Part shown: one piece after another, positions 1-64,000 of the stretch
Position numbering within the stretch: the first letter of the stretch is position 1
Layout of the letters: each line of letters opens with the position of its first letter
Assembly (NCBI GenBank): GCA_001247695.2
Contig: LGRX02003775.1
Span: forward strand, 18,319 to 82,318
Reading direction: 5' to 3'
Length of the DNA: 64,000 nt
Source: Cymbomonas tetramitiformis
Lineage: Eukaryota; Chlorophyta; Pyramimonadophyceae; Pyramimonadales; Pyramimonadaceae
Position numbers and translations under genes: made by a program
The notes under the pieces: generated by a model
Databases searched by the model: none
The model's input: the letters and a program-made list of their open reading frames with translations, nothing else
Told to the model about the DNA's origin: nothing

Positions 1-1046
1 GTCCCCACACGGAATCCTCGCGGCTGCTGCCCCCGCTGCTGCTGCTGCCGCTGCTGCACCCGCTCCCGTTGTTGACGCACAACCGGAGCGGCCTCACCCC
101 GCTGCCGCCGTACGAGCTCCGTCAGCTCCGTGATCTTCTGGAGCAGCGCATCGTACTCACTGCTGGAGAGGTGTGCGGAGAGCCCGCCCGCACCAGAAGC
201 TGCCTTCCCCCCGTCCGTCTGCGCCCAAGACTGATAAATCTCGACCACCAAGGAGCGAAGAGAAGCAAGGGACACGTGGGACAGGTCGGCAGCCATGGGA
301 TAGCGGACCTTTACCGCCGCGTAAAACACGGGGTCGAGGCGGGTGTAGAGAGATAATTTTCGTGTTGCCTCGGTCGGAGTCCAGTCTGAAGTCCTGTTAT
401 CCCGCACCAAACGCTGCTCCTTAGCCAAAATCGGCTGCGGGTCAACGTTTGCGGGATAACGTAAAGCCGCATGCTCCTCCTGCTGCGACTCCCGCAGCGC
501 CACCGGCACAGAGCCCTTGATGATGTCGACAAGAGCACGTCGTCCATCTCGGTCAGTCGAGGAGTCGGTGCCAGTCAGCCAGACATACGCGTTGCTGTGC
601 TTCTCCACCACGAGAGCCAGAACGTCGTACAGCAGCCCATTCACTCTGCTGACCACGGGCACCAGAGGGTCGTCGAGGTCAAAGGAACGTAGCTCCAGAC
701 CAGCAGACTGAAACTCCGTGCGTAGCTGCACTACCAGGTCGGACAGGAGGCCAGAGTCGTCCGTACCGCGAAATTGATGCTTCTTGTCACCAAGAATATC
801 CTCACGGATACTCTTGGCCCAAGCCCGATGCAGTCGTGCCTTGTAAATCTCGTCCACCAATTTGGACTGCTCCTGCAAATAACGCCTGACGGCAACGTCC
901 GCGTCCACGTTCGATGCAGGGTTAGGAGCGGGAACCACCGGCGTAGCAGCCGTCGGAGTGTTCCGCACCTCGTCGATCAACCTCAAAGAGGCATCGATGT
1001 CACTGTCCCTCGTGAGGGACTTCTTGGATCTCGTCGTCATACCCAT
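1..1046 (-). CDS. gag-like protein of R retroelement copy 1 (3' end off window)
   Basis: Structural protein candidate of a retroelement. Reading starts at the ATG at 1046-1044 (Met-Gly-Met-Thr-Thr-Arg) and continues to the window edge. It is collinear with the gag at 18418-19720, sharing for example the stretches KARLHRAWAKS, VVEKHSNAYVWLTGTD and ATRKLSLYTRLDP. The middle looks like an alpha-helical capsid-type region. Near the window edge it becomes Gln/Arg-rich (RQQRERVQQRQQQQRGQQ), as in nucleocapsid tails. This copy lacks the 4-bp duplication that breaks the other copy, so it is the better reading frame. The start follows a leader ORF stop by only 2 nt. Calling it gag is an inference from layout and from the zinc-knuckle-like C-terminus of the sister copy. 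Confidence 0.65.
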   Translation of the reverse strand, partial: MGMTTRSKKSLTRDSDIDASLRLIDEVRNTPTAATPVVPAPNPASNVDADVAVRRYLQEQSKLVDEIYKARLHRAWAKSIREDILGDKKHQFRGTDDSGLLSDLVVQLRTEFQSAGLELRSFDLDDPLVPVVSRVNGLLYDVLALVVEKHSNAYVWLTGTDSSTDRDGRRALVDIIKGSVPVALRESQQEEHAALRYPANVDPQPILAKEQRLVRDNRTSDWTPTEATRKLSLYTRLDPVFYAAVKVRYPMAADLSHVSLASLRSLVVEIYQSWAQTDGGKAASGAGGLSAHLSSSEYDALLQKITELTELVRRQRGEAAPVVRQQRERVQQRQQQQRGQQPRGFRVG

Positions 1047-1048
1047 CT

Positions 1049-1294
1049 CTAGAAAAGCCTGAGGGGAGGCGGTACGCTGCAGCACGTTGGGTAGGGCCGC
1101 GGAGAAAATGCGACGTCACGGACACGGAACGAACGGTCGGGCCATGCTAGCGAGGGGCGAAGGAAGATGTCGTCGAAGTCAAAGGTGCTCAAGTCACCAG
1201 CCCAAAACACGGCAGCAGGCGGGATCAGAGCGAGCAGAGAACCGCGAATAGTGAACATTGCGACGACGAAACCCAATCCAAGCCGGCACCCCAT
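1049..1294 (-). CDS. small hydrophobic leader ORF of R retroelement
   Basis: An 81-codon ORF lies between the 5' LTR and gag. It starts Met-Gly-Cys-Arg-Leu-Gly and has a hydrophobic core (VVAMFTIRGSLLALIPPAAVFWAG) resembling a signal or membrane segment, followed by STFDFDDIFLRPSLAW. The same peptide pattern is preserved at 61735-61940 (ALIPLATDFWAG, STFDLDDVF, PSLAW). The TAG stop at 1051-1049 is separated from the gag ATG at 1046 by two bases, which suggests coupled re-initiation. No family is recognised. Amino-acid conservation between two diverged copies is the evidence that it is translated. Confidence 0.45.
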   Translation of the reverse strand: MGCRLGLGFVVAMFTIRGSLLALIPPAAVFWAGDLSTFDFDDIFLRPSLAWPDRSFRVRDVAFSPRPYPTCCSVPPPLRLF

Positions 1295-1445
1295 AGCTGC
1301 GGCCCAAGTCGCTCACCGCAAGCCGCTCATCTCAAAATCTCCACTAATGCCCAAACGCGCAAACGCGCACCACCTCTCCGAGCGGCCGTTTAGCCAATCA
1401 TGGCCAAACTAGCAAGTGGAATAAAGCGTGGATGGGGCCACGACC

Positions 1446-1700
1446 TACCGGAATATCCTAGTTCACTAGATATCAGAGGGTCCCGAACTGTGTGGATAAA
1501 CTCTCATAAGATAATAAACCCTAAGCTAGATATACCCGGAACGGTCTCGCAACGGTCTCGGATACTAGCCTACCTGTGACACAGCGTGTGTCACAGCACG
1601 AACCTATAGATCAGTCAGCGGTCCAGTGTTGGTCCTAGGGGTCTGTCATAGGGGCCTGCACCGGGACTCCCAGTCAGGGCTGCCTATACAGATTCCAGCA
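1446..1700 (-). repeat. 5' LTR of R retroelement copy 1
   Basis: About 255 bp, aligned over its whole length with 15089-15349 and 62094-62354. On the minus strand it runs from TGCTGGAATC to GGTA. It contains a perfect hairpin-type inverted repeat, TGTGACAC...GTGTCACA, shared with the other copies and with LTR-like DNA at 13508-13530. It is more diverged than the other two copies are from each other. Confidence 0.75.
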
Positions 1701-2921
1701 TGTTCATCCCCAGCGTCAAATAGAACCGCTGGAAACGAACAGCCAAGCAGTCAGTCTCATAGTCTTCAACTGCACCACAATAGTGGGCAGAGTGAAGACC
1801 GCCGTTGGGGCATTCACCATGCCAGTGCTTCAAACCACTCCGTGCACACACCGCATTCCTGCAGTGGGGCACGAAGGCACCACTCTTCTTGTCAAATGAG
1901 ACAGGAGGAGCGGTGCCAAGTGGCTGAACACCGGCACGATGATGCTTAGCGGCAAAGCGGGTAAGGTGCTTGCCCGCAGGCGGTGGCCCTTCCCGCTTCT
2001 GCCGCTTCAGGTCACGAATGTCCTGTTGCATGCGCTCCAGCTGCTTCTGCAGACTGGACAACGCCGCAGCCAGGTCAGACGCGCCATCGCCGAATGACAG
2101 GCAGAGACAGGGGCGTCAGAGACTTTCAGGCCGTGGCGGAACTGCTCCCGCACACGAGCCTGAATAGTCAGGAGAGACACGCCCTGCCGCTGGTCAGCTC
2201 GAGCCAGAGAGTTAGCCAAATCACGGTATAGCCACGAATCGCCGAGAGCCTTTAGAAACTGCCGCTTCACCGCGTCCTCTGGCAAGTTGTGGGAACGCTG
2301 AACGTCCCTCAACAGGCCATTGAACTCGCGGATGCCACGGTCAGGATCTTTGCTGCTGGGGATGCGGACCGCCAGCAGCAACTCAAAAGAGTCAAAGGGT
2401 TCCGAGCGTTCCTGGAGCATGCGCACCACCTCAAGGGCAGCGCGCTTGCCATCTCCAGGAACGTCGGACCCAGAGGCCTCAAGCCAGTCACGAGCAGGTG
2501 AGCCAGGGCGAGCCAGAAATGTCAGAGCCGAGAGCAGCAATTCATTGGCCTCATGCCTAGCCTCAACTGCCATGTCGGTCAAGTCAAACAGGGGAGCAAA
2601 CGCCGATGATTGAAGCACGAACTGCGTGCGTAACTCATGCATCAATTGTGAAAAAATGTCCACCGCGTCTGTCTCTGTCCCTGCAAAGCGCCCCGATTTT
2701 TCTCCTAGAATTTTAGTGGCAACGGTCTTGGCAACTTTTCTGTCGAAATTTTCCCGAGCCAACTGCTTGCATTTGTCCAGAACTTCCCTCGCAGCTGCGG
2801 TGGTCGGAGCTGGCAGCTGCGGGGTGTGTGGTGTCGCAGAATGCTGCGCACCCACATCATCGAAAATAGTTTCTAATCTACGGACGCGAGACCGCGTCAT
2901 GTTGTTCGCTGTGGTAACCAT
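1684..2921 (-). pseudogene. gag-like gene of an older retroelement, truncated and frameshifted
   Basis: The minus-strand ORF from 2921 begins MVTTANNMTRSRVRRLETIF and shows a helical capsid-like body (ENFDRKVAKTVATKILGEKSG, IREFNGLLRDVQRSHNLPEDAVK). The frame is lost near 2060-2110. It then resumes with a coiled-coil-like SLQKQLERMQQDIRDLKRQK and a zinc-knuckle-like cluster (C-x4-C-x6-H-x4-C around HCRNAVCARSGLKHWHGEC). Coding is cut at 1700 by the R retroelement LTR. It is similar in layout, but not closely in sequence, to the R-family gag. I infer a separate, older retroelement. No pol or LTR of its own is recognised. Confidence 0.6.
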
Positions 2922-3607
2922 GATAGAGAGAGACAGGGGAGAAGGTTGAGCTAAACAGGGAGATGGCGTAAGAACTCTTACAGCGGCCAGATGTTCTGTA
3001 GAAGTCTCAGCTGAACGGACCGGAAATCACAGGTCGTAAGCGGAAGATGTAAGAGCGGCCAAAATAAGTCACGTGTGGAACGACCTCGCCGGAGCCAGCG
3101 GCGCACGAAACAGATCAACTCTCCTTGCGACGATACTGCTGTAAAAACAATCCGTCACCAACCGCTGATCTCCTGCGCAGCGAAGGCGAGCACAACGCGT
3201 GCCGCCATCACTGCCATGTCAAAAGGCCATACCGTAAGAGTAATACACCACCGCCCAAGTGGGCGCTCAACCCCTCCTACGTCCTACTTAGCCGAACATG
3301 GCAACAGCAAGGCGTTGTGCCATCATCAGAATCACCGGAAAGCCGGTGCGGGCCATAACCTGCGAGGAAGACAGATACGCTGTCCGGCTAAGCTCGCTAG
3401 GAATCAAACTGATAATCATATAACTTGTGTCTGGCCGAAGCTTTATGCTCTCGGAAACCCAGACAGTGAAACGATGACTGTACTACTGTACTGTACTACT
3501 GTACTGTACAGTGCTAGGATGTCACGGACACGAGACGGAAGCAGGGTCAGGCTAGGGGCTAGTCAGAGCCCATAATAACTAAGCCTAAACCCGAGGTCCG
3601 GCACCTC
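2922..3607. other. non-coding stretch with no recognised feature
   Basis: This is probably the leader of the older gag element plus flanking DNA. Two copies of AAGAG/CGGCCA-type sequence occur near 2970-3060. A short CTGTACTA-type tandem repeat lies at 3478-3510. Small ORFs here show no recognisable protein pattern. Confidence 0.4.
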
Positions 3608-4690
3608 TTGGCAGTAGGCTTCGGGCTGCCCGCGCCTCTGGCGGGAGGCCCCCCCATTCTACCCCTGCTTCGAGTCCTGGCGGGGATGAGGCCTCCGACC
3701 CTATCATTCGGATGTCCACTTTGCGGAGTCGCCCAACGCCGATTTCTCGGTCTGCGACCTCTGTTGAGTTCCACGCCAACTGCAATGCCTGGGTCTCCAC
3801 CGTCCACCCCGGTTCGGGCTTCCCAACGAGAAGAATTCACGGACAAGCTCGACTAAACCTTCTCCTACGGGGAGGAGTTATCCAAACTACTTCGTGCCCA
3901 CGGCTTTAAGCCCAATGTTGGCATTACCCTTGATGGACCCGAAGCTGAGTCCGATTTCGCTGTCCTCTTGGCCAATATGTCACATGTCTTTGGCCCTGTA
4001 TCCCGCGACGAGTTTCTGAAGCTTCTGGATCTGGAGAAAGAGTACGACGTCTACCACCTGACCCTGAACGAGCTCATTTACGTCGTCCTCCCAACGGTTC
4101 TTCGTGGTACTGCCCTGACTGTCAGGGTCATGACCGATGACATATGTGTCATACATGTCATACGTGTCATACCTGTCAGACATGTCATACCATGTCATGT
4201 CATGTCGTGTCATATATTATTATGACAGTCGTCAGTACGGTCGACCATGACTGTACATGTCAAGTCGCGTCATATATTATTATGACAGTCGTCGGTACGG
4301 TCGACGATGACTGTACATGTCGCCAGATGATAATGTCACATCATCTGTCATTATTCAAGGAAAGACTTGAATGACCCTGTCATCGAGAGTTCGTACGTCG
4401 AACTCGAAGATGGCAAAGCAAAGATACATCTTGAAACAAGAACCATCTTCGCTTTAAGCATGTGCGGAACACGCATGCACAGTATGAACGAACTAGTCGT
4501 TATTACAATACTGGTCGTTCAACCTACGTCTCGGGTTCACAACCCAATGGCGGTACCATCTACGATGATGGGAGACGTATGGTACAAAGTGAGGAAGCGT
4601 TGTGCTTCAGCAGTTATTCATTCAGAGACTGCAACTCACAACCCGCCGCTATATTGTTACACTTGTGTGTGCCGTTCAACAGCACAGTGT
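3608..4690 (+). pseudogene. degenerate gag-like coding sequence
   Basis: One frame can be followed from 3608 through a single in-frame TAA at 3854-3856 to about 4137, with a protein-like stretch (SYGEELSKLLRAHGFKP, SRDEFLKLLDLEKEYDVYHL, LPTVLRGTAL). It is then broken by a microsatellite and a tandem duplication (4138-4325). It resumes at about 4367 (DPVIESSYVELEDGKAKIHLE) and again, in another frame, at about 4462 (YYNTGRSTYVSGSQPNGGTIYDDG). The amphipathic helices and polar tail resemble a retroelement gag, but no zinc knuckle is seen. Identity as gag is an inference. The stop, frame changes and repeat insertion make it a pseudogene. Confidence 0.4.
4138..4325 (+). repeat. CATGTCAT microsatellite and 62-bp tandem duplication
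   Basis: Imperfect (CAT)GTCATA-type units occupy 4138-4210. They are followed by two near-identical copies of about 62 bp (roughly 4202-4262 and 4264-4325), each containing TATATTATTATGACAGTCG and a GTCGAC core. The tract interrupts the gag-like pseudogene. Confidence 0.75.
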
Positions 4691-7600
4691 TTATTTGATA
4701 TACTGTATAATATTTGTGGGCTCGCATATCAGCCCTAACATAATGGTATTCTCGTCCAGGCACGATACGAGAACTCGAGTGGGTGCAGCGTCAGACGTAG
4801 TATAGATTATATTGTTCGCAGGTTGCAGGTTGGCGCATAAAGACGATAGCGCACATATCGAATAACTGCACAGCGAATAAGTGATAACAGCACGTTCGAA
4901 TATCGACTAACACAGCATTCGCAAAGGAATCTACATTTTTCATATCGGCGCGATAAGGTGTGCGCACAGTATACTGATTGCGCACATATGATGTCAAAAC
5001 TCGCAGGATTGTCACTGTATGCGAGATGAAGACGCGCGAATGAAAAAATGATCATCAGCATATATGATTGCATCAACTGCGACAGGACGTACAAATTTCG
5101 TTAACAGCGCGCTCGCATTCTTTCATGCGACTTACATCAATAACGATGACATACTTTGCGAAATGATCGTCAGCATCGATTTTTGCAAATAATCCTTTCG
5201 CACTGTTCGCAATAATCAGCGCGTACGATGATTTCTTGCCTGTCAGCACGATATGCATTTTCCATGATTTCATCAGATGCGATGGACGCTCGATTTTAGT
5301 GCGTACGATTCCTGATGTGTCTACATGCAGCGAAACATGCGATATGTACAACGCGCGTCAATACCCTCTGCAGAATAAATGTACACTCGCAGGGATACAT
5401 GGGATAGACGCATGATGGACGTACAATCATTATACTGCTGTGGACACACGATCATTATACTGCTGTGGACGCATTATCACTATTGCTGCTGTGAATGTAC
5501 TATCATCATACTGCAGCAATTTACAAATGTTCTGATGACTGCACAAATATTCTTAATCATCAGCATTCATGCTCATCAGAAATATAATAATGTGTGCACA
5601 ATATGTGTGTGTGGATCAACACACACACACACATGCACACATGCACACACATCACTTGCAGCAATCACCAACATGCAGTACATGCATTATTATGCCATGT
5701 ATACATTTTATGCTGAGTGATTGCAACATTGTGAATTGTGCATGCATTAATAATACAGCTTGATCACGATGCCAGCTGTAATATATATATATCAGTTTGA
5801 TCACGATAGCAACTGGTATATTAGCATCATGTTGTGATACATGAACATTGCATAAGCACATTGCAGTGCATGCTAAATTATATTAGAACCCATACAGTAT
5901 AAGGTGCCTGTTCAGTAATCTTAACACAGTAATTAGCTCAATGTGACCCGGTGCAGTCGAGATACTCCTCGGACAACATATTGTTCTACTGTGGATTACT
6001 GAAAGGATACTCACCGGAGCTGTATGTGAAATATACCCAGCAACTCATTTTGTAATGAGATCATTATGGAATTACAATAATCCCTAAACTTGATATATCA
6101 TGTTAGATGTATTCAGTGCATGGTATGCTGACTATCTTGCATGATGAATTGTCTAGGATATTGTAATATCCAGAACATATCCTACTGTAAAGTGTGTAAA
6201 AGTTATCTTACACACACACACACACACACTGATAAAAGTGCTAATCAGTAAGCACTGCATACACACACACTGCATTGTATGTATTAACATTCACTGATTC
6301 AAAGTGAATTGATTAACTTAAATATCTACTATGTGTATGATAATGTACATACCACTTTCCAAACACATGTGCGTGGAAAGTGTCAGTGATTGCGATAGAT
6401 AAGGGAGCAGGATAAGACAACATGCTGTAGGGCTGGATGGAGTTATCTCCAGACCCGAAGGCAAGATACTGCACCCATGAAACAGCTGGTAACTGTTGGG
6501 TGCAGTCCACTCGTCATTCCACATATCATCGCTGGAGCAATAACAACAACTACGTTGCATATTGACAGTTGATTCAGATCTGATCAGTTCAAATGCATGC
6601 AACTCTCAGATCAGTATCTACATGACATCTGATAATAATTGTTAAGGACGACACACACATACAAATGTGTTGTGTTAAATTGCTGTGATTGTATCAAGCA
6701 ATGTCCAGATATGTTCTAAATAAGAAATATCATTTTGATAAATCTTAGAGCACACACCTATGCTCAGAACAGATCATAGATTGACAAATATCACTAAAGT
6801 GGATGTTCCTAACTGGATGTTCCCACTTAAGTTGATAACTTATATATCACCAGAATGTACATTTGCTGCCATGGGTTTAAATCAGTAAAACCCAGAAATG
6901 CTATCAACCATAGATGTTAATATACAGCACAATTCACTTATTTGCCATTAAATTTATCATGTGCAAAAGTGAAGTTTATTGCAGTGATTCTGTACTTTAC
7001 ATTCCACATACACACTGAGATATGTCACCGAGGCAATATATCAGATAGCCGAAAAAGCTGTAAAATGGGTAAAAAACTTCCACGTTTAATTTCAAAATTG
7101 AAATTTCGACCCCATTTTATTTTGAATTATGATTCTATACCTATTAAGGTATCAGAAAAACATAATGACCATGGTCATATCTCGTGTAACACCCTAGATA
7201 TTAGGTGTGTAATATATAGGGGTATACATGTTGGCTGTAACAAAATGCGTAAAAATCCTCCACGCATGATTTCAAAATGAAAAATTCGGGTTGATTTTTT
7301 TTGTTGATCTGATTATTCAGCTATCACTGAATAATCCCTGATTTATGCAGCACTTGTAACACCCTGTAACACCCTAATAAATGAATGTGTGTGTCAAGGG
7401 TGTAACGTACCCCGCTCTGAAAACCACCTTACATTCATTTAGGTATTAAATGCAGTTTTGCTTAAAAACCTTTGCAAAAAAATTATACTGCTTATTTTTT
7501 TCCCTATTTTAGGGTTACTGATATCATGTAACACCCTAATCATATTATTGGGTGAAAGGGCCACTGTAACATTACATGCCCTAAAATGCTACTATAATTT

Positions 7601-7928
7601 CGATAAACTTCGTATTTAGCATTAACATATCATGCTGTTTTCGACACAGGCATGATTATATATCGGGCAACAACCCAAGAACTGTAACAGATGCTTCCTA
7701 TATGGAATGCATGCTATTTATGAGGTATTGGCAATTGACAACTGCCTTATATCACACGCTTCCTTGAGGGGGGAAGAAGGTGGATATATATATATACTTA
7801 CCTCATTATTATGTACGAATGTACTATATGTATGTGAACATACCGATATACCATATATAACATATAAATCACACACACTCAGTTAGACAATTAGCTGAAG
7901 GTATTTTGGTGTTGTGTTTTGTTTTTAG
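4691..7928. other. AT-rich non-coding DNA upstream of the Ty3/gypsy element
   Basis: No convincing gene is present. It contains three ATCATTATACTGCTGTGGAC-type repeats (about 5426-5500), a CA microsatellite at 5619-5652 and another at 6211-6229. The 11-mer TGTAACACCCT recurs at about 7184, 7355, 7365 and 7527. The part nearest 7929 is presumably the 5' LTR and leader of the gypsy element, but no second LTR survives to define it and I see no clear primer-binding site. Confidence 0.45.
5619..5652. repeat. CA dinucleotide microsatellite
   Basis: (CA)n interrupted by ATG triplets. A second, pure CA tract of about 19 bp is at 6211-6229. Confidence 0.9.
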
Positions 7929-9332
7929 ATGGTTACAATCGAAGAGGAAGAGCATGAGATTCCTGATATTAACCCAGATCATTCTAAATGGTTTTTCGAC
8001 ATCCTCGGTTCATACGATGCATACAGTCGGTTTAAAATCCCGAAGTGGATCGCTGGTTATGCCGATACACTAACCAGATATGACCACATAGGCTATTATG
8101 ACAACATCAGTCGCATGAAGCCAGATATGAGCCGATACAAGGATCCTGCCAATGAGCCTCAGGCACCAGAAACCGAGTACACTGAAGACAGTCCTCCGAT
8201 GGTCTTTGTAGATCCAGATGCAGATTCAGTCCCAGCACCAGCACCAGCTCCACCTAGTTTGGTCCCAAAGGTGAAAATGACACCACCTAGGGAATTCAAA
8301 ACAGGACAGGACGCAGAGGTCTGGTTGGACACGGTGGACAGATATTTTCAGTTCACCTATCCAGGTGTCAATGATAAGGACTTGATCACAGTGTTTTTGA
8401 CTCTCATACAGAATAACGATAGACACTATTTTCAGGTCTTGGCAAAACAGCCATATACCACCTATGAGATGGTCAGACAGACATTCCTCAGACAATTTGG
8501 TAATCCTCATAAGAGATCAGTAGCCAAGAAACACCTTATGGCACTGACTCAAGGAACCCAAACCTTTGCAGATTATTTGCGCACATTTACATCACTGGCT
8601 TCTCTAGCAGCAGTTGATTTGAATGATGTGCTAATAAAGGACAGATTCGTCACCAGTATGGATCCTGATCTCCGCAGACAGTTCCAACTCAGATACCTGA
8701 CAGAAGAGCAGAGGAACAATCTGTCGTGGCAAGAAACCACACAGGTATTGCTTGATTTGAATTACGTCATTCACTCAAAGCAATCAGAAACCCTTCACTA
8801 TCGGGGTCAGAAGGAGCAGTCATCTGGAGGTCCAGCCAAGAAGGAAAAGGACAGAGGACGTGGCCAGAAGCCATATGACAGATTCAACAAAAATCGGAAT
8901 CAGAATCAGAATGGCAGCCAGAACTCCAATCAGAATCGGAACAAGGGAAAAGGTGGAAAAGGCAAGGGAAAAGGAGAAGGAAAATCACAGAATAATAAGA
9001 CTTGCAATCGTTGTGGTCGTGTTGGTCACATCGAGAAGGATTGTTTTGCCACCAGGACCGATGATGGAAAGGAGATCAAGGGTAAGCCACCAGCTCAGAG
9101 TCCTTACCAGGATCGGAGACAGCAGCAGCAGAATCAGGGTGCTAAGGATGGGTCTGGCAAACTCATCAATACGATCAACACCTTGGTCAAGGAACTGAAG
9201 AGTCAGCACAGCATCAATGCAGCAGTTGAAACTCCAGCTCCAGTTCCAGCTTCAGCTCCAGCTCCTCAGGGAAACTCTCAGGTACTGCGCAGGTACCGGT
9301 GTTTAGAGCACCCTGAGGGTAGATCAGCCTGA
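7929..9332 (+). CDS. gag: Ty3/gypsy gag polyprotein
   Basis: This 467-aa ORF opens at the ATG at 7929. After an acidic N-terminus and a Pro/Ala linker comes a retrotransposon gag region (about residues 115-270, with EVWLDTVDRYFQF, YEMVRQTFLRQFG and FADYLRTFTSLASL). A basic, Asn/Gln/Gly-rich nucleocapsid follows, with one classical CCHC knuckle at residues 359-372 (CNRCGRVGHIEKDC). Length and order match plant-type Ty3/gypsy gags. It overlaps the pol frame by about 26 nt (9307-9332) in the +1 frame, so pol could be reached by +1 frameshifting, or one base has been lost or gained. Capsid and RNA packaging roles follow from the family. Confidence 0.9.
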   Translation: MVTIEEEEHEIPDINPDHSKWFFDILGSYDAYSRFKIPKWIAGYADTLTRYDHIGYYDNISRMKPDMSRYKDPANEPQAPETEYTEDSPPMVFVDPDADSVPAPAPAPPSLVPKVKMTPPREFKTGQDAEVWLDTVDRYFQFTYPGVNDKDLITVFLTLIQNNDRHYFQVLAKQPYTTYEMVRQTFLRQFGNPHKRSVAKKHLMALTQGTQTFADYLRTFTSLASLAAVDLNDVLIKDRFVTSMDPDLRRQFQLRYLTEEQRNNLSWQETTQVLLDLNYVIHSKQSETLHYRGQKEQSSGGPAKKEKDRGRGQKPYDRFNKNRNQNQNGSQNSNQNRNKGKGGKGKGKGEGKSQNNKTCNRCGRVGHIEKDCFATRTDDGKEIKGKPPAQSPYQDRRQQQQNQGAKDGSGKLINTINTLVKELKSQHSINAAVETPAPVPASAPAPQGNSQVLRRYRCLEHPEGRSA

Positions 9333-12300
9333 AGATGCCACTGAAACAAGTGGCCGGGTTGAGAGTATCTCAGAAGAAGTCCTTTCCAGTCTGACATTGC
9401 AGTTTCAGCAGATGGACAATCCCTCAGAACACATCGCACAGATGCAGTCTCAAACAGCACAGCTGAAATCACAGAAGAAGTTGTTGTTGTACAAAGGGAA
9501 AGTATATGGACAGAGTACTCACATTTTGGTAGATCCAGGAGCCACATCGTCTTTCATCGACAGACAGTTTGCTGCTCAGCTTGGTATAGCACCCACAGAT
9601 TCTTCATCATTTTCAGTGGGATTGGCTGGAGGAAGCCAACTACCATGCACATCCTATCTTCCCAAGGCTACATTTTCTCTGGGCAAGTATAAGGATGCGG
9701 AAGATTTCTACATCATTGACATGAAACCATTCACTGTCATTCTGGGTCAAGATTGGTTGGAGAGGAGGAATCCACACATTGACTTTCAGACCAAAAATCT
9801 GACGATCACTAGGAAGCATTCATCAGGCTCCAGTATTCGCACAGTATTGTCCAGAGTTGAGCAGACTCCAGACTCAGATGACCTTCCTGAAATGGAATTG
9901 GTCAGCGCCACCACCATGAGGAAGCACCTTCGTCGCATTCGATCCAGTGGTTCGGCTGAAGAAGCCGTAGCTTATCTCTTCTTTCTCTCAGAGGTCGACG
10001 GTGAACTGGTCTTTGCAGCATCAGACTCAGACACCACTATGGAAGACCCCGAGGTCACAGCAGCACGTGATCAAGTGAGAGAAGACTTTTCAGACATATT
10101 CCAGGAGGATCTTCCAGCTGGTCATAGGCCAGAACGGTTTGAAGGTGGTTATCATAGAATCAACATTGAACCTGGGCATAAGCCACCATCACAGCCAGTA
10201 CGTACCATTCCAGTACCCATGATGGAGGAGCTCAAACGGCAAATCATTAAATATGTCGAGTTGGGTATCCTTCGTCCATCATCATCGCCATATGGGTGCC
10301 CAATCATCTTCGCTCCTAAGCCAGGGGGAAAGTGGAGGATGTGTTGCGATTATCGTGCCCTTAACAATATCACCATAAAGGACACATATCCGTTGCCACC
10401 CCATGATACCCTCCTTGAACAGCTTAAGGGAGCACGCTGGTTCAGTAGATTTGATTTCAACCAGTTTTTCCACCAAATTCCCATTCGCCCAGACGACATT
10501 CATAAAACTGCTATTCGCACCAGATACGGTTCCTATGAGTGGACAGTCATGCCTTTCGGATTGACCAATGCTCCTGCAACAGCTCTACGTGTAGGAAATC
10601 GGGCATTCTTCGACTTCATCGATCGGTTCCTTGTCATTTTCATGGACGATACCATCGTATACAGTCCGGATTTTGACAGCCACGTGAGTCATGTCCGACA
10701 GTTTCTCCAGCGTTGCAGAGAACACCAGTTCTTCATCAGGCCTTCCAAGGTGGAGTTGTTCGTCAGATCTATAGACTTTATCGGACATCACATCTCTGAA
10801 GCAGGCCTATCCATCATCGAAGACAGAATCCGAGCAGTCATGGCAATTCAGCCTCCAGTGTCTTATGGTCCTACCGTTGGAAAGCAGCCTCTACGCCGTA
10901 TGGCTAAAGATGGCAAGTCATCCCTTCGGTCATTCTTGGGCATGGTCGGTCAATTCAGGAGATTCATACCAAAGTTCTCCAAAGTTGCCGAGCCGCTCAA
11001 TCGTCTCCTTAAAGATAATGCAGAGTTTGTCTGGGAATCTGAGCAGCAGCAGGCATTTGATAACCTCAAAAGTGCCATCTGTAACGCTCCAGTATTGCAG
11101 CTTCCAGATCAGAAACTGCCATCTATTATGGAGGTCGATGGATCAGGCACACACGTTGGTCAAGTGATACTCCAGGATCAAGGAAAAGGTATGAAGCCAT
11201 GTGGCTATCACAGCGTCACTCTATCCGATACACAGAGACGTTGGCCTATTCCTGAGATCGAGCTATTTGCCATTGTGGAAGGCTTCCGATTCTTTCGCCA
11301 CATCTTGTTGGGAGCTCCTGAGACCATAGTACGCTCAGATCATCAGCCACTGGTTTATTTCCAGACCAAATCCACAATGAGCCCCAAACAGGCACGGTGG
11401 TTGGATGAGCTCTCCGAGTACAACTTCCGTATAGAGCATATTGCTGGCGATAAGAATAAGGTCGCAGATGCACTCACTCGTATCTCTGCACTTTTTGAAC
11501 TCACTGATTGTCTTCAGCACATGGACATCAGCGAGGTCATGCCATCTGCAGATCCTACATTCATTGCTCTTATATCCTCTTCATCAGCTCATCAGCTACA
11601 CGACATCATTATATCCGAGTATGATCGTGACACATTTGCACAGACTATATTGGCTAAGCTGACATCATCGACTTCATCACAGGCAGTCAGCAGCTACAGC
11701 TTCGAGCTCATTCAGGGGTTGATCTATCGTAAGACCATATATGGCAGACAGCTGTACATTCCACCAACAGCTAAAGTCCCCACAGATGACGGTGAGATCA
11801 CACAACTTCGCCACATTCTTCTTCATGAGTGCCACTCAGCCACTATTTCTGGTCATGTAGGCAAAAATCGCATGCTTCATCTTCTGCGTAGCCGGTATTA
11901 TTGGCCAGGAATGACAACGGCAGCCATCAAGTACATTCGGGAGTGCCCCGTTTGTCAGCGCCAGAAAACGAGGCGACACAAGCCTTATGGTCAGGCACAT
12001 ATACGATATTCCGTGCCTAAGACAAAATGGCTAGATGTATCTCTTGATTGGATCACTGACCTGCCTATCACCACTAATGGGCACGACAGTATATTTGTGG
12101 TAATGTGCCAATTCTCTCATCGCTGTCATCTCATTCCCTTCAGCATGACCTGGACAGCTCAGCATACTGCTTCTATCTATATGCAGCATATCTTCAAGCT
12201 CCATGGTCTTCCGAGGAACATCATCTCAGATCGAGACCCCAGATTCACCTCTACATTCTGGCAGACACTGTGGAAATCTACTGGTACGAGATTGTCCATG

Positions 12301-12390
12301 ACGTCATCACACCATCCACAGTCGAATGCTGCCAATGAGAGAAGCCATGCCTTCATTGAGGACATCCTCAGGTACTTTTCAAATTGTTGA
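9307..12390 (+). CDS. pol: Ty3/gypsy pol: protease, RT, RNase H, integrase (C-terminally truncated)
   Basis: The open frame starts after a TAG at 9304. The protease motif reads VDPGATSSF at about 9529, that is Asp-Pro-Gly instead of Asp-Ser/Thr-Gly. The reverse transcriptase has the finger/palm pattern (KWRMCCDYRALNN, FDFNQFFHQIP) and catalytic FMDD at 10639-10650. RNase H follows (VDGSGTHVGQ near 11135), then an H2C2 zinc-binding region (about 11829-11960) and the integrase core with Asp (LDWITDLP), Asp (SDRDPRF) and Glu (NAANERS). The domain order RT-RNaseH-IN is Ty3/gypsy. The frame ends shortly after the catalytic Glu, so the integrase C-terminus and 3' LTR are missing. A GT at 12374 and an acceptor-like TTTATAG at 12420-12426 leave open splicing to the next ORF. 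Confidence 0.92.
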   Translation, partial: STLRVDQPEDATETSGRVESISEEVLSSLTLQFQQMDNPSEHIAQMQSQTAQLKSQKKLLLYKGKVYGQSTHILVDPGATSSFIDRQFAAQLGIAPTDSSSFSVGLAGGSQLPCTSYLPKATFSLGKYKDAEDFYIIDMKPFTVILGQDWLERRNPHIDFQTKNLTITRKHSSGSSIRTVLSRVEQTPDSDDLPEMELVSATTMRKHLRRIRSSGSAEEAVAYLFFLSEVDGELVFAASDSDTTMEDPEVTAARDQVREDFSDIFQEDLPAGHRPERFEGGYHRINIEPGHKPPSQPVRTIPVPMMEELKRQIIKYVELGILRPSSSPYGCPIIFAPKPGGKWRMCCDYRALNNITIKDTYPLPPHDTLLEQLKGARWFSRFDFNQFFHQIPIRPDDIHKTAIRTRYGSYEWTVMPFGLTNAPATALRVGNRAFFDFIDRFLVIFMDDTIVYSPDFDSHVSHVRQFLQRCREHQFFIRPSKVELFVRSIDFIGHHISEAGLSIIEDRIRAVMAIQPPVSYGPTVGKQPLRRMAKDGKSSLRSFLGMVGQFRRFIPKFSKVAEPLNRLLKDNAEFVWESEQQQAFDNLKSAICNAPVLQLPDQKLPSIMEVDGSGTHVGQVILQDQGKGMKPCGYHSVTLSDTQRRWPIPEIELFAIVEGFRFFRHILLGAPETIVRSDHQPLVYFQTKSTMSPKQARWLDELSEYNFRIEHIAGDKNKVADALTRISALFELTDCLQHMDISEVMPSADPTFIALISSSSAHQLHDIIISEYDRDTFAQTILAKLTSSTSSQAVSSYSFELIQGLIYRKTIYGRQLYIPPTAKVPTDDGEITQLRHILLHECHSATISGHVGKNRMLHLLRSRYYWPGMTTAAIKYIRECPVCQRQKTRRHKPYGQAHIRYSVPKTKWLDVSLDWITDLPITTNGHDSIFVVMCQFSHRCHLIPFSMTWTAQHTASIYMQHIFKLHGLPRNIISDRDPRFTSTFWQTLWKSTGTRLSMTSSHHPQSNAANERSHAFIEDILRYFSNC

Positions 12391-12425
12391 TTCATGATTC
12401 GATTTAACCATCCTCTGGTTTATAG

Positions 12426-13295
12426 GACGAGGAGCCCTTCACGTTCTCCGAGGACTTTGACGTGGGTCTCCGTCCACAGTACGCGGGATTAACGCCCACC
12501 CAACCCTCAGTCCTTGCTACCCGCGTGCACGAAGCACGCACCGCTCTCCGTGAGCTCAAGCAGGTGGCTGGTGGTGCTGAATCCGCCTCTCAGCACTTTC
12601 CAATGGTCCACTTCGGTTCGGCCACGCCCTCCGTGGCCGACGATGCCGTCGTGGAGCATGAGCCGGAAGTGGCGATCGAGACCGAGGGGGACGCGGTAAT
12701 TTACCCGAAGCAGTTTGTTGACGGTGGGCCGCCCTTCGAGAAAACTTTTATGGACAACATGTCTGTGCAATTGGGCTTCTTTGAGCCCGCCCCAGAGGTG
12801 TCAGCTAATTCTTTCAATCCCCTCCCTCCGTATATTTCTTCCACGCATGAATCCGCTAGCATGGCTGACACGGAGTCCGACGACGGGGACTTGCATGATG
12901 CCATCCCACCACCCGCTCCGCGGGTTGGTGGTGTACGGGCACCTTCAATCGGCACATTCCTCACGGCAGCAGCTATCCCTGCTCTGTTTATGTGTGTGAG
13001 CATCGCCTTGATCGACACCGTCACCGCCACTACTACACTTTGTGATGTGGAAATTGCTCCACGGTCGGTGGTGTACGGGTCTTATTCTGGTTATCAGAAT
13101 GGCACAGTGGACTACTTCGCTGACCCCGACCTTCTGGTCACTGGGCCGGCTGACTACGGCAACATCTTCAATCTGGACTCTGGTTTCCTGGACTCTGACT
13201 GCTTCGGCATCTACAGTCTGGACTTCCAATTTGAGAACTACAACGACTACAATCTATGCGAACTCTGCTCTGTGGACCACTTTCAAGGTGGCTAG
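12426..13295 (+). CDS. single-pass membrane protein in env-like position
   Basis: The frame is open from 12426; the first in-frame ATG is at 12603. The N-terminal two thirds is acidic and polar. It is followed by one strong hydrophobic segment (FLTAAAIPALFMCVSIALI) and a roughly 95-residue tail rich in Tyr, Asp and Asn with several Cys. This architecture (acidic domain, one membrane span, short Cys-containing tail) also occurs in the minus-strand ORF at 15682-16797, which sits directly upstream of an LTR. Here too the ORF is followed by LTR-like DNA. I infer an envelope-like or accessory ORF of a retroelement. No sequence family is recognised, and it could instead be an unrelated captured gene. 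Confidence 0.5.
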   Translation, partial: DEEPFTFSEDFDVGLRPQYAGLTPTQPSVLATRVHEARTALRELKQVAGGAESASQHFPMVHFGSATPSVADDAVVEHEPEVAIETEGDAVIYPKQFVDGGPPFEKTFMDNMSVQLGFFEPAPEVSANSFNPLPPYISSTHESASMADTESDDGDLHDAIPPPAPRVGGVRAPSIGTFLTAAAIPALFMCVSIALIDTVTATTTLCDVEIAPRSVVYGSYSGYQNGTVDYFADPDLLVTGPADYGNIFNLDSGFLDSDCFGIYSLDFQFENYNDYNLCELCSVDHFQGG

Positions 13296-13685
13296 AGTTG
13301 CTTTCAGAAGCCTAGTAGCACAACTAGATCAGTATCACGGGCACAGCATCCTTCAGTGTGTAGTGCTAGCTAGAGATTTGGGACCGCCCTGGCCAAGAGC
13401 ACAGGCCCCCACTAGCAATTTGTTTCCACCGCTTGAGATGGTGTGTTTTGTTTACCTTGACAATCGACCTGCTCCACCCTAACTCTTCCTCCGTAATAGT
13501 ACAGGGCGGTGTGCTGGATGTGACACCCCGTGTGTGTCACAGTTCTCTGTCTATACTAGTACTCGGTACAGTACGGCTGTCACAGGTTTAGTAGGGTTTC
13601 CGGCTTAAGCCGAGGTACACTCAATCTAACGGGACTTCTTATGTTATCTTAAGTGTAAGCATTCCGGTGTTTCACCACCTCAATA
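13296..13685 (+). other. LTR-like non-coding DNA downstream of the membrane ORF
   Basis: No ORF is supported. A hairpin-type repeat (TGTGACACCCCGTGTGTGTCACA, loop included, at about 13508-13530) resembles the one in the R-family LTRs, and TGTCACAGG recurs at 13578. This suggests a distantly related LTR. The right side is cut by the MITE at 13686. Confidence 0.35.
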
Positions 13686-14662
13686 TACTGTGGTTACACT
13701 ATTGATTTTATCCCCCCCCCCACACCATCAATAATTCTTTATTTTCAATAGTATTTTGAGTCGACGCCGAATTAATTATTTTTTGAAAAGGGGCCTATCG
13801 CACGACTATCGCACGCTGAAACTTATTTAATTTTCGAACTATTTCTTGTCGCTTATTTCTCACATATTCCACTTGAGACTTAATTAATAACCAACCTATT
13901 TATCTATTGATACACACCGCTCATACCACATAATATATATCATACCCTTGCATATCACTATGTTGCATTATACGCCCCCCCCCGGGCGTAAATTACGCGT
14001 AAATTACGTATTTCGGGCCTTGTGAGTTTTACGCGTAACACGTAACACGCCTTAGGAATCTCACCCAAATATAGGCTGAAATTCAACCTATATATGAGCT
14101 GAAATTCAGCCTATATATGAGGCTATATATGAGCTGAAATTCAGCCTATATATGAGGCTATATATGAGCTGAAATTCAGCCTAATCCGCGGATTTTGCAT
14201 ATCAAACATTCGTGCTCTGTGGCACTCATCTTTTTTGTTTCTCAGAAGCAGATCACACAACAGTTTCGAGTGTGAGTTTGAAAGAATGGTGCTGCCGGAT
14301 GCCGAGTGCGCCGTGCGTGAACCGATTGCGATAGAACACAACGTGGCCTCCTATCGTATGTACGTATGAGATATTATCTGTTTATCGTATGCACATTGTA
14401 TATATATCGGTCTGGACCAATAATTATCCCGCTATTTATTTGTCTTGTGACACATGTGTGCCCACCGCCTTATATATTTTCCCAACTATTTCTTGTCCCT
14501 ATTGCACAAACACAGGATCTCGAAATAATTAATTAATTGACTATTTCCTTGTTGGTCACTTGTTTGGGGTCAGAGATATTTATTTTCCATGAATTGTTTT
14601 CGGATTTCGATAATTTCGGTGAATAATTAATTATGGGTAAAATCAATAGTGTAACCACAGTA
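13686..14662. mobile_element. 977-bp MITE with TA target duplication
   Basis: The terminal inverted repeats read TACTGTGGTTACACTATTGA at 13686 and the reverse complement ending at 14662, continuing for about 26 bp. TA flanks both sides (13684-13685 and 14663-14664), as for Tc1/mariner-type elements. No ORF of note is present. The interior is AT-rich and holds a C-run and a block of short palindromic tandem repeats (about 14080-14182). Confidence 0.8.
14075..14182. repeat. palindromic tandem repeats inside the MITE
   Basis: Several units of GCTGAAATTCAGCCTATATA-type sequence are arranged in tandem. Each unit contains the palindrome GCTGAAATTCAGC, so the RNA or single strand would form repeated short hairpins. 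Confidence 0.8.
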
Positions 14663-14699
14663 TAGTCAGCGCTATATATCTCACACAATCACCGCAAGC

Positions 14700-15088
14700 T
14701 CCACCCGTCCTACGCCGATAGCAACCTCGTCCAGGACCTGTACGCCGTCCTTCGTGCATCCGCCTCTGCCTCCCCCCACGTCACGCCCCTCTATCTGGTG
14801 GTGCTCAGTGAGTTGGGCATGGGCCACCCTTTCACCTACGCCGCCCTCGCCCTTCGCCTCAGCAAGGTTTTCCGTGACGAATTCCCGCTGGCGCGCCTGT
14901 CCGAGCCGGTGTCTGGTGGTGGTGGCTCAGCGGCTGGTGGTGGTGCCCGAGGCGGTGGTGGCGGGTCTCCTGGGGGCTCCGTTTATTCCTTCGGCTCACG
15001 CCGTAGGGAGAAACCCGTCGGCGATTGGAAGCCCGTTAAGGGCGTCCGCTACCTCCAGTGGGAGGGCAAGGGAAAGCCTTGTATCACG
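14700..15088 (+). CDS. gag-like exon, left half (split by the R retroelement)
   Basis: Coding begins after an acceptor-like CACCGCAAG near 14700. It has a helical region (NLVQDLYAVLRAS, FTYAALALRLSKVFRDEFP), then a Gly-rich linker (about 14915-14980), then LQWEGKGKPCIT. The reading frame stops at the R retroelement LTR at 15089. It continues without a frame change at 62360 beyond the other LTR, once one copy of the 5-bp TCACG duplication is removed. The two halves together complete a C-x2-C-x9-H-x6-C zinc-knuckle-like pattern, so this exon may itself be a retroelement gag rather than a host gene. An ancestral role cannot be named. Confidence 0.55.
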
Positions 15089-15349
15089 TACTGGAATATC
15101 CCGGTTCAAGATATCAGACCGTCAGTGAACCAATATAGATAAACTCTCATAAGAAAAAAACCCTAAGCTAGATATACCCGGAACGGTCACGGAGTCGGAA
15201 CGGTCTCGGTCCTAGCTACCTGTGACACCTTGATGTGTCACAGCACGGGCTTACGGATCAGTCACAGGTCCAGTGTTGGCTACCTAGGAATCCGTCATAG
15301 GGGCCTGCACCGGGACTCCCAGTCAGGGCTGCCTATACAGATTTCAGCA
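15089..15349 (-). repeat. 3' LTR of R retroelement copy 2
   Basis: 261 bp. In minus orientation it runs from TGCTGAAATC to CCAGTA. It has the same length as its partner at 62094-62354 and contains the TGTGACACC/GTGTCACA hairpin. Its outer side abuts the TSD TCACG at 15084-15088. Confidence 0.88.
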
Positions 15350-15681
15350 CACCACCCCAGCACTGTGGGTGGTGACTGACAGGTAAGTCAGAGATGTTGA
15401 GATAAGTCAGGGCAGGAGCTAGGGTGACACACCTAACTGCTAATCCAACTGTGCTATTCTGATACACAAATTGGAACCCTCTAGCCGCCACAAGAGCAGA
15501 AACATACAGGCACGCAGGTCCTGCTAAACTACTGAAAAGCACTGTGTCAGCAAACCAGATTGAAGATTGTAGTTGTCAAAGTAGAAAGCATAAAACCAAA
15601 TTGAAGACCATGTTGAGGTCAAAGTACATCTCAGTACATATACACCACCAGAGTGGTGCACTGCCAGAGCCACAAGGAAAG

Positions 15682-16797
15682 CTACTCGGGGTCAACGTCC
15701 AGAGGAGCACCGTCACCATAATGCCCACGGTAGTAGCTTGCAGCACTGCTCTCCAGTGGGTCAGGCGGCCGGTGAACCACCGTCGCAAAACCCAGGGAGT
15801 GCAGTATTGCATCCAGAGTGACGGGGTCCAGCTCGGATATACCAGAGTAGATGCATAAATCCCCCCTGCACAGCACAGGCTGCGGTGCAGCCCGACCCGA
15901 TACCTGCACAGAGTCGATGCCATTGGCCGCCGTGTAGGCGGCAGCTCCCACACCCATGATCGAGATGAAAAGGACAAGGGAGAGAAGGTAATGAAACCCC
16001 CACGGGCCCGCGTGTGCGGGGAAGCCCCATGGCGGCTTGCCACAACCGTAGGTGCGGGATGCACCACCAGCAGACTGGGGCATGTAGGTCGCGGACTCCG
16101 ACGCATGATTTGCCGAAATGGCCGGAGCCCGCGGCTGCACGATGAAGCTGCCGTCGGCGAGGTCCTCGTAGTCGTCCGTGTCGTAACCCGTGAGATCAAC
16201 CTGCCCGATGGCGGCGTGGCTCACGGTCTGAACGAACCCAGCGAACTCACCGTCCGCGTCCGCTGTGGTGGTTACCCGCGCCGATCGCAGTGGCGCGGGT
16301 TTCACATCCTTTCCCTGCGAGACAGGCATAGCAGGGGCCGGCACGGCGGATGCCGATGCCGCCGCACCACCTGCCGGAACCTGCTCCTCCGGCGTGGTCC
16401 CCGCCGCGGCGGGTCCGCACACCAGAGCCGAAGCCTGCTGCTCGATGCCGTCAGGAGGCGGGAAAGATGCGTGTGTGAAGTGCACCTGGTGATTGGCCGC
16501 GGAGTGAACCTCCGCGGCAAGATCGTCGAGCCGTCGGAGAATGTTGTCCCCCACGGGCTCGTCGGGAACCGACTGCTGCTCCACCGAGAAGCCGTAAGCG
16601 GACACGTCGATGCCGCCCACCGCTCCCGCACAAAGCACCGCAGGCGGCCCATACGCGGCGGCCGCACGAGCAAAGGCCTCCGCGCGATCGTCCGCTGCCT
16701 GCTGGAAGAGCGCACACGTGGCATGCGCATGCACCCCCTCCGCGTCCTCCTCGTTGATAGGAATGGAGGTGGGCGGGTGTTGGCGCCCGCCCAACAA
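15682..16797 (-). CDS. env-like single-pass membrane ORF of R retroelement
   Basis: The open frame is about 371 codons on the minus strand, with no obvious ATG at the start. It has an Ala-rich polar N-terminal region (QQAADDRAEAFARAAAAYGP), a Pro/Ala linker, an acidic patch (GYDTDDYEDLADG), one hydrophobic segment (YLLSLVLFISIMGVGAAAY) and an approximately 80-residue C-terminal tail with two Cys. It ends about 330 bp before the 3' LTR, the position of envelope genes in retroviruses and of env-like ORFs in some plant LTR elements. The plus-strand ORF at 12426-13295 has the same plan. Function is inferred from position and the single membrane span only. Confidence 0.5.
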   Translation of the reverse strand: MLGGRQHPPTSIPINEEDAEGVHAHATCALFQQAADDRAEAFARAAAAYGPPAVLCAGAVGGIDVSAYGFSVEQQSVPDEPVGDNILRRLDDLAAEVHSAANHQVHFTHASFPPPDGIEQQASALVCGPAAAGTTPEEQVPAGGAAASASAVPAPAMPVSQGKDVKPAPLRSARVTTTADADGEFAGFVQTVSHAAIGQVDLTGYDTDDYEDLADGSFIVQPRAPAISANHASESATYMPQSAGGASRTYGCGKPPWGFPAHAGPWGFHYLLSLVLFISIMGVGAAAYTAANGIDSVQVSGRAAPQPVLCRGDLCIYSGISELDPVTLDAILHSLGFATVVHRPPDPLESSAASYYRGHYGDGAPLDVDPE

Positions 16798-16859
16798 CGA
16801 TGCGGAATCGCCGAAATGAGACTGGCCCCAGCCTCATTCCAGTCTCATTTTCAGGAACA

Positions 16860-17821
16860 CCGACTCCGACGACGACAGAAAAAACCTTCAAGATAGAGTT
16901 GCAACGTGCTCGTGACCAGTCCGAGATTGAGGTTGCCAACCTTGCCAAGGAAAACGAGCGCCTTCAGAAGGCTCTGGAGGAGTCGAAGTTGGAGGGTAAG
17001 AAGGCCTTGGAGGAGCAGGGGAAGCAAGCAAGGCTTCGGGAGCAGGTTTTGCGCAAAGACCAGGACGAGCGCAACAAGGAGGCCAAGGAGCTCCAAGCAG
17101 CGCTGTTGCAGAGGCAAGATGCCATTGAGAGCAAGCACCTGCAGCATCAGGTGCAGCTGACGGACAAACACGTCGTTGCTCAGCAGCAGCTCTCCGAGGC
17201 TTCCAACAAGACGATCGACACGGTCAAAAACGCCCTCAGCGAACAGTCACATAAAGCCATCCAGGATCTGAAGGATCAGATGGCCATCGAACGGGAAAGT
17301 CATAGGCACACCGAGAAGTACACCCAGGAGATCGCCATGCAGCTCATCTCGGTAAGGTTTCCTTCTTCTTTAGAATATAAAGTTTTGCATTGGTTTGTTT
17401 TTTCTATATATGCCCCTCGCAGTTCCGAAACCTGGCACACTACTGACCATCTCTAATGGGGCTTTTCGCAGGCTTTGATGCCCGGAGGCCAAGCTGGCCC
17501 TCTCCGAGGTCTTCAGGGCTCATCGCAGCAGCCGCTGCCCGTGGCGATGGACGCCCAAGGTACACCAGGAGTGCCTGAGGGACAGCCAAGGCTGGTACCT
17601 GACAGGCAAAGAGCGGCCGGGGTAGAGGCACAGAAGCTCGTCATTGCTTTGAAGGAGCAGAGCACAACCGCCGCCCTCGAGGCAAGCATCAGGTTGGAGG
17701 AGCTTAAAGCCCTTGCTTCCTTCCAGGGGGAGTCGGGCAGCACCGCCGACGCACTGTATGCACAGGCGGTGGTGCGGATGTACAGCACTCTTATCGGGGA
17801 AGTACCAGCGCCCATCTCTTA
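16860..17821 (+). pseudogene. captured two-exon coiled-coil gene fragment, antisense in the retroelement
   Basis: Exon 1 (to 17351) encodes a long charged heptad-rich helix (EIEVANLAKENERLQKALEE, KALEEQGKQARLREQVL). It ends at a donor CTCG|GTAAGG. An acceptor TTTTCGCAG at 17463-17471 opens exon 2 in phase 0 (ALMPGGQAGPLRGLQ..., ending at a stop at 17821), also helical near its end. The orientation is opposite to gag and the env-like ORF of the surrounding retroelement. The intron is retained, so it was not acquired by simple reverse transcription of a spliced sense mRNA. It may be a host gene fragment or part of another element. The 5' end is not defined. Confidence 0.5.
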
Positions 17822-18417
17822 GGCTAGCCTGCACTCAAACCCTGAGCAATGCTCGTGCATGTAAATAGTAATTGTGAATATGCTTCAATCCCACGTATTG
17901 TGGGGGGTGTTTTTTTGGTTCTTGACCATATTTGAAACTTGTGAACAGTAGGGATACTTTGCACTTTCATATTTCATCACGGTACCGTTCATGGCGTGAC
18001 TTGCACTCCCGCTTCAAACCCCAAGTCGTTTCAGCTGAACTGGCTAAAAATGAGCCATCCCGCAGCTGTGGAGCACTGCCCTATGAAGTTTTTTTATATC
18101 TCTTGTTTTGAACATTCTTAATTAAGACAAGTTTGAGCCTACAACACCGTTATCCCGTGTTATAGTCAATTTTCACTTATTTTCAGTGTGTCGCGGCTTC
18201 ACGTGACACAAAAATACCCCCCAAAACATTCTAAGCTAGGAGTATGCATGGTCTTTTCATAAATTTTCAACTTACCTTGTTATTATATCATATTTTCAAC
18301 TTTAAAATATGTGAGTATCGCAATAATCTTGTCTTTTAAACAAATTTCAGATATCCCAACTTTTCAGCCATCGTGGAGTGTTTTTGGCTATTTTTTCGGC
18401 TGTAAAATCAAAATTTC
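17822..18417. other. AT-rich non-coding DNA between captured fragment and gag
   Basis: No ORF or motif is recognised. In an autonomous retroelement this interval would hold pol; nothing of pol is seen. Confidence 0.5.
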
Positions 18418-19720
18418 TTAACAAAGTTCGTTTTTAATCATGGATACCACATCTATATGGCCCCTGGAACCAAAATTTCGCAAAAAAATACCCTGTCTCA
18501 TTTGAGTCTCATTTGCCGGTTCCAGTAGTCTCATTTCTGCGATTCCATCGTTCAACGGGCAGTCGCGGTAGAAGTGGTAGCTCTCACCCTTGCCCGCCTT
18601 CTTGCACCTACCGCAGAACGGCTTCGTTCGCTGGTCGTCCCTGTCGAATCCCACGGGCGGCACCTTGTGCTGCCCCATACGGTAGCCCTTCGGCTGCTGC
18701 GCACGCTGCTGCTGCTGCTGCCGTTGCTGCACCCGCTGTTGCCGCACCACCGGAGCGCCCTCCCCGTGCTGCCGCTGTACCAACTCCTTCAGCTCCGTGA
18801 TCTTCACGAGGAGGGCGTCGTACTCGCCGCTGGAGAGGTGCGCGGAGATGCCGTCCGCGCCAGAAGCCGCCTTCCCCGTGTCAGTCTGAGCCCAAGCTTG
18901 GTAGATTTCTACCACCATGGAGCGGAGCGAGGCCAACGGGACATGAGCCAAGTCAGCAGCCATGGGGTAGCGCACCTTAACCGCAGCGTAGAACGCCGGG
19001 TCAAGCCTGGTGTACAGGCTCAGCTTACGTGTAGCCTCCGTAGGTGTCCAGTCGGAGGCCCTGTTGTCCCGCACCAAACGTTGCTCCCGCGCCAAGATCG
19101 GCTGCGGGTCTACGTTTGCGGGGTAACGCAAGGCCGCATGCATGCTCCTCCTGCTGCGACTCCCGTAGCGCCACCGGTACGCAGCCCTTGATGGTGTCGA
19201 CCAAAGCTCGCCGGCCATCTCGGTCAGACGAAGCATCCGTACCGGTAAGCCAGACATATGCGTTGCTGTGCTTCTCCACCACGAGAGCCAGCACGTCGTA
19301 CAGAAGGCCATTCACCCGGCTCACAACCGGGATAAGGGGGTCGTCGAGATCAAAGGACTTCAGCTCCAGCCCAGCTGACTCGAACTCCGTACGTAGCTGC
19401 ACCACCAGGTCGGACAGAAGGCCAACGTCGTCCGTACCGCGGAAATGGCGTTTCTTGTCACCAAGAAGAACGTCCTCGCGGACGCTCTTGGCCCAGGCAC
19501 GATGCAGACGCGCCTTGTAGATCTCGTCGGTCAGCTTCGCCTGCTCCTGCAAGTAACGCCTGATGGCCACGTCGGCGTCCTCATTCGAAGCAGGGTTGGG
19601 GGTCGGAACAGTCGGTGTCCGCACCGTCGGGCTGTTCCGAACCCCGTCGATAAGCCTCAGCGAGGCATCAATGTCGCTGTCCCTCGTGAGGGATTTCTTT
19701 GCTCTGGTGGTAACACCCAT
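18418..19720 (-). pseudogene. gag of R retroelement copy 2, frameshifted by a 4-bp duplication
   Basis: The minus-strand frame starts at 19720 (MGVTTRAKKSLTRDSDIDAS) and is collinear with the gag at 1-1046. At 19136-19145 the sequence reads GCATGCATGC where the other copy has GCATGC (around 468-473). This 4-bp tandem duplication shifts the frame, and the rest is read in the frame ending near 18418. The C-terminal part has a Gln-rich stretch and an expanded zinc-knuckle-like motif, C-x2-C-x9-H-x4-C (CGRCKKAGKGESYHFYRDC). Roles in capsid formation are inferred from gag-like layout. The gene is broken here. Confidence 0.7.
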
Positions 19721-19760
19721 AATTCTGAAAGCCTGATGGGAGGTGGTACGCTGGGGCGCG

Positions 19761-20300
19761 CCCTACGGTCCTAGGAAATTGTAGTATGTGTACTAAAGGT
19801 GTACTAAAGGCATACTAACAGCAGTATATGTAGTCAAGTTAGTATGCCGCTAGTATGCGGTTAGGATACCGTTACGGTACCCACTACGTGAGACTAGATA
19901 TTAACGGCATACTAACGCCATACGTCTTAACGACCCGTTAGTACGTGCATATGATGCCGTTAGGACGCCCCTAACACATGCATCTTAACTGGTTTTAGGA
20001 TGCCGTTATGATGTTCATAGGACGACGTTAGGACATACTAACATATGCATATTAACAGGCGTTAGGATGCCATTATGATGCTCGTAGGACGACGTTAGGA
20101 CATACTAACACATGCACTATAACTGGCGTTAGGATGCCATTATGATGTTAATAGGACGACGTTAGGACATACTAACACCGACACCCTAAAGGCGTCCTAA
20201 CGACATGCTATCCGGGACATAGTAAAGGCATACTAACGTTGGTTTTAGCATAGCTTTAGTGTGTTAGGGCGCATACTAAACGCATACTAACTATGCCATA
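19761..20300. repeat. left subterminal repeats of element C
   Basis: Dense short repeats of the CATACTAAC / GTTAGGATGCCGTTA type. Between about 19981 and 20181 they form three tandem copies of about 67 bp (TAGGACGACGTTAGGACATA core). The same motifs occur at 21980-22050, 22915-23340, 42900-42980, 43800-43870, 60715-60760 and 61280-61731. These are the probable binding sites of the family-specific subterminal-repeat protein. Confidence 0.8.
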
Positions 20301-21960
20301 ACTACACAAGCAGTCAAACGCGAACGTTGCGAGTATTCATATCGGGGGAAGCTTGATGCGAAGGCATATGCATTGTGAGGTGCGAGATACATTGTGATTG
20401 GTGAGTGTGATGCACAACAGGTGTGATAAACAAGTGTGATGCACAACAAAGCATATGCGTGGTTGAATGCACTTTGACAAGTCTAGAAACGTTAATATTT
20501 TTACTATCCACAATACAATCCAATCGTAAGTAGGGCTGCCCCATTCGTAGCCTAATTCGCTCAAAACAAGGCTCTAGTCCGAAAATTGCCTCTAGGGAAT
20601 CAACCTAATCTCTTTAAAACAACGTGCAACAAGCGAGAAATCTCGGCGTTGGTCTTGGAGTAAAACCTTCCGAGATTTTCCACTCGCCCATTCTCATTCG
20701 ATCTGAAAAAGCAAGTGGAACAATAAACCAACACTTAGTCAAGTGAGAAACTTCACACAAAAGCACAACAGCTTAGGTTCTAACTTAGAAAGGGTATAGC
20801 TTTTACCTTAAGTCTTGGCGTTGGTCATGGGCTGAAAATTTGCTTTCTCTACTCGCTCCTTTTCAACCGATCTGAAAAATAAAGCGCAACAAAGAAACCC
20901 ACGCTTAGTAAAGCAAGCACATAACACAAACGCGCAAATTCTTATGTACCAACCTAGGAAAGATAGCGCACACACCTTAGGTCTTGGTGTTGGTCATGGG
21001 CTGAAAATTAGTTCTTTCCACTCGCTCATTTTCAGCCGATCTGAAAAACAACGCGCAACTCAAAACCAATGGATAGTAAAGCGCAAAAATATCATAAGAT
21101 GAAATATAAGAGTAGCAAAGGAAAATAAGAAGGCCAAGTGGGGTGAGTTGGAATTTAACCAACTTCATCTAGTTCATACGACTAGCGAGAACTTACTTCT
21201 CGTTCACCCCTCAATTCGATGCTAAGCACACCGACATGCGCGCAGAAAAATTACAGTAGCACTCGCATTCACTATGAATATGTAGCGTAGTGCAGTATTT
21301 TTATGATACCAAGAACAAACATAAAACAGCACCCACTACCCGATAACTCTGCGTTCACCGCTGCCTTTGACTTGTGAATACTTAAAGTTTCTTTATTGTA
21401 GTTCGATGGACACAGTGTTGAGTGTATTCCACTTCAACGTTCACCTTCCCCTTCGCTTGAATATTCAACTCGAACTGGTCGTCGCGGGCTCGCGGCATCG
21501 GCAGCGGCATCCCGCATCACTCGAGTCGCAGTCGACTGTCGCGTGTCACCTGTGTCACAGTATCTGTATGAGTATCGGATAGTATGACAATGAGTATCAG
21601 TATCGTGAATCAATGTCGCTGTCGTTCGGCTGTCGCTGTCCCTGTCGCGTCGCGGCTGTCGCGCTCGAGTGACCAGCGCAGGTCGGCGCAGGTCGCGGTC
21701 GGTCTGTCTCGGACACGCGACGCGACGGTGCGGTGCGGTGCGGTGCGGTGAGAACTTTTCATTTTATTTCTTTTGTTTATATTTATTTTTTTGCTCCTGC
21801 GCATTTTGAAAAAATCGTGCGCACAAAATGCTTCATATCTATGGCAAAAAAAACAAAACCAACATTTTGCTTGGAGGGGTGTGTTCCCTTCAACTTGCCC
21901 ATTTCCCTGCCAAATTTTTGTTTTTTGTTTTTTTCGCTATTTTTGGGTCTTATAGCTTAT
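20301..21960. other. element C internal non-coding region with three ~170-bp imperfect repeats
   Basis: No gene is supported. A unit beginning GGCGTTGGTCTTGG / GGCGTTGGTCATGGGCTGAA recurs at about 20646, 20816 and 20985, each followed by CACTCGCxxxTTTTCA and CGATCTGAAAAA. A GGTGC microsatellite is at about 21729-21750. Confidence 0.6.
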
Positions 21961-22054
21961 GTCATACAAGTCATATGACGTTAGTACCCCTTTAGCATGC
22001 CATGTACATTACGCGGATATTATGCCGGTAGCATGCTCTTATGATGCCATTTAA

Positions 22055-22908
22055 GGCAGCCGGGTAATTGTTTTTGGTAATTACCGGGAGGGTAATTACC
22101 GGTAAATTACCGAGTATTACCGAGCCCCATAATCGGTTTCCTCCCATACTTAAGGATCTTACCGGTAATTACCATGGTAATGCAGTATTACCATGGCAAA
22201 TTACCGATTCGAGCTCAGATTACCGTCGATTTTACCAGAAATGATGATGACCAGATCGGTGGCGATAGCTTTTTCGCAATGGATCAACTAGAAACTTTGC
22301 GGCACACCCGAAAGCACGCCAAGCTTTCGGGTGTGCTAGAGAGCGACCTGGACCTCGAACAGTCCAAAATTTCATTACAAAGTTCTCGATCGGATCAGGG
22401 ATGGCATCCGGTGCGGATACTTGTGGGGACGATATGTCCCTCACTCCTGGGGCGTCGATTTAGTCGATTGGAAAGATTCCTATGGCAACGTGCACAGAGT
22501 GCCCAAAGACATCTACGACGCTTTGAGCACTCCCCTGCGTGGCCAGTCTGGCTTCGGTGACAAGCACGAGTTCTTATTGAGCTTGTTTCACGACGTGGCA
22601 GAATACCAGCAAACTTTGCAGTCCGAGAAAACGTGTGCTCACTTCTGTCTGCACAATTCATCTCTGCAAAATGCTTAGCTTGATTATGTACTCACATTGC
22701 TTAGCATGTGCTATAGCACCAAACCCAAACAATTCTAATGGCCATTATCTATCCATATAAATTTTCAAAAACAGTTTCCGCGCCCCGAGGCGAAAGTTAG
22801 GTCATTTCGTGCAGGCGGTAATACTTTGGTAATACCGCCGAAAGTATTACCGGTAAATTACCCGGTATTACCGGGGCCCATTTCCAAATTACCGGTAATT
22901 AGGCTGCC
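22055..22908. mobile_element. 854-bp TTAA-flanked MITE carrying a coding fragment
   Basis: Inverted termini GGCAGCC...GGCTGCC continue into GGTAATTACC-type repeats. TTAA lies on both sides (22051-22054 and 22909-22912). TTAA duplication is typical of piggyBac-like elements. The interior near both ends is filled with GGTAATTACC/TTACCGGTAA palindromes. The middle carries a plus-strand coding-like stretch. Its flanks are element C subterminal repeats, so it inserted into C. Confidence 0.75.
22421..22678 (+). pseudogene. coding-like fragment inside the TTAA MITE
   Basis: An open frame of about 85 codons has protein-like composition (WGVDLVDWKDSYGNVHRVP, KDIYDALSTPLRGQSGFGDK, HEFLLSLFHDVAEYQQ) and a stop at 22676-22678. 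There is no ATG at its beginning and no recognised domain. The parent MITE has no transposase, so this is best explained as a captured exon (Pack-type acquisition). Confidence 0.35.
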
Positions 22909-23371
22909 TTAATGCCATTTAGTATCCTAACGCCAAACTTGCAGTTTTTTTGTTTTTTTTTGTTTGCATGCGTCTTTGTTAGTATGCCGTTACGGTACCC
23001 ACTACGTGAGACTAGACGCCGTTAACATGCTATCGCCACGCCGTTAGGGGCATACTAGGTGAGACTAGACGCCGTTAACATGCTAACGCCACGCATGCTA
23101 AAGGCGTGCTAACTACATGCTAACGGCGACAACATGTTAAAGGTGTCCTAAGGGCGTGCTTTAGGGTGCACATCTTAACAGGCCTAGAGGAATATTCCTC
23201 AAAAGATTCCCTGGTTAGGACACCTTTAGGAGGCCTTTAGGATGCCTGTAGTTCGCCCATCCTAACGGTATCCTAATGACACCCTAACGTGTGGCATTAG
23301 GACTCCTTTATGACGTACTAACCGCGTCTTAACAGGCCTACGGGGGGAGGGGGGGGGGTCACAGGCCTGCG

Positions 23372-23688
23372 ATGCCCCGTAAAGCACTTCGCCCCGGAGA
23401 GCATTTCTCCGCGCTACGTGAACAATGGACTCGCCAACTTCCCCCCGATGCATCCGATGACCAGTTCGTGCAGGCGTCCGCAAGTACACCCCGCGCGGCC
23501 CCGGGTCACCGTGGGCTTTCCCTCCAACGACAAGAACGACCGGTGGCCAAAACGCGTGCGCCACGACTAGCCCGAATGGCCATGTGTCACCCAGCACCTC
23601 ACCCAGTACCCTTGGCACCACCGCGTGGTCCGGTGAATATTGCCACCTCCGCACCATCAACTCCGGCGGTACCACTTGCTGCCGATAC
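23372..23688 (+). CDS. element C transposase-gene exon, left half (split by element B)
   Basis: An open plus-strand frame begins at the ATG at 23372 (MPRKALRPGEHFSALREQW) and becomes Pro/Ala-rich. It reaches the left end of element B at 23689. After removal of B and one copy of the TAC duplication, the frame continues at 42692 without a shift, to a donor AG|GTGAGC at 42808-42809. That continuity supports a real exon. No domain is recognised. It precedes the transposase C-terminal exons of C and could be their N-terminal exon or a separate cargo gene. Confidence 0.5.
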
Positions 23689-23699
23689 CCCTACAAATT

Positions 23700-24735
23700 A
23701 TTGGCCCATTCATCCGTGTGGATTTGCATATGGACAGCGTATGGATATCGTAAGGACCCATATGGACAACCGTATGGACGGTCTGAGCAGATTTCTGGCG
23801 AAACCTTGATGCATATGTAAGAACCATACGGACGACGCGTAATTGTGGTGTCCATATGAAAATGTCCCATGGACATCGTAAGGATTTCATATGGACACCG
23901 TATGGACCACCATATGGACACCGTATGGACAGAAAACATGTCCACATGGTGTCCATACGCGTGGACAGAGGCACTAATCACCCGCACGACAGCGCAGGGA
24001 CACCGTATGGAAACCCGTATGGATAGCGTATGGACACCGTAACCGGACGTGCGGACAACGTATGGACAACCGTAAGGACATCGTATGGACAGCGCATGAA
24101 AATCGTAATCGCACGTGCGGACACCGTATATAATCCCGCAAGGACGGCGTATGGACGGCGTATGGACATCGTAAACGTGCGCGCGGACGGCATATGGACT
24201 CCCATAAGGACAACGTATGTACGTCGCATGGACATCATAACCAGACGTGCGGACAACGTATGGATAGCCGTAAGGACAGCGTATGGACATCATAATCGCA
24301 CATGCGGACACCGTATGTAATACCGTAAGGACAGCATATGGACGACGCATGGACATCGTAAACGCGCGTGCGGAGGGCATATGGACGCCCATAAAGAAAG
24401 CGTATGGACGACGCATGGACATCGTAACCGCACGTGCGGATACCGCAAGGACACCAAGTGGACAGTCGAATATAGATAGTCCAGACGTATGGACACGTGC
24501 GTCCGTACGTGTGGACGACGTCCTTATCCGGATGAACGTCGCTGTCCGTGCGGATGGAAACTTATTTACTTAGTATATTTTACATATCCACGCGTATGGA
24601 CATCGGTGTCCGTACGTGTGGATAGCTTGTGATAATACTTATCCATGCGTATGGACGATTCCATCCACACGTATGAACAAGACGTCCGTACGTGTGAACA
24701 CCGTATGGAAAGACGTAAGATTTGTCAGCACGACA
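23700..24735. repeat. left subterminal repeats of element B
   Basis: Many copies of CGTATGGACA / GTCCATACG half-sites and full palindromes. Longer tandem units of about 80-90 bp (GCGGACACCGTATG...GGACATCGTAA) lie between 24000 and 24440. The same half-site appears in B introns and in the right end. Confidence 0.85.
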
Positions 24736-24811
24736 GAGCAGGACACTGCAGGACATTCACGAATGGTACACGTATATACAAAATGTTTACAAAATATTGT
24801 GCTATTCTAGC

Positions 24812-27800
24812 CTAGCTTCTCGGCTTCTTTCCCGGCCTCTGGTCTTCTTTGGCAGGTGCAAGTGCATTCTTTTTCTTTTTAAATCTAAGAGGTGACTTTT
24901 TGGCAGCCTCGTTCTTGGAACCGCCCCCCTCCTTCTTCTCCTCCTCCTCCTCCTCCTCCTTCTTCTCCTCCTCGGACGCCTCCTCATCGTCCACAGCCTC
25001 TCCTTCCTCTCCTTCATTAGCAGCGACAGCCTCATCCTCGACAGCCTCAACATCCGTCCCATCATCATCATCCTCATCATCGTCCGCGTTACCCTTTTCC
25101 TCCTCAACATCCGCATCGTGCATCTCTTCCTTCTGACACCCCCGCACGTCCTGAAACCAGTGACGGCTCGTTCCTCTCGTATGACACTGCAAGTGAATGC
25201 AACCTAAGTAAGTGCATTAAGAGCAAAGACAACAAATGACAAGCTAAATGCAACTAGAACAATACAAGCAAACACACCGTGACGGGGGGATATCCACGGT
25301 CCCGTTCCGATACCTCAGCAGGCTCCAACTTCAGGCCGGCCAGTTTTCTCCCTGTCATCCTCTCGGGATACAGCTTGTCCGTGTTGGCGTGCCTCAAGTA
25401 GGCCTTGTGTATCCTGCGTACATAAACCACTTGTTAGACGGCGTCCTTACATATGTACACCGCCTTCCACCCGTATGGACGGCACAATAAATGGTGTCCA
25501 CGCGTATGGACAGCGAAACAACACCACGCACACATGTACACATGGACGTTCGCGTAAGTGCAAAAGGTAAAAATGTGAACGTTGCAGGGGAAGGCAGGGA
25601 GGGAGGGAGGACTTGCCAGATAACATTTTTTCTTACTATAACTGACTGGAGGTTGTGCTCCAGCATCTCCATCGTTTTATTAGCCGTCCCGGTGCGGAGT
25701 TGCTCGGCACTCACGAGCTCATCCACCATGGACATGTGGTGGGATAACATCCTCTCCACGGGGTAAACGTCCCCCTTCTCTGGGAGGTGCACCACAAACT
25801 CCACGTACAGCTCGTAGGTATCCCTGGGCAAAAGCATCGGCTTCTCGTTTAAGGATTTCCCCGGCCCGATGGCGGCGACGGTTGCCCGACCGATGACGAG
25901 GTTGGAAAGGCCAGTTTTGGTGGCCTTGCCCCCTACAAAATAAGGATTATTCCAAGGGCTTGGACCGTCGGCTTGGAACCCCATAGGACCCGGTAGGACA
26001 GGTATGTGTTTGAGAGGCGTTGGCGTTAACACTGGGAATTCCAAGGGCTTGGACAGCAAATGTCCAGGTCCAAGCCCCGTCCAAGCCGCGGTCCAAGGGC
26101 TTGGACCTGGACATTTGCTATCCAAGCCCTTGGAACCCCCTTGGAATTTACATAAAATTCCAATCGGTTTCCAAGCCGTTGGACCGTCGGTTTGGAATAC
26201 CGTAGGACCCATTTGGACCGTCGGCTTGGAACCCCGTTGGACCCGCTTGGACCATCGGCTTGGATTCCCATAGGATTTTTTTAGATTGGCGATTCCAAGG
26301 GGGTTCCAAATGCTTGGACGGGGCTCGGACCTTATTAAACGGGCATTCCAATGGGGTTCCAAAGGCTTGGACGGGGCTTAGACTCTGCCAAACGGTGATT
26401 CCGAGGAGGGTCCAAGGGCTTGGACGCTGCAAAAAAACAGGTTCCAAAGGGGTTCCAAAGACTTGGACGGGTCTTGGACTCCGTCAAAAGAAGTTTCCGA
26501 GGGGGTTCCAAGGGCTTGGATAGGGCTTGGAATCAGTTAAACAGAGATTCCAACGTGATTCCAAGGGCTTGGAAGCTGTTGAATTAAGGTTCCAAGCGAG
26601 TTCCGAGGGCTTGGACGGGGCTTAGAATCTGTTAAACGAGAATTGCATGGCCAGGTTCCATTGTTCCAAAGCTTTGGAACAATGTTTCCAAAAGCTTGGA
26701 CGGACAGGTTCCAAAGGCTTGGAACCATGGTTCCAAATACATTTATTTTGCTTCATACATTTCATTAATTTCAAACGCTTGGAACCGCAATTCCAACGAT
26801 TTGGAACAACGTTTCCAAAAGGCTTAAACATATATGGCTCCAAAGGCTTAAACGGACATGGTTCCAAAGACTTGGAACCATGGCTCCAAATACATTTACA
26901 ATGAGAATATGCAGGTATGCAGGGTTAAGGGGTACTGCGCAGTTCCAAAATACACTTGCAATTGTTGCTACATTGTTTTCATGTTTCTTTGCACACATAC
27001 ATTATGATGTCGTGTGCATGCTGTACACAGAAAGTTTAAAGGTTGCGATGCTAAGTTACAAATACGTCATCATCATTGGATAAATAACATTACTTGACAG
27101 AATTACAAGTGCGTGGGATCTAGGTTCAGGCTAATAATGCTATCACAAGTCAGGGATTCTACCGAAAGCTGCAAGCTTTCGAAACTACTCTTAAAACTAC
27201 TCTAATTAGTTTGAAACTTTTAAATTGAAATCTGTTCCGCTAATTGCAAGCACCGACGCACTTGAAACACGACCTGCGAACATGCCGTAAAACAGAACAA
27301 AATCAGCGTTCATCAGACGCCGAACCGCAAGTAAAATAATAAACTTCAGTCAACGAAACGCAAATCAGATCCAACGTTTAAACAGTCTTACCTGCGATAG
27401 AGCAATTTTCGACCCGGGCGGTACCAATCCCTGAAAAAGTAAAACACAAAGCTCAGTTCTACACGCATATGTGGAAAACATACCGGCGTGTTATGGCCGA
27501 TTCTCGAGCATCGGTACTATTTTGGGGTGACGCTATTTTTAAAAGTGCAGGTTTGTGGGATTAATGATACGGTGTTGCTACTACGATGATGCTGAACTGT
27601 TTTCAAACAAAATGCTGAAAACAACTCTGCGCGCGCAACATGCAAGGCTGCTAGATAACGGCAGGTACGTTCAAGAACTGTCGTTGCGGCATTCTCGGTG
27701 TCACAGCGAATTGAGCCCGTACCGTTTGAATAACTCCGCCGCAGAGATCTTTCAGACTTCCTGGAATCGCGTTTACGTCCCGGACCCGAGCGTCACCGGA

Positions 27801-30800
27801 GAATTTCCTGCAGATCTCCACAAAGTAATCTTGCGAAAAATGAGAAGAAAGAAGACACGGCTAAGCTCATATAGATAATTACAGTACAAACCTGGACATA
27901 CAATACTGCAAGTCTTCGACGGCGTTGAGGTGAAATGTGAAGTTCCGTATTGTAAAGTGTCGGGTCTTCACTGTGTCCACAGTCCACAGTCACAGAGTAC
28001 CGTTCGTCTAGCCATTTGAAAATCCATCGTCTTCAAAGGTCGCGATACTCGCGATTACTAGCGATTACTCGCGATTACTAACGATTACTCGCGATTACTC
28101 GCGATTACTCGCGATTACTCGCGATTACTCGCGATTACTCGCGATTACTCGCGATTATACTACGTACGGCGAAAGACTGAGCAGTCGATCCAACCATTCG
28201 TGCACGACGAATCCAATTTAATCTTCGATCTGAGCAGTCCATCGCTATACTGTATATTTCTGTTTTCTGGACTGTTGCTTTTTATTTTTGGAGCAAGTCC
28301 TTCTACAGAATTCGTCGCAACTCTATTTTTAGAAATTTCCAGTAAGATGTGCATAATTGACGGTAGAAAACAATTTTTCTGCATTTTTCACGTCGCTGCA
28401 TATCAAAAACATCGGGGCCAAACATATGTCCACTTTTCAAAAAAACAGAAAATTTTCCGAAATTTTGTTTTTTGGGCTTTTTACACAAAAAACAGCCAAG
28501 TGTTAAGCTTAGAAATAAGAGGCTTCACTTTGGAATTCCAGGGGCATGGAATTTCTCAAGTGGGAGCAAATGTCCAGTTCCAATGGACTTCCAAGGGCTT
28601 GGATAAACCCCCAGAAGTGGACCTAGTCGATTTTTACCAAAAAAATTCCATGCCATTGGTTTGGGTGAGCCAACCCGTTGGAATATTGGTCCTTAGGTGA
28701 TTTTTGCAATCCTCAAAACGTTCTAAAAAACTTTGTGAGGTTCCAATGCTTCACTTTGGAATTCCAGAGGCATGGAATTTTTCAAGTGGGAGCAAATGTC
28801 CAGTTCCAATGGACTTCCAAGCCTCTGGATTAATCCCCAGAAGTGGACCTAGTCGATTTTTAAGATGGCTTTTCCAAACCGATGGACACCGTAATCCCTG
28901 GCCTGTCCGGGCGCCCGGATTGTGCCTAAAAACGTAGAAACCCTGATATAAAGGTGACAAACCGGACTTTTGCCGAATGTTGAAGGTATTTAATTCCGAC
29001 CGCCCGGAACCACGTTCCCACGCGCCGGGCTATTAGTCCGGGCGCCCGGAATGCATCTGAATACCTTACAAGTCCGGTCAGACAACTCACACTTCTTACA
29101 TGGATTCGCAGGAATAATGGCTAGGCAAAGGCGTGGACTAGCTCGAAACGAGAACGCGGAAGGCACTCCATGCCCATGCGATCAATGCAGACTCCGATTT
29201 TGCTACTCCAAAAGACAGATTAAGCGGCATTTGGTCCTACATCCGCCCGTCGCACGCCTCTCCAATGACCGAGATCATGAAGAAACCGACTCTCTTGACG
29301 GTGCCGAAAGTGTGAATGATGACGGTGAGACGGATCCACCATCAGAGACGGACGAAGAGGAAGAACACGAGGATGACACATATCTTCATGACCATGCCGA
29401 ACGGATGCTCCGGAAGATCCGTGAAAACTTCTTCAGCCCGATTGAGTATGCCTCGTCCGACTCGGTGAGTTCTAAATCCCGTCCAAGCCGTTGGAACCAT
29501 TGTTTAACAATATCCAAGCCCCGTCCAAGCCTTTGGAACAACCTTGGATTCCCCCACGAAGAAGAGTCCAAGCATCGTCCAAGCCTTTGGAACACCTTTA
29601 GAGCCATCACTGTAAGCCAGATTCTTACATCGCATCTTATTAGTTCAGGATTGCTGGGTTGATGGGAGTGGATGCCCGCCGTATTCTAGGAGGAGGAAAG
29701 TGATGCGCGCGAGCAACGTGAAAACGACCGAACAAGGGACCCGGAATTCATCATGGTAAGTTCAATACGCACAGATTGAATGCCTTCCGAAAACTGCACT
29801 ATATCACTATTCCAAGTCATTGGAACGGTGCGTCCTTACGTGTGGAACCCCTCTGGACCAAAATCAATCAGATGCTGTGTGACTAAATTGCAGGAGGGAG
29901 AAAATGTGCATGACAAATCGACTACCCTTGCAAACCGCTTCATACTGGATCTACTTGAGGCCCACTCCAACCATAACTCGACCCAGGCGTACTTTGACAC
30001 AATCCTGGAAATTCTGCGACGTCGAGTATGCGGCTTGGAGGTCGACGATGAATCAATCTCGACCGATGACGAGGTAGCACTACCTCATACCTACCAAGCG
30101 TGCGTGCGGTTTTTCAAGGATTTCCTCATGAAGTACAACGAGATGGATGTGTGCCTGAAGTGCAATTTTCTTTTCAAAGATCTGCTTCCCGAAGAGGCAC
30201 CGACGTGTCCGAAATGCAACCACGGCCGGTTCAAGGAGCCATCAATGGTCGATGGCAAGTGGGAACCCGGAAGGGCCAAGTGCGTTTTCCGCTGGTGGCC
30301 GTGGACAAGGATACTGGAGGCCCTTTTCATGGATCCGGTGCAGGCACAGATGACACGTTCATGGGAGAAAGTTGACTTGGATGAGCCGATCGTCAGAAGC
30401 ACTGGAATATTAGGTGAGTAGAAACTGTCAATTAGACTGCATGGATTGCTTATTCCGGGCGCCCGGATCCATGCCTCCACCCGGATGGAACATGCGTCCG
30501 GCCGTTTGGATATGTCACTACACCCATTTTGGTTGTCTTGGTATAGTCCAAACGTGTGGACTAGTTGTTCCGGCCGTTTGGAATTTTGCGGATGTAGATT
30601 AACAAAGATAATTGCGAGTAAATCTGCATGGATGGCACGTTCCGGGCGCCCGGAATGGCGCTCCATCCGTGTGGAATACGAGTCTGGTCGTAATGGATAT
30701 GTTACAACAACCTGTTTTGTTGTCTTAGCATAGTCCGAGCGTGTGGAATACCTAATCCGACCGGTTGGACTAAGACATGTTAGTGCGGGTGTAGATTCAC

Positions 30801-33800
30801 GAAGCAGGCAGAGGACCATGCTCGAGGACCCGGAGTTCTTCAAGGACAAGCGCAACCTCTCTGTGGTGTTATGCGCGGACGGCATCGAGAAATTCAAAGA
30901 TAAACTGGGATCTGTGACACCTATAACCTGCCAAGTGGTGAATTACCCTGCACATCTTCGAGGCAAAAGCGAGTTCATTGTGCTTTGGGGCATTATTGAT
31001 GGCAAACCCAAAGATGCCCAACTCTTCTACCACAAGTTCGTGGACGAGATTATTGACATATACGACGGTGGTCCGCGAGATTGTGAGCAGAACCATTGAT
31101 ATCGATGTGAGTATAAACACTGCTTACCCCACGTTCCGGGCGCTTGGAACCGTTTGGAGGCCATAGTCCGGACGCTCGGACCTGCTTCATGTTTGTTGCT
31201 CATGTTCATATGCTTCGGATTGGAATCACAATTCCGGGCGGCCGGACCAACATTGGATCAATGTTCCGGTAGCACGGAACCTATCCATTCAGGCTATTCT
31301 GATTTATTCCGTTTTGGGCGTGCGGTTCAGCATCATAAAACTGGCATGGACGCCTTGAAGACAAGGGTATTGGAAGTCCGTGACATCATGGAAGCTGAGC
31401 TCTCGCCTGAGCTTTTAGTCATTGCAACGCACCAGCTCGTTCATATTCCGGATCAGATGCGTGACGAAGGACCAGTTCCCGATCTTTGGATGTTCGCTCC
31501 AGAGAGCTTCTTCGGCGAGCTGAGACGGATCATCAGGACTCGCTCGCACCCTGTCGCCAGCATGATGAAAGGGGTGGAGTTGAAACGCATGGTAAGTCTG
31601 GTACGCGGCTTATACCAGTTGCTACAGGCGAATGGTTCGCCACCAACCATTAGCCAACCACGTAGCGAGAACACCGTGTCCCTGATGTTGGCGACCGGCA
31701 ACGAGAGGAAGGGCAAACTTGTCTACTCGACACCAGGTACTGTCCAGACTTAAGTGCATATCGTCCAATTTCGGTCCAAGGGTCTGGAAACGTATCATTG
31801 AGTAGGGTCCAACCGGTTGGAACTTGCTTGGACCTTTCATTAGACAAAGCCCAAGCCAATAGGGCTCGTTCCATCCACACCCTTCCGGGCGCCCGGAACC
31901 CAGGTTCCGGATTGGTTCCGGGCGTTTGGAATTAGATCGTCAAAAGCACGCATTGTTTAACAAATTTCCGTTTTGCGGTGCGTAGATGATAAGAAGGAGA
32001 TACAAGCTTGGCTGGCTACAAACGTGGAGTGGTACGGGAACATTGTGAGAGAATTTAATCGTGCTGAAGACCATTACACGAGGTATGCATGTTTGCTTGA
32101 CCGAAGCTTTTTTTTGACTAATCATTCACGTACGCAGTTTAGTGGTGTTCCCCTCGCCCGGAACTAACATCCAAGCGCCCGGAACGTTGCCTCCGGGCAT
32201 TTGGACCATGCAGGAACATTAGACAAAACCGACGTCGCTTGGCGGCTCGTCGCGGCAGGGGCAGTGGCCCAGGTCAAAACTTGACGAGGCCGATACTTCA
32301 TCAACCTGAAACCTGGCGCAAGAGCCCCGTCACAGGGGAAGTCAATCCGTTTACGGAGATGGAAATGAGTTACGCCTTGGCACCACCGAGAATGTGGACA
32401 GAGTATGCTTACGTCAAAGTTCGCAATTTTAATTACAGATCGCTGGAAAGGGACATGAACAAGGCTACTTGTCATCGATATTTCAAGTCTGTCTTTAAAG
32501 TCTGGAATGTACAGAAGCAGCAAGAAGACGACCAGGACAGGTGAGGCATGCCAACTATACATGTTCCAGACGTCTGTATAAGAGTGGAGTGTAGGTTCCG
32601 GCCGTTTGGACCATGGTCAAGCTACGTTTCATTAAATCTGTTTAAATATTCAAAAGTTCGATACGTTCCGGGCGTCCGGAACCATGCTGCCACACGGTTC
32701 CGGACGCCCGGACTAATGCGTCCTTGTAGATCTCGATTAGCAGGTGTTCATGATTCTTTCACTTCTGATGGCAGGTATGGCGAAATTCTGAAGGTCGTCA
32801 AGCTTGTCGTGCACACTGACACATATATTCTTGTGAAGTGTAGATGGTTTCCCCTCGAAGCTGCTCTTTCCGATGCGGTCACGCAAAACATCTACCTGCG
32901 CACCGATATGCCATGGGAAACCAAAGATGCATTCATCGAAGCGAAGGACATCAACAATCAAGTGGTCGTGGCGCCCATTCCATGGAAGCCTTTGCGGCTT
33001 GCACGGTATACCGGTAACAAGGTTCCATTAAATATTCGACATCGGACAGACGTGCTTGCCGTCGTGCTTGACCGCCACGTCGATTTTGTCGGCGACATCG
33101 GCGATAGTAGTTCTGATGACGAAGATTAGTTAACTTATTGCCTCGCTCGAGGCGGTAGTGTATCGGTCTCGTTGAGCTCCACGTGCCGCCAAGTCAGAAC
33201 CTACCAGTTGTAATACTGTAATATATAACATGCATTGTACAGATAATACTAACTTACCTGGAGTTCCAAAGGGGTTCCGAAGGCTTGGATGCGCCTTGGA
33301 ATCCATCAAACGCAAGTTCCGAAGCGGTTCCAAACCATTGGACTAAGCCTGGACCCCATAAGATATCACTTCCATAATCGTTCCAAAGGCTTGGACGGTC
33401 TTGAACTGCACGTAGCAAGAATGATCGGTCCAGAGAATTATCGTTCTATATGTCAAGCACTTGCTCATAGCGTTCCGCTCTCAGATCGGGAAGTTCCAAG
33501 GGCTTGGAATTTCGGAACACGCTCCCGTGTTGCCCAGAGACTGGGCCTATGGGGTTCCAAGGGCTTGGAATCTTTTGAAACCCACGCTCGTGCTGCGCAG
33601 AGACCGGTCCTATGGGGTTCCAAGCCGTGGAGCCTCCGGGCTCGAGCTTCATTCCTCGTACTAACAAGGTCCAAGGGCTTGGAATCTTTTGAAACCCACG
33701 CCCGTGCTGCGCAGAGACCGATCCTATGGGGTTCCAAGCCGTTGAGCCTCCGGGTTTGAGCTTCATTCCTCGTACTAACAAGGTCCAAGGGCTTGGAATC

Positions 33801-35505
33801 TTTTGAAACCCTCGCACGTGCTGCGCTGAGACCGGTCCAATGGGGTTCCAAGCCGTTGAGCCTCCGGGTTCGAGCTTCATTACTCGTACTAGCAAGTTCC
33901 AAAGGCTTGGAATCTTTTGAAACCACGCCCGTGCTGCGCGGAGACCGGTCCAATGGGGTTCCAAGCCGTTGAACCTCCGATTTCAGACTGCCGACCTCAG
34001 ACTGGAAAGTTCCAAAGGCTTGGAATTGTCTAAAATGGATTCCAAACCGTTGGAACCGCCTTGGACCGACGACTTCGGTCATACGTAATCCGAGGACATA
34101 GGTCCAACGGCTTGGAATCGACCAGGACCCATTGGACTAACAAATTTTGGTCCAGCCCCTTGGAACCCCGTAGGACCGTCGGCTTGGAACCCCATAGGAC
34201 TCCTAGGGAAAAACCCAAAGCTTCACCTTGTAATTCCCGGCGGTTTCCAAAGGCTTGGAATTTTACCAAATATTTTCAGGACGGTTCCGGGCGCCCGGAA
34301 TGGTGCCGTCCAAGCCTTTGGAATAATCCCTATTTTGTAGGGGCCGGTGTCGTAACCGTCACCGATACGACCCACGTCCGCCTGGGGGGTGGCAAACACG
34401 TCAACCTGGTCCCCGACAGCCAAAGGGCCCTCCAGGTTGGGGGAGTGCTCGTCTGCCTGCGGCGCCGACCCTTCGGAGACCGTCTGTTGGGGCGCTTCCA
34501 CCTGGACACCGTGGGGACGACGTATGGACTAAGTCGTTCGTACGGGCGACACACGCGTGGAAACATATAAGAAAAACAGTTAAGAACTGGCGCTCACTAG
34601 CCAAAACGTACACCCCTGTGGACAACGTGCAAACTACGTGGTTCATAAGCGTTGAAACAATCAAGCGGCACAAGTTGAAAAAGGGTTCACATAACCACGC
34701 GCCTGGACACCGTTGGACAGCGAGTGGACACCGCAGTTTACAGGCGGAAGAGCACAAAAGTTACCTTCGGCTTCTTTTCAGGGGCTTCAGGGGCTTGGGC
34801 ACCAAGCGCTTTGAAGATCTCAAAGTGCTTGCCTTCGGTGAGTGGGTTCCCAGCAGCCACTGCCAGAGCCACCTGCAGGCACGCATCTGTCTCCTCCGGG
34901 GTCGGCATATCCCTGTGCCCGTACACCTTGTACCCGGCCGCTGGCCCCTTGTACCGGATGTGAAACCCGTCGGGGAAGTCCTGGGTGACCTTAAATTTCC
35001 AGCGACCGGGCCCATCCGAGTTATTTTTTAAATAACTCAACCGGTTGGTGACGTATGTTTTGACCATGCGCAGGGGCACCTGCGGGTGTCGGGACTGGAT
35101 ATGCTTGGATATCTTGTTGTGCACGGCCACCCCGATGACGGCGACCGTCCCAGGGGGCAGCTTGCCTGTTCCATGCCAGTCGTCGATTATCTCCCGGGCG
35201 TCTTCCTCCTTCATGTCGTTTAAAACTTGGGCGCCCGGGTCCAACACCAACCGCTCTGTATTTGCGGCCTGCGCAGCCTCTGCAGGTTTGGCTGCACCCC
35301 CCGCCCCGGCAGCCCCTGCAAACATCAGCATTTGCTGCTGCATGCTCTGCATTTGCTGCATCATTTGCTGCATCGCGGAGTTTGACCCGGTCGCCTCGAC
35401 CAAGTTGGTTTGGCGACGGGTCGGTGTCGTGGAAGTGGGGGCGGGGGGTGGTGATTTTGGTTTCTGTGTGCGTTGTCTTCCGGGCTGAACTCGCAATCTG
35501 GTCAT
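24812..35505 (-). CDS. second gene of element B (candidate TNPA-like factor), split by element A
   Basis: Minus-strand exons can be traced at 35505-34765 (donor GTAACT), 34501-34343 then, across element A, 25930-25637 (donor GTAAGA), 25413-25315 (donor GTATCG), and 25187 to the stop at 24812. Exon 1 starts at ATG 35505 with a basic Pro/Thr-rich leader. It has a Gln/Met helix (MQQMMQQMQSMQQQMLMF) and a folded-looking region (KTYVTNRLSYLKN, GFHIRYKG). The middle exons hold LYVEFVVHLPEKGDVYPVE and HKAYLRHANTDKLYPER. The last exon is a long Asp/Glu run with a basic Lys-rich tail. En/Spm elements typically pair TNPD with a subterminal-repeat-binding TNPA. By position this is the candidate, but no DNA-binding family is recognised. 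Element A sits in-frame in an exon, so this copy is disrupted. Confidence 0.6.
25940..26895. repeat. left subterminal palindromes of element A
   Basis: Dozens of TTCCAAGGGCTTGGA-type sites, often complete 16-bp palindromes, spaced by 20-60 bp. The right-end counterpart is 33240-34320. Confidence 0.88.
28041..28157. repeat. 10-bp minisatellite CGCGATTACT
   Basis: About eleven head-to-tail units of CGCGATTACT, with single-base variants (AGCG, AACG) in the first four. Confidence 0.92.
28525..28866. repeat. pair of ~118-bp direct repeats in element A
   Basis: Copies at about 28525-28642 and 28750-28866 share GCTTCACTTTGGAATTCCAG and TGGACCTAGTCGATTTTTA, with a few substitutions. Each carries TTCCAA/TTGGA half-sites. 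Confidence 0.85.
29117..33129 (+). pseudogene. element A TNP2-type transposase gene lacking its catalytic core
   Basis: Exons at about 29117-29464, 29692-29755, 29893-30412, 30800-31106, 31345-31736, 31986-32081, 32216-32540 and 32773-33129 have GT-AG borders. The N-terminus carries a C-x2-C-x12-H-x3-H finger (CPCDQCRLRFCYSKRQIKRH). Exon 3 matches En/Spm TNP2 (CPKCNHGRFKEP, then FRWWPWTRILEALF). Later exons are DUF4218-like (VIATHQLVHIPDQMRDEGPV, WMFAPESFFGELRR) and DUF4216-like (ILKVVKLVVHTDTYILVKCRW, EAKDINNQVVV). Compared with element B, everything equivalent to about 38440-39706 is missing. The join lies near 31062 (QLFYHKFVDEIIDIYD to VVREIVSRTIDID) and shifts frame. It cannot encode an active transposase, so mobility would need a helper. 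Confidence 0.8.
33240..34320. repeat. right subterminal repeats of element A, with ~115-bp tandem units
   Basis: TTCCAAGGGCTTGGAA-type palindromes lie throughout. Between about 33550 and 33990 four tandem units of roughly 115 bp each carry GGTTCCAAGCCGTTGAGCCT, GTGCTGCGC and CTTGGAATCTTTTGAAACC. Confidence 0.88.
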
Positions 35506-35837
35506 GTTGGGAACTTACGAAACAAAAAAGCGAGGAGGTTCGTTTGCGGGAGGACTGTGGGCGTTTGTATTTGGCTTACTTTTGGCGGCGATGGCATGAA
35601 AACGGTCTTCACGGGCGTGGACAGCGCTGCCTTCGTGGCGTTCATCCGTACAGTACGGGCGTCCGAACGTATGACCGTTGAGCTGGTGTATGAGACAGCG
35701 TCGTCCATGGGCGATTTTGAACATGCATGTCTCAATTTCTTTTTTCTTTTTCAAATTGGTATCAGAGTCCTCTCTGTAGGGAAACAGGTTTTATGAATAT
35801 AAGTTTTGCCGTGCAGCGGGTTTCCATCATCGTGGGT

Positions 35838-35915
35838 GCTTGGCCGAGTGGTCAAATGTTGGTAAGCCGAACGCGTTACACGCGAGGGTGAGGGGTTCGA
35901 ATCCCCTTGGAGGCA
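35838..35915 (+). other. tRNA-like (Pol III A/B box) sequence
   Basis: A perfect A-box consensus TGGCCGAGTGG is at 35841-35851 and a perfect B-box GGTTCGAATCC is at 35894-35904. The T arm AGGGG/CCCCT surrounds the B-box. The D-arm wording (GGCCGAGTGGTC) resembles tRNA-Leu or tRNA-Ser. The acceptor stem does not pair over 7 bp, so this is a tRNA pseudogene or SINE head rather than a functional tRNA. Confidence 0.5.
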
Positions 35916-36022
35916 TGGGCATCCACGATACCCCCTGTGGTCTAGCGATATGAGGCGATTGCCGCCGACGACGCCGCTAGTCCACAAGGGGCGTCGTGGG
36001 TGCCCACCCACGCCTCCATGCC
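35909..36022. repeat. long imperfect hairpin next to the tRNA-like sequence
   Basis: The 5' arm from 35909 (GGAGGCATGGGCATCCACGA...) pairs over about 35 bp with the 3' arm ending at 36022 (...CGTGGGTGCCCACCCACGCC), with a loop of about 27 nt. The arm TGTGGTCTAGCG resembles a tRNA D arm. The first arm also continues the 3' end of the preceding tRNA-like segment. Confidence 0.65.
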
Positions 36023-36920
36023 ATTTTAAGTTTCGGTAACTCATGGAGACCGTCCGATTAAGACTGGGGGGTTCATCTGGACCGTCGATTGCACTGTCCG
36101 CTGGGAAACAATCCCACTGAGTGCCTGTTCTGGGGTAAATCGCAAGCAGCGAGAGGGCGTCTAACCCCCCTCCCGCTTAATTTTTTTTTTTGTCCCCCCG
36201 CTCCGATTTTAGCCCTCCATCGGCCTTTTTAAGGGATTTTTTTTTTTGCCATTTTTTCGCTAAGTATTTCTACCCAAGTGTCCACCGTGTGGTAAAATGT
36301 GCTGGCCGTACGCTGTCCATACGGTTTGTATGTTTTTATTTTCCATGAGGTCCAGTTTCATGTCATATGAACGGTCTGAAAAAGGCCGTCCATGGGACAT
36401 GAATCATACGGACAGTCAAGGCTAACTCGGATGGACAGCGTATGGACTGCTAACTGACGTTTCCACGCGTGTGGACATTTTTCAACAAAAAGCGTACAAA
36501 CACTATAAAGTCGTACGAAAACTCGTAATTCAGCGTGTGCTTTTCCTATCCATCCATGCGGACTGTTCAAAATGTGCTGATTTTTCCAACCATATGGACA
36601 GACCGTCCATGGGACATGCCCACGTGTGGAAATGTGCTTATTCATACGAAAATTCGTACGAACCCCACATGGACAGCTAACTGACGTTTCCACGCGTGTG
36701 GACAACCGCTCTCATGGACTAGAATGCTTGCGGAATCCACACGGACAACACATAGCGTCCATCCTTAATCTAACGTGTGGACCACGAGTTTACAACCTTG
36801 ACGTAAGTGTCGGTGCATTCGCGCAGATGTGACATGGAACGTATGAACACCGTTGTCCATACGCTGGAAACCTAAGCCTAGCGTACGAACGCCGTACGTA
36901 CGACGCACGGACGACCAAAG

Positions 36921-39900
36921 ATGCCATTTTGTCCCTGCGTTGAATGCAATGGTGAAAGGTGGTTATCCAGTAAGCAAACTCTCCGGCACGTGCGTGCCAA
37001 TGGACTTTATGGTGATCGATCGCCGTCACCAGAGCGACAACAAGATGAACATAGTGAGGAGGAGGAATTCCCAGAAGATGTTGCCATCCACGAGGCAGCA
37101 GATGCGACGATCAAAAAATTCAATCGGCTCTTCTTGGGACCTCAAGAGGACCCAAGCGCAGAGGTAGGTCTTCCTTATCAGCTAAGTCAGCAATTCATCA
37201 GCATTCATCACATTCATGCCTTCTTTGAGGATGTGTGTGTGTGTGTGTGTTTGTGTGCGCAGGAAAGTCTAGAAAACGTCCAAGCGTCCGCTGACGTTGT
37301 GGCGAACAATTTCGTGTTGGATCTTCTCGTCTCCCACAACCACCACAACAGCTCGCAGGCCTACTTCGATGCGATTCTGAACATTCTGCGTGTTCACTAC
37401 GTCGACAAAGTAGCCGATAGTGCACATACTCACATCGCAGAGGTTCCATCTACCTATGCACAAGTATTGCAGAAGTGGAAGGAGATGTTCAAGGGATACA
37501 ACGAAGTGGACGTTTGCCCCGAGTGCTCCGAATTCTTTCAGGACGAGCACGCCAACCGCGACAAGTGTCCGAAATGCCTGGAACCGAGATACGAGGACGG
37601 AAAGACGGTGAAGGGGGTATACATTCCTGGTCGAGCTCGCTGTATTTTTCGATGGTGGCCGCTCGAAACGCTGTTCACCGTATTCTTCCTGACGCCGGAG
37701 TTAGCCATGCTAGCGCGTACGTGGTGGAAAGAAGGCATGTTGGACAAAGACCCCCGAGCGGAGGTACATGGTATACTGGGTGAGTTTACTCCGAAATTTC
37801 AATCCGTGACTGTGTACACCGCATGGACGTAAGGACTGTACATCGTCCGTGGGTACGATTAGCATCGTCCACCCGTGTGGACGAAGCAAGTGCGGAATTC
37901 GTATGTCGTATTTCCCACTGCTCGTGCAAACTCGTCCATGTAGGTGAACACCATATGGATGGTAATTACGTACGCCGTCCGTACGCACGGACGTCGTTAT
38001 CCACTCGTGTGAACAGTTTAATTGCGGAAATCTTAGGTGCCATTTCCCAGAGCTCGTGCAAACCTGTCCATGAGTGTGAACACCGTATGGACAATTCGTT
38101 CGCTCGTCGTCCGTACGTGTGTACTTAGTTATCCACCCGTGTGGACAGTTAGTGTAAGGAATTCTCATGTATCGTTTCCCAATGCTCGTGCAGACTCGCC
38201 AGGATTTCTCAACTTCGTTCGCAACAAGTGGGACGTCTTTAAAGACCCGAGGAACATTGCCATCATGGCGTGTGCGGATGGCGTCCAATCCTTCAACGAC
38301 GGCATACGCACGGTGACTCCGCTGTGTTTTACGATTGTCAATTTCCCAGGAGAAATTCGCTGCAAACGAGAATACGTGATGACTTGGGGAATCTGGGATG
38401 GAAAACCGAAAGTCAGCAGCAATCAAGTTCTACGACATGTTCACCTTGGAGGTTAACAGACTGACTATCGGCGTACGCATGTTCGATGTGATTACCAACA
38501 CGGTTTTCACGTTCAAGCTCGTGCTGTACAAAGTGCTCGAAGACTACGTTGGCTTGAGCGACGCAGCGAGACGATTGGGAGCTAATTCGTACTTAGGTTG
38601 CCTAAGATGCTGGATACGGGGTACTGAGAAATCTACATCTGGTCTAACGAAAATCATATATTCCTCACTACACCAAGGACTGCAACCAGGTAAACGCATG
38701 ACCCCTTCGTTTGTCCCCTTTCCTTCTTCGGCTGTACGTGTGCCCACCGTGTGGACACCCCACGGACAGCTCGTGGATTTTTAGCTTACATTATGTGTTA
38801 AAGAACACCCTGTTCGGGCTAGTGGATACCGGCGTCCATACGCGTGGACGACGGAACCATATGTCATCCGTACGCGTGATTCACCGTCTAAGCGTGTTGT
38901 GTTGATTTTCTCCGCCGGCATTGAGCAGGTGAATCAATTCCTCTTCGCACCAACAGCGAAGTCCGCGAAACCCAACAGCTCCACGCCAAGATGATCAGAG
39001 AGGGACGAGTGCCTAAATCAATCATCGAGGAATTCATGAAGCAGAGCGGGGTCAAGGAACCATGCCTGATGTCAATCATTCCTGATTTTGACGTTGTAAA
39101 AGACTACCTTCTCGACTTGATGCACATCTTGTACAACCTGATTCACGGCGTCCACTGCGTGATTTTTGGTGATGGTTGGGGACCGAACACACGCAACTAT
39201 GCGCGAAAGATGAAGGTCCATCGATCGTGGGTTATCGCACCCCCACCCAGAAATGTAAACGATCGAAGATCTGCTGCGAAGCGACTGGCAGGTAAGCTGG
39301 TAGGTCGTTTGCGAGTTTCTGCTGTTCCATACGGGTGGACACCTTGTTCCGTCCGGACGGACGTCCTATGCCACCGTTCGGACGACGTATGGACCCTCCA
39401 CTGTATGCCTAACAATGTAAATTCTTCGCAGACAAACCATCACCGTGGGGACTGTCACCGATCGCAAAGACCGGTGCAATCAAGTGGGTACGAAGTCTGA
39501 AGCTCCCGACAAATATGGGACCTCTACCTAAGAAACTTTTGCAGGAGAAGTACAACAGCCCGAATAAGGTGCGGAAGATGAAGGCCGCGGAGCTGGTGGT
39601 ATCCCTCACTTCTGGGATACTGGGCGTTATTGCATCCTGGCAAAATGCTGACGGGCAAGTTCTCCGTCCACAATACGCGAAGTTCGTCGGCGAATTTGCG
39701 GTGGTGGTTCGAGAATTAACCGCCCCCTCAATTGATCCAGAGGTACGTTAATTAGCCTAATCCACGTGTGCTTCGATGTGGACACCGTACGGACGCCGCA
39801 CGGACGACGTATGAAGTCGTTGTCCATCCGGGTGTTCCTCCAGTATTCACACCTGTCATGTCCCGGTTCGAGATTAAGGTTGCCTCTCATTTTGCCTTTC

Positions 39901-41549
39901 AGGAAATGAACAAGCTGCAGAGCCGAGGCATGAAGTTGAGAGATGAGATGGAGCGGAACAACTCCCCTGAGGCGTTGGTGATTATGTCGCATCTTCTCGT
40001 GCACATTGTCGACCAGCTGAAGGACAACGGCCCTGCACGGGAAATCTGGATGTATGTCTTCGAAGACTATTTCGGGTTGTTGAAGCTGTCCATCAAGACC
40101 CGCTCACAACCAGTCGCCAGCATGATGAAAGGATTGGAGTTGCGGCGAACGGTTTCCATGGTTGCGGGCATCAAGCAGATGCATCGAATTGGTCGAGCTC
40201 CGCATTATCGACCTCCTGCAAAGCAGAACATCTTTACAACAAAATCAAGCACTGTGCGGCCATCCGCTGGTGAGCACATCCATAAGTATTATGTGTACCA
40301 TGCATGTCAGTCTGTCCATGCGTGTGGATGCTTTGTAAGTACGTTTGCACGTAGTTGTTCACACGCGTGGACAACGATCCATACGCACGGACAGTACTTT
40401 ACTATTGTCCGTTTGATCAATAGCACTTGTCCAAGCGCGTGGACGAAGGGCCTTCCGTGCGGACGACGCCGCCCACACGTGTGGAATACCTGTCCGTACG
40501 CACGGATAGGTTTTCACTATTGTCCGTTTTTTCTCTCTTCAGTCTTCTTGTGAGACAACTAATTCACTTGCGCGGCGTCAATCGCAACAGATGACAGGGA
40601 AAAGATTCAAGTTTATCTTCGTACCGAGTTCCCCGAGTACGACATTCTGTGCAAAAATTTCGACGACAGACTCGCCTTATTCAACAGGTACCAACTCATA
40701 TGCGTGTCTGTAAATTGTGCAAATGCCATGTGGATGGCGTATGGACGGCGTACGGCCACCGTATGACAACGTACGGAACACTGAGTCCACCCGTGTGTAC
40801 CTTGCGAATGCAGGAACGCTCTGCAACGGAATCGTCGCAACCGACGGGCGGGTCGTCGAAGGCCGATGACGAATGACGTGGTTCCGGTGTTTCTACAACC
40901 AGACACGTGGCGGAGGTGCCCAACAACTTTGCAGATTCAGCCTTTCACCGAGGAGGAGCAGGCCTTCGCCTTAGCCGGCATCGCCCCGTGGACGGAGTAT
41001 CCTAGCATCAAGATCGGGCGTGAAGATTTCCGAGTGCACGACAGCGACATTGGTTTGAAGAGCTGTCAACGGTATTTCAAGAGCATCTTTCGAACTCCGG
41101 GAGTGCCAACTCAAGCCCAACTTCTTACAGGCGAGATACCGGACGATGACGTTGAAGATAGGTATGGGGAAATCATGAAGATTGTCAAGCTTGACCTTCC
41201 CGGTCACGAGATCTTTCTGTTGAAGGCCCGTTGGTACCCAAAGGCGGCTGCGCTTGCGGACGACATCAGCAAGAACATTTACCTGCGCAAAGACATGCCA
41301 TGGGACGTGTCTCAGCCATTCGTTCGCGCAAACAGCATTGAGAATCAAGTGGTAATTCAGGATGTTCCTTTCATGCCGGCTTGGCTTGCCCGGTTCAAAG
41401 GAAATGCTGTCCCTTTGGCCATTCGACGACGAACTGATTGCTTGCAAGTTGTGTTGGATCGCAAGGCGGATTTCTTCCGTGAACTCGATGGTAACAGTAG
41501 TAGCGAGGATGACAGTAGTAGCTCATCTGATTCAGATGATTGCGGATGA
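36921..41549 (+). CDS. element B En/Spm (CACTA) TNP2-type transposase gene, near complete, one frameshift
   Basis: Exons at about 36921-37163, 37263-37779, 38204-38691, 38928-39290, 39432-39741, 39902-40250, 40592-40687 and 40813-41549 have GT-AG borders. Exon 1 has a CPCVEC-type zinc-binding N-terminus. Exon 2 has CPECSEFF, CPKCLEPRY and FRWWPLETLFTVFF. Exon 3 carries the TNP2 core (ACADGVQSFND, YVMTWGIWDGKP, GANSYLGCLRCW), and exon 4 has YLLDLMHILYNLIHG. Exon 6 is DUF4218-like (SHLLVHIVDQLKDNGPAREI, WMYVFEDYFGLLK). Exon 8 is DUF4216-like (YGEIMKIVKLDLPGHEIFLL, FVRANSIENQVVI) and ends in a Ser/Asp tail. Near 38400 the frame shifts by one base between DGKPK and SAAIKFYDM, so this copy is probably inactive unless that is a sequencing error. 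This is the most complete transposase in the window. Confidence 0.85.
37232..37256. repeat. GT microsatellite next to the exon 2 acceptor
   Basis: (GT)n tract ending in TTTGTGTGCGCAG, the acceptor of exon 2 of the B transposase. Confidence 0.85.
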
Positions 41550-41569
41550 TACACGATGTAATATATATG

Positions 41570-42670
41570 TAAATAAACCGTATGTAGGCGGATACCTGTA
41601 TTCACACGCATGATTCCGCTAATCCATGCGGGTAAACTCTTATCCACACGCGCGGATGTATGTGTCCACACGCGTGTTTCAACAAACTCCAATTTCGACG
41701 TCCATACGTATGGATTGGCGAATTCCGATCGTCCATACGTCTGTCCACACGGCGTCCGTACGCATGGGTTCGATCGGTGACACGCCTCCATGGTGCCCAC
41801 ATGGCTGATGAAGGGGCAGGAAATGCTCGGGCACACCCAGGCCCGGGTGCAATGGCTGTCCACACGTGCGGACAAGCGCAAACGAGTGGCGCAGCACGGG
41901 TCTCACACTGTCCATACGTCCGTCCACACGTCGTCCGTACGCGTCCGTACGGTCCAGGGACACGTCCCCATGGTGCCCATGTGGCTGATGAAGGGGCAGG
42001 AAATGCTCGGGTACACCCAGGCCCGGGTGCAATGGCTGTCCACACGTGCGGACAAGCACAAAAGAGTGGCACGGCACGGGCCTCACACTGTCCATACGCC
42101 CGTCCACACGTCGTCCGTACGCATGGGTTCGTCCAGGGACACGTCCACATGGTGTCCATATGGCTGAGGAAGGGGCAAGCAGTGCTCGGGTACACTCAGG
42201 CCCGGGTGCAATGGCTGTCCACACGTGCGGACAAGCGCAAAAGACTGGCACGGCACGGGCCTCACACTGTCCATACGCCCGTCCACACGTCGTCCGTACG
42301 CGTCGGTACCGTCCAGGGACACGTCCCCATGGTGTCCATATGGCTGAGGAGGGGTAGAAGCGGCATTCCTCGCTGTCCGCACGTGTGGACAGCAATTTCC
42401 AACGGTTCATGCGTATGGACGGCACCTATCCATACGGTCGGGCAGTGTACGGAGCGTCCACACGCGTAATAAAATCAGGTAAACTAGCATACGTCGTCCA
42501 CACGGGAGCACACGTATGGACGACGTGTGGATTTATCGTATGGACACCGTATGAACATCACTTTTGCAAATTAGACATTTTCACACGTGTGGATTTTGCA
42601 AAAAAAGCGTCCATACGGCGTCCATCTGCAATCCACGCGTCGTTCATCTGGATTTCCACGCGTGTGGACA
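41570..42670. repeat. right subterminal repeats of element B, with ~180-bp tandem units
   Basis: TCCACACGTGTGGA/TCCATACGTATGGA palindromes fill the region. From about 41789 to 42350 units of 180 bp repeat about three times (starts near 41790, 41970, 42149 and a partial at 42329). Each contains ATGGTGCCCA...GGCTGATGAAGG and GGCCCGGGTGCAATGGCTG. Confidence 0.88.
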
Positions 42671-42691
42671 GGCCAATAATTTGTAGGGTAC

Positions 42692-43808
42692 CGTCGGTTG
42701 TCCGGAGGGTTTCCGGTTGGGTCAACATTTCGAGGAGCACACGAAGAAGTTTCGAGTTAGCCAATGGGCGGAAACCACTGTGGCGTGCGTGAATGATGCA
42801 AGGTGAGCGATTTCGTTTTTTCAAGGACCCTTTGAAAGTGCCCTAACTTTCATTTGGACTCTTGAATCACAATCGTCCATTTGGACCTTCGCATGACTGT
42901 CGCACACATATGATGCCGTTAGCATGGTAAAGACTATGTATCGACGTACTAGCGACATCTTAACTGCACTCTAACGTGGCAGGTGCCAAACGGAAGACAT
43001 GATGCGTGCTCTTTGTCACGTAACCGCTTGTAGATTGGAAGCGCGTAAGTCGAGAAACGTCGGCATGGTTCAGATTTACACTTGTGGCCATCGCAAGGAC
43101 GAACCAACTTGCATGACTCCCCGCGACTTTCATCGTTGCGCCCAAGACATGCTAACGACCCTACGGTACCCGTCATGGTTGCCGATCCCGTCCATTTTGG
43201 AAGAAGAACCGGGCAAGGTAATGTACGCCGACCGCGTATTTCCCATAAAATTACGGACACGTGGCGTGCGACATTGTCTCATGTCCATTGCCACTGCAAT
43301 CATGCTCATTGTCGCAGCCTCCATCGATAACACCACCCCTCTCTCGATATTGATACGAGATGTCGACGACTCCCCGCCGCCCGCCTCGCCTTCACCGCGC
43401 CCCGAGCCGATGGCCGACCCCACCGATGACGACACCACCCCTCCTTCCTCCTTGATACGAGACGTCCACGACTCCCCGCCGCCCGCCTCGCCTTCACCGC
43501 GCCCCGAGCCGATGGCCGACCCCACCGATGACGACGCCCGTCCCTCGTCATTGATAGAGAACCGCGTTGACGTGGTAAGCATCGTGGAATCCATTGAGGA
43601 CGACGGCGACTCTTCTGCCGCCAAGCACATTCGGGCTCACGACGGCTTGAAGCTCGTGCAAAACAGTATCGTGTCGACAGTCTGCGCTTGGCCACGAGAT
43701 GAAGGGCAGCCCGCCAATCGATTGGCCAAGCTAGTGGGTAAAATGACCACGATCGTGCGGGAGATCACGACGACACAAGTGCGTCCTAAGGTAAACGGTC
43801 AGGATATA
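42692..43808 (+). pseudogene. element C gene: exon right half and following exon
   Basis: 42692-42808 continues the exon at 23372-23688 across element B (EGFRLGQHFEEHTKKFRV, then a donor GTGAGC). After an intron with C-type repeats, an acceptor at about 42981 opens a long exon (CHVTACRLEARKSRNVG, TCGHRKDEPTCMTPRDFHRC). This exon contains a tandem duplication of about 110 bp encoding RDVDDSPPPASPSPRPEPMA twice. It ends with IVSTVCAWPRDEGQPANRLA and TTIVREITTTQ, which aligns with the last part of exon 5 of the B transposase. The TNP2 core expected before that part is absent. I infer an internally deleted or rearranged transposase. Confidence 0.55.
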
Positions 43809-43878
43809 GTTAGTATGGTGTTATGATGCCGTTAACATGCTTCGCACATCATACGGGCCCTAACGAATTGCTGCGTAC

Positions 43879-44376
43879 GTGCAGGATATGGAGCCACTCG
43901 CACAAGAAATCAAGTCATTTTTCGAGGAGTTGGAGGCGACCGGGCCAGCGTATGCTTGGTGTGTGATTAACACTCACATGTTTTCTCACTTCGTCCAACA
44001 ACTTGAGAAGTATGGTCCCATGCGGGAGGTATGGATGTACGCCTTCGAGTCCTTGAACGGTCACATCAAAAGCCTAGCGAGGAGCAACTCCCTACCCGTT
44101 CCAGCCATAATGAACTGCATCAAGCGGGTGAAGGTGTTGCATTTGGTGCGTGGGTTAATCACTTTCATTTCGGAAGACCACTCCACCCGGATGCCGGCGG
44201 CCGTGACCATGGGGAGCCGCGGGGCAATTGCGGTTGAGGTATCGGCTAGGGGGAAACGTGTGGTCTTGCGAGATGATGACATTAAGGCCTTGAAGGTTTG
44301 GATGCGGACTGAATTGCCGGCTTATCGAGAGCTGGTGGAGAAGTGGGAGAAGTATGTGGAAGACGCGCGCAGGTGA
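43879..44376 (+). CDS. element C transposase exon, DUF4218-like
   Basis: An exon downstream of a C-repeat intron (43809-43883). It aligns with exon 6 of the B gene: VINTHMFSHFVQQLEKYGPM, REVWMYAFESLNGHIKSLA, LPVPAIMNCIKRVKVLHLV. It continues into a region matching exon 7 (LKVWMRTELPAYRELVEKW) and ends at a donor-like AG|GTGATT at about 44371. The DUF4218-like region is a constant part of En/Spm transposases. Its precise role is not known to me. The next exon is 16 kb away because the methyltransferase retrotransposon sits in the following intron. Confidence 0.7.
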   Translation: MQDMEPLAQEIKSFFEELEATGPAYAWCVINTHMFSHFVQQLEKYGPMREVWMYAFESLNGHIKSLARSNSLPVPAIMNCIKRVKVLHLVRGLITFISEDHSTRMPAAVTMGSRGAIAVEVSARGKRVVLRDDDIKALKVWMRTELPAYRELVEKWEKYVEDARR

Positions 44377-44424
44377 TTTGTGGCCCCATTCCCCGAGCGG
44401 TTGTTTATGCCCTTATGACGCCGT

Positions 44425-44808
44425 TGTCACAAACCACGGCTTATCGTGTACCTCAGCCGGGTTGTGACACTTGCTGTAGCAGTCTCTGTGACGAACGTAT
44501 GACACGCGCAGTACGATACGCGCGAGGAGTTATGACAGTGACGAGATACGGAAATACGGATGGGTGTTACACTTGTTTGGAGATAGCGAGAATAAGAGGG
44601 GCGGCGAAGCAGGGTGAGCCAGACGCTCATTTTTGTTTTGCCTTCGTAACAGTGATTCCGAAAATAGCCAGGACTCGCTTAAGACCGCGAAAACAGCAGT
44701 GTTATGAAATAATTAGTGAGATACAGTATTCTTCTACTTGTAAAGATATACATTTGTGGACTTGTCCTTGTGCGACTGCGTCAGAACTGTAATTAACAGT
44801 CTTTTTCA
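44425..44808 (+). repeat. LTR segment 'b' at the 5' side
   Basis: 384 bp, about 97.7% identical to 59326-59709. It begins with an inverted repeat TGTCACAA...TTGTGACA (44425-44469), so its first 45 nt could fold as a hairpin. Segment 'a' is missing from this side. Confidence 0.85.
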
Positions 44809-45698
44809 AAACAAAAATGTGCCTTATTACAGACATGTCGTCTGTAATGCTGAGAGTTCAACAGCAGTCCTGAAGAACGAGACCTCTGAATGGTGATGCC
44901 AGGGACGGATTATCCGTACTGGTAAGCCTTGGAAGAGGTTGAGTGAAGCAGGCTGTTGCGACACTCGAAGTTCACCAGTCTTGCGAAGTACAGCGACAGC
45001 GGTCACAGCAGAACCAGTTGCTAATTTTGCGAACATGATTGCAGCGTTGAGAATTATGTACTGGGCTATTTCGGGAAGTGACATCCTGCTGGAGCAAAGC
45101 ACCAGACGGTAAAGCCAGGGACGGATTCATCCGTACTGGTACGCCTGAAGGCGTGGAGCGAAACAGGACTGTCAGTGGGCACCATCACGACAGCTTTCTT
45201 TGTGGTCACTTGACACATGCTGGCGTTCTGCTGACTGACTGCGTGGACCAGAGACACTAAGGGCAGAGGCAACCTTGCTGGACATCTGGGAGAGCCAATA
45301 TAAGACCGGGTCACAGATGGAACCTTGCTCACCAGTCGTGGACGAGATTATCCTGGCAGTGATTGCTACTTAGAGCAAAGCACTGAAAGGTGAGGCCAGG
45401 GACGGATTCATCCGTACTGGTAAGCTGGGAAGTGTGGAGTGAAAAGAGCCTTCACACCAGTATCTCTTCTTCACCAGAAAGGTAGCAACGGAATCCAAGG
45501 CTGACCGCGAGGATCAGCAAAGGGCAGAGAGGCGTGCCCAGAGAGCGATACGAGTGAGCCAGCACTTCACAGAGCTGGAAGGAGAGGAAGGGGCTGCCGG
45601 TGGCCAGCCTGAGGCAAGCACTAGTACAGCCTGAGGCACAAGCACCAGCACAACTGCAAGCCCAGGCCCAGGAGCCGTTAATAATCTTTGAAGAAGAC
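44809..45698 (+). promoter_or_regulatory. retrotransposon leader with three hairpin modules
   Basis: Non-coding leader between LTR and ORF1. A module of GCCAGGGACGGATTCATCCG followed by TACTGGTA(A/C)GC occurs at 44898-44928, 45114-45144 and 45394-45425 (the first copy lacks one base). Each has the palindrome ACGGATTCATCCGT (stem ACGGAT, 2-nt loop). Copies 2 and 3 are also preceded by GAGCAAAGCAC. The end of copies 1 and 3, GGTAAGC, fits a splice donor. Packaging, dimerisation or splicing roles are possible. No primer-binding site is evident after the LTR. Confidence 0.7.
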
Positions 45699-48600
45699 AT
45701 GGAGTACACTGACTACGCTCGTGTCAACCTTGGTACGCTGCCCAACTACACGGGCACCAAGGAAGAAGATCGGCCCAAGTTCCTGAGGGAGTTCGCCGAC
45801 ATGTGCGAGAATTTCGTACGGCAGCACAACGCCAACGTCAGGAAGAGGCTCAGGTCCGGGGCTGGCACTCTCACCGAAGCTCAGATGAAGACCCTGAGAG
45901 AGACTCCCCCTGACTTTGAATATCTGTGGGACATCGTCCCTGCGTGTCTGGCTGGAGAGAACTCACAAGCTCTCAGCTGGTGGCGCGAGAACTATGAAAG
46001 AGGGGGGGTAGTGACCTCCAACATGGACCGAGTCCTGAAGGACACTAGCGAGCATGGCCCACTCGAGGGTACCATCCCATGCGCTAGGCCCCCTTTCAAT
46101 GAGATGAACGCTGGCACCACGTGGGTGATAGCGAGGCCGGTGACGAACCAAGACACCCAAGGGGAGGTTTCCGACGAATATCTGACTGATGGAACCTCCC
46201 TGAAGGGCTTGACGGGACGTGATGGCACCCGTGATACCCAGTACTTCTATGCGCTCAGGGGCTTCATCGCTGCCCTTGACAAGAAGTTCATGATGAAAGG
46301 GACTCAAGAGAAAGTGGATCTGTTGACACAGAAGCCACAGGAGGTGGGGCAGGATGGGCTGACCTACATGAAGATGTGCCAACGCAGGGAAATGCAGCTC
46401 AACACTGGGAAGGTGTTGAGCGATGAAGAGCTGCGTACCTTCATCGAGGACTGCGTGGACAACCTGCGCATCAAGGTCTTCCAGACGCGGGTGAAGGAGC
46501 AACTGAGGGCACAGTTCCCGCCACCCAATCGGGTGACCTGGAAGGACCTGGAGGCCATCGTCGAGGTTCAAGACAAGCTCAAGGGCGATGCAGAGTCTTG
46601 GATCCTCACCTTCCTCCAGGAGATCACCAGACGATGTGGCTGCCAGTACTCCACCTGGGAGGCGCGACAGCATGGCCTTGACCTCAAGGCCATAAAGAAC
46701 TCGATCAAGAAGATTGAGTCCTCTGAGGTGGCGCAGTCAGGCGAACCGGAGAACAGCAAGAAGGTAGATACATCACCTTCTAAGAAGATGAAGAAGGAGG
46801 TGAATGTGGCCGAAAGAGCTAAGAAGGCCTCCTACAACAAGACGCCACCGCCAGCAGAGGGCGTGCGTACGAACGACAAGCCCAAGTGCTTGCGCTGCTT
46901 TGGAGGGGGCTGGCATGAGTCCGATCCCGAGCAGTGCAGGAGTGGTTATAAACACGTCAAGATGCCTGCTGGATTCCACGAAAGCAGGCTTGGTTCCAGC
47001 AAGTGGTGGGACGCGGAGAACGCCGCTCTGCGCATGTATAATCTGAAGAACCGCTTCAAGAACTCTGACTGGGGCATCCTGGTGACGGACTGGCAGCAGC
47101 TGTCCAACGACGAGAAGGACAAGTACAGAGCCAAACAGTCACCGGAGGACAAGCAGAAGAGCACCACTGGCAATCCCGAGGCGTTGAAAGCAGAGTACCA
47201 GGGCATGGTGGCTGCTAGGAAGACTGCCAGTCGTGCGGGCAGCGTGAAGTCGCAGGTGCTGTCCGAGGATGAGGGCTCCGACGAGGAACCAGTCGCAGCG
47301 CACGTCGCGGAGAGGGAGACTCACACCGTCGATGCACGCGCGCACCACCATGGCAGCGCAGGGGTAGGAGTGTCGTCTGGCCCTCCAACCGAGTTACTCA
47401 CAGCCATGGCCGAGGAGATGGGCGAAGAGGAGCTCTCGAGCGCCCTCAACACCTTGGGTCTGGGGGCACTCCCCGAGACGCTGTGCAAGAGTGCGGAGTC
47501 TGAACTCACGGCGGCTCCAGCAGTAGCCCTGGGAAGTACCCAGCGCATGAGGGGCTTCCCAGTGAAGACACCCGAGGAGTACGAGGCAGACGCACAGGTG
47601 CCCATGGCGCCTGCGGCGGACGAGATGCAGAGGAAGGTGCAGCTCATGGCCTCCGTGATCAAGAGCCTGGGAGCAGCTTTCCGCAAGCTAGCTGCTGGAC
47701 TCGTAGCAGAAGGTCGCATAACAGCTCCAAGGGGTGTGGAGACCTTGGTGGAACTGGCTGAGAACAACCAGCTCCCCGTGCCGACAGCCTCAGCAGCAGA
47801 CTGCCAGGACATCAGCGATGAGGATGACGACTGCCCGGGCATGGAGTCGGGCGACGACAGTGACGAAGAAGAGATTCCTCTGGATGAGATGCCGGAGGAC
47901 ATGGTGGAGCAGCCCAGGAAGGGGAGGACGACGGTGCATGTGACAGCTGCAGCGGCCACCGTCCAGGAGAGCTACGGGGTGAGAGACTTCAGCGAGAGGG
48001 GCGAGCTGCACGCAGGGACCATGGAGGCCAAGGCGTACGAGCTATTGAAGAAGAAGATGCTCAGTGGTCTTACAGAGGAACAGCTCACTGCCATGGCGCA
48101 GGTCCAGCCTGTATGCAAGCTCCTGAACGAGTCTCTGGCACAAGGGATGGCGCTGATGGCCTCTGGAGGCTTGCTTATGTTGTACAAAGCGCTTCTCCTG
48201 GACACGGGGGCCAACTGCAACATTATCCCAATCAGGACAGCCAACAGGTTGGGCTTGACCATCTTTGATGCAGAGACAGGGGCCAGGGTGGCGAGATGTG
48301 ATGGCAGCCCTGCGGAATTCACGAAGTACTGCTACGTGGATGTGGTTCTCGCCGCGGGCACGCCGTACATGACTCTGCATCGGCTCCACGCCTTCGTCAC
48401 CTACACCAATGACACGACGTGGGACTTCTTGGTGGGCACTGGACCCCTGAAGAACGCCCTCAAGTTGACCATCGACCTCTACAGAGGCATTGCTACTTCT
48501 GAGGCCGCGGTGTCACTGGGTATGAAGGAGAAGGTCACGTTGCCATTGATCGAGTTGACGCCGCCCGTCGATGCAAGGAGCAAGCGGAATGAAGACCCGA

Positions 48601-51317
48601 GAGTGTGCCTGGCGACCGAGATCTTCGACGTTGATGCCACGACAGCGCGCACTCTTGCCCCCGCTTTTGATGATTGCGAGCTACCACCACGTGAAGCAGT
48701 GTCCCTGGGCGCAAGGGGAGAAGACCGTCTGGCCCTCGCAGGGGAGAGGTGTGCGCCTGCACCTTGTGCATTCTCGCGAAACCACCCCGAGCTGATGGAC
48801 AGCCTGGCGTCATGGCTGGAGGAGATGAGGCTGAGAAGGTTCAACTCGGAGGAGAAGGAGAGACTCGAGGCGCGCTGCCAGTCCATGGTGGAGGCGGGCT
48901 TCCTGAGACCCAGCTCGATGATGCAAGTCGAGCTCACTGGGCGAGTCAGCTTACACACCGAGGGCTCGACGTACGAACCTCCGCCGCCTGGTACGTCCTT
49001 GACAGACCAGATGCTGGGCATGCTACAAGCATCATCACGCAGCCAGCGGGAAGCCAATGTGGCGACCAGAGGCGAGTGGTCCAGTGCTGAAGAGCCAGAT
49101 GCGAGGGGGTCCCGCACGCCAGCCAGCCTGACCACATCTCAGTCAGACCCTCGCTATCCAGACCTCACGCTGGCGCAGGAGGCCGAGAGCGAAGCTGCCT
49201 TCAAGCTGGCCAGAGTACAGCCATGGGGGGGCATGGCAGTGAACCCGTGGGACTACCAAGATAAGGAGAGCAGCTGGTCTCAGCAGCGCCTGTACATCGA
49301 CCGCACGGGCTATGCTCGTCTGTGCGCGCTCTGCGAAGAGGGCGATGGAAGTGGTGTGGACGCAGGATTTGTGCGGGTCAAGTTCTCGCGTTGTGGAGAA
49401 TACAAGACCGTCCTGGAGACGGAGCTACTGTGGCCCGACTTTACGTTGGTGGACCAGAAGGTTGACAAGGAGACGAAGATACCCTCAGAGACCTGGACCA
49501 CGAGGGCGAGCGGCAGGAAGGACAACGACCAGGTCCCACTCCCTGACTGTGGTGCCCATCGGGAGGCTGGAAGGTACACGATGGCGAGTGTTCAGGAGGT
49601 CCTCAACACCCATCAGACGTACCCAGGAGTCGTGACGGGCAAGCTCATGTGGGACAAGGTGGCGCGCCAGTTCTGCGTACTCAGCGAGCACACTCGCGCC
49701 CAATGGGATCTCATGGAGCGCATGGTACGTCACACCATGGAAGGCGTCACCATCATGAACCCCATGGGCAAGATGACTGGCGAGTTCCAGCTGCCTTTTT
49801 ACTATGAGAAGGACCAGCGCTGGCAGTACCAGCATCTAAAGTATGTACAGCGAGTGGACATCGCTGACCTTCGAGCTCGTCTGAAGGTGAGGTACGACAT
49901 GGAGGTGACTGGTGTGGAGGGCGTGAATGTGAATGGGATCCCGCAGCTCACGCTGTCAGACGCAGCGGACAAGGTGGGGAAGTTCTACCCGGTGACAGAT
50001 GGGGAAGGAGGCAGTGGCGAGGTGTTTAGCACGAACGCTGCCGCCGTGGAGTACCTGCATCTGGGGGACAACACGAGAATGATGCTCGGAGCATGCAAGA
50101 CAGAGGAGCAAGCACAGGACGCGCTGGACACTTATGGGGCCAGAAGGAACCCTCCAGTGCGCACATCCAAGACTCTCAGGACGTCGAAGACGGTCAGGGG
50201 GGATGAGGCAGGGCCATCTGGCTCCGCACCGCCACCATCTTCAGCACCGCTTCGTTTACGGCATCAAACCTGGCCCAACGGCGTCTTCGACCCTGCCATG
50301 TTGGAGTACCACGCTGCAGTGTTCCAGGGCACCTACGAGCCGGAGTCGCCCACTCGCAGCGAGAACACAGCTGGGGAAGCCAACTGGCTGGATCTGGGAG
50401 GGATCTCGGAGTTCATGGCGCTGCATGGACAGACGGTCTTCCTCATCCAGTACCGTTGCTTCATGGGCAAGATCGAGTTCCAGCTCGGGAAGCCCTTCGC
50501 GCAGCGAGGAAAGGGGGTGCACACGCAGCGACTCAGCAGCCAGACCCTGCACCGGTACGCTTCCTCCGCAGGAGTGGGACGAAGGGAAGAGTTTCTGCCT
50601 CTGGGTGGGCAGTCGAAAGGCTGCACGGGAGGACTCCTCGGCACCTTGCAGAAACATATGGAGCATCTGGTTGATCGCACTCAGCTCTTGGAGATCGCCA
50701 GAGACCATTTGAGCGATGGCCCACGGCAGGGCACCCTACGGGTTTTCAAGACCCGTGCCAACGCCCGGTCCAAGGCCGTGTATTACCTCTTTGAGGACAA
50801 TCGCTACTACAGTGAGCGGGGACCCAGCAGCATGGCGTTCACCTTGGAGTACCTCTCCTCAGGTACGCGCAAGTTCGACTGTTGCAGCTGGGAGACCTGG
50901 AACAGGGTGGCGGTGATGCACCGAGAACCATTGTCTGCGTTCACATCCTCGGTGGGCCCGGCGTTGCTAGCTGAGGCACGTCGGGCAGAGGTGCAGGCGC
51001 GTCTTCGAAACGACTTCATGAGGTGCCTGGACCCAATCGAGGGAGGGGATGCAGGAAGTGAGGAGGGAGACGGCAGCATCTCAGGATACTCTTCCGACCT
51101 CGCGGCTGTTGAGGGTGTGAGCACTCACACGGGTCGCACCAGAACACCGTCGCCGCTGACAGAGGATGAAGACAGCGTGGAGGTCATCAGTGAAAGACTG
51201 GTTGGGCTGTCTGCCAGGATTGGCGCAGGGGCAGGCCGAGGTCGCAGCAAACCGCCTCACCATGGCGGCTCTCTCGGAATCGATACAGGCACGTCAGGCG
51301 ATCATCAGAGAATATGA
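45699..51317 (+). CDS. ORF1: gag-protease polyprotein (about 1872 aa)
   Basis: The first in-frame ATG is 45699; the open frame extends upstream to about 45600. The N-terminal 300 residues are gag-like (PKFLREFADMCENFVRQHNA, LRTFIEDCVDNLRIKVF, VTWKDLEAIVEVQDKLKG). A zinc-knuckle-like C-x2-C-x5-H-x7-C lies near residue 397 (CLRCFGGGWHESDPEQC). Acidic linkers follow, then a retropepsin motif LLLDTGANCNIIP with the catalytic Asp at residue 835. About 950 further residues have no family I recognise (YIDRTGYARLCALCEEGDG, LFEDNRYYSERGPSSMAF). It is about three times the usual gag-protease length. The frame ends at 51317, overlapping a +1-frame ORF that continues coding. Confidence 0.8.
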   Translation: MEYTDYARVNLGTLPNYTGTKEEDRPKFLREFADMCENFVRQHNANVRKRLRSGAGTLTEAQMKTLRETPPDFEYLWDIVPACLAGENSQALSWWRENYERGGVVTSNMDRVLKDTSEHGPLEGTIPCARPPFNEMNAGTTWVIARPVTNQDTQGEVSDEYLTDGTSLKGLTGRDGTRDTQYFYALRGFIAALDKKFMMKGTQEKVDLLTQKPQEVGQDGLTYMKMCQRREMQLNTGKVLSDEELRTFIEDCVDNLRIKVFQTRVKEQLRAQFPPPNRVTWKDLEAIVEVQDKLKGDAESWILTFLQEITRRCGCQYSTWEARQHGLDLKAIKNSIKKIESSEVAQSGEPENSKKVDTSPSKKMKKEVNVAERAKKASYNKTPPPAEGVRTNDKPKCLRCFGGGWHESDPEQCRSGYKHVKMPAGFHESRLGSSKWWDAENAALRMYNLKNRFKNSDWGILVTDWQQLSNDEKDKYRAKQSPEDKQKSTTGNPEALKAEYQGMVAARKTASRAGSVKSQVLSEDEGSDEEPVAAHVAERETHTVDARAHHHGSAGVGVSSGPPTELLTAMAEEMGEEELSSALNTLGLGALPETLCKSAESELTAAPAVALGSTQRMRGFPVKTPEEYEADAQVPMAPAADEMQRKVQLMASVIKSLGAAFRKLAAGLVAEGRITAPRGVETLVELAENNQLPVPTASAADCQDISDEDDDCPGMESGDDSDEEEIPLDEMPEDMVEQPRKGRTTVHVTAAAATVQESYGVRDFSERGELHAGTMEAKAYELLKKKMLSGLTEEQLTAMAQVQPVCKLLNESLAQGMALMASGGLLMLYKALLLDTGANCNIIPIRTANRLGLTIFDAETGARVARCDGSPAEFTKYCYVDVVLAAGTPYMTLHRLHAFVTYTNDTTWDFLVGTGPLKNALKLTIDLYRGIATSEAAVSLGMKEKVTLPLIELTPPVDARSKRNEDPRVCLATEIFDVDATTARTLAPAFDDCELPPREAVSLGARGEDRLALAGERCAPAPCAFSRNHPELMDSLASWLEEMRLRRFNSEEKERLEARCQSMVEAGFLRPSSMMQVELTGRVSLHTEGSTYEPPPPGTSLTDQMLGMLQASSRSQREANVATRGEWSSAEEPDARGSRTPASLTTSQSDPRYPDLTLAQEAESEAAFKLARVQPWGGMAVNPWDYQDKESSWSQQRLYIDRTGYARLCALCEEGDGSGVDAGFVRVKFSRCGEYKTVLETELLWPDFTLVDQKVDKETKIPSETWTTRASGRKDNDQVPLPDCGAHREAGRYTMASVQEVLNTHQTYPGVVTGKLMWDKVARQFCVLSEHTRAQWDLMERMVRHTMEGVTIMNPMGKMTGEFQLPFYYEKDQRWQYQHLKYVQRVDIADLRARLKVRYDMEVTGVEGVNVNGIPQLTLSDAADKVGKFYPVTDGEGGSGEVFSTNAAAVEYLHLGDNTRMMLGACKTEEQAQDALDTYGARRNPPVRTSKTLRTSKTVRGDEAGPSGSAPPPSSAPLRLRHQTWPNGVFDPAMLEYHAAVFQGTYEPESPTRSENTAGEANWLDLGGISEFMALHGQTVFLIQYRCFMGKIEFQLGKPFAQRGKGVHTQRLSSQTLHRYASSAGVGRREEFLPLGGQSKGCTGGLLGTLQKHMEHLVDRTQLLEIARDHLSDGPRQGTLRVFKTRANARSKAVYYLFEDNRYYSERGPSSMAFTLEYLSSGTRKFDCCSWETWNRVAVMHREPLSAFTSSVGPALLAEARRAEVQARLRNDFMRCLDPIEGGDAGSEEGDGSISGYSSDLAAVEGVSTHTGRTRTPSPLTEDEDSVEVISERLVGLSARIGAGAGRGRSKPPHHGGSLGIDTGTSGDHQRI

Positions 51318-51960
51318 AGAACGACCTCGTACTGCCCACGCAACTGCGAGGATAAGCACGCGCGGGCCAGACTGCCCGGGGCTTGATGATCGTGGTGGCG
51401 CGCGAGCCACGCCCACGCCGGCACCCTACTCTGGCCGAGTGCTCGGCGGGATATCGACCATGGGCCTGGAGTGCAACATGGCACAGAGACCTGAGCACCA
51501 GTCAATCAACGACATTCTGAGATCCCCGGCACATTCCGTCTGCACGCAGCAGACTGAAGCCGTACCTCCAGCTGCGCAAGAGCAGGACTCCGTTTCGTAC
51601 GTGCCATCAACCCCGAGCTCTACAGCACCCAGCAGCCCGGAGCGTTCCTATGGCTTCGTTGCGCATGTCGACACTCGACCTTCAGGCCATCCTGCAGCGC
51701 GCCCGCAGAGTCCAACTGAGAGTGCCGCACAGCAGCGTTCACCACGGGCTGGACAGCGCAGGAGGAGATCTCCGAGCCCCAGGGAAGGCGCTCATCGTCA
51801 GGACGCGGCTCGCGGTCGGCATGCCGGCATGGGCGCGTCGCGTGCTCCCCAAAGACGCCAAAGTTATGATGAGATCTGGGAGGAGAGGAGAAGGGAGAGC
51901 GCACTGGGGCCTTTTCAAGGGGGCACCGGGCCGGCTGCAGCCCGGCGCGCCCGTCACTGA
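51166..51960 (+). CDS. bridging ORF between gag-protease and pol (+1 frame)
   Basis: Coding character passes from the ORF1 frame to the +1 frame near 51215-51250 ([18 protein letters not shown], then [13 protein letters not shown]). It continues through a Ser/Pro-rich and Arg-rich linker to a stop at 51958-51960. The pol frame is already open there and is again in the ORF1 frame. Either two translational shifts (+1, then -1) or two compensating indels link the products. The 51925-51945 region (CCGGGC/GCCCGG) can form a strong hairpin. I see no canonical -1 slippery heptamer in the right phase. The protein has no recognised domain. Confidence 0.45.
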
Positions 51961-52025
51961 GAAGCAGCCCCGGCGAAAAGCCGGGCACGCAGCCCGCCAA
52001 TGATAGGCGGGCGAAGCGCACTCAG

Positions 52026-55000
52026 GTGTGCTTCCTGCTCATGGGGGTGTTCGTGCGCTTGCATTGGCCGCAGCTGCCTCATTTTGCAGTGATGGCAGTA
52101 TGGATGGCTATGGAGGTATTCAGATTTCTTAGTGAGGTCGTCGCCTGCTGGGCATTCCACGCTGACGCGCCCCGCAGAGCCATAGCACGCGCGTTGTGGG
52201 CCATGCGCGCAACGCCACTCGAGCCATGGGCGCATCAACAGGCGCCTCTGCGCGTGCTGTTGGAGCTGGCCAGGCACTTACTGCTGTTGACCAAGGGTGC
52301 TCTTGAGGTAGCTGGGCTCCACCACGCTCGACGTGGGCTGTGGTACGTGCCATTGATACGGTTCTGCCTCGCCATGCTCGCCATGCACTTCACGCACATG
52401 GTCGTCACTCTGGGGTGCGTCTTGACAGTTGGCGCCCACATTGTCCGCCATGGGTTGCCATGCTCCGGCTTGATTCAAGATGGTGGCACATTCGCCGCGC
52501 TGGAGACTCAGGTGGGTCGCGCGCTGGCGGTCGCCCAGCGGATCTTGGCCGCAGGGCCGGCTACGCTGGCCGCTGTTCCACGGCGCATGCAGAAGCCGCG
52601 CTTTGCCGCTCGACTGCAGCGCCTGCAGTTCACGGCCGCTTGCTACCAGGTGGCGCGCTGTGTCTATGTGATATCAGTCTTGGCGCTGGTGGCCTACGTG
52701 GCTGCGGGAGGAGGACTGGGCCGTATGCAAGGGGGGTGGAAGATGTTGACTTGCATACTGACCCTTCACCCTCCAGTTACACCAGTGGGTACCAGCAGAA
52801 TTTTGAAACTTTTGCTGCTGCTAGCGGTGGCTGCTTGGGTGGCTGCCGTGGCCCCTGGGGAGTCTCAGGGCGTGCTGACGATGGGATCGTGCTCGAGCTC
52901 GCCGACCAGATCTGCCAGGACCGCCTGGGAGGACCAGAGGTCTTCGCGCCAATGGGACACCGGATGGGAGGCTATGGTGGCAGAGCAGGACGAGGTGCTT
53001 CCGCACACGGTGCTGGACACGTTACAGCCAGGGGGCACGACCAGGGTCACCAAGGACGAGGCCGCGTGGCTGGACACCGAGCTCAATGCCACCTTTGGAG
53101 GACATCCCGAGTTCACCGAGGAGAATTGGGAGGAGATGCGCAACGTGGTAAGGAGGTGCAGCTACTGCTTCGCCAACAAGCCGCAGGACATCAAAGGCTA
53201 CCATGGGGGCGCGACACATGCGACCTTCGCCATCCCTTTCAAGGACGAGACTAAGGTAGCTTACCAACGACCGAGGAAGTACAGCCCGGGAGAGCAGGAG
53301 ATCATCGACCTGCACTGCAAGGAACTGCTGGAATATGGCTTCATCGAGCCGGCTTCGCAGCACTGCAGACACGCCAGCAACGTGGTGGTTGCAGGGAAGA
53401 AGGATCACGACACTGGACAGTGGACCTCGACGAGGTTCTGCGTCGACCTCCGGAACACGAACCGGTTGTCGCTGAAGGATAACACGTTACCACATCGTCC
53501 AGAAGAGCTCTACCAGCGCGTGGCCAAGGCCAAGTTCAAGACTACCCTGGACGCGACCAAGGCGTTCCACCAGATTCCCATGACCACTGAGGAGGACAGG
53601 GACAAGACAGCGTTCTGGTGGGGCAACCAGCTTTATCGCTACACATCCATGCCGTTTGGAGCAGCTGGAGCAACCGCAGCCTTCATCAGGATCATGGACT
53701 ACGAGCTACGTCACCTGCAACACTGCACGGTGGCGTACGTCGATGACGTGTGCATATACTCAGACACCGCTGAGCAGCACATCAAGGATGTGGAAGCCGT
53801 GCTTCGCACTTTGGGGGATGCAGGGATACGTCTGCATTCGGGCAAGTCGACCTTCGGGTCAGCCACGGTGGACTTCTTGGGCTACCGCATCGGCTATAAC
53901 ACCATTGGCGCGCAGGACATCAAGTGCAAGGCCATCCAAGAGCTGCCCAAGCCTGAGGATAAAACTGGAGTACGCTCCATCCTTGGACTCATGAACTATT
54001 ACAAAGGTCTGGTGGGGGAACCCATGGGACCCAACTACTCAGAGATGGCACGACCATTGAACGACCTGCTCAGAAAGGAAGTGTTGGATGTCAAGGAAGC
54101 TTGGGGGAAGGATCAGGACCAGGCATTGCAAGCATTGAAGGATGCCCTGTGTTCGGGGAGATGTTTGAAGCCCATTGATTACAGCAAGCCCATCTTCCTC
54201 TACACAGACTGGAGCAACCATGGCATTGGCGCAGTGCTGGGACAGAAGGACGAGAATGGCGTAGAGCACATCTGTGTGGTCATCAGCCGCTCGCTGTCGA
54301 AAACCGAGAGACAGTACGCGAGCTTCCAGGGTGAGATGCTGGCGGTGGTGTGGGCCGTCCGCACATTACGACAGTACCTGCACGGGATCCACTTCACGCT
54401 GATCACCGACCATTCGCCGCTCACAACACTCATGGAGAAGGGGGACCTACAAGGTCAACACCTACGCTGGGCCATCAGCCTCCAGGAGTTTGAGTTCACG
54501 GTCCAGTACCGACCAGGTCCGAAGAATGAGAACGCGGATGTGCCATCCAGGTACCCACTGCCCAGCACCGCAGACGAGACTGGTGCCCGTTTGGATCGTG
54601 AAGGGGACCGAGCCAGGGAAGCGGGGCGTGCCGAGAGGCCAACGTGCTGCTTCACAGACGCCATTTGCTTGGAAGTGACCAGGGAGCCACCACTTGGCCC
54701 CGAAGTAAGCCCAGAAGCTCAGGTGGCCAACTACTGCGAGAACATGGTCAGGGAGCAGCTGGGGACCAGTGCAGTCCATCGACTGTTTGATGTGCACTAC
54801 CAAGAAGAGCTGGAGTGTAACAAGGGGGTCATGTTTGACACTGACCACCCGGAAGTGGCCAGGTGCTCGGGCAGGTTGACTCGAGTCGCCTGGGATGCCC
54901 TCAGCCAGGTACGGCCGATCAGGGGTATGCATTCCGGAGGCTCACCAGCGATATACGGCGACGAGACCATGGAGGGTGGTAAGCTCAAAGTGCCGAAGAA

Positions 55001-58000
55001 GATCGACACGAGAGTGATTGACAAGAGCTTCTTCCGGGAAGCCAGAGAAGAGGGCGTGGTCTGCTATGAGCCGTGTGGGGGCCTGTGTGCTGGACTAGAG
55101 ATGCTCTTGCGCTGCGGAGTTAAGGTTAACAAGTACCTCTCCCAGGACATCTCGAAGTCCAGCCAGACGGTAGCCAGGGCCAGGTGCATGGCGCTCAGTC
55201 GCCGTCATCCTGACTTGTTCCGTGCCGAGGCAGCCCACTTGGAGCAACTGCCCAGCAACATCGAAGACACCAGCCTCATTGACCTTGTACATGCAGGGGC
55301 ATTGAGTGGAGAGCAGTGGGTCATGGTGTGTGGATATCCATGCCAGGACCTGTCACCAGCTGGCAAGCTGGCTGGTTTGGAGGGCAGGCACAGCAGACTG
55401 TTCTACCAGGCAGTGCGAGTCCTCTCCACGCTGCAACAGCTGCAGCCTCAGAGACCGCCAGCATATGTGCTGGAAAACGTTTCTCCGCTGTCACACAAGG
55501 AGAACTCAAAGATCAGGAAGGAGGTGTTCCCCATCATCAACAGCGTGGTGGGCCAGCCGGTGTCCTTTGACGCGGCGCGCGCGGGATCATACGCGCATCG
55601 TCTACGAGCATATTGGAGCAATCTGTTCCAGAATCAGCAGTTCAATCTGGTGATGGAGCGGGTGGACCGACCACCAGACAGATACGTGCGCGATATTCTG
55701 CAGCGAGGCTGGAAGCCGCGCAGGGTCGTCACAGGAGACAGGAAGCCCCACTACACCGCCAACGTTGTAGGGGAGCCTATGAGAGTATTGCCAACCATCT
55801 TGGCGACACAAAACTCTCGTGCTTTTCGCGCGCCTCGCGCAGGCACAGTGGTGAGGAAGGGAGATGATGATGAAGTGGGGGAGACCAGAGAGGTCAACCT
55901 GGACGAGAAGGCAGTGGCCATGGGGTACAGCGCAGGTGAGCTGCGCGCGGCACATGGCATGAAAGACGAAGAATTGGCAGGAGTGCTTGGCCTTGCTATG
56001 GACCGAAGAGCAATGGAGCTATTGTATGCGATTGCCGAGGTCAGCACGACCAAACTGCCGAAGAGTGAGGAGAGTGAGGAGGAGGAACATGGCACGCTAG
56101 TTGCCATCCCCATCGCGAAAGCCACCAAGGTGGCTGCCACCTCCGAGGGCACGGCTGAGCCGGTGCGAGCCCAACTAGCAGAGTGGATCACCAGTTCCAG
56201 CGGCTACACCCAGCAAGTCGCGCGACGCCTCAGCCATCAGGACTGGGAAGAACGACTGCAACGCATGTGCAGCCAAGGACAGAAAGGTACACAGGGGCTA
56301 GGCACCGCCGACGCTGTTCCACGCCGCAGGCAGTGGAAGATGGCCTCCATGAAGCTCGCGGGCTACGAGGCACGTCACCGGCAGGCCTTTTCAAGACCTG
56401 GAGACAAGCCAGCAGAGACAAGCTCAGCCCCAGAATGGGCACCAGTGACAAAGGAGAAAGAGATGAGGCTGCCTGAGCTGCCCGACACTACGAGAATGGT
56501 TGCCATGCTAGCCAGCGTAACCAACCAGGAGTCATTCCGAGAAAGATACCCCGATATACACGAGGACGAGCTATGCCTCGCGTGGATCAAGACAGGAGGA
56601 AGAGTGGAGGTGCCCAAGGAGGAATATCACAGGGTAAGGAAGAGGGCAGCGCGTCACCGCTGGGACGAGCTCATGGGCGAGTTATACATGGTCACCGTCA
56701 GTGGTAAGGAGCTGCTGGTGCCCAAGCCCTGTGACAGGATTCAGTTGGTGCGTGAGTACCACGAGAGGACTGGCCATTGGGGCATCAGGCGGACATTGAA
56801 CCTGTTGTGGCAACGCCATTACTGGGCAGGCATGAAACAGGATGTGCAAGCAGTGGTCACTCAGTGCCAGACTTGCCAGAGGGTGAAGACGCACTATGCA
56901 CGGGAGGAGGCGAATCTCACGCCGCTGGAGATCAAGTCCTTCATGTATCGCTGGTCCCTGGATTTAGCGTGGCCCACGAAACGCATCACGAAGGCTGGTA
57001 ACCAACGCGTCTTGGTCATGATTGAGCACTACACGCGATTCGTCGTGTGCGTTCCAATCCCCGACAAGGAGGCCGCCACCATCGCCAACGCATTTCGCTG
57101 TCATGTCCTATCCGTGTTTGGGGCGCCTGCAGAATGTTTGGTGGATGGGGGCACAGAGTTTGAAGGTGAGTTCTCTGCTCTATGCGAGCAGTGTCTCATT
57201 GACCGGAGAGTGACTTCACCGAGTTCCCCAGAGAGCAATGGCTTAACCGAACGGGTGGTACGCACCCTCAAGTTTTGCTTCAAGAAGATGGCCCTCGACA
57301 AGGGCCTGGACTTCGAGTGGGATGAGATGCTCTGGTCACTCGTACTCAGCTACAACGCAGCTAGGCAGCAGTCCACTGGAGTGGCGCCATTCACCTTGCT
57401 GTTCGCTCAGGAAGCCACGGTGCCACCGGATCTTCGTGCCCGGCCCGAATTGGACTTTGGGAAGCAGGAGGAGAAGACACTGGCTGATGATCTGTTACAG
57501 CGAGCCGCCATCGTGAAGAGGCTCATGGTACATGCAGGGTGCAACCTGGAGATCGCTCAGCACCGCGACACTTTACGGTACGAGCACAGGAGGAGTGGCA
57601 GTTATGAGCCGAAGCCGCACCAGTTCAAGGCAGGCGATTTCGTATATATACGACAACAACCGCGCTCTGGCATGGAGGTGGCCACCAAGTCAGCCATCCT
57701 GAAGATAGTCAAGGTGCAAAGAGATGGAGTGGTAGTGTTGGAGGACAGCACGAAGCTGCGGGAGAAGAGCACAGTGCAAAGTATTGCGCCATGTCACTTA
57801 CAAGTGAAAGACCAGTACGACTGCAGTGCAGCCATTCCCAGCAAGCATCTCGCGTGTGAGGTGTGTATGCGAACAGATGGGGAGGCAGCCATGTTGCTGT
57901 GTGACACCTGTAACCGTGGTTATCACACGTGGTGTCTGAATCCAGCGCTGGATGGAGTACCTGAAGGGGATTGGCAATGTCCCAAGTGCTTAGGTGGGAC

Positions 58001-59069
58001 TGTAGTGGCAGCTGCCGCCGAGGTGAGCGCGTCAATCGTTGACAAGATGGCGGCCATGGAGCTGCAGTTGAGAGAGAAGCTGGGATCAGATGTGGTATTG
58101 TTGCCTGCAGACGTGGGTCCGCATCGTGCAGTGAGGCCGGGACGTGAAGACCCATGGCAGGCGCTGAGCTCGCGGCAGATGCTCAGCAGAGAAGGGAGCA
58201 TGGGGGATCTTCCTGACAGAGTGGCCTGGGGAAGCCAGGAGGAGCTCAGCAGGGTGATCACAGAAGTGATGCCAGGATTCTGGCATGAGGGCCATCGTAC
58301 CATCTTGAGCAGGAAGTGTGCAGAACAGCACGCTCGCGCGAGAAGTCTCCGCAAGACGTCCACGGTGCAGGCCATGAGCCCCGAGGAAGTGCAGAAGAGA
58401 GGAGATGTCACACAACTGAGCAGAGCTCAGGTGAAGATTGCCAGCCAACTGGATTGGGGCTTAGAGTTGGTGATGACAGTTCCTCAGGAGGTCAGACGTT
58501 TGGCGCACGAGGTGACTTGGGAGAAGATCACACAGGTATGGGATCCTTGGGCTGGCACAGGTGTCATTGGCAAGATTATGTCACTGGAGTGGCCTCATCT
58601 GAAGGTTATGAATAATGATTGGAATCCGCAGTTGAAGTGGCACGAAGCCCTTAATGCTTTACAACCGGGCAATTATCGGGCCTGGAAGGAGAAGTATGGG
58701 GTGTGTGACGCAGTGGTAACTTCACCCTGGTTCGCAGTGCTGGATATTGCGTTGCCGTTGGCAGTACTGGCCAGCCGAGTGGTGGCTTGTATTCATGTGC
58801 CATCGCACTACATGACAGATATGACAGAAAGCAGGGCACAATACTTTCGTAAGCTGTGCCACGCTGGACGTTTACATGTGATTGGACATTTAGAGCATGG
58901 ACCTATTGGCAGAAGATGCATGTGGGTCATGGTGTTTCGCAACCCTTTGACAAGAGCCAGGATGTTGAGAGGAGGAGAGGCTTGTGGAGTGGGTATGTTT
59001 ACCTTCAGCATGGGCAAGTTCGCAATGGATGGCGTTACAACAGAAGATGCTGAGCAAGCTCTTGTCTAA
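52026..59069 (+). CDS. pol: ORF2: RT-RNaseH-cytosine MTase-integrase-PHD-second MTase polyprotein (2347 aa)
   Basis: Residue numbers count from 52026 (a GTG; the frame is open further upstream, so the true start is uncertain). Residues 1-290 hold several hydrophobic segments ([52 protein letters not shown]). RT has YVDD at 571-574; the RNase H Asp is at 728. At about 1010-1340 lies a C5-cytosine methyltransferase: motif [13 protein letters not shown], catalytic PCQ with Cys1106, motif VI ENV at 1150-1152, motif [12 protein letters not shown], and a C-terminal EKAVAMGY...[10 protein letters not shown]. Integrase follows: H2C2 from 1579, Asp1646, Asp1707, Glu1742, and an SH3-like tail near 1870-1923. 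A PHD finger (C4HC3) is at 1944-1988. The C-terminal domain has DPWAGTG at 2173 and SPWF at 2233, resembling motifs I and IV of adenine-type methyltransferases, with Trp in place of the second Pro. It ends at 59069. Confidence 0.9.
55030..56040 (+). other. C5-cytosine methyltransferase domain inside ORF2
   Basis: The domain lies between RNase H and integrase. It has the catalytic Pro-Cys-Gln at 55338-55346, Glu-Asn-Val at 55473-55481, a DNMT3/DRM-like motif VIII ([11 protein letters not shown]) and the closing motif X region ([12 protein letters not shown]). All key catalytic residues I can identify are present and the frame is intact, so it could be active. The expected reaction is transfer of methyl from SAM to C5 of cytosine in DNA. 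Retrotransposon-borne DNMTs are known from dinoflagellates and charophytes (de Mendoza and colleagues, 2018, from memory). Confidence 0.88.
57855..57989 (+). other. PHD finger inside ORF2
   Basis: The Cys4-His-Cys3 pattern is complete: [19 protein letters not shown], then [18 protein letters not shown] and CPKC. PHD fingers commonly read histone H3 tail states. Its position directly after the integrase tail suggests a targeting module, analogous to the chromodomain of chromoviral integrases. Confidence 0.88.
58525..58960 (+). other. C-terminal Rossmann/adenine-type methyltransferase-like domain of ORF2
   Basis: [14 protein letters not shown] (SAM-binding motif I), NNDWNP (acidic end of beta-2 with the SAM ribose position), AVVTSPWF (motif IV equivalent, S-P-W-F instead of S-P-P-F) and a later [19 protein letters not shown] segment. 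The order fits N6-adenine or N4-cytosine methyltransferases. The changed motif IV leaves activity doubtful. It could be a degenerate or divergent domain. Confidence 0.6.
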
Positions 59070-59104
59070 TGTCTGTGCTACCAGTGGCAGCTACAGATGG
59101 GGGA

Positions 59105-59933
59105 TGTTGAGAAAAGGAGCTTGCACAAGTGGTGAGAAGAGATAAAGAGATATCAAAAATTTTGAGATTTTGTATAGCTACAGTAGCAAGATAACTGTGC
59201 AGTCATATAAGGAAACATATGTCGAGCTAGTGTTGTATAGGCACTGACAATAAGTAAGACTGTCTAGTAGTAGGGCTAGAGGGTTGTGCTTTGTGTGGAC
59301 GCTTCGTGCATAAGTTCGCGACAGCTGTCACAAACCACGCCTTATCGTGTACCTCAGCCGGGTTGTGACACTTGCTGTAGCAGTCTCTGTGACGAACGTA
59401 TGACACGCGCAGTACGATACGCGCGAGGAGTTATGACAGTGACGAGATACGGAAATACGGATGGGTGTTACACTTGTTTGGAGATAGCGAGAATAAGTAG
59501 GGCGGCGGAGCAGAGTGAGCCAGACGCTCATTTTTGTTTTGCCTTCGTAACAGTGATTCCGAGAATAGCCAGGACTCGCTTAAGACCGCGAAAACAGCAG
59601 TGTTATGAGATAATTAGTGAGATACAGTATTCTTCTGGTTGTAAAGATATACATTTGTGGACTTGTCCTTGTGCGACTGCGTCAGAACTGTAATTAACAG
59701 TCTTTTTCATGTTGAGAAAAAGAGCTTGCACAAGTGGTGAGAAGAGATAAAGAGATATCAAAAATTTTGAGATTTTGTATAGTTACAGTAGCAAGATAAC
59801 TGTGCAGTCATATAAGGAAACATATGCAAAGTCGAGCTAGTGTTGTATAGGCACTGACAATAAGTAAGACTGTCTAGTAGTAGGGCTAGAGGGTTGTGCT
59901 TTGTGTGGACGCTTCGTGCATAAGTTCGCGACA
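59105..59933 (+). repeat. 3' terminal a-GC-b-a LTR array
   Basis: Segment a at 59105-59323, GC at 59324-59325, b at 59326-59709, then a second a at 59710-59933. The two a copies differ by two substitutions and a 5-bp insertion (GCAAA at about 59826). The a-GC-b boundary contains the palindrome GACAGCTGTC. The b-a boundary reads TTTTTCA|TGTTGAG, an exact LTR-LTR junction. Confidence 0.85.
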
Positions 59934-60320
59934 TGTTGCATATTTAGGACGCGCCTAAAGTACTAACGGTATCGTATCGCTGTGCATACAGTAATCACTC
60001 ACCTTTAAGAAAACCGGAGATTTGGGGTCAGCCAGCTAATTCCACCAACTTGCGTACCCCCCCGCCAGCGCCAGCGTCCTATGGAATCGGTAAGAATTAG
60101 CAAGTATTTTCTTTCAATCAGCCAGCAATTCTCTTAAAAGTCCAATGATAAACACTTAAAAAGGCGAACATTTTCAAAATTTTCCGCCTGCGGCGCCAGC
60201 ACCCATATTTCTTATTTTCGAGGATTCCATAGCTCAAAAAAACCAGCCAGCTTTTCTCGACAACTTCGGTACCTCCCCCCCCAAAAAAAAAGCTGGCTGG
60301 TTTCTTATCGCCGGGTTTTC
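59934..60320. other. element C intron remainder with hairpin-like inverted repeat
   Basis: It begins with C-type repeats (CTAACGG). A larger inverted repeat pairs CACTCACCTTTAAGAAAACC (from 59996) with GGTTTTCTTAAAGGTGAGTG (ending 60332); AGCCAGC/GCTGGCT motifs lie further in. This is probably a small MITE of about 340 bp in the intron. No gene is seen. Confidence 0.55.
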
Positions 60321-60332
60321 TTAAAGGTGAGT

Positions 60333-60665
60333 GATTACTGTAGTTGGAATGCACAGATGCGACTGCGAAACAAGAAGTACCGGAACGCGGTGTGTGCAAG
60401 GGAGGGCAAACCTGAGCACATACGCGAGCCCCCATTTGGAGCGTACGCGGATCCTACGGAATGGTTGGGCCGACAGTTCACCAGGTACGAGATGCTGCTC
60501 ATGGCGGGGCCGACACCGGTTTGCTATAACTTCACGCACGTCAAGATCGGCGACGCTGATTACCGCACGGCTACGACCGATCGGAACAAGCGCACCGTAC
60601 ACAGCTACTTTCGCACTTTCTTCGCGAGTGAGGAAGTGGACGAGCACGGTGAGCCAAAATCCGTG
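60333..60665 (+). CDS. element C transposase exon
   Basis: It aligns with exon 7 of element A and exon 8 of element B: KPEHIREPPFGAYADPTEWL, FTHVKIGDADYRTATTDRNK, RTVHSYFRTFF. This segment precedes the DUF4216-like exon in all three genes. It is separated from its upstream exon by the 15.5-kb retrotransposon. The exon ends at a GTGAGC-type donor near 60648, or slightly later. Confidence 0.65.
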
Positions 60666-60807
60666 GCAAGGGGAGAAAGGAGCACGCACTATTCTACCTT
60701 TAACATGTCTTTAGGATGTCGTTATGACTCGATTAGGATGCGCATAATGTCCTAACGACATACTAACTTAGCTGTTTACACAATCGTGGGCTTGGTGATA
60801 TGCAGGC

Positions 60808-61127
60808 ACGGCCGTATTACGAGAATATTGCGGGTGGAGATTGCAGGAAAGGTCTACATCTTACTGAAATGCGATTGGTTCGCTAAGCCGACCGACGAAC
60901 AGATCAAGGAATACCGTCGACGTCACTCCATTCTCGGCCCGGATAACTTGACCAAGACGGTCTATACCTTCAACCCGCACGTAGACCGCGCGGCCTTTGA
61001 CAACATGGAGCCATTCATATTAGCCAATAGAGTAGAACAGCAGGTTGTTATTGTACCACACCCGTGCATGGAGACCGCGGTCATTCTCGACCCAACGGCC
61101 GACTTCTTCGAGGGATCAAGGACATAG
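60808..61127 (+). CDS. element C transposase last exon, DUF4216-like
   Basis: Contains RILRVEIAGKVYILLKCDWF, then NLTKTVYTFNPHVDRAAF and EPFILANRVEQQVVIVPHP, which is the DUF4216 signature seen in plant En/Spm transposases. A stop is at 61125-61127. It is preceded by an intron with TAACGACATACTAAC-type repeats. Confidence 0.75.
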
Positions 61128-61279
61128 GACGACGACGAGGTCGATGTATGAGACATGAATCGCTGCTAGTTTATTTTTTGCTTGCCACATGCCATGCAGG
61201 CAGTTGCAAATTGTGACCTTGGTAACGACCCCTGCAGTAGTACAACTAACGCATACTTTATAAGGCGCAGTGCCGCTAG

Positions 61280-61731
61280 AGTGCCATTAGCGTATTAACT
61301 TTGCCTACGAGCATCCTAACTACGTCCTAACGCCAACCTCCTAATGCCATCCTAGAGGCATGCTAACGCCATCCTAACGTCCCTACATTTCCGAGAAACT
61401 CAGCCCGCGTACTACTTTCCCCGAATCCCACCATACTCCGCGGAATAAACTTCCCCTGGCCTTCTAGTCACCATAAAACGCCATCTCAGTGATCTGCACA
61501 CCCACACGTGCCCCACCACTCACCCCTGCTCCAGTTGGGGCCAACGCATACTTAAGGCGCAGTGCCGTTAGGACGCCTGTAGTACGCGCATCTTAACAGG
61601 CCAATATGGCGTTAGTATGCCTGTAATATACTATGCTACCGGCATACTAACGCCCATACGTACTAACTGTCCTTTACTATGCCTTTAGGACACCTTTAGT
61701 ACACATACTACAATTTGCTAGGACCGTAGGG
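61280..61731. repeat. right subterminal repeats and terminus of element C
   Basis: CTAACGCCATCCTAACG and GTTAGTATGCC-type motifs lead to the right terminal inverted repeat (about 61690-61731). Confidence 0.85.
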
Positions 61732-61734
61732 GCG

Positions 61735-61940
61735 TTCGGGTAATGTCGTGGGGAAGATGCGACGCCACAGTTACGGAAGGAGCGGAAGAGCCATGCGAGC
61801 GAGGGGCACTGGAAGACGTCGTCGAGGTCGAAGGTGCTCGAGCCACCAGCCCAAAAATCGGTAGCAAGCGGGATCAGGGCAAGCGTAATGCCGTAAATGA
61901 ACATTGCGTAGACTAGGCCCGGTCCAGGTCGAATCCCCAT
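61735..61940 (-). pseudogene. leader ORF of R retroelement copy 2, truncated by element C
   Basis: Homologue of the ORF at 1049-1294. It starts Met-Gly-Ile-Arg-Pro-Gly and keeps ALIPLATDFWAG, STFDLDDVF, PSLAW and ASSPRHYP. Element C inserted in the leader at 61731, so the C-terminal end is lost. Confidence 0.55.
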
Positions 61941-62093
61941 AGCTGCGGCTCAAAGACGCTCGCCGCAAACAGCTCATCTCAAAATTCCCGCGAGTCCCCA
62001 AACGCGCCGTCGCGCACCACCTCCCCAAGCGGCTGCTTTAGCCAATCATGGCCAAACTAGCTGTGGAATATAGCGTGGAATGGGTCCACGACC

Positions 62094-62354
62094 TACTGGA
62101 ATATCCCGGTTCAAGATATCAGACCGTCAGTGAACCAATATAGATAAAATTTCATAAGAAATAAACCCTAAGCTAGATATACCCGGAACGGTCACGGAGT
62201 CGGAACGGTCTCGGTCTTAGCTACCTGTGACACCTTGATGTGTCACAGCACGGGCTTACGGATCAGTCACACGTCCAGTGTTGGCTACCTAGGAATCTGC
62301 CATAGGGGCCTGCACCGGGACTCCCGGTCAGGGCTGCCTATACAGATTTCAGCA
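62094..62354 (-). repeat. 5' LTR of R retroelement copy 2
   Basis: 261 bp, partner of 15089-15349. Its outer side abuts the target duplication TCACG at 62355-62359. Confidence 0.88.
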
Positions 62355-62527
62355 TCACGTGCTTCCGCCTTTGGGCGGTGACTGACGGGCACTTGGACAC
62401 TGCGGGCGTTTGCCCTTACTCGTGCACTAAGAAGGCATTTGCCCCTGGCCGTGTCCCTCCTGACGCTCCGCCCCCTCCCTCAACTCCGCCGCCTTTGTCT
62501 GCATGGCCTCCGTCCGCCGCTCCTGCC
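62355..62527 (+). CDS. gag-like exon, right half
   Basis: Continues the frame of 14700-15088 after the TSD: FRLWAVTDGHLDTAGVCPYS, then a Pro-rich stretch, ending at a strong donor GCC|GTAAGT at 62527/62528. The Cys of the left half and the Cys/His here make one expanded zinc-knuckle-like cluster, which a retroelement insertion cut in two. Confidence 0.5.
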
Positions 62528-62566
62528 GTAAGTGGTTCTTTCTGCTTTTAATACTTGTATCATTTT

Positions 62567-63322
62567 GAAGCCAGCAGCGCCATTGTGATTGCACGGTCCG
62601 AGAGTTATTATTCACTTACACGTGAACAGCCTATTACGAGTTTGAAGTCGTTTTACAGTCCACTGGGCGTATCAAAGAGGAAGCGTCCCTCGGAAAAAGC
62701 GGACAAAGAGCCTGAGCGTATGCATCCTTTTTGCGGTCCGAATATGCCAAGCGACAAAATTGAAAAGGAGGAGGGTGCGCTCACCGCTATCGTTGTGGGA
62801 ATGCCGGTGACTAGCTCAACGAACATCGTGAAACAAACTCCTTACATGCGGTCCGAGAGTGAAAGGAGCAAGGCATCGTCTAATATGAGGAAGGCTGTCT
62901 TACGTTGGATGCATGACGTTGATGTCGCTCTGGGTGAAAAGGGGACGCTAGCGACTCTCAAACGAAACCAGACTGAAATTGCGACGTGGAAGAAAGCGGT
63001 ATCGGCGAATGGCGTGCATGCTTGGTATAGTGGGTCTGAAGGCTCCAAGGCCTTTAAACGAATGGATAGTTTGAAGGCTCAGTTCGAGTCAACCCACGAG
63101 TGGCTCAAGCTTCAGGTCGAGCGCGGTAGAGCGGCGTTGAATGATGAGCTGGATGCGAAAGACATGATAGTGGACGTTGTTTTTTTCGTCGTTAGGAACC
63201 ACGGCAAACTCACTTCTCAAACCCTAGAAGAATACGGCAGGCGCATCAACGACGAACTCGCTTGGTTCAGGAATCAGAAAACAGAATATCAGAGAGAGGT
63301 CGCATCGAAGCTGCTCGATTGA
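62567..63322 (+). CDS. unassigned coding region (gag-like or host exon)
   Basis: An open frame ends at 63320-63322, and the protein-like portion begins after an AG near 62571. It is basic and helical (KRKRPSEKADKEPERM, RKAVLRWMHDVDVALGEK, HEWLKLQVERGRAALNDEL, WFRNQKTEYQREVASKLLD). There is no ATG at a sensible start and no recognised domain. It follows a consensus donor at 62528, so it may be the next exon of the same gene, although the phase does not match simply. Confidence 0.4.
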   Translation, partial: EASSAIVIARSESYYSLTREQPITSLKSFYSPLGVSKRKRPSEKADKEPERMHPFCGPNMPSDKIEKEEGALTAIVVGMPVTSSTNIVKQTPYMRSESERSKASSNMRKAVLRWMHDVDVALGEKGTLATLKRNQTEIATWKKAVSANGVHAWYSGSEGSKAFKRMDSLKAQFESTHEWLKLQVERGRAALNDELDAKDMIVDVVFFVVRNHGKLTSQTLEEYGRRINDELAWFRNQKTEYQREVASKLLD

Positions 63323-63600
63323 TTACGTTTGCTACAAAGAAAAAACCATATGGTTCTACGAAGGGTGCTGAATCTGCCAAGTTGTATGTGGTGAAGGAGG
63401 GTGTGGCTGTAAACAAATGTGGTTGGGAGGAGGGTTATTCCCGACTCACCTTTGTGAAGGCAGGCACTGACGCCAAGGCAAAATACTGGAAATTTCGCGA
63501 TGCTGGGGGGAAAGAGGGCTACTTGAAGTCCGAGCACGTTGAAGAACTCGAGGAAATCCCGGACCCCGACTTCAGACGCATACATCATCACGCCATTCAA
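63323..63600 (+). CDS. unassigned coding-like segment, overlapping frame
   Basis: A second frame, read from about 63262 but protein-like mainly from 63320, gives FATKKKPYGSTKGAESAKLY, VVKEGVAVNKCGWEEGYSRL and TDAKAKYWKFRDAGGKEGYL. It looks like a beta-rich domain continuing the previous protein after a one-base frame change. No family is recognised. Confidence 0.35.
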
Positions 63601-63619
63601 TTCCCTGGACACTGTACAC

Positions 63620-63741
63620 GGGGGGATGCCATTGCATATGTTTCAGAGCATCAAATTGCTCGCTGCAGCTCAGTGGTATCAAAAGCGCGATCGCGCTAGC
63701 GAGCGATAGGTCACAGGTTTGAGTCTTGTTGGCATCCCCCC
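63620..63741 (+). other. tRNA-like sequence bounded by a 12-bp inverted repeat
   Basis: GGGGGGATGCCA (63620-63631) pairs with TGGCATCCCCCC (63730-63741). Inside lie an A-box-like CAGCTCAGTGG (about 63665) and a T-arm-like ACAGG-TTTGAGT-CTTGT. GGATGCC/GGCATCC would be a 7-bp acceptor stem, but about 35 nt separate it from the D arm. It is a tRNA pseudogene or tRNA-derived SINE, not a normal tRNA. Confidence 0.45.
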
Positions 63742-64000
63742 GGGTATTTAAAAGGATCAACCTGACTTGTACAATGGAATCGTCACCACCATTTATGAAA
63801 TCTTTCGACTGCCATGAATCGACAATGCCGCCCTGTATGCACCGCCGCGCCGGGACACGCGTCGTGACTATCACGGTCCGATTTAATTATCGGATGCCTG
63901 TGTTGCTTGTTACAAATCACACAATGTATCGGGTGGTAAGCCAGAGTGAGTACTACAACATCATTAGTCTCATCACACCATTCATGTCTCATTGTATATC
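63742..64000. other. right window edge, nothing recognised
   Basis: Mixed-composition DNA with no supported gene or repeat. Confidence 0.4.

Follow-up and report, generated by a model that had tools for sequence, protein, structure and literature searches.

Among the systems closest to the locus described here is KnitGypsy-Dnmt3 of Klebsormidium nitens, in which a DNMT3-type domain lies within the Gypsy Pol ORF (de Mendoza et al. 2018, PMC5890265). Like our element, it combines this domain with DIRS-like repeats in the order A-coding-B-A-B and with purifying selection on the DNMT; however, the main text of that paper mentions neither a PHD finger nor a chromodomain (PMC5890265), and the element is not known to have a second methyltransferase, target duplications, a short form or a self-primer. 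Its DNMT3 domain gave no methylation in yeast, a result that the authors called inconclusive (PMC5890265). The sequence of KnitGypsy-Dnmt3 was not recognized among the 32 matches to our C5 methyltransferase stretch, and it is compared by its published description. DNMTs are also carried by the Symbiodinium retrotransposons SymbioDIRS-Dnmt3 and SymbioLINE-Dnmt, which use a tyrosine recombinase and LINE machinery, respectively, whereas our element has a DDE integrase; SymbioDIRS-Dnmt3 resembles it in having a Dnmt3-type domain, shown in yeast to methylate CG, and DIRS-like repeats (main text of PMC5890265). An earlier, sequence-only note on our locus had rightly pointed to DNMT-bearing retrotransposons in dinoflagellates and charophytes. 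An adenine-type methyltransferase is found in DIRS elements with a Dam-like N6-adenine methylase, as described in the main texts of PMC5890265 and PMC6338049. Those elements carry a tyrosine recombinase, while the corresponding domain of our element has no Dam family match save a weak D12 match in one relative.

Chromoviruses are Gypsy elements with a chromodomain after the integrase, a position in which our element has a different chromatin reader, a PHD finger. PHD domains reportedly occur in CR1-like non-LTR elements (Kapitonov and Jurka, in 2003), the likeness being a PHD finger in a retrotransposon; there it lies in ORF1 of a LINE, with no integrase or methyltransferase. Tf1/sushi elements self-prime by ∼11 nt of the RNA 5′ end adjoining the LTR, as our element may do, but have normal LTRs and no methyltransferase. 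In a literature search that covered titles, abstract openings and text passages, mainly of papers outside subscription journals, no report was found of a Gypsy or other retrotransposon with a PHD finger plus a methyltransferase, nor did the combination turn up when split direct repeats were looked for in Gypsy elements or in Chlamydomonas.

The element was found in a 64,000-nt stretch (the window) of contig LGRX02003775.1 of the green alga Cymbomonas tetramitiformis. It has a Gypsy-type Pol, split terminal repeats, a DNMT3-type domain, a PHD finger and a second methyltransferase-like domain, and the reading that we favor, with somewhat better than even confidence, is that of a self-primed, circle-borne, self-methylating and chromatin-held retrotransposon.

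Organization of the element and its terminal repeats

The earlier note had delimited the locus as positions 52026-59069 of the window. This interval does hold the open Pol frame (ORF2), but the whole element is wider, spanning 44425-59933, and has a second open frame, ORF1, at 45600-51317; all features given here lie on the + strand. ORF1 encodes 1905 aa in the gag position. No gag match was found in it with Pfam, and a protease-like stretch (residues 865-907, 48192-48320) was matched by Pfam aspartyl protease families at 0.01-0.02, under the cut-off.

The 5′ end is formed by the first copy of terminal repeat A (44425-44808, beginning TGTCACAAACC), a 98% repeat of the second copy at 59326-59709. 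The start of A is identical in nine 5′ ends and in the further 5′ ends found. Repeat B is likewise present twice, at 59105-59323 and at 59710-59933, the latter ending in TTCGCGACA at the 3′ end of the element. The first B is preceded by a purine-rich candidate polypurine tract, GATGGGGGA (59096-59104), and meets the second A at a palindromic joint, GACA-GC-TGTC (59320-59329), which is identical at the other B1/A2 borders found. A candidate RNA 5′ end, CATTTTTGTTTTG (44628-44640), is the exact reverse complement of the A/leader border and a putative self-primer; the end of A (44807-44819) holds the complementary sequence, CAAAACAAAAATG, a candidate primer-binding site. The match was tested over 11 nt and was present in 15 of 15 copies; read by eye in the sequence, it extends to 13 nt.

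The ends of the element (TGTC...GACA) are of the integrase-type TG...CA kind, as in Ty3/Gypsy LTR retrotransposons, and RT, RNase H and DDE integrase follow one another in Pol in the Ty3/Gypsy order. An identical full LTR at both ends is absent: the 5′ end is A and the 3′ end of long copies is B-GC-A-B, while short copies bear A and B alone at their ends. The name Gypsy-type therefore applies to Pol only. The split direct repeats A-coding-B-A-B typical of DIRS elements were found in 10 of the 13 insertions with both flanks read, but instead of a tyrosine recombinase and insertion without target duplication there is a DDE integrase in Pol, along with 4-bp duplications; no recombinase match was obtained in ORF1 or ORF2 (Pfam, E 0.1). 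The sequence-only note mentioned neither the split arrangement of the repeats nor the short form, and neither the integrase-type ends nor the self-primer match.

Copies and insertion forms

At least 20 copies are present, a lower bound, since 20 were scored from 19,513 first-look candidates. All 20 have the same frame. Thirteen of them were read into both flanks; the other seven (C17208, C7143, C17107, C4947, C2097, C9087 and C18212) were truncated at contig ends or read on one side, and in C18212 the outer B end was not seen within the stretch read. Three of these 13 insertions have the short form A-coding-B, and an identical 4-bp target duplication flanks eight; the window copy is without one. 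The element is autonomous, young, recently active and present in many copies.

The window copy itself may have arisen by recombination or by the misjoining of two insertions, because it lacks the 4-bp duplication and its two A repeats differ by 9, about the mean difference between copies (8.5-9.5). The same observations could be taken to mean that the long open frame is an accidental join of neighboring genes, a chimera or an assembly artefact. For the family this is refuted, and we give it next to no credence, as the identical frame recurs in every scored copy and the domain order in other subfamilies and organisms.

Domain composition of Pol and selection

ORF2 is, as the earlier note had read it, an intact frame of 2347 aa (52026-59069), or 2398 aa if counted from the upstream stop. 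Its start at 52026 is less secure: the frame is open there, but the GTG is merely the first possible start, and strong constraint begins at about the ATG at 52881. The region before RT (residues 1-285, 52026-52880) is hydrophobic and contains, in the window copy, three 19-residue stretches above 1.6 on the Kyte-Doolittle scale.

Searches with Pfam profiles confirmed the named domains up to and including the PHD finger. Reverse transcriptase and RNase H (residues 431-840, 53316-54545, with YVDD at 571) were both above the cut-off (RVT_1, 1.9e-21; RNase H, 2.5e-32). The integrase (residues 1570-1735, 56733-57230) comprises an H2C2 zinc finger (Integrase_H2C2, 1.1e-16, 61.1 bits versus a cut-off of 25.5) and a DDE core, rve, just below its cut-off (1.8e-7, 31.8 versus 32.6 bits). 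For the C-terminal domain no Pfam family was found.

Between RNase H and the integrase, Pol has, judging from sequence, gained a C5 cytosine methyltransferase of the DNMT3 type (residues 1010-1345, 55053-56060; DNA_methylase, 4.7e-10, above the cut-off). The predicted catalytic Cys1106 lies within PCQDLS (1105-1110) and ENV is at 1150-1152, both as previously noted; EN and RxR motifs are present, DNMT3 is nearest by sequence and by fold, and the motif order is unrearranged, unlike that of DRM. The motif table for this domain covers 27 of 32 relatives and the window protein. A scan of viral contigs with the C5 domain gave five weak loci (L039-L043).

The PHD finger (residues 1944-1988, 57855-57989) follows the integrase and has a complete set of C4HC3 zinc ligands (1.2e-10, 41.6 bits versus a cut-off of 24). 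The nearest solved PHD structures are those of KMT2C, CHD4, KMT2D, KDM5, WSTF and BAZ2, and the finger is predicted to belong to those that bind the N-terminus of H3.

Selection was measured as pN/pS on eight copies, the window copy included, a sample that favors intact copies because it was drawn from loci returned by the search. The weakest constraint among the ten segments measured was that of residues 1-285 (0.41). The C-terminal domain had a ratio as low as those of the C5 and integrase domains; the DNMT3-type, PHD and second methyltransferase-fold domains are all kept by selection.

The C-terminal methyltransferase-fold domain

The C-terminal domain (residues 2062-2347, 58209-59066) contains the expected motif I, DPWAGTG (residue 2173, 58542-58562), and the SPWF sequence within motif IV, TSPWF (residues 2232-2236, 58719-58733). 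Structure prediction and a fold search gave a model of a class I SAM-dependent methyltransferase. The adenine-type label of the earlier note fared less evenly: the Foldseek ranking was led by O-methyltransferases, but N6-adenine enzymes were among the closest folds in a finer alignment, and the model points to a second methyltransferase fold of the N6-adenine type.

Whether this fold would be catalytic is a matter of weighing. No convincing family was found for it in Pfam, NCBIfam or PHROGs, apart from a sub-threshold D12 match (0.0037) in relative P0067. At its third position motif IV has Trp, not Pro (SPWF versus [DNS]PP[YFW], or xPPx), motif IV is lost in 3 of the 30 aligned rows, and it appears altered, by eye, in the C-termini of P0057, P0059, P0060, P0061 and P0066, outside those rows; motif I or IV is changed in several relatives. 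The domain could accordingly be a degenerate, non-catalytic fold with a structural or binding role, for instance in holding on to SAM, nucleic acid or the integrase complex, which we hold to be a real possibility, though short of probable. Against it, S-P-x-F is kept in 27 of the 30 rows, motif I and the acid after strand 2 in most of them, and the low pN/pS is shared with the C5 and integrase domains.

If the domain is an active enzyme, its substrate might be RNA. METTL5 (12.7) was tied in the finer alignment with the DNA enzymes HsdM, M.TaqI and PacII, and KsgA and Dim1 came next (11.5-11.7), but Z is blind to substrate. We consider it rather unlikely that the domain is an RNA m6A enzyme marking element or host RNA instead of DNA.

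A profile search of a protein database with this domain gave at least 46 proteins among the best 7998 candidates scored. None of the 46 points to a family beyond elements of this kind; their names, where given, read hypothetical protein or Methyltransferase of Cymbomonas. When contigs of viruses and of prokaryotes were scanned for patterns, 81 and 62 stretches matched, respectively, but no relative was found, and in viruses the best fold matches were generic methyltransferases from giant viruses and phages. An antiviral role has been proposed for retrotransposon methylases (main text of PMC6338049), and Cymbomonas holds many endogenous viral elements, as the main text of PMC10675990 describes. 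The methyltransferases might on these grounds serve a conflict with host silencing or with viruses, acting as a decoy, as a device to balance silencing or as a weapon against rival DNA elements; the sequence gives no sign of an outside target, and we judge this improbable.

Relatives and domain histories

The note had allowed that the domain set might be a one-off chimera, an idea refuted by its persistence in other copies and subfamilies; the domains follow one another in the same order in elements of other subfamilies and of other organisms. All 32 relative proteins were found via the C5 stretch, and relatives lacking C5 could not appear among them. The PHD pattern is present in 23 of the 32, several of the remainder being fragments; P0069 has, besides the PHD finger, a chromodomain match (9e-5, 22.8 bits versus a cut-off of 25.1). 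The DNMT3 domain and PHD finger occur together in elements of Cymbomonas, Scenedesmus and environmental relatives.

Trees of RT, C5 and IN were built from 20 of the 32 relatives and the window protein, with 20 sequences common to all three (P0063 was dropped for its short RT). Supported conflicts were limited to two pairs between RT and C5 and one between C5 and IN, with none between RT and IN. Of the 21 tree proteins, the window protein included, 12 showed the C-terminal domain (11 of 20 relatives), although the match in P0051 and P0061 covers little more than 100 residues. Because the three histories are largely in step, the domain set seems to have been kept in the clade for a long time rather than to be a recent accident.

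CpG sites and possible traces of methylation

In ORF2 of eight copies, synonymous G>A changes were found at 19 of 138 CG sites versus 27 of 640 sites outside CG, and C>T changes at 5 of 161 versus 18 of 632. A signal so lopsided between strands would be compatible with methylation of the first-strand cDNA. When the 5′ part was examined in nine copies, with all sites counted, the G>A excess at CG was not repeated (32/480 versus 95/1938, p 0.14), and the strand contrast at CG gave p 0.08. Singletons of G>A exceed those of C>T in both ORF2 (49 versus 22) and the 5′ part (94 versus 45), with G sites outnumbering C sites. Since the ORF2 signal failed to repeat in the 5′ half, methylation scars were dropped as support for self-marking. 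The CpG observed/expected ratio of ORF2 is 0.70, compared to 0.99-1.04 in three other stretches of the window; this depletion is not tied to the DNMT, because a Gypsy element in the same window, at 7929-12390 and without a DNMT, has a ratio of 0.53.

Proposed replication cycle and significance

In the cycle that we favor, the RNA would start inside A, and reverse transcription would be primed by the RNA's own 5′ end, in a Tf1-like manner. The cDNA would then be closed into a circle, which the integrase would open at the palindromic B-GC-A joint and insert with a 4-bp target duplication. Circles with one joint would yield the short form A-coding-B, and those with two joints the long form A-coding-B-A-B. 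If the latter were opened at random, A-B-A-coding-B should arise as well; no such insertion was seen among the 5′ ends read, which counts against the circle model. The DNMT3 domain would add 5mC to the cDNA during or after synthesis, the second domain would methylate cDNA or element RNA, and the PHD finger would tether the integrase-methyltransferase complex on chromatin. As the DNMT3-type domain, the PHD finger and the second methyltransferase fold are all kept by selection, the element may chemically mark its own new copies.

A bolder version of the favored reading, which we regard as unlikely, would make Pol a complete chromatin editor that reads the H3 tail and writes both 5mC and N6-methyladenine on its own cDNA, with the circle opened by the DDE integrase at the internal palindromic joint. 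Elements of this kind would then form a widespread clade, present in two or more green algae as well as in many environmental relatives, and be a self-contained source of double DNA marking.

DNMT retrotransposons have so far been reported from dinoflagellates and one charophyte; here a DNMT3 domain stands beside a PHD finger. Split repeats combined with a DDE integrase pose a replication puzzle, for which the short form narrows the models, and a workable system is offered by young copies whose frames are intact and whose target duplications are exact. Should the second domain prove active, a single mobile element would carry enzymes for two methyl marks, and the question of why transposons carry silencing enzymes would become testable in one protein.

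Structure of the element and its Pol protein

The Pol frame (ORF2, 52026-59069) reported in the earlier note was confirmed to be open over 2347 aa and carries the named motifs where that note had placed them; the observation as a whole was correct and deserves attention. Pfam searches gave the order RT, RNase H, C5-methylase, integrase zinc finger, integrase core (slightly below the cut-off) and PHD (41.6 bits). The window lies on contig C3042, part of an 852-Mb genome, and the nearest named proteins to both the C5 stretch (≤99% identity) and the C-terminal piece (≤95%) are from Cymbomonas tetramitiformis, which makes this prasinophyte the most likely host.

Membrane-like hydrophobic stretches ahead of RT (52026-52880) also occur in the related proteins P0062 and P0065 and in Cymbomonas subfamilies. 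They are absent from P0068, whose RT motif has >1000 residues ahead of it. After these stretches, at 52881, lies an MGSC start resembling a myristoylation motif.

Self-comparison and comparison of copies delimited the whole element at 44425-59933, with repeat A (384 bp) at the 5' end and B, GC, A, B at the 3' end. ORF1 (45600-51317) occupies the gag position and has a weak, sub-threshold protease match in Pfam. The element starts with TGTCACAAACC in all nine 5' ends compared, and the outer 3' ends (n=9) stop at GCGACA. The two ends are imperfect inverted repeats of each other (TGTCACAAA vs TGTCGCGAA), and at the inner joint they are opposed across two bases in the palindrome GACAGCTGTC. Short tandem duplications lie 5' of the element (42004-42307 and 43330-43533).

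Insertion forms and predicted replication

Both flanks were known for 13 of the 20 scored copies, on which the form counts rest. Ten had the long form A-coding-B-A-B and three (C3939, C8609 and C18648) the short form A-coding-B. An identical 4-bp duplication flanks 8/13 insertions, both long (AATC, GTGA, CACT, TCTT, CAAC) and short (CGTA, GGCC, CAAC). The window copy and four others, which lack it, are probably recombinants or misjoins. The first and second copies of A differ at 0, 1, 1, 6 and 7 positions in copies with the duplication and at 3, 6, 9, 11 and 11 in those without; similarity thus tends to be higher in the former, in small and overlapping groups. Between separate copies, A differs at a mean of 8.5 to 9.5 positions. 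The window and C17842 copies have a common 3' flank (59934 onward; 500 bp, 99.4%) and different 5' flanks. At the end of contig C17208 (L010, 966-1079) a B-A joint continues into the leader following A; this may be where the assembly stops, or a joint of tandem or circle-like type.

The A/leader border has an exact complement within A, of 11 nt in 15/15 copies (chance of an exact 11-mer match in A, ~9e-5) and of 13 nt on reading the sequence. The TGG that a tRNA primer would require is absent from the leader's first 20 bases. Tf1-type self-priming is known among retrotransposons, and these observations fit it. Element RNA would then start near 44628, inside A, and ordinary reverse transcription would yield cDNA with the LTR B-GC-A. 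The integrated ends fall at the GC inside B-GC-A, not at the ends of the predicted LTR. We infer a circle intermediate: opened at GC, a circle with one joint would give the short form and one with two joints the long form. Random choice of joint in a two-joint circle should also produce A-B-A-coding-B insertions; despite this expectation, none of the 5' ends examined had this form, so something would have to break the symmetry of the joints.

Selection, CpG sites and relatives

Pooled pN/pS over eight ORF2 copies was 0.08 for RT-RNase H, 0.15 for C5, 0.13 for integrase, 0.03 for PHD, 0.14 for the C-terminal domain and 0.41 for the hydrophobic N-terminal region. Synonymous G>A changes in these ORF2 copies (L001-L008) were about three times commoner at CpG than outside; C>T at CpG was not raised, and the G>A excess was not replicated in the 5' half of the element. 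A further Gypsy element of ordinary type (7929-12390), which has gag and pol and no DNMT or PHD match, shows a CpG o/e of 0.53, below that of the DNMT element.

Cymbomonas subfamilies also carry the C5-integrase-PHD set, as do Scenedesmus sp. PABB004 and proteins from metagenomes; the C-terminal domain was not found in the Scenedesmus pol. The RT, C5 and integrase trees have 10 to 12 of 17 splits in common and few supported conflicts, which points to long common descent. Matches at or just below the cut-off were obtained for G-patch (~1e-4) between the C5 domain and integrase of P0062 (1276-1325) and P0070 (1166-1198), and for a chromodomain in P0069. By eye, a Tudor-like stretch (W-G-x-x...YEDG-like) follows PHD in P0062, P0065 and P0070-P0072; it had no Pfam match in the relatives scanned and was not seen after PHD in the window element.

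Novelty and putative function

KnitGypsy-Dnmt3, a Klebsormidium nitens Gypsy element, is described as having a DNMT within Pol and DIRS-like repeats (PMC5890265). The window element resembles it in both features, which are therefore already known in kind. In titles, abstract openings and passages from mainly open literature on retrotransposons with PHD and methyltransferase domains, and on split direct repeats in Gypsy elements or Chlamydomonas, no report was found of PHD plus a second methyltransferase in one Pol, of a short form with duplications, or of the self-primer.

The solved fingers nearest to the PHD are those of KMT2C, CHD4, KMT2D, KDM5, WSTF and BAZ2, with the DPF class, PHF21A and AIRE ranking lower. 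Many of these recognise the N-terminus of H3 when its lysine 4 carries no modification. DNMT3 has an ADD domain that binds the same tail state, and the pairing of a DNMT3 domain with such a finger is therefore no more than suggestive. The anatomy of Pol makes a writer-reader-writer set plausible, with a function that is putative.
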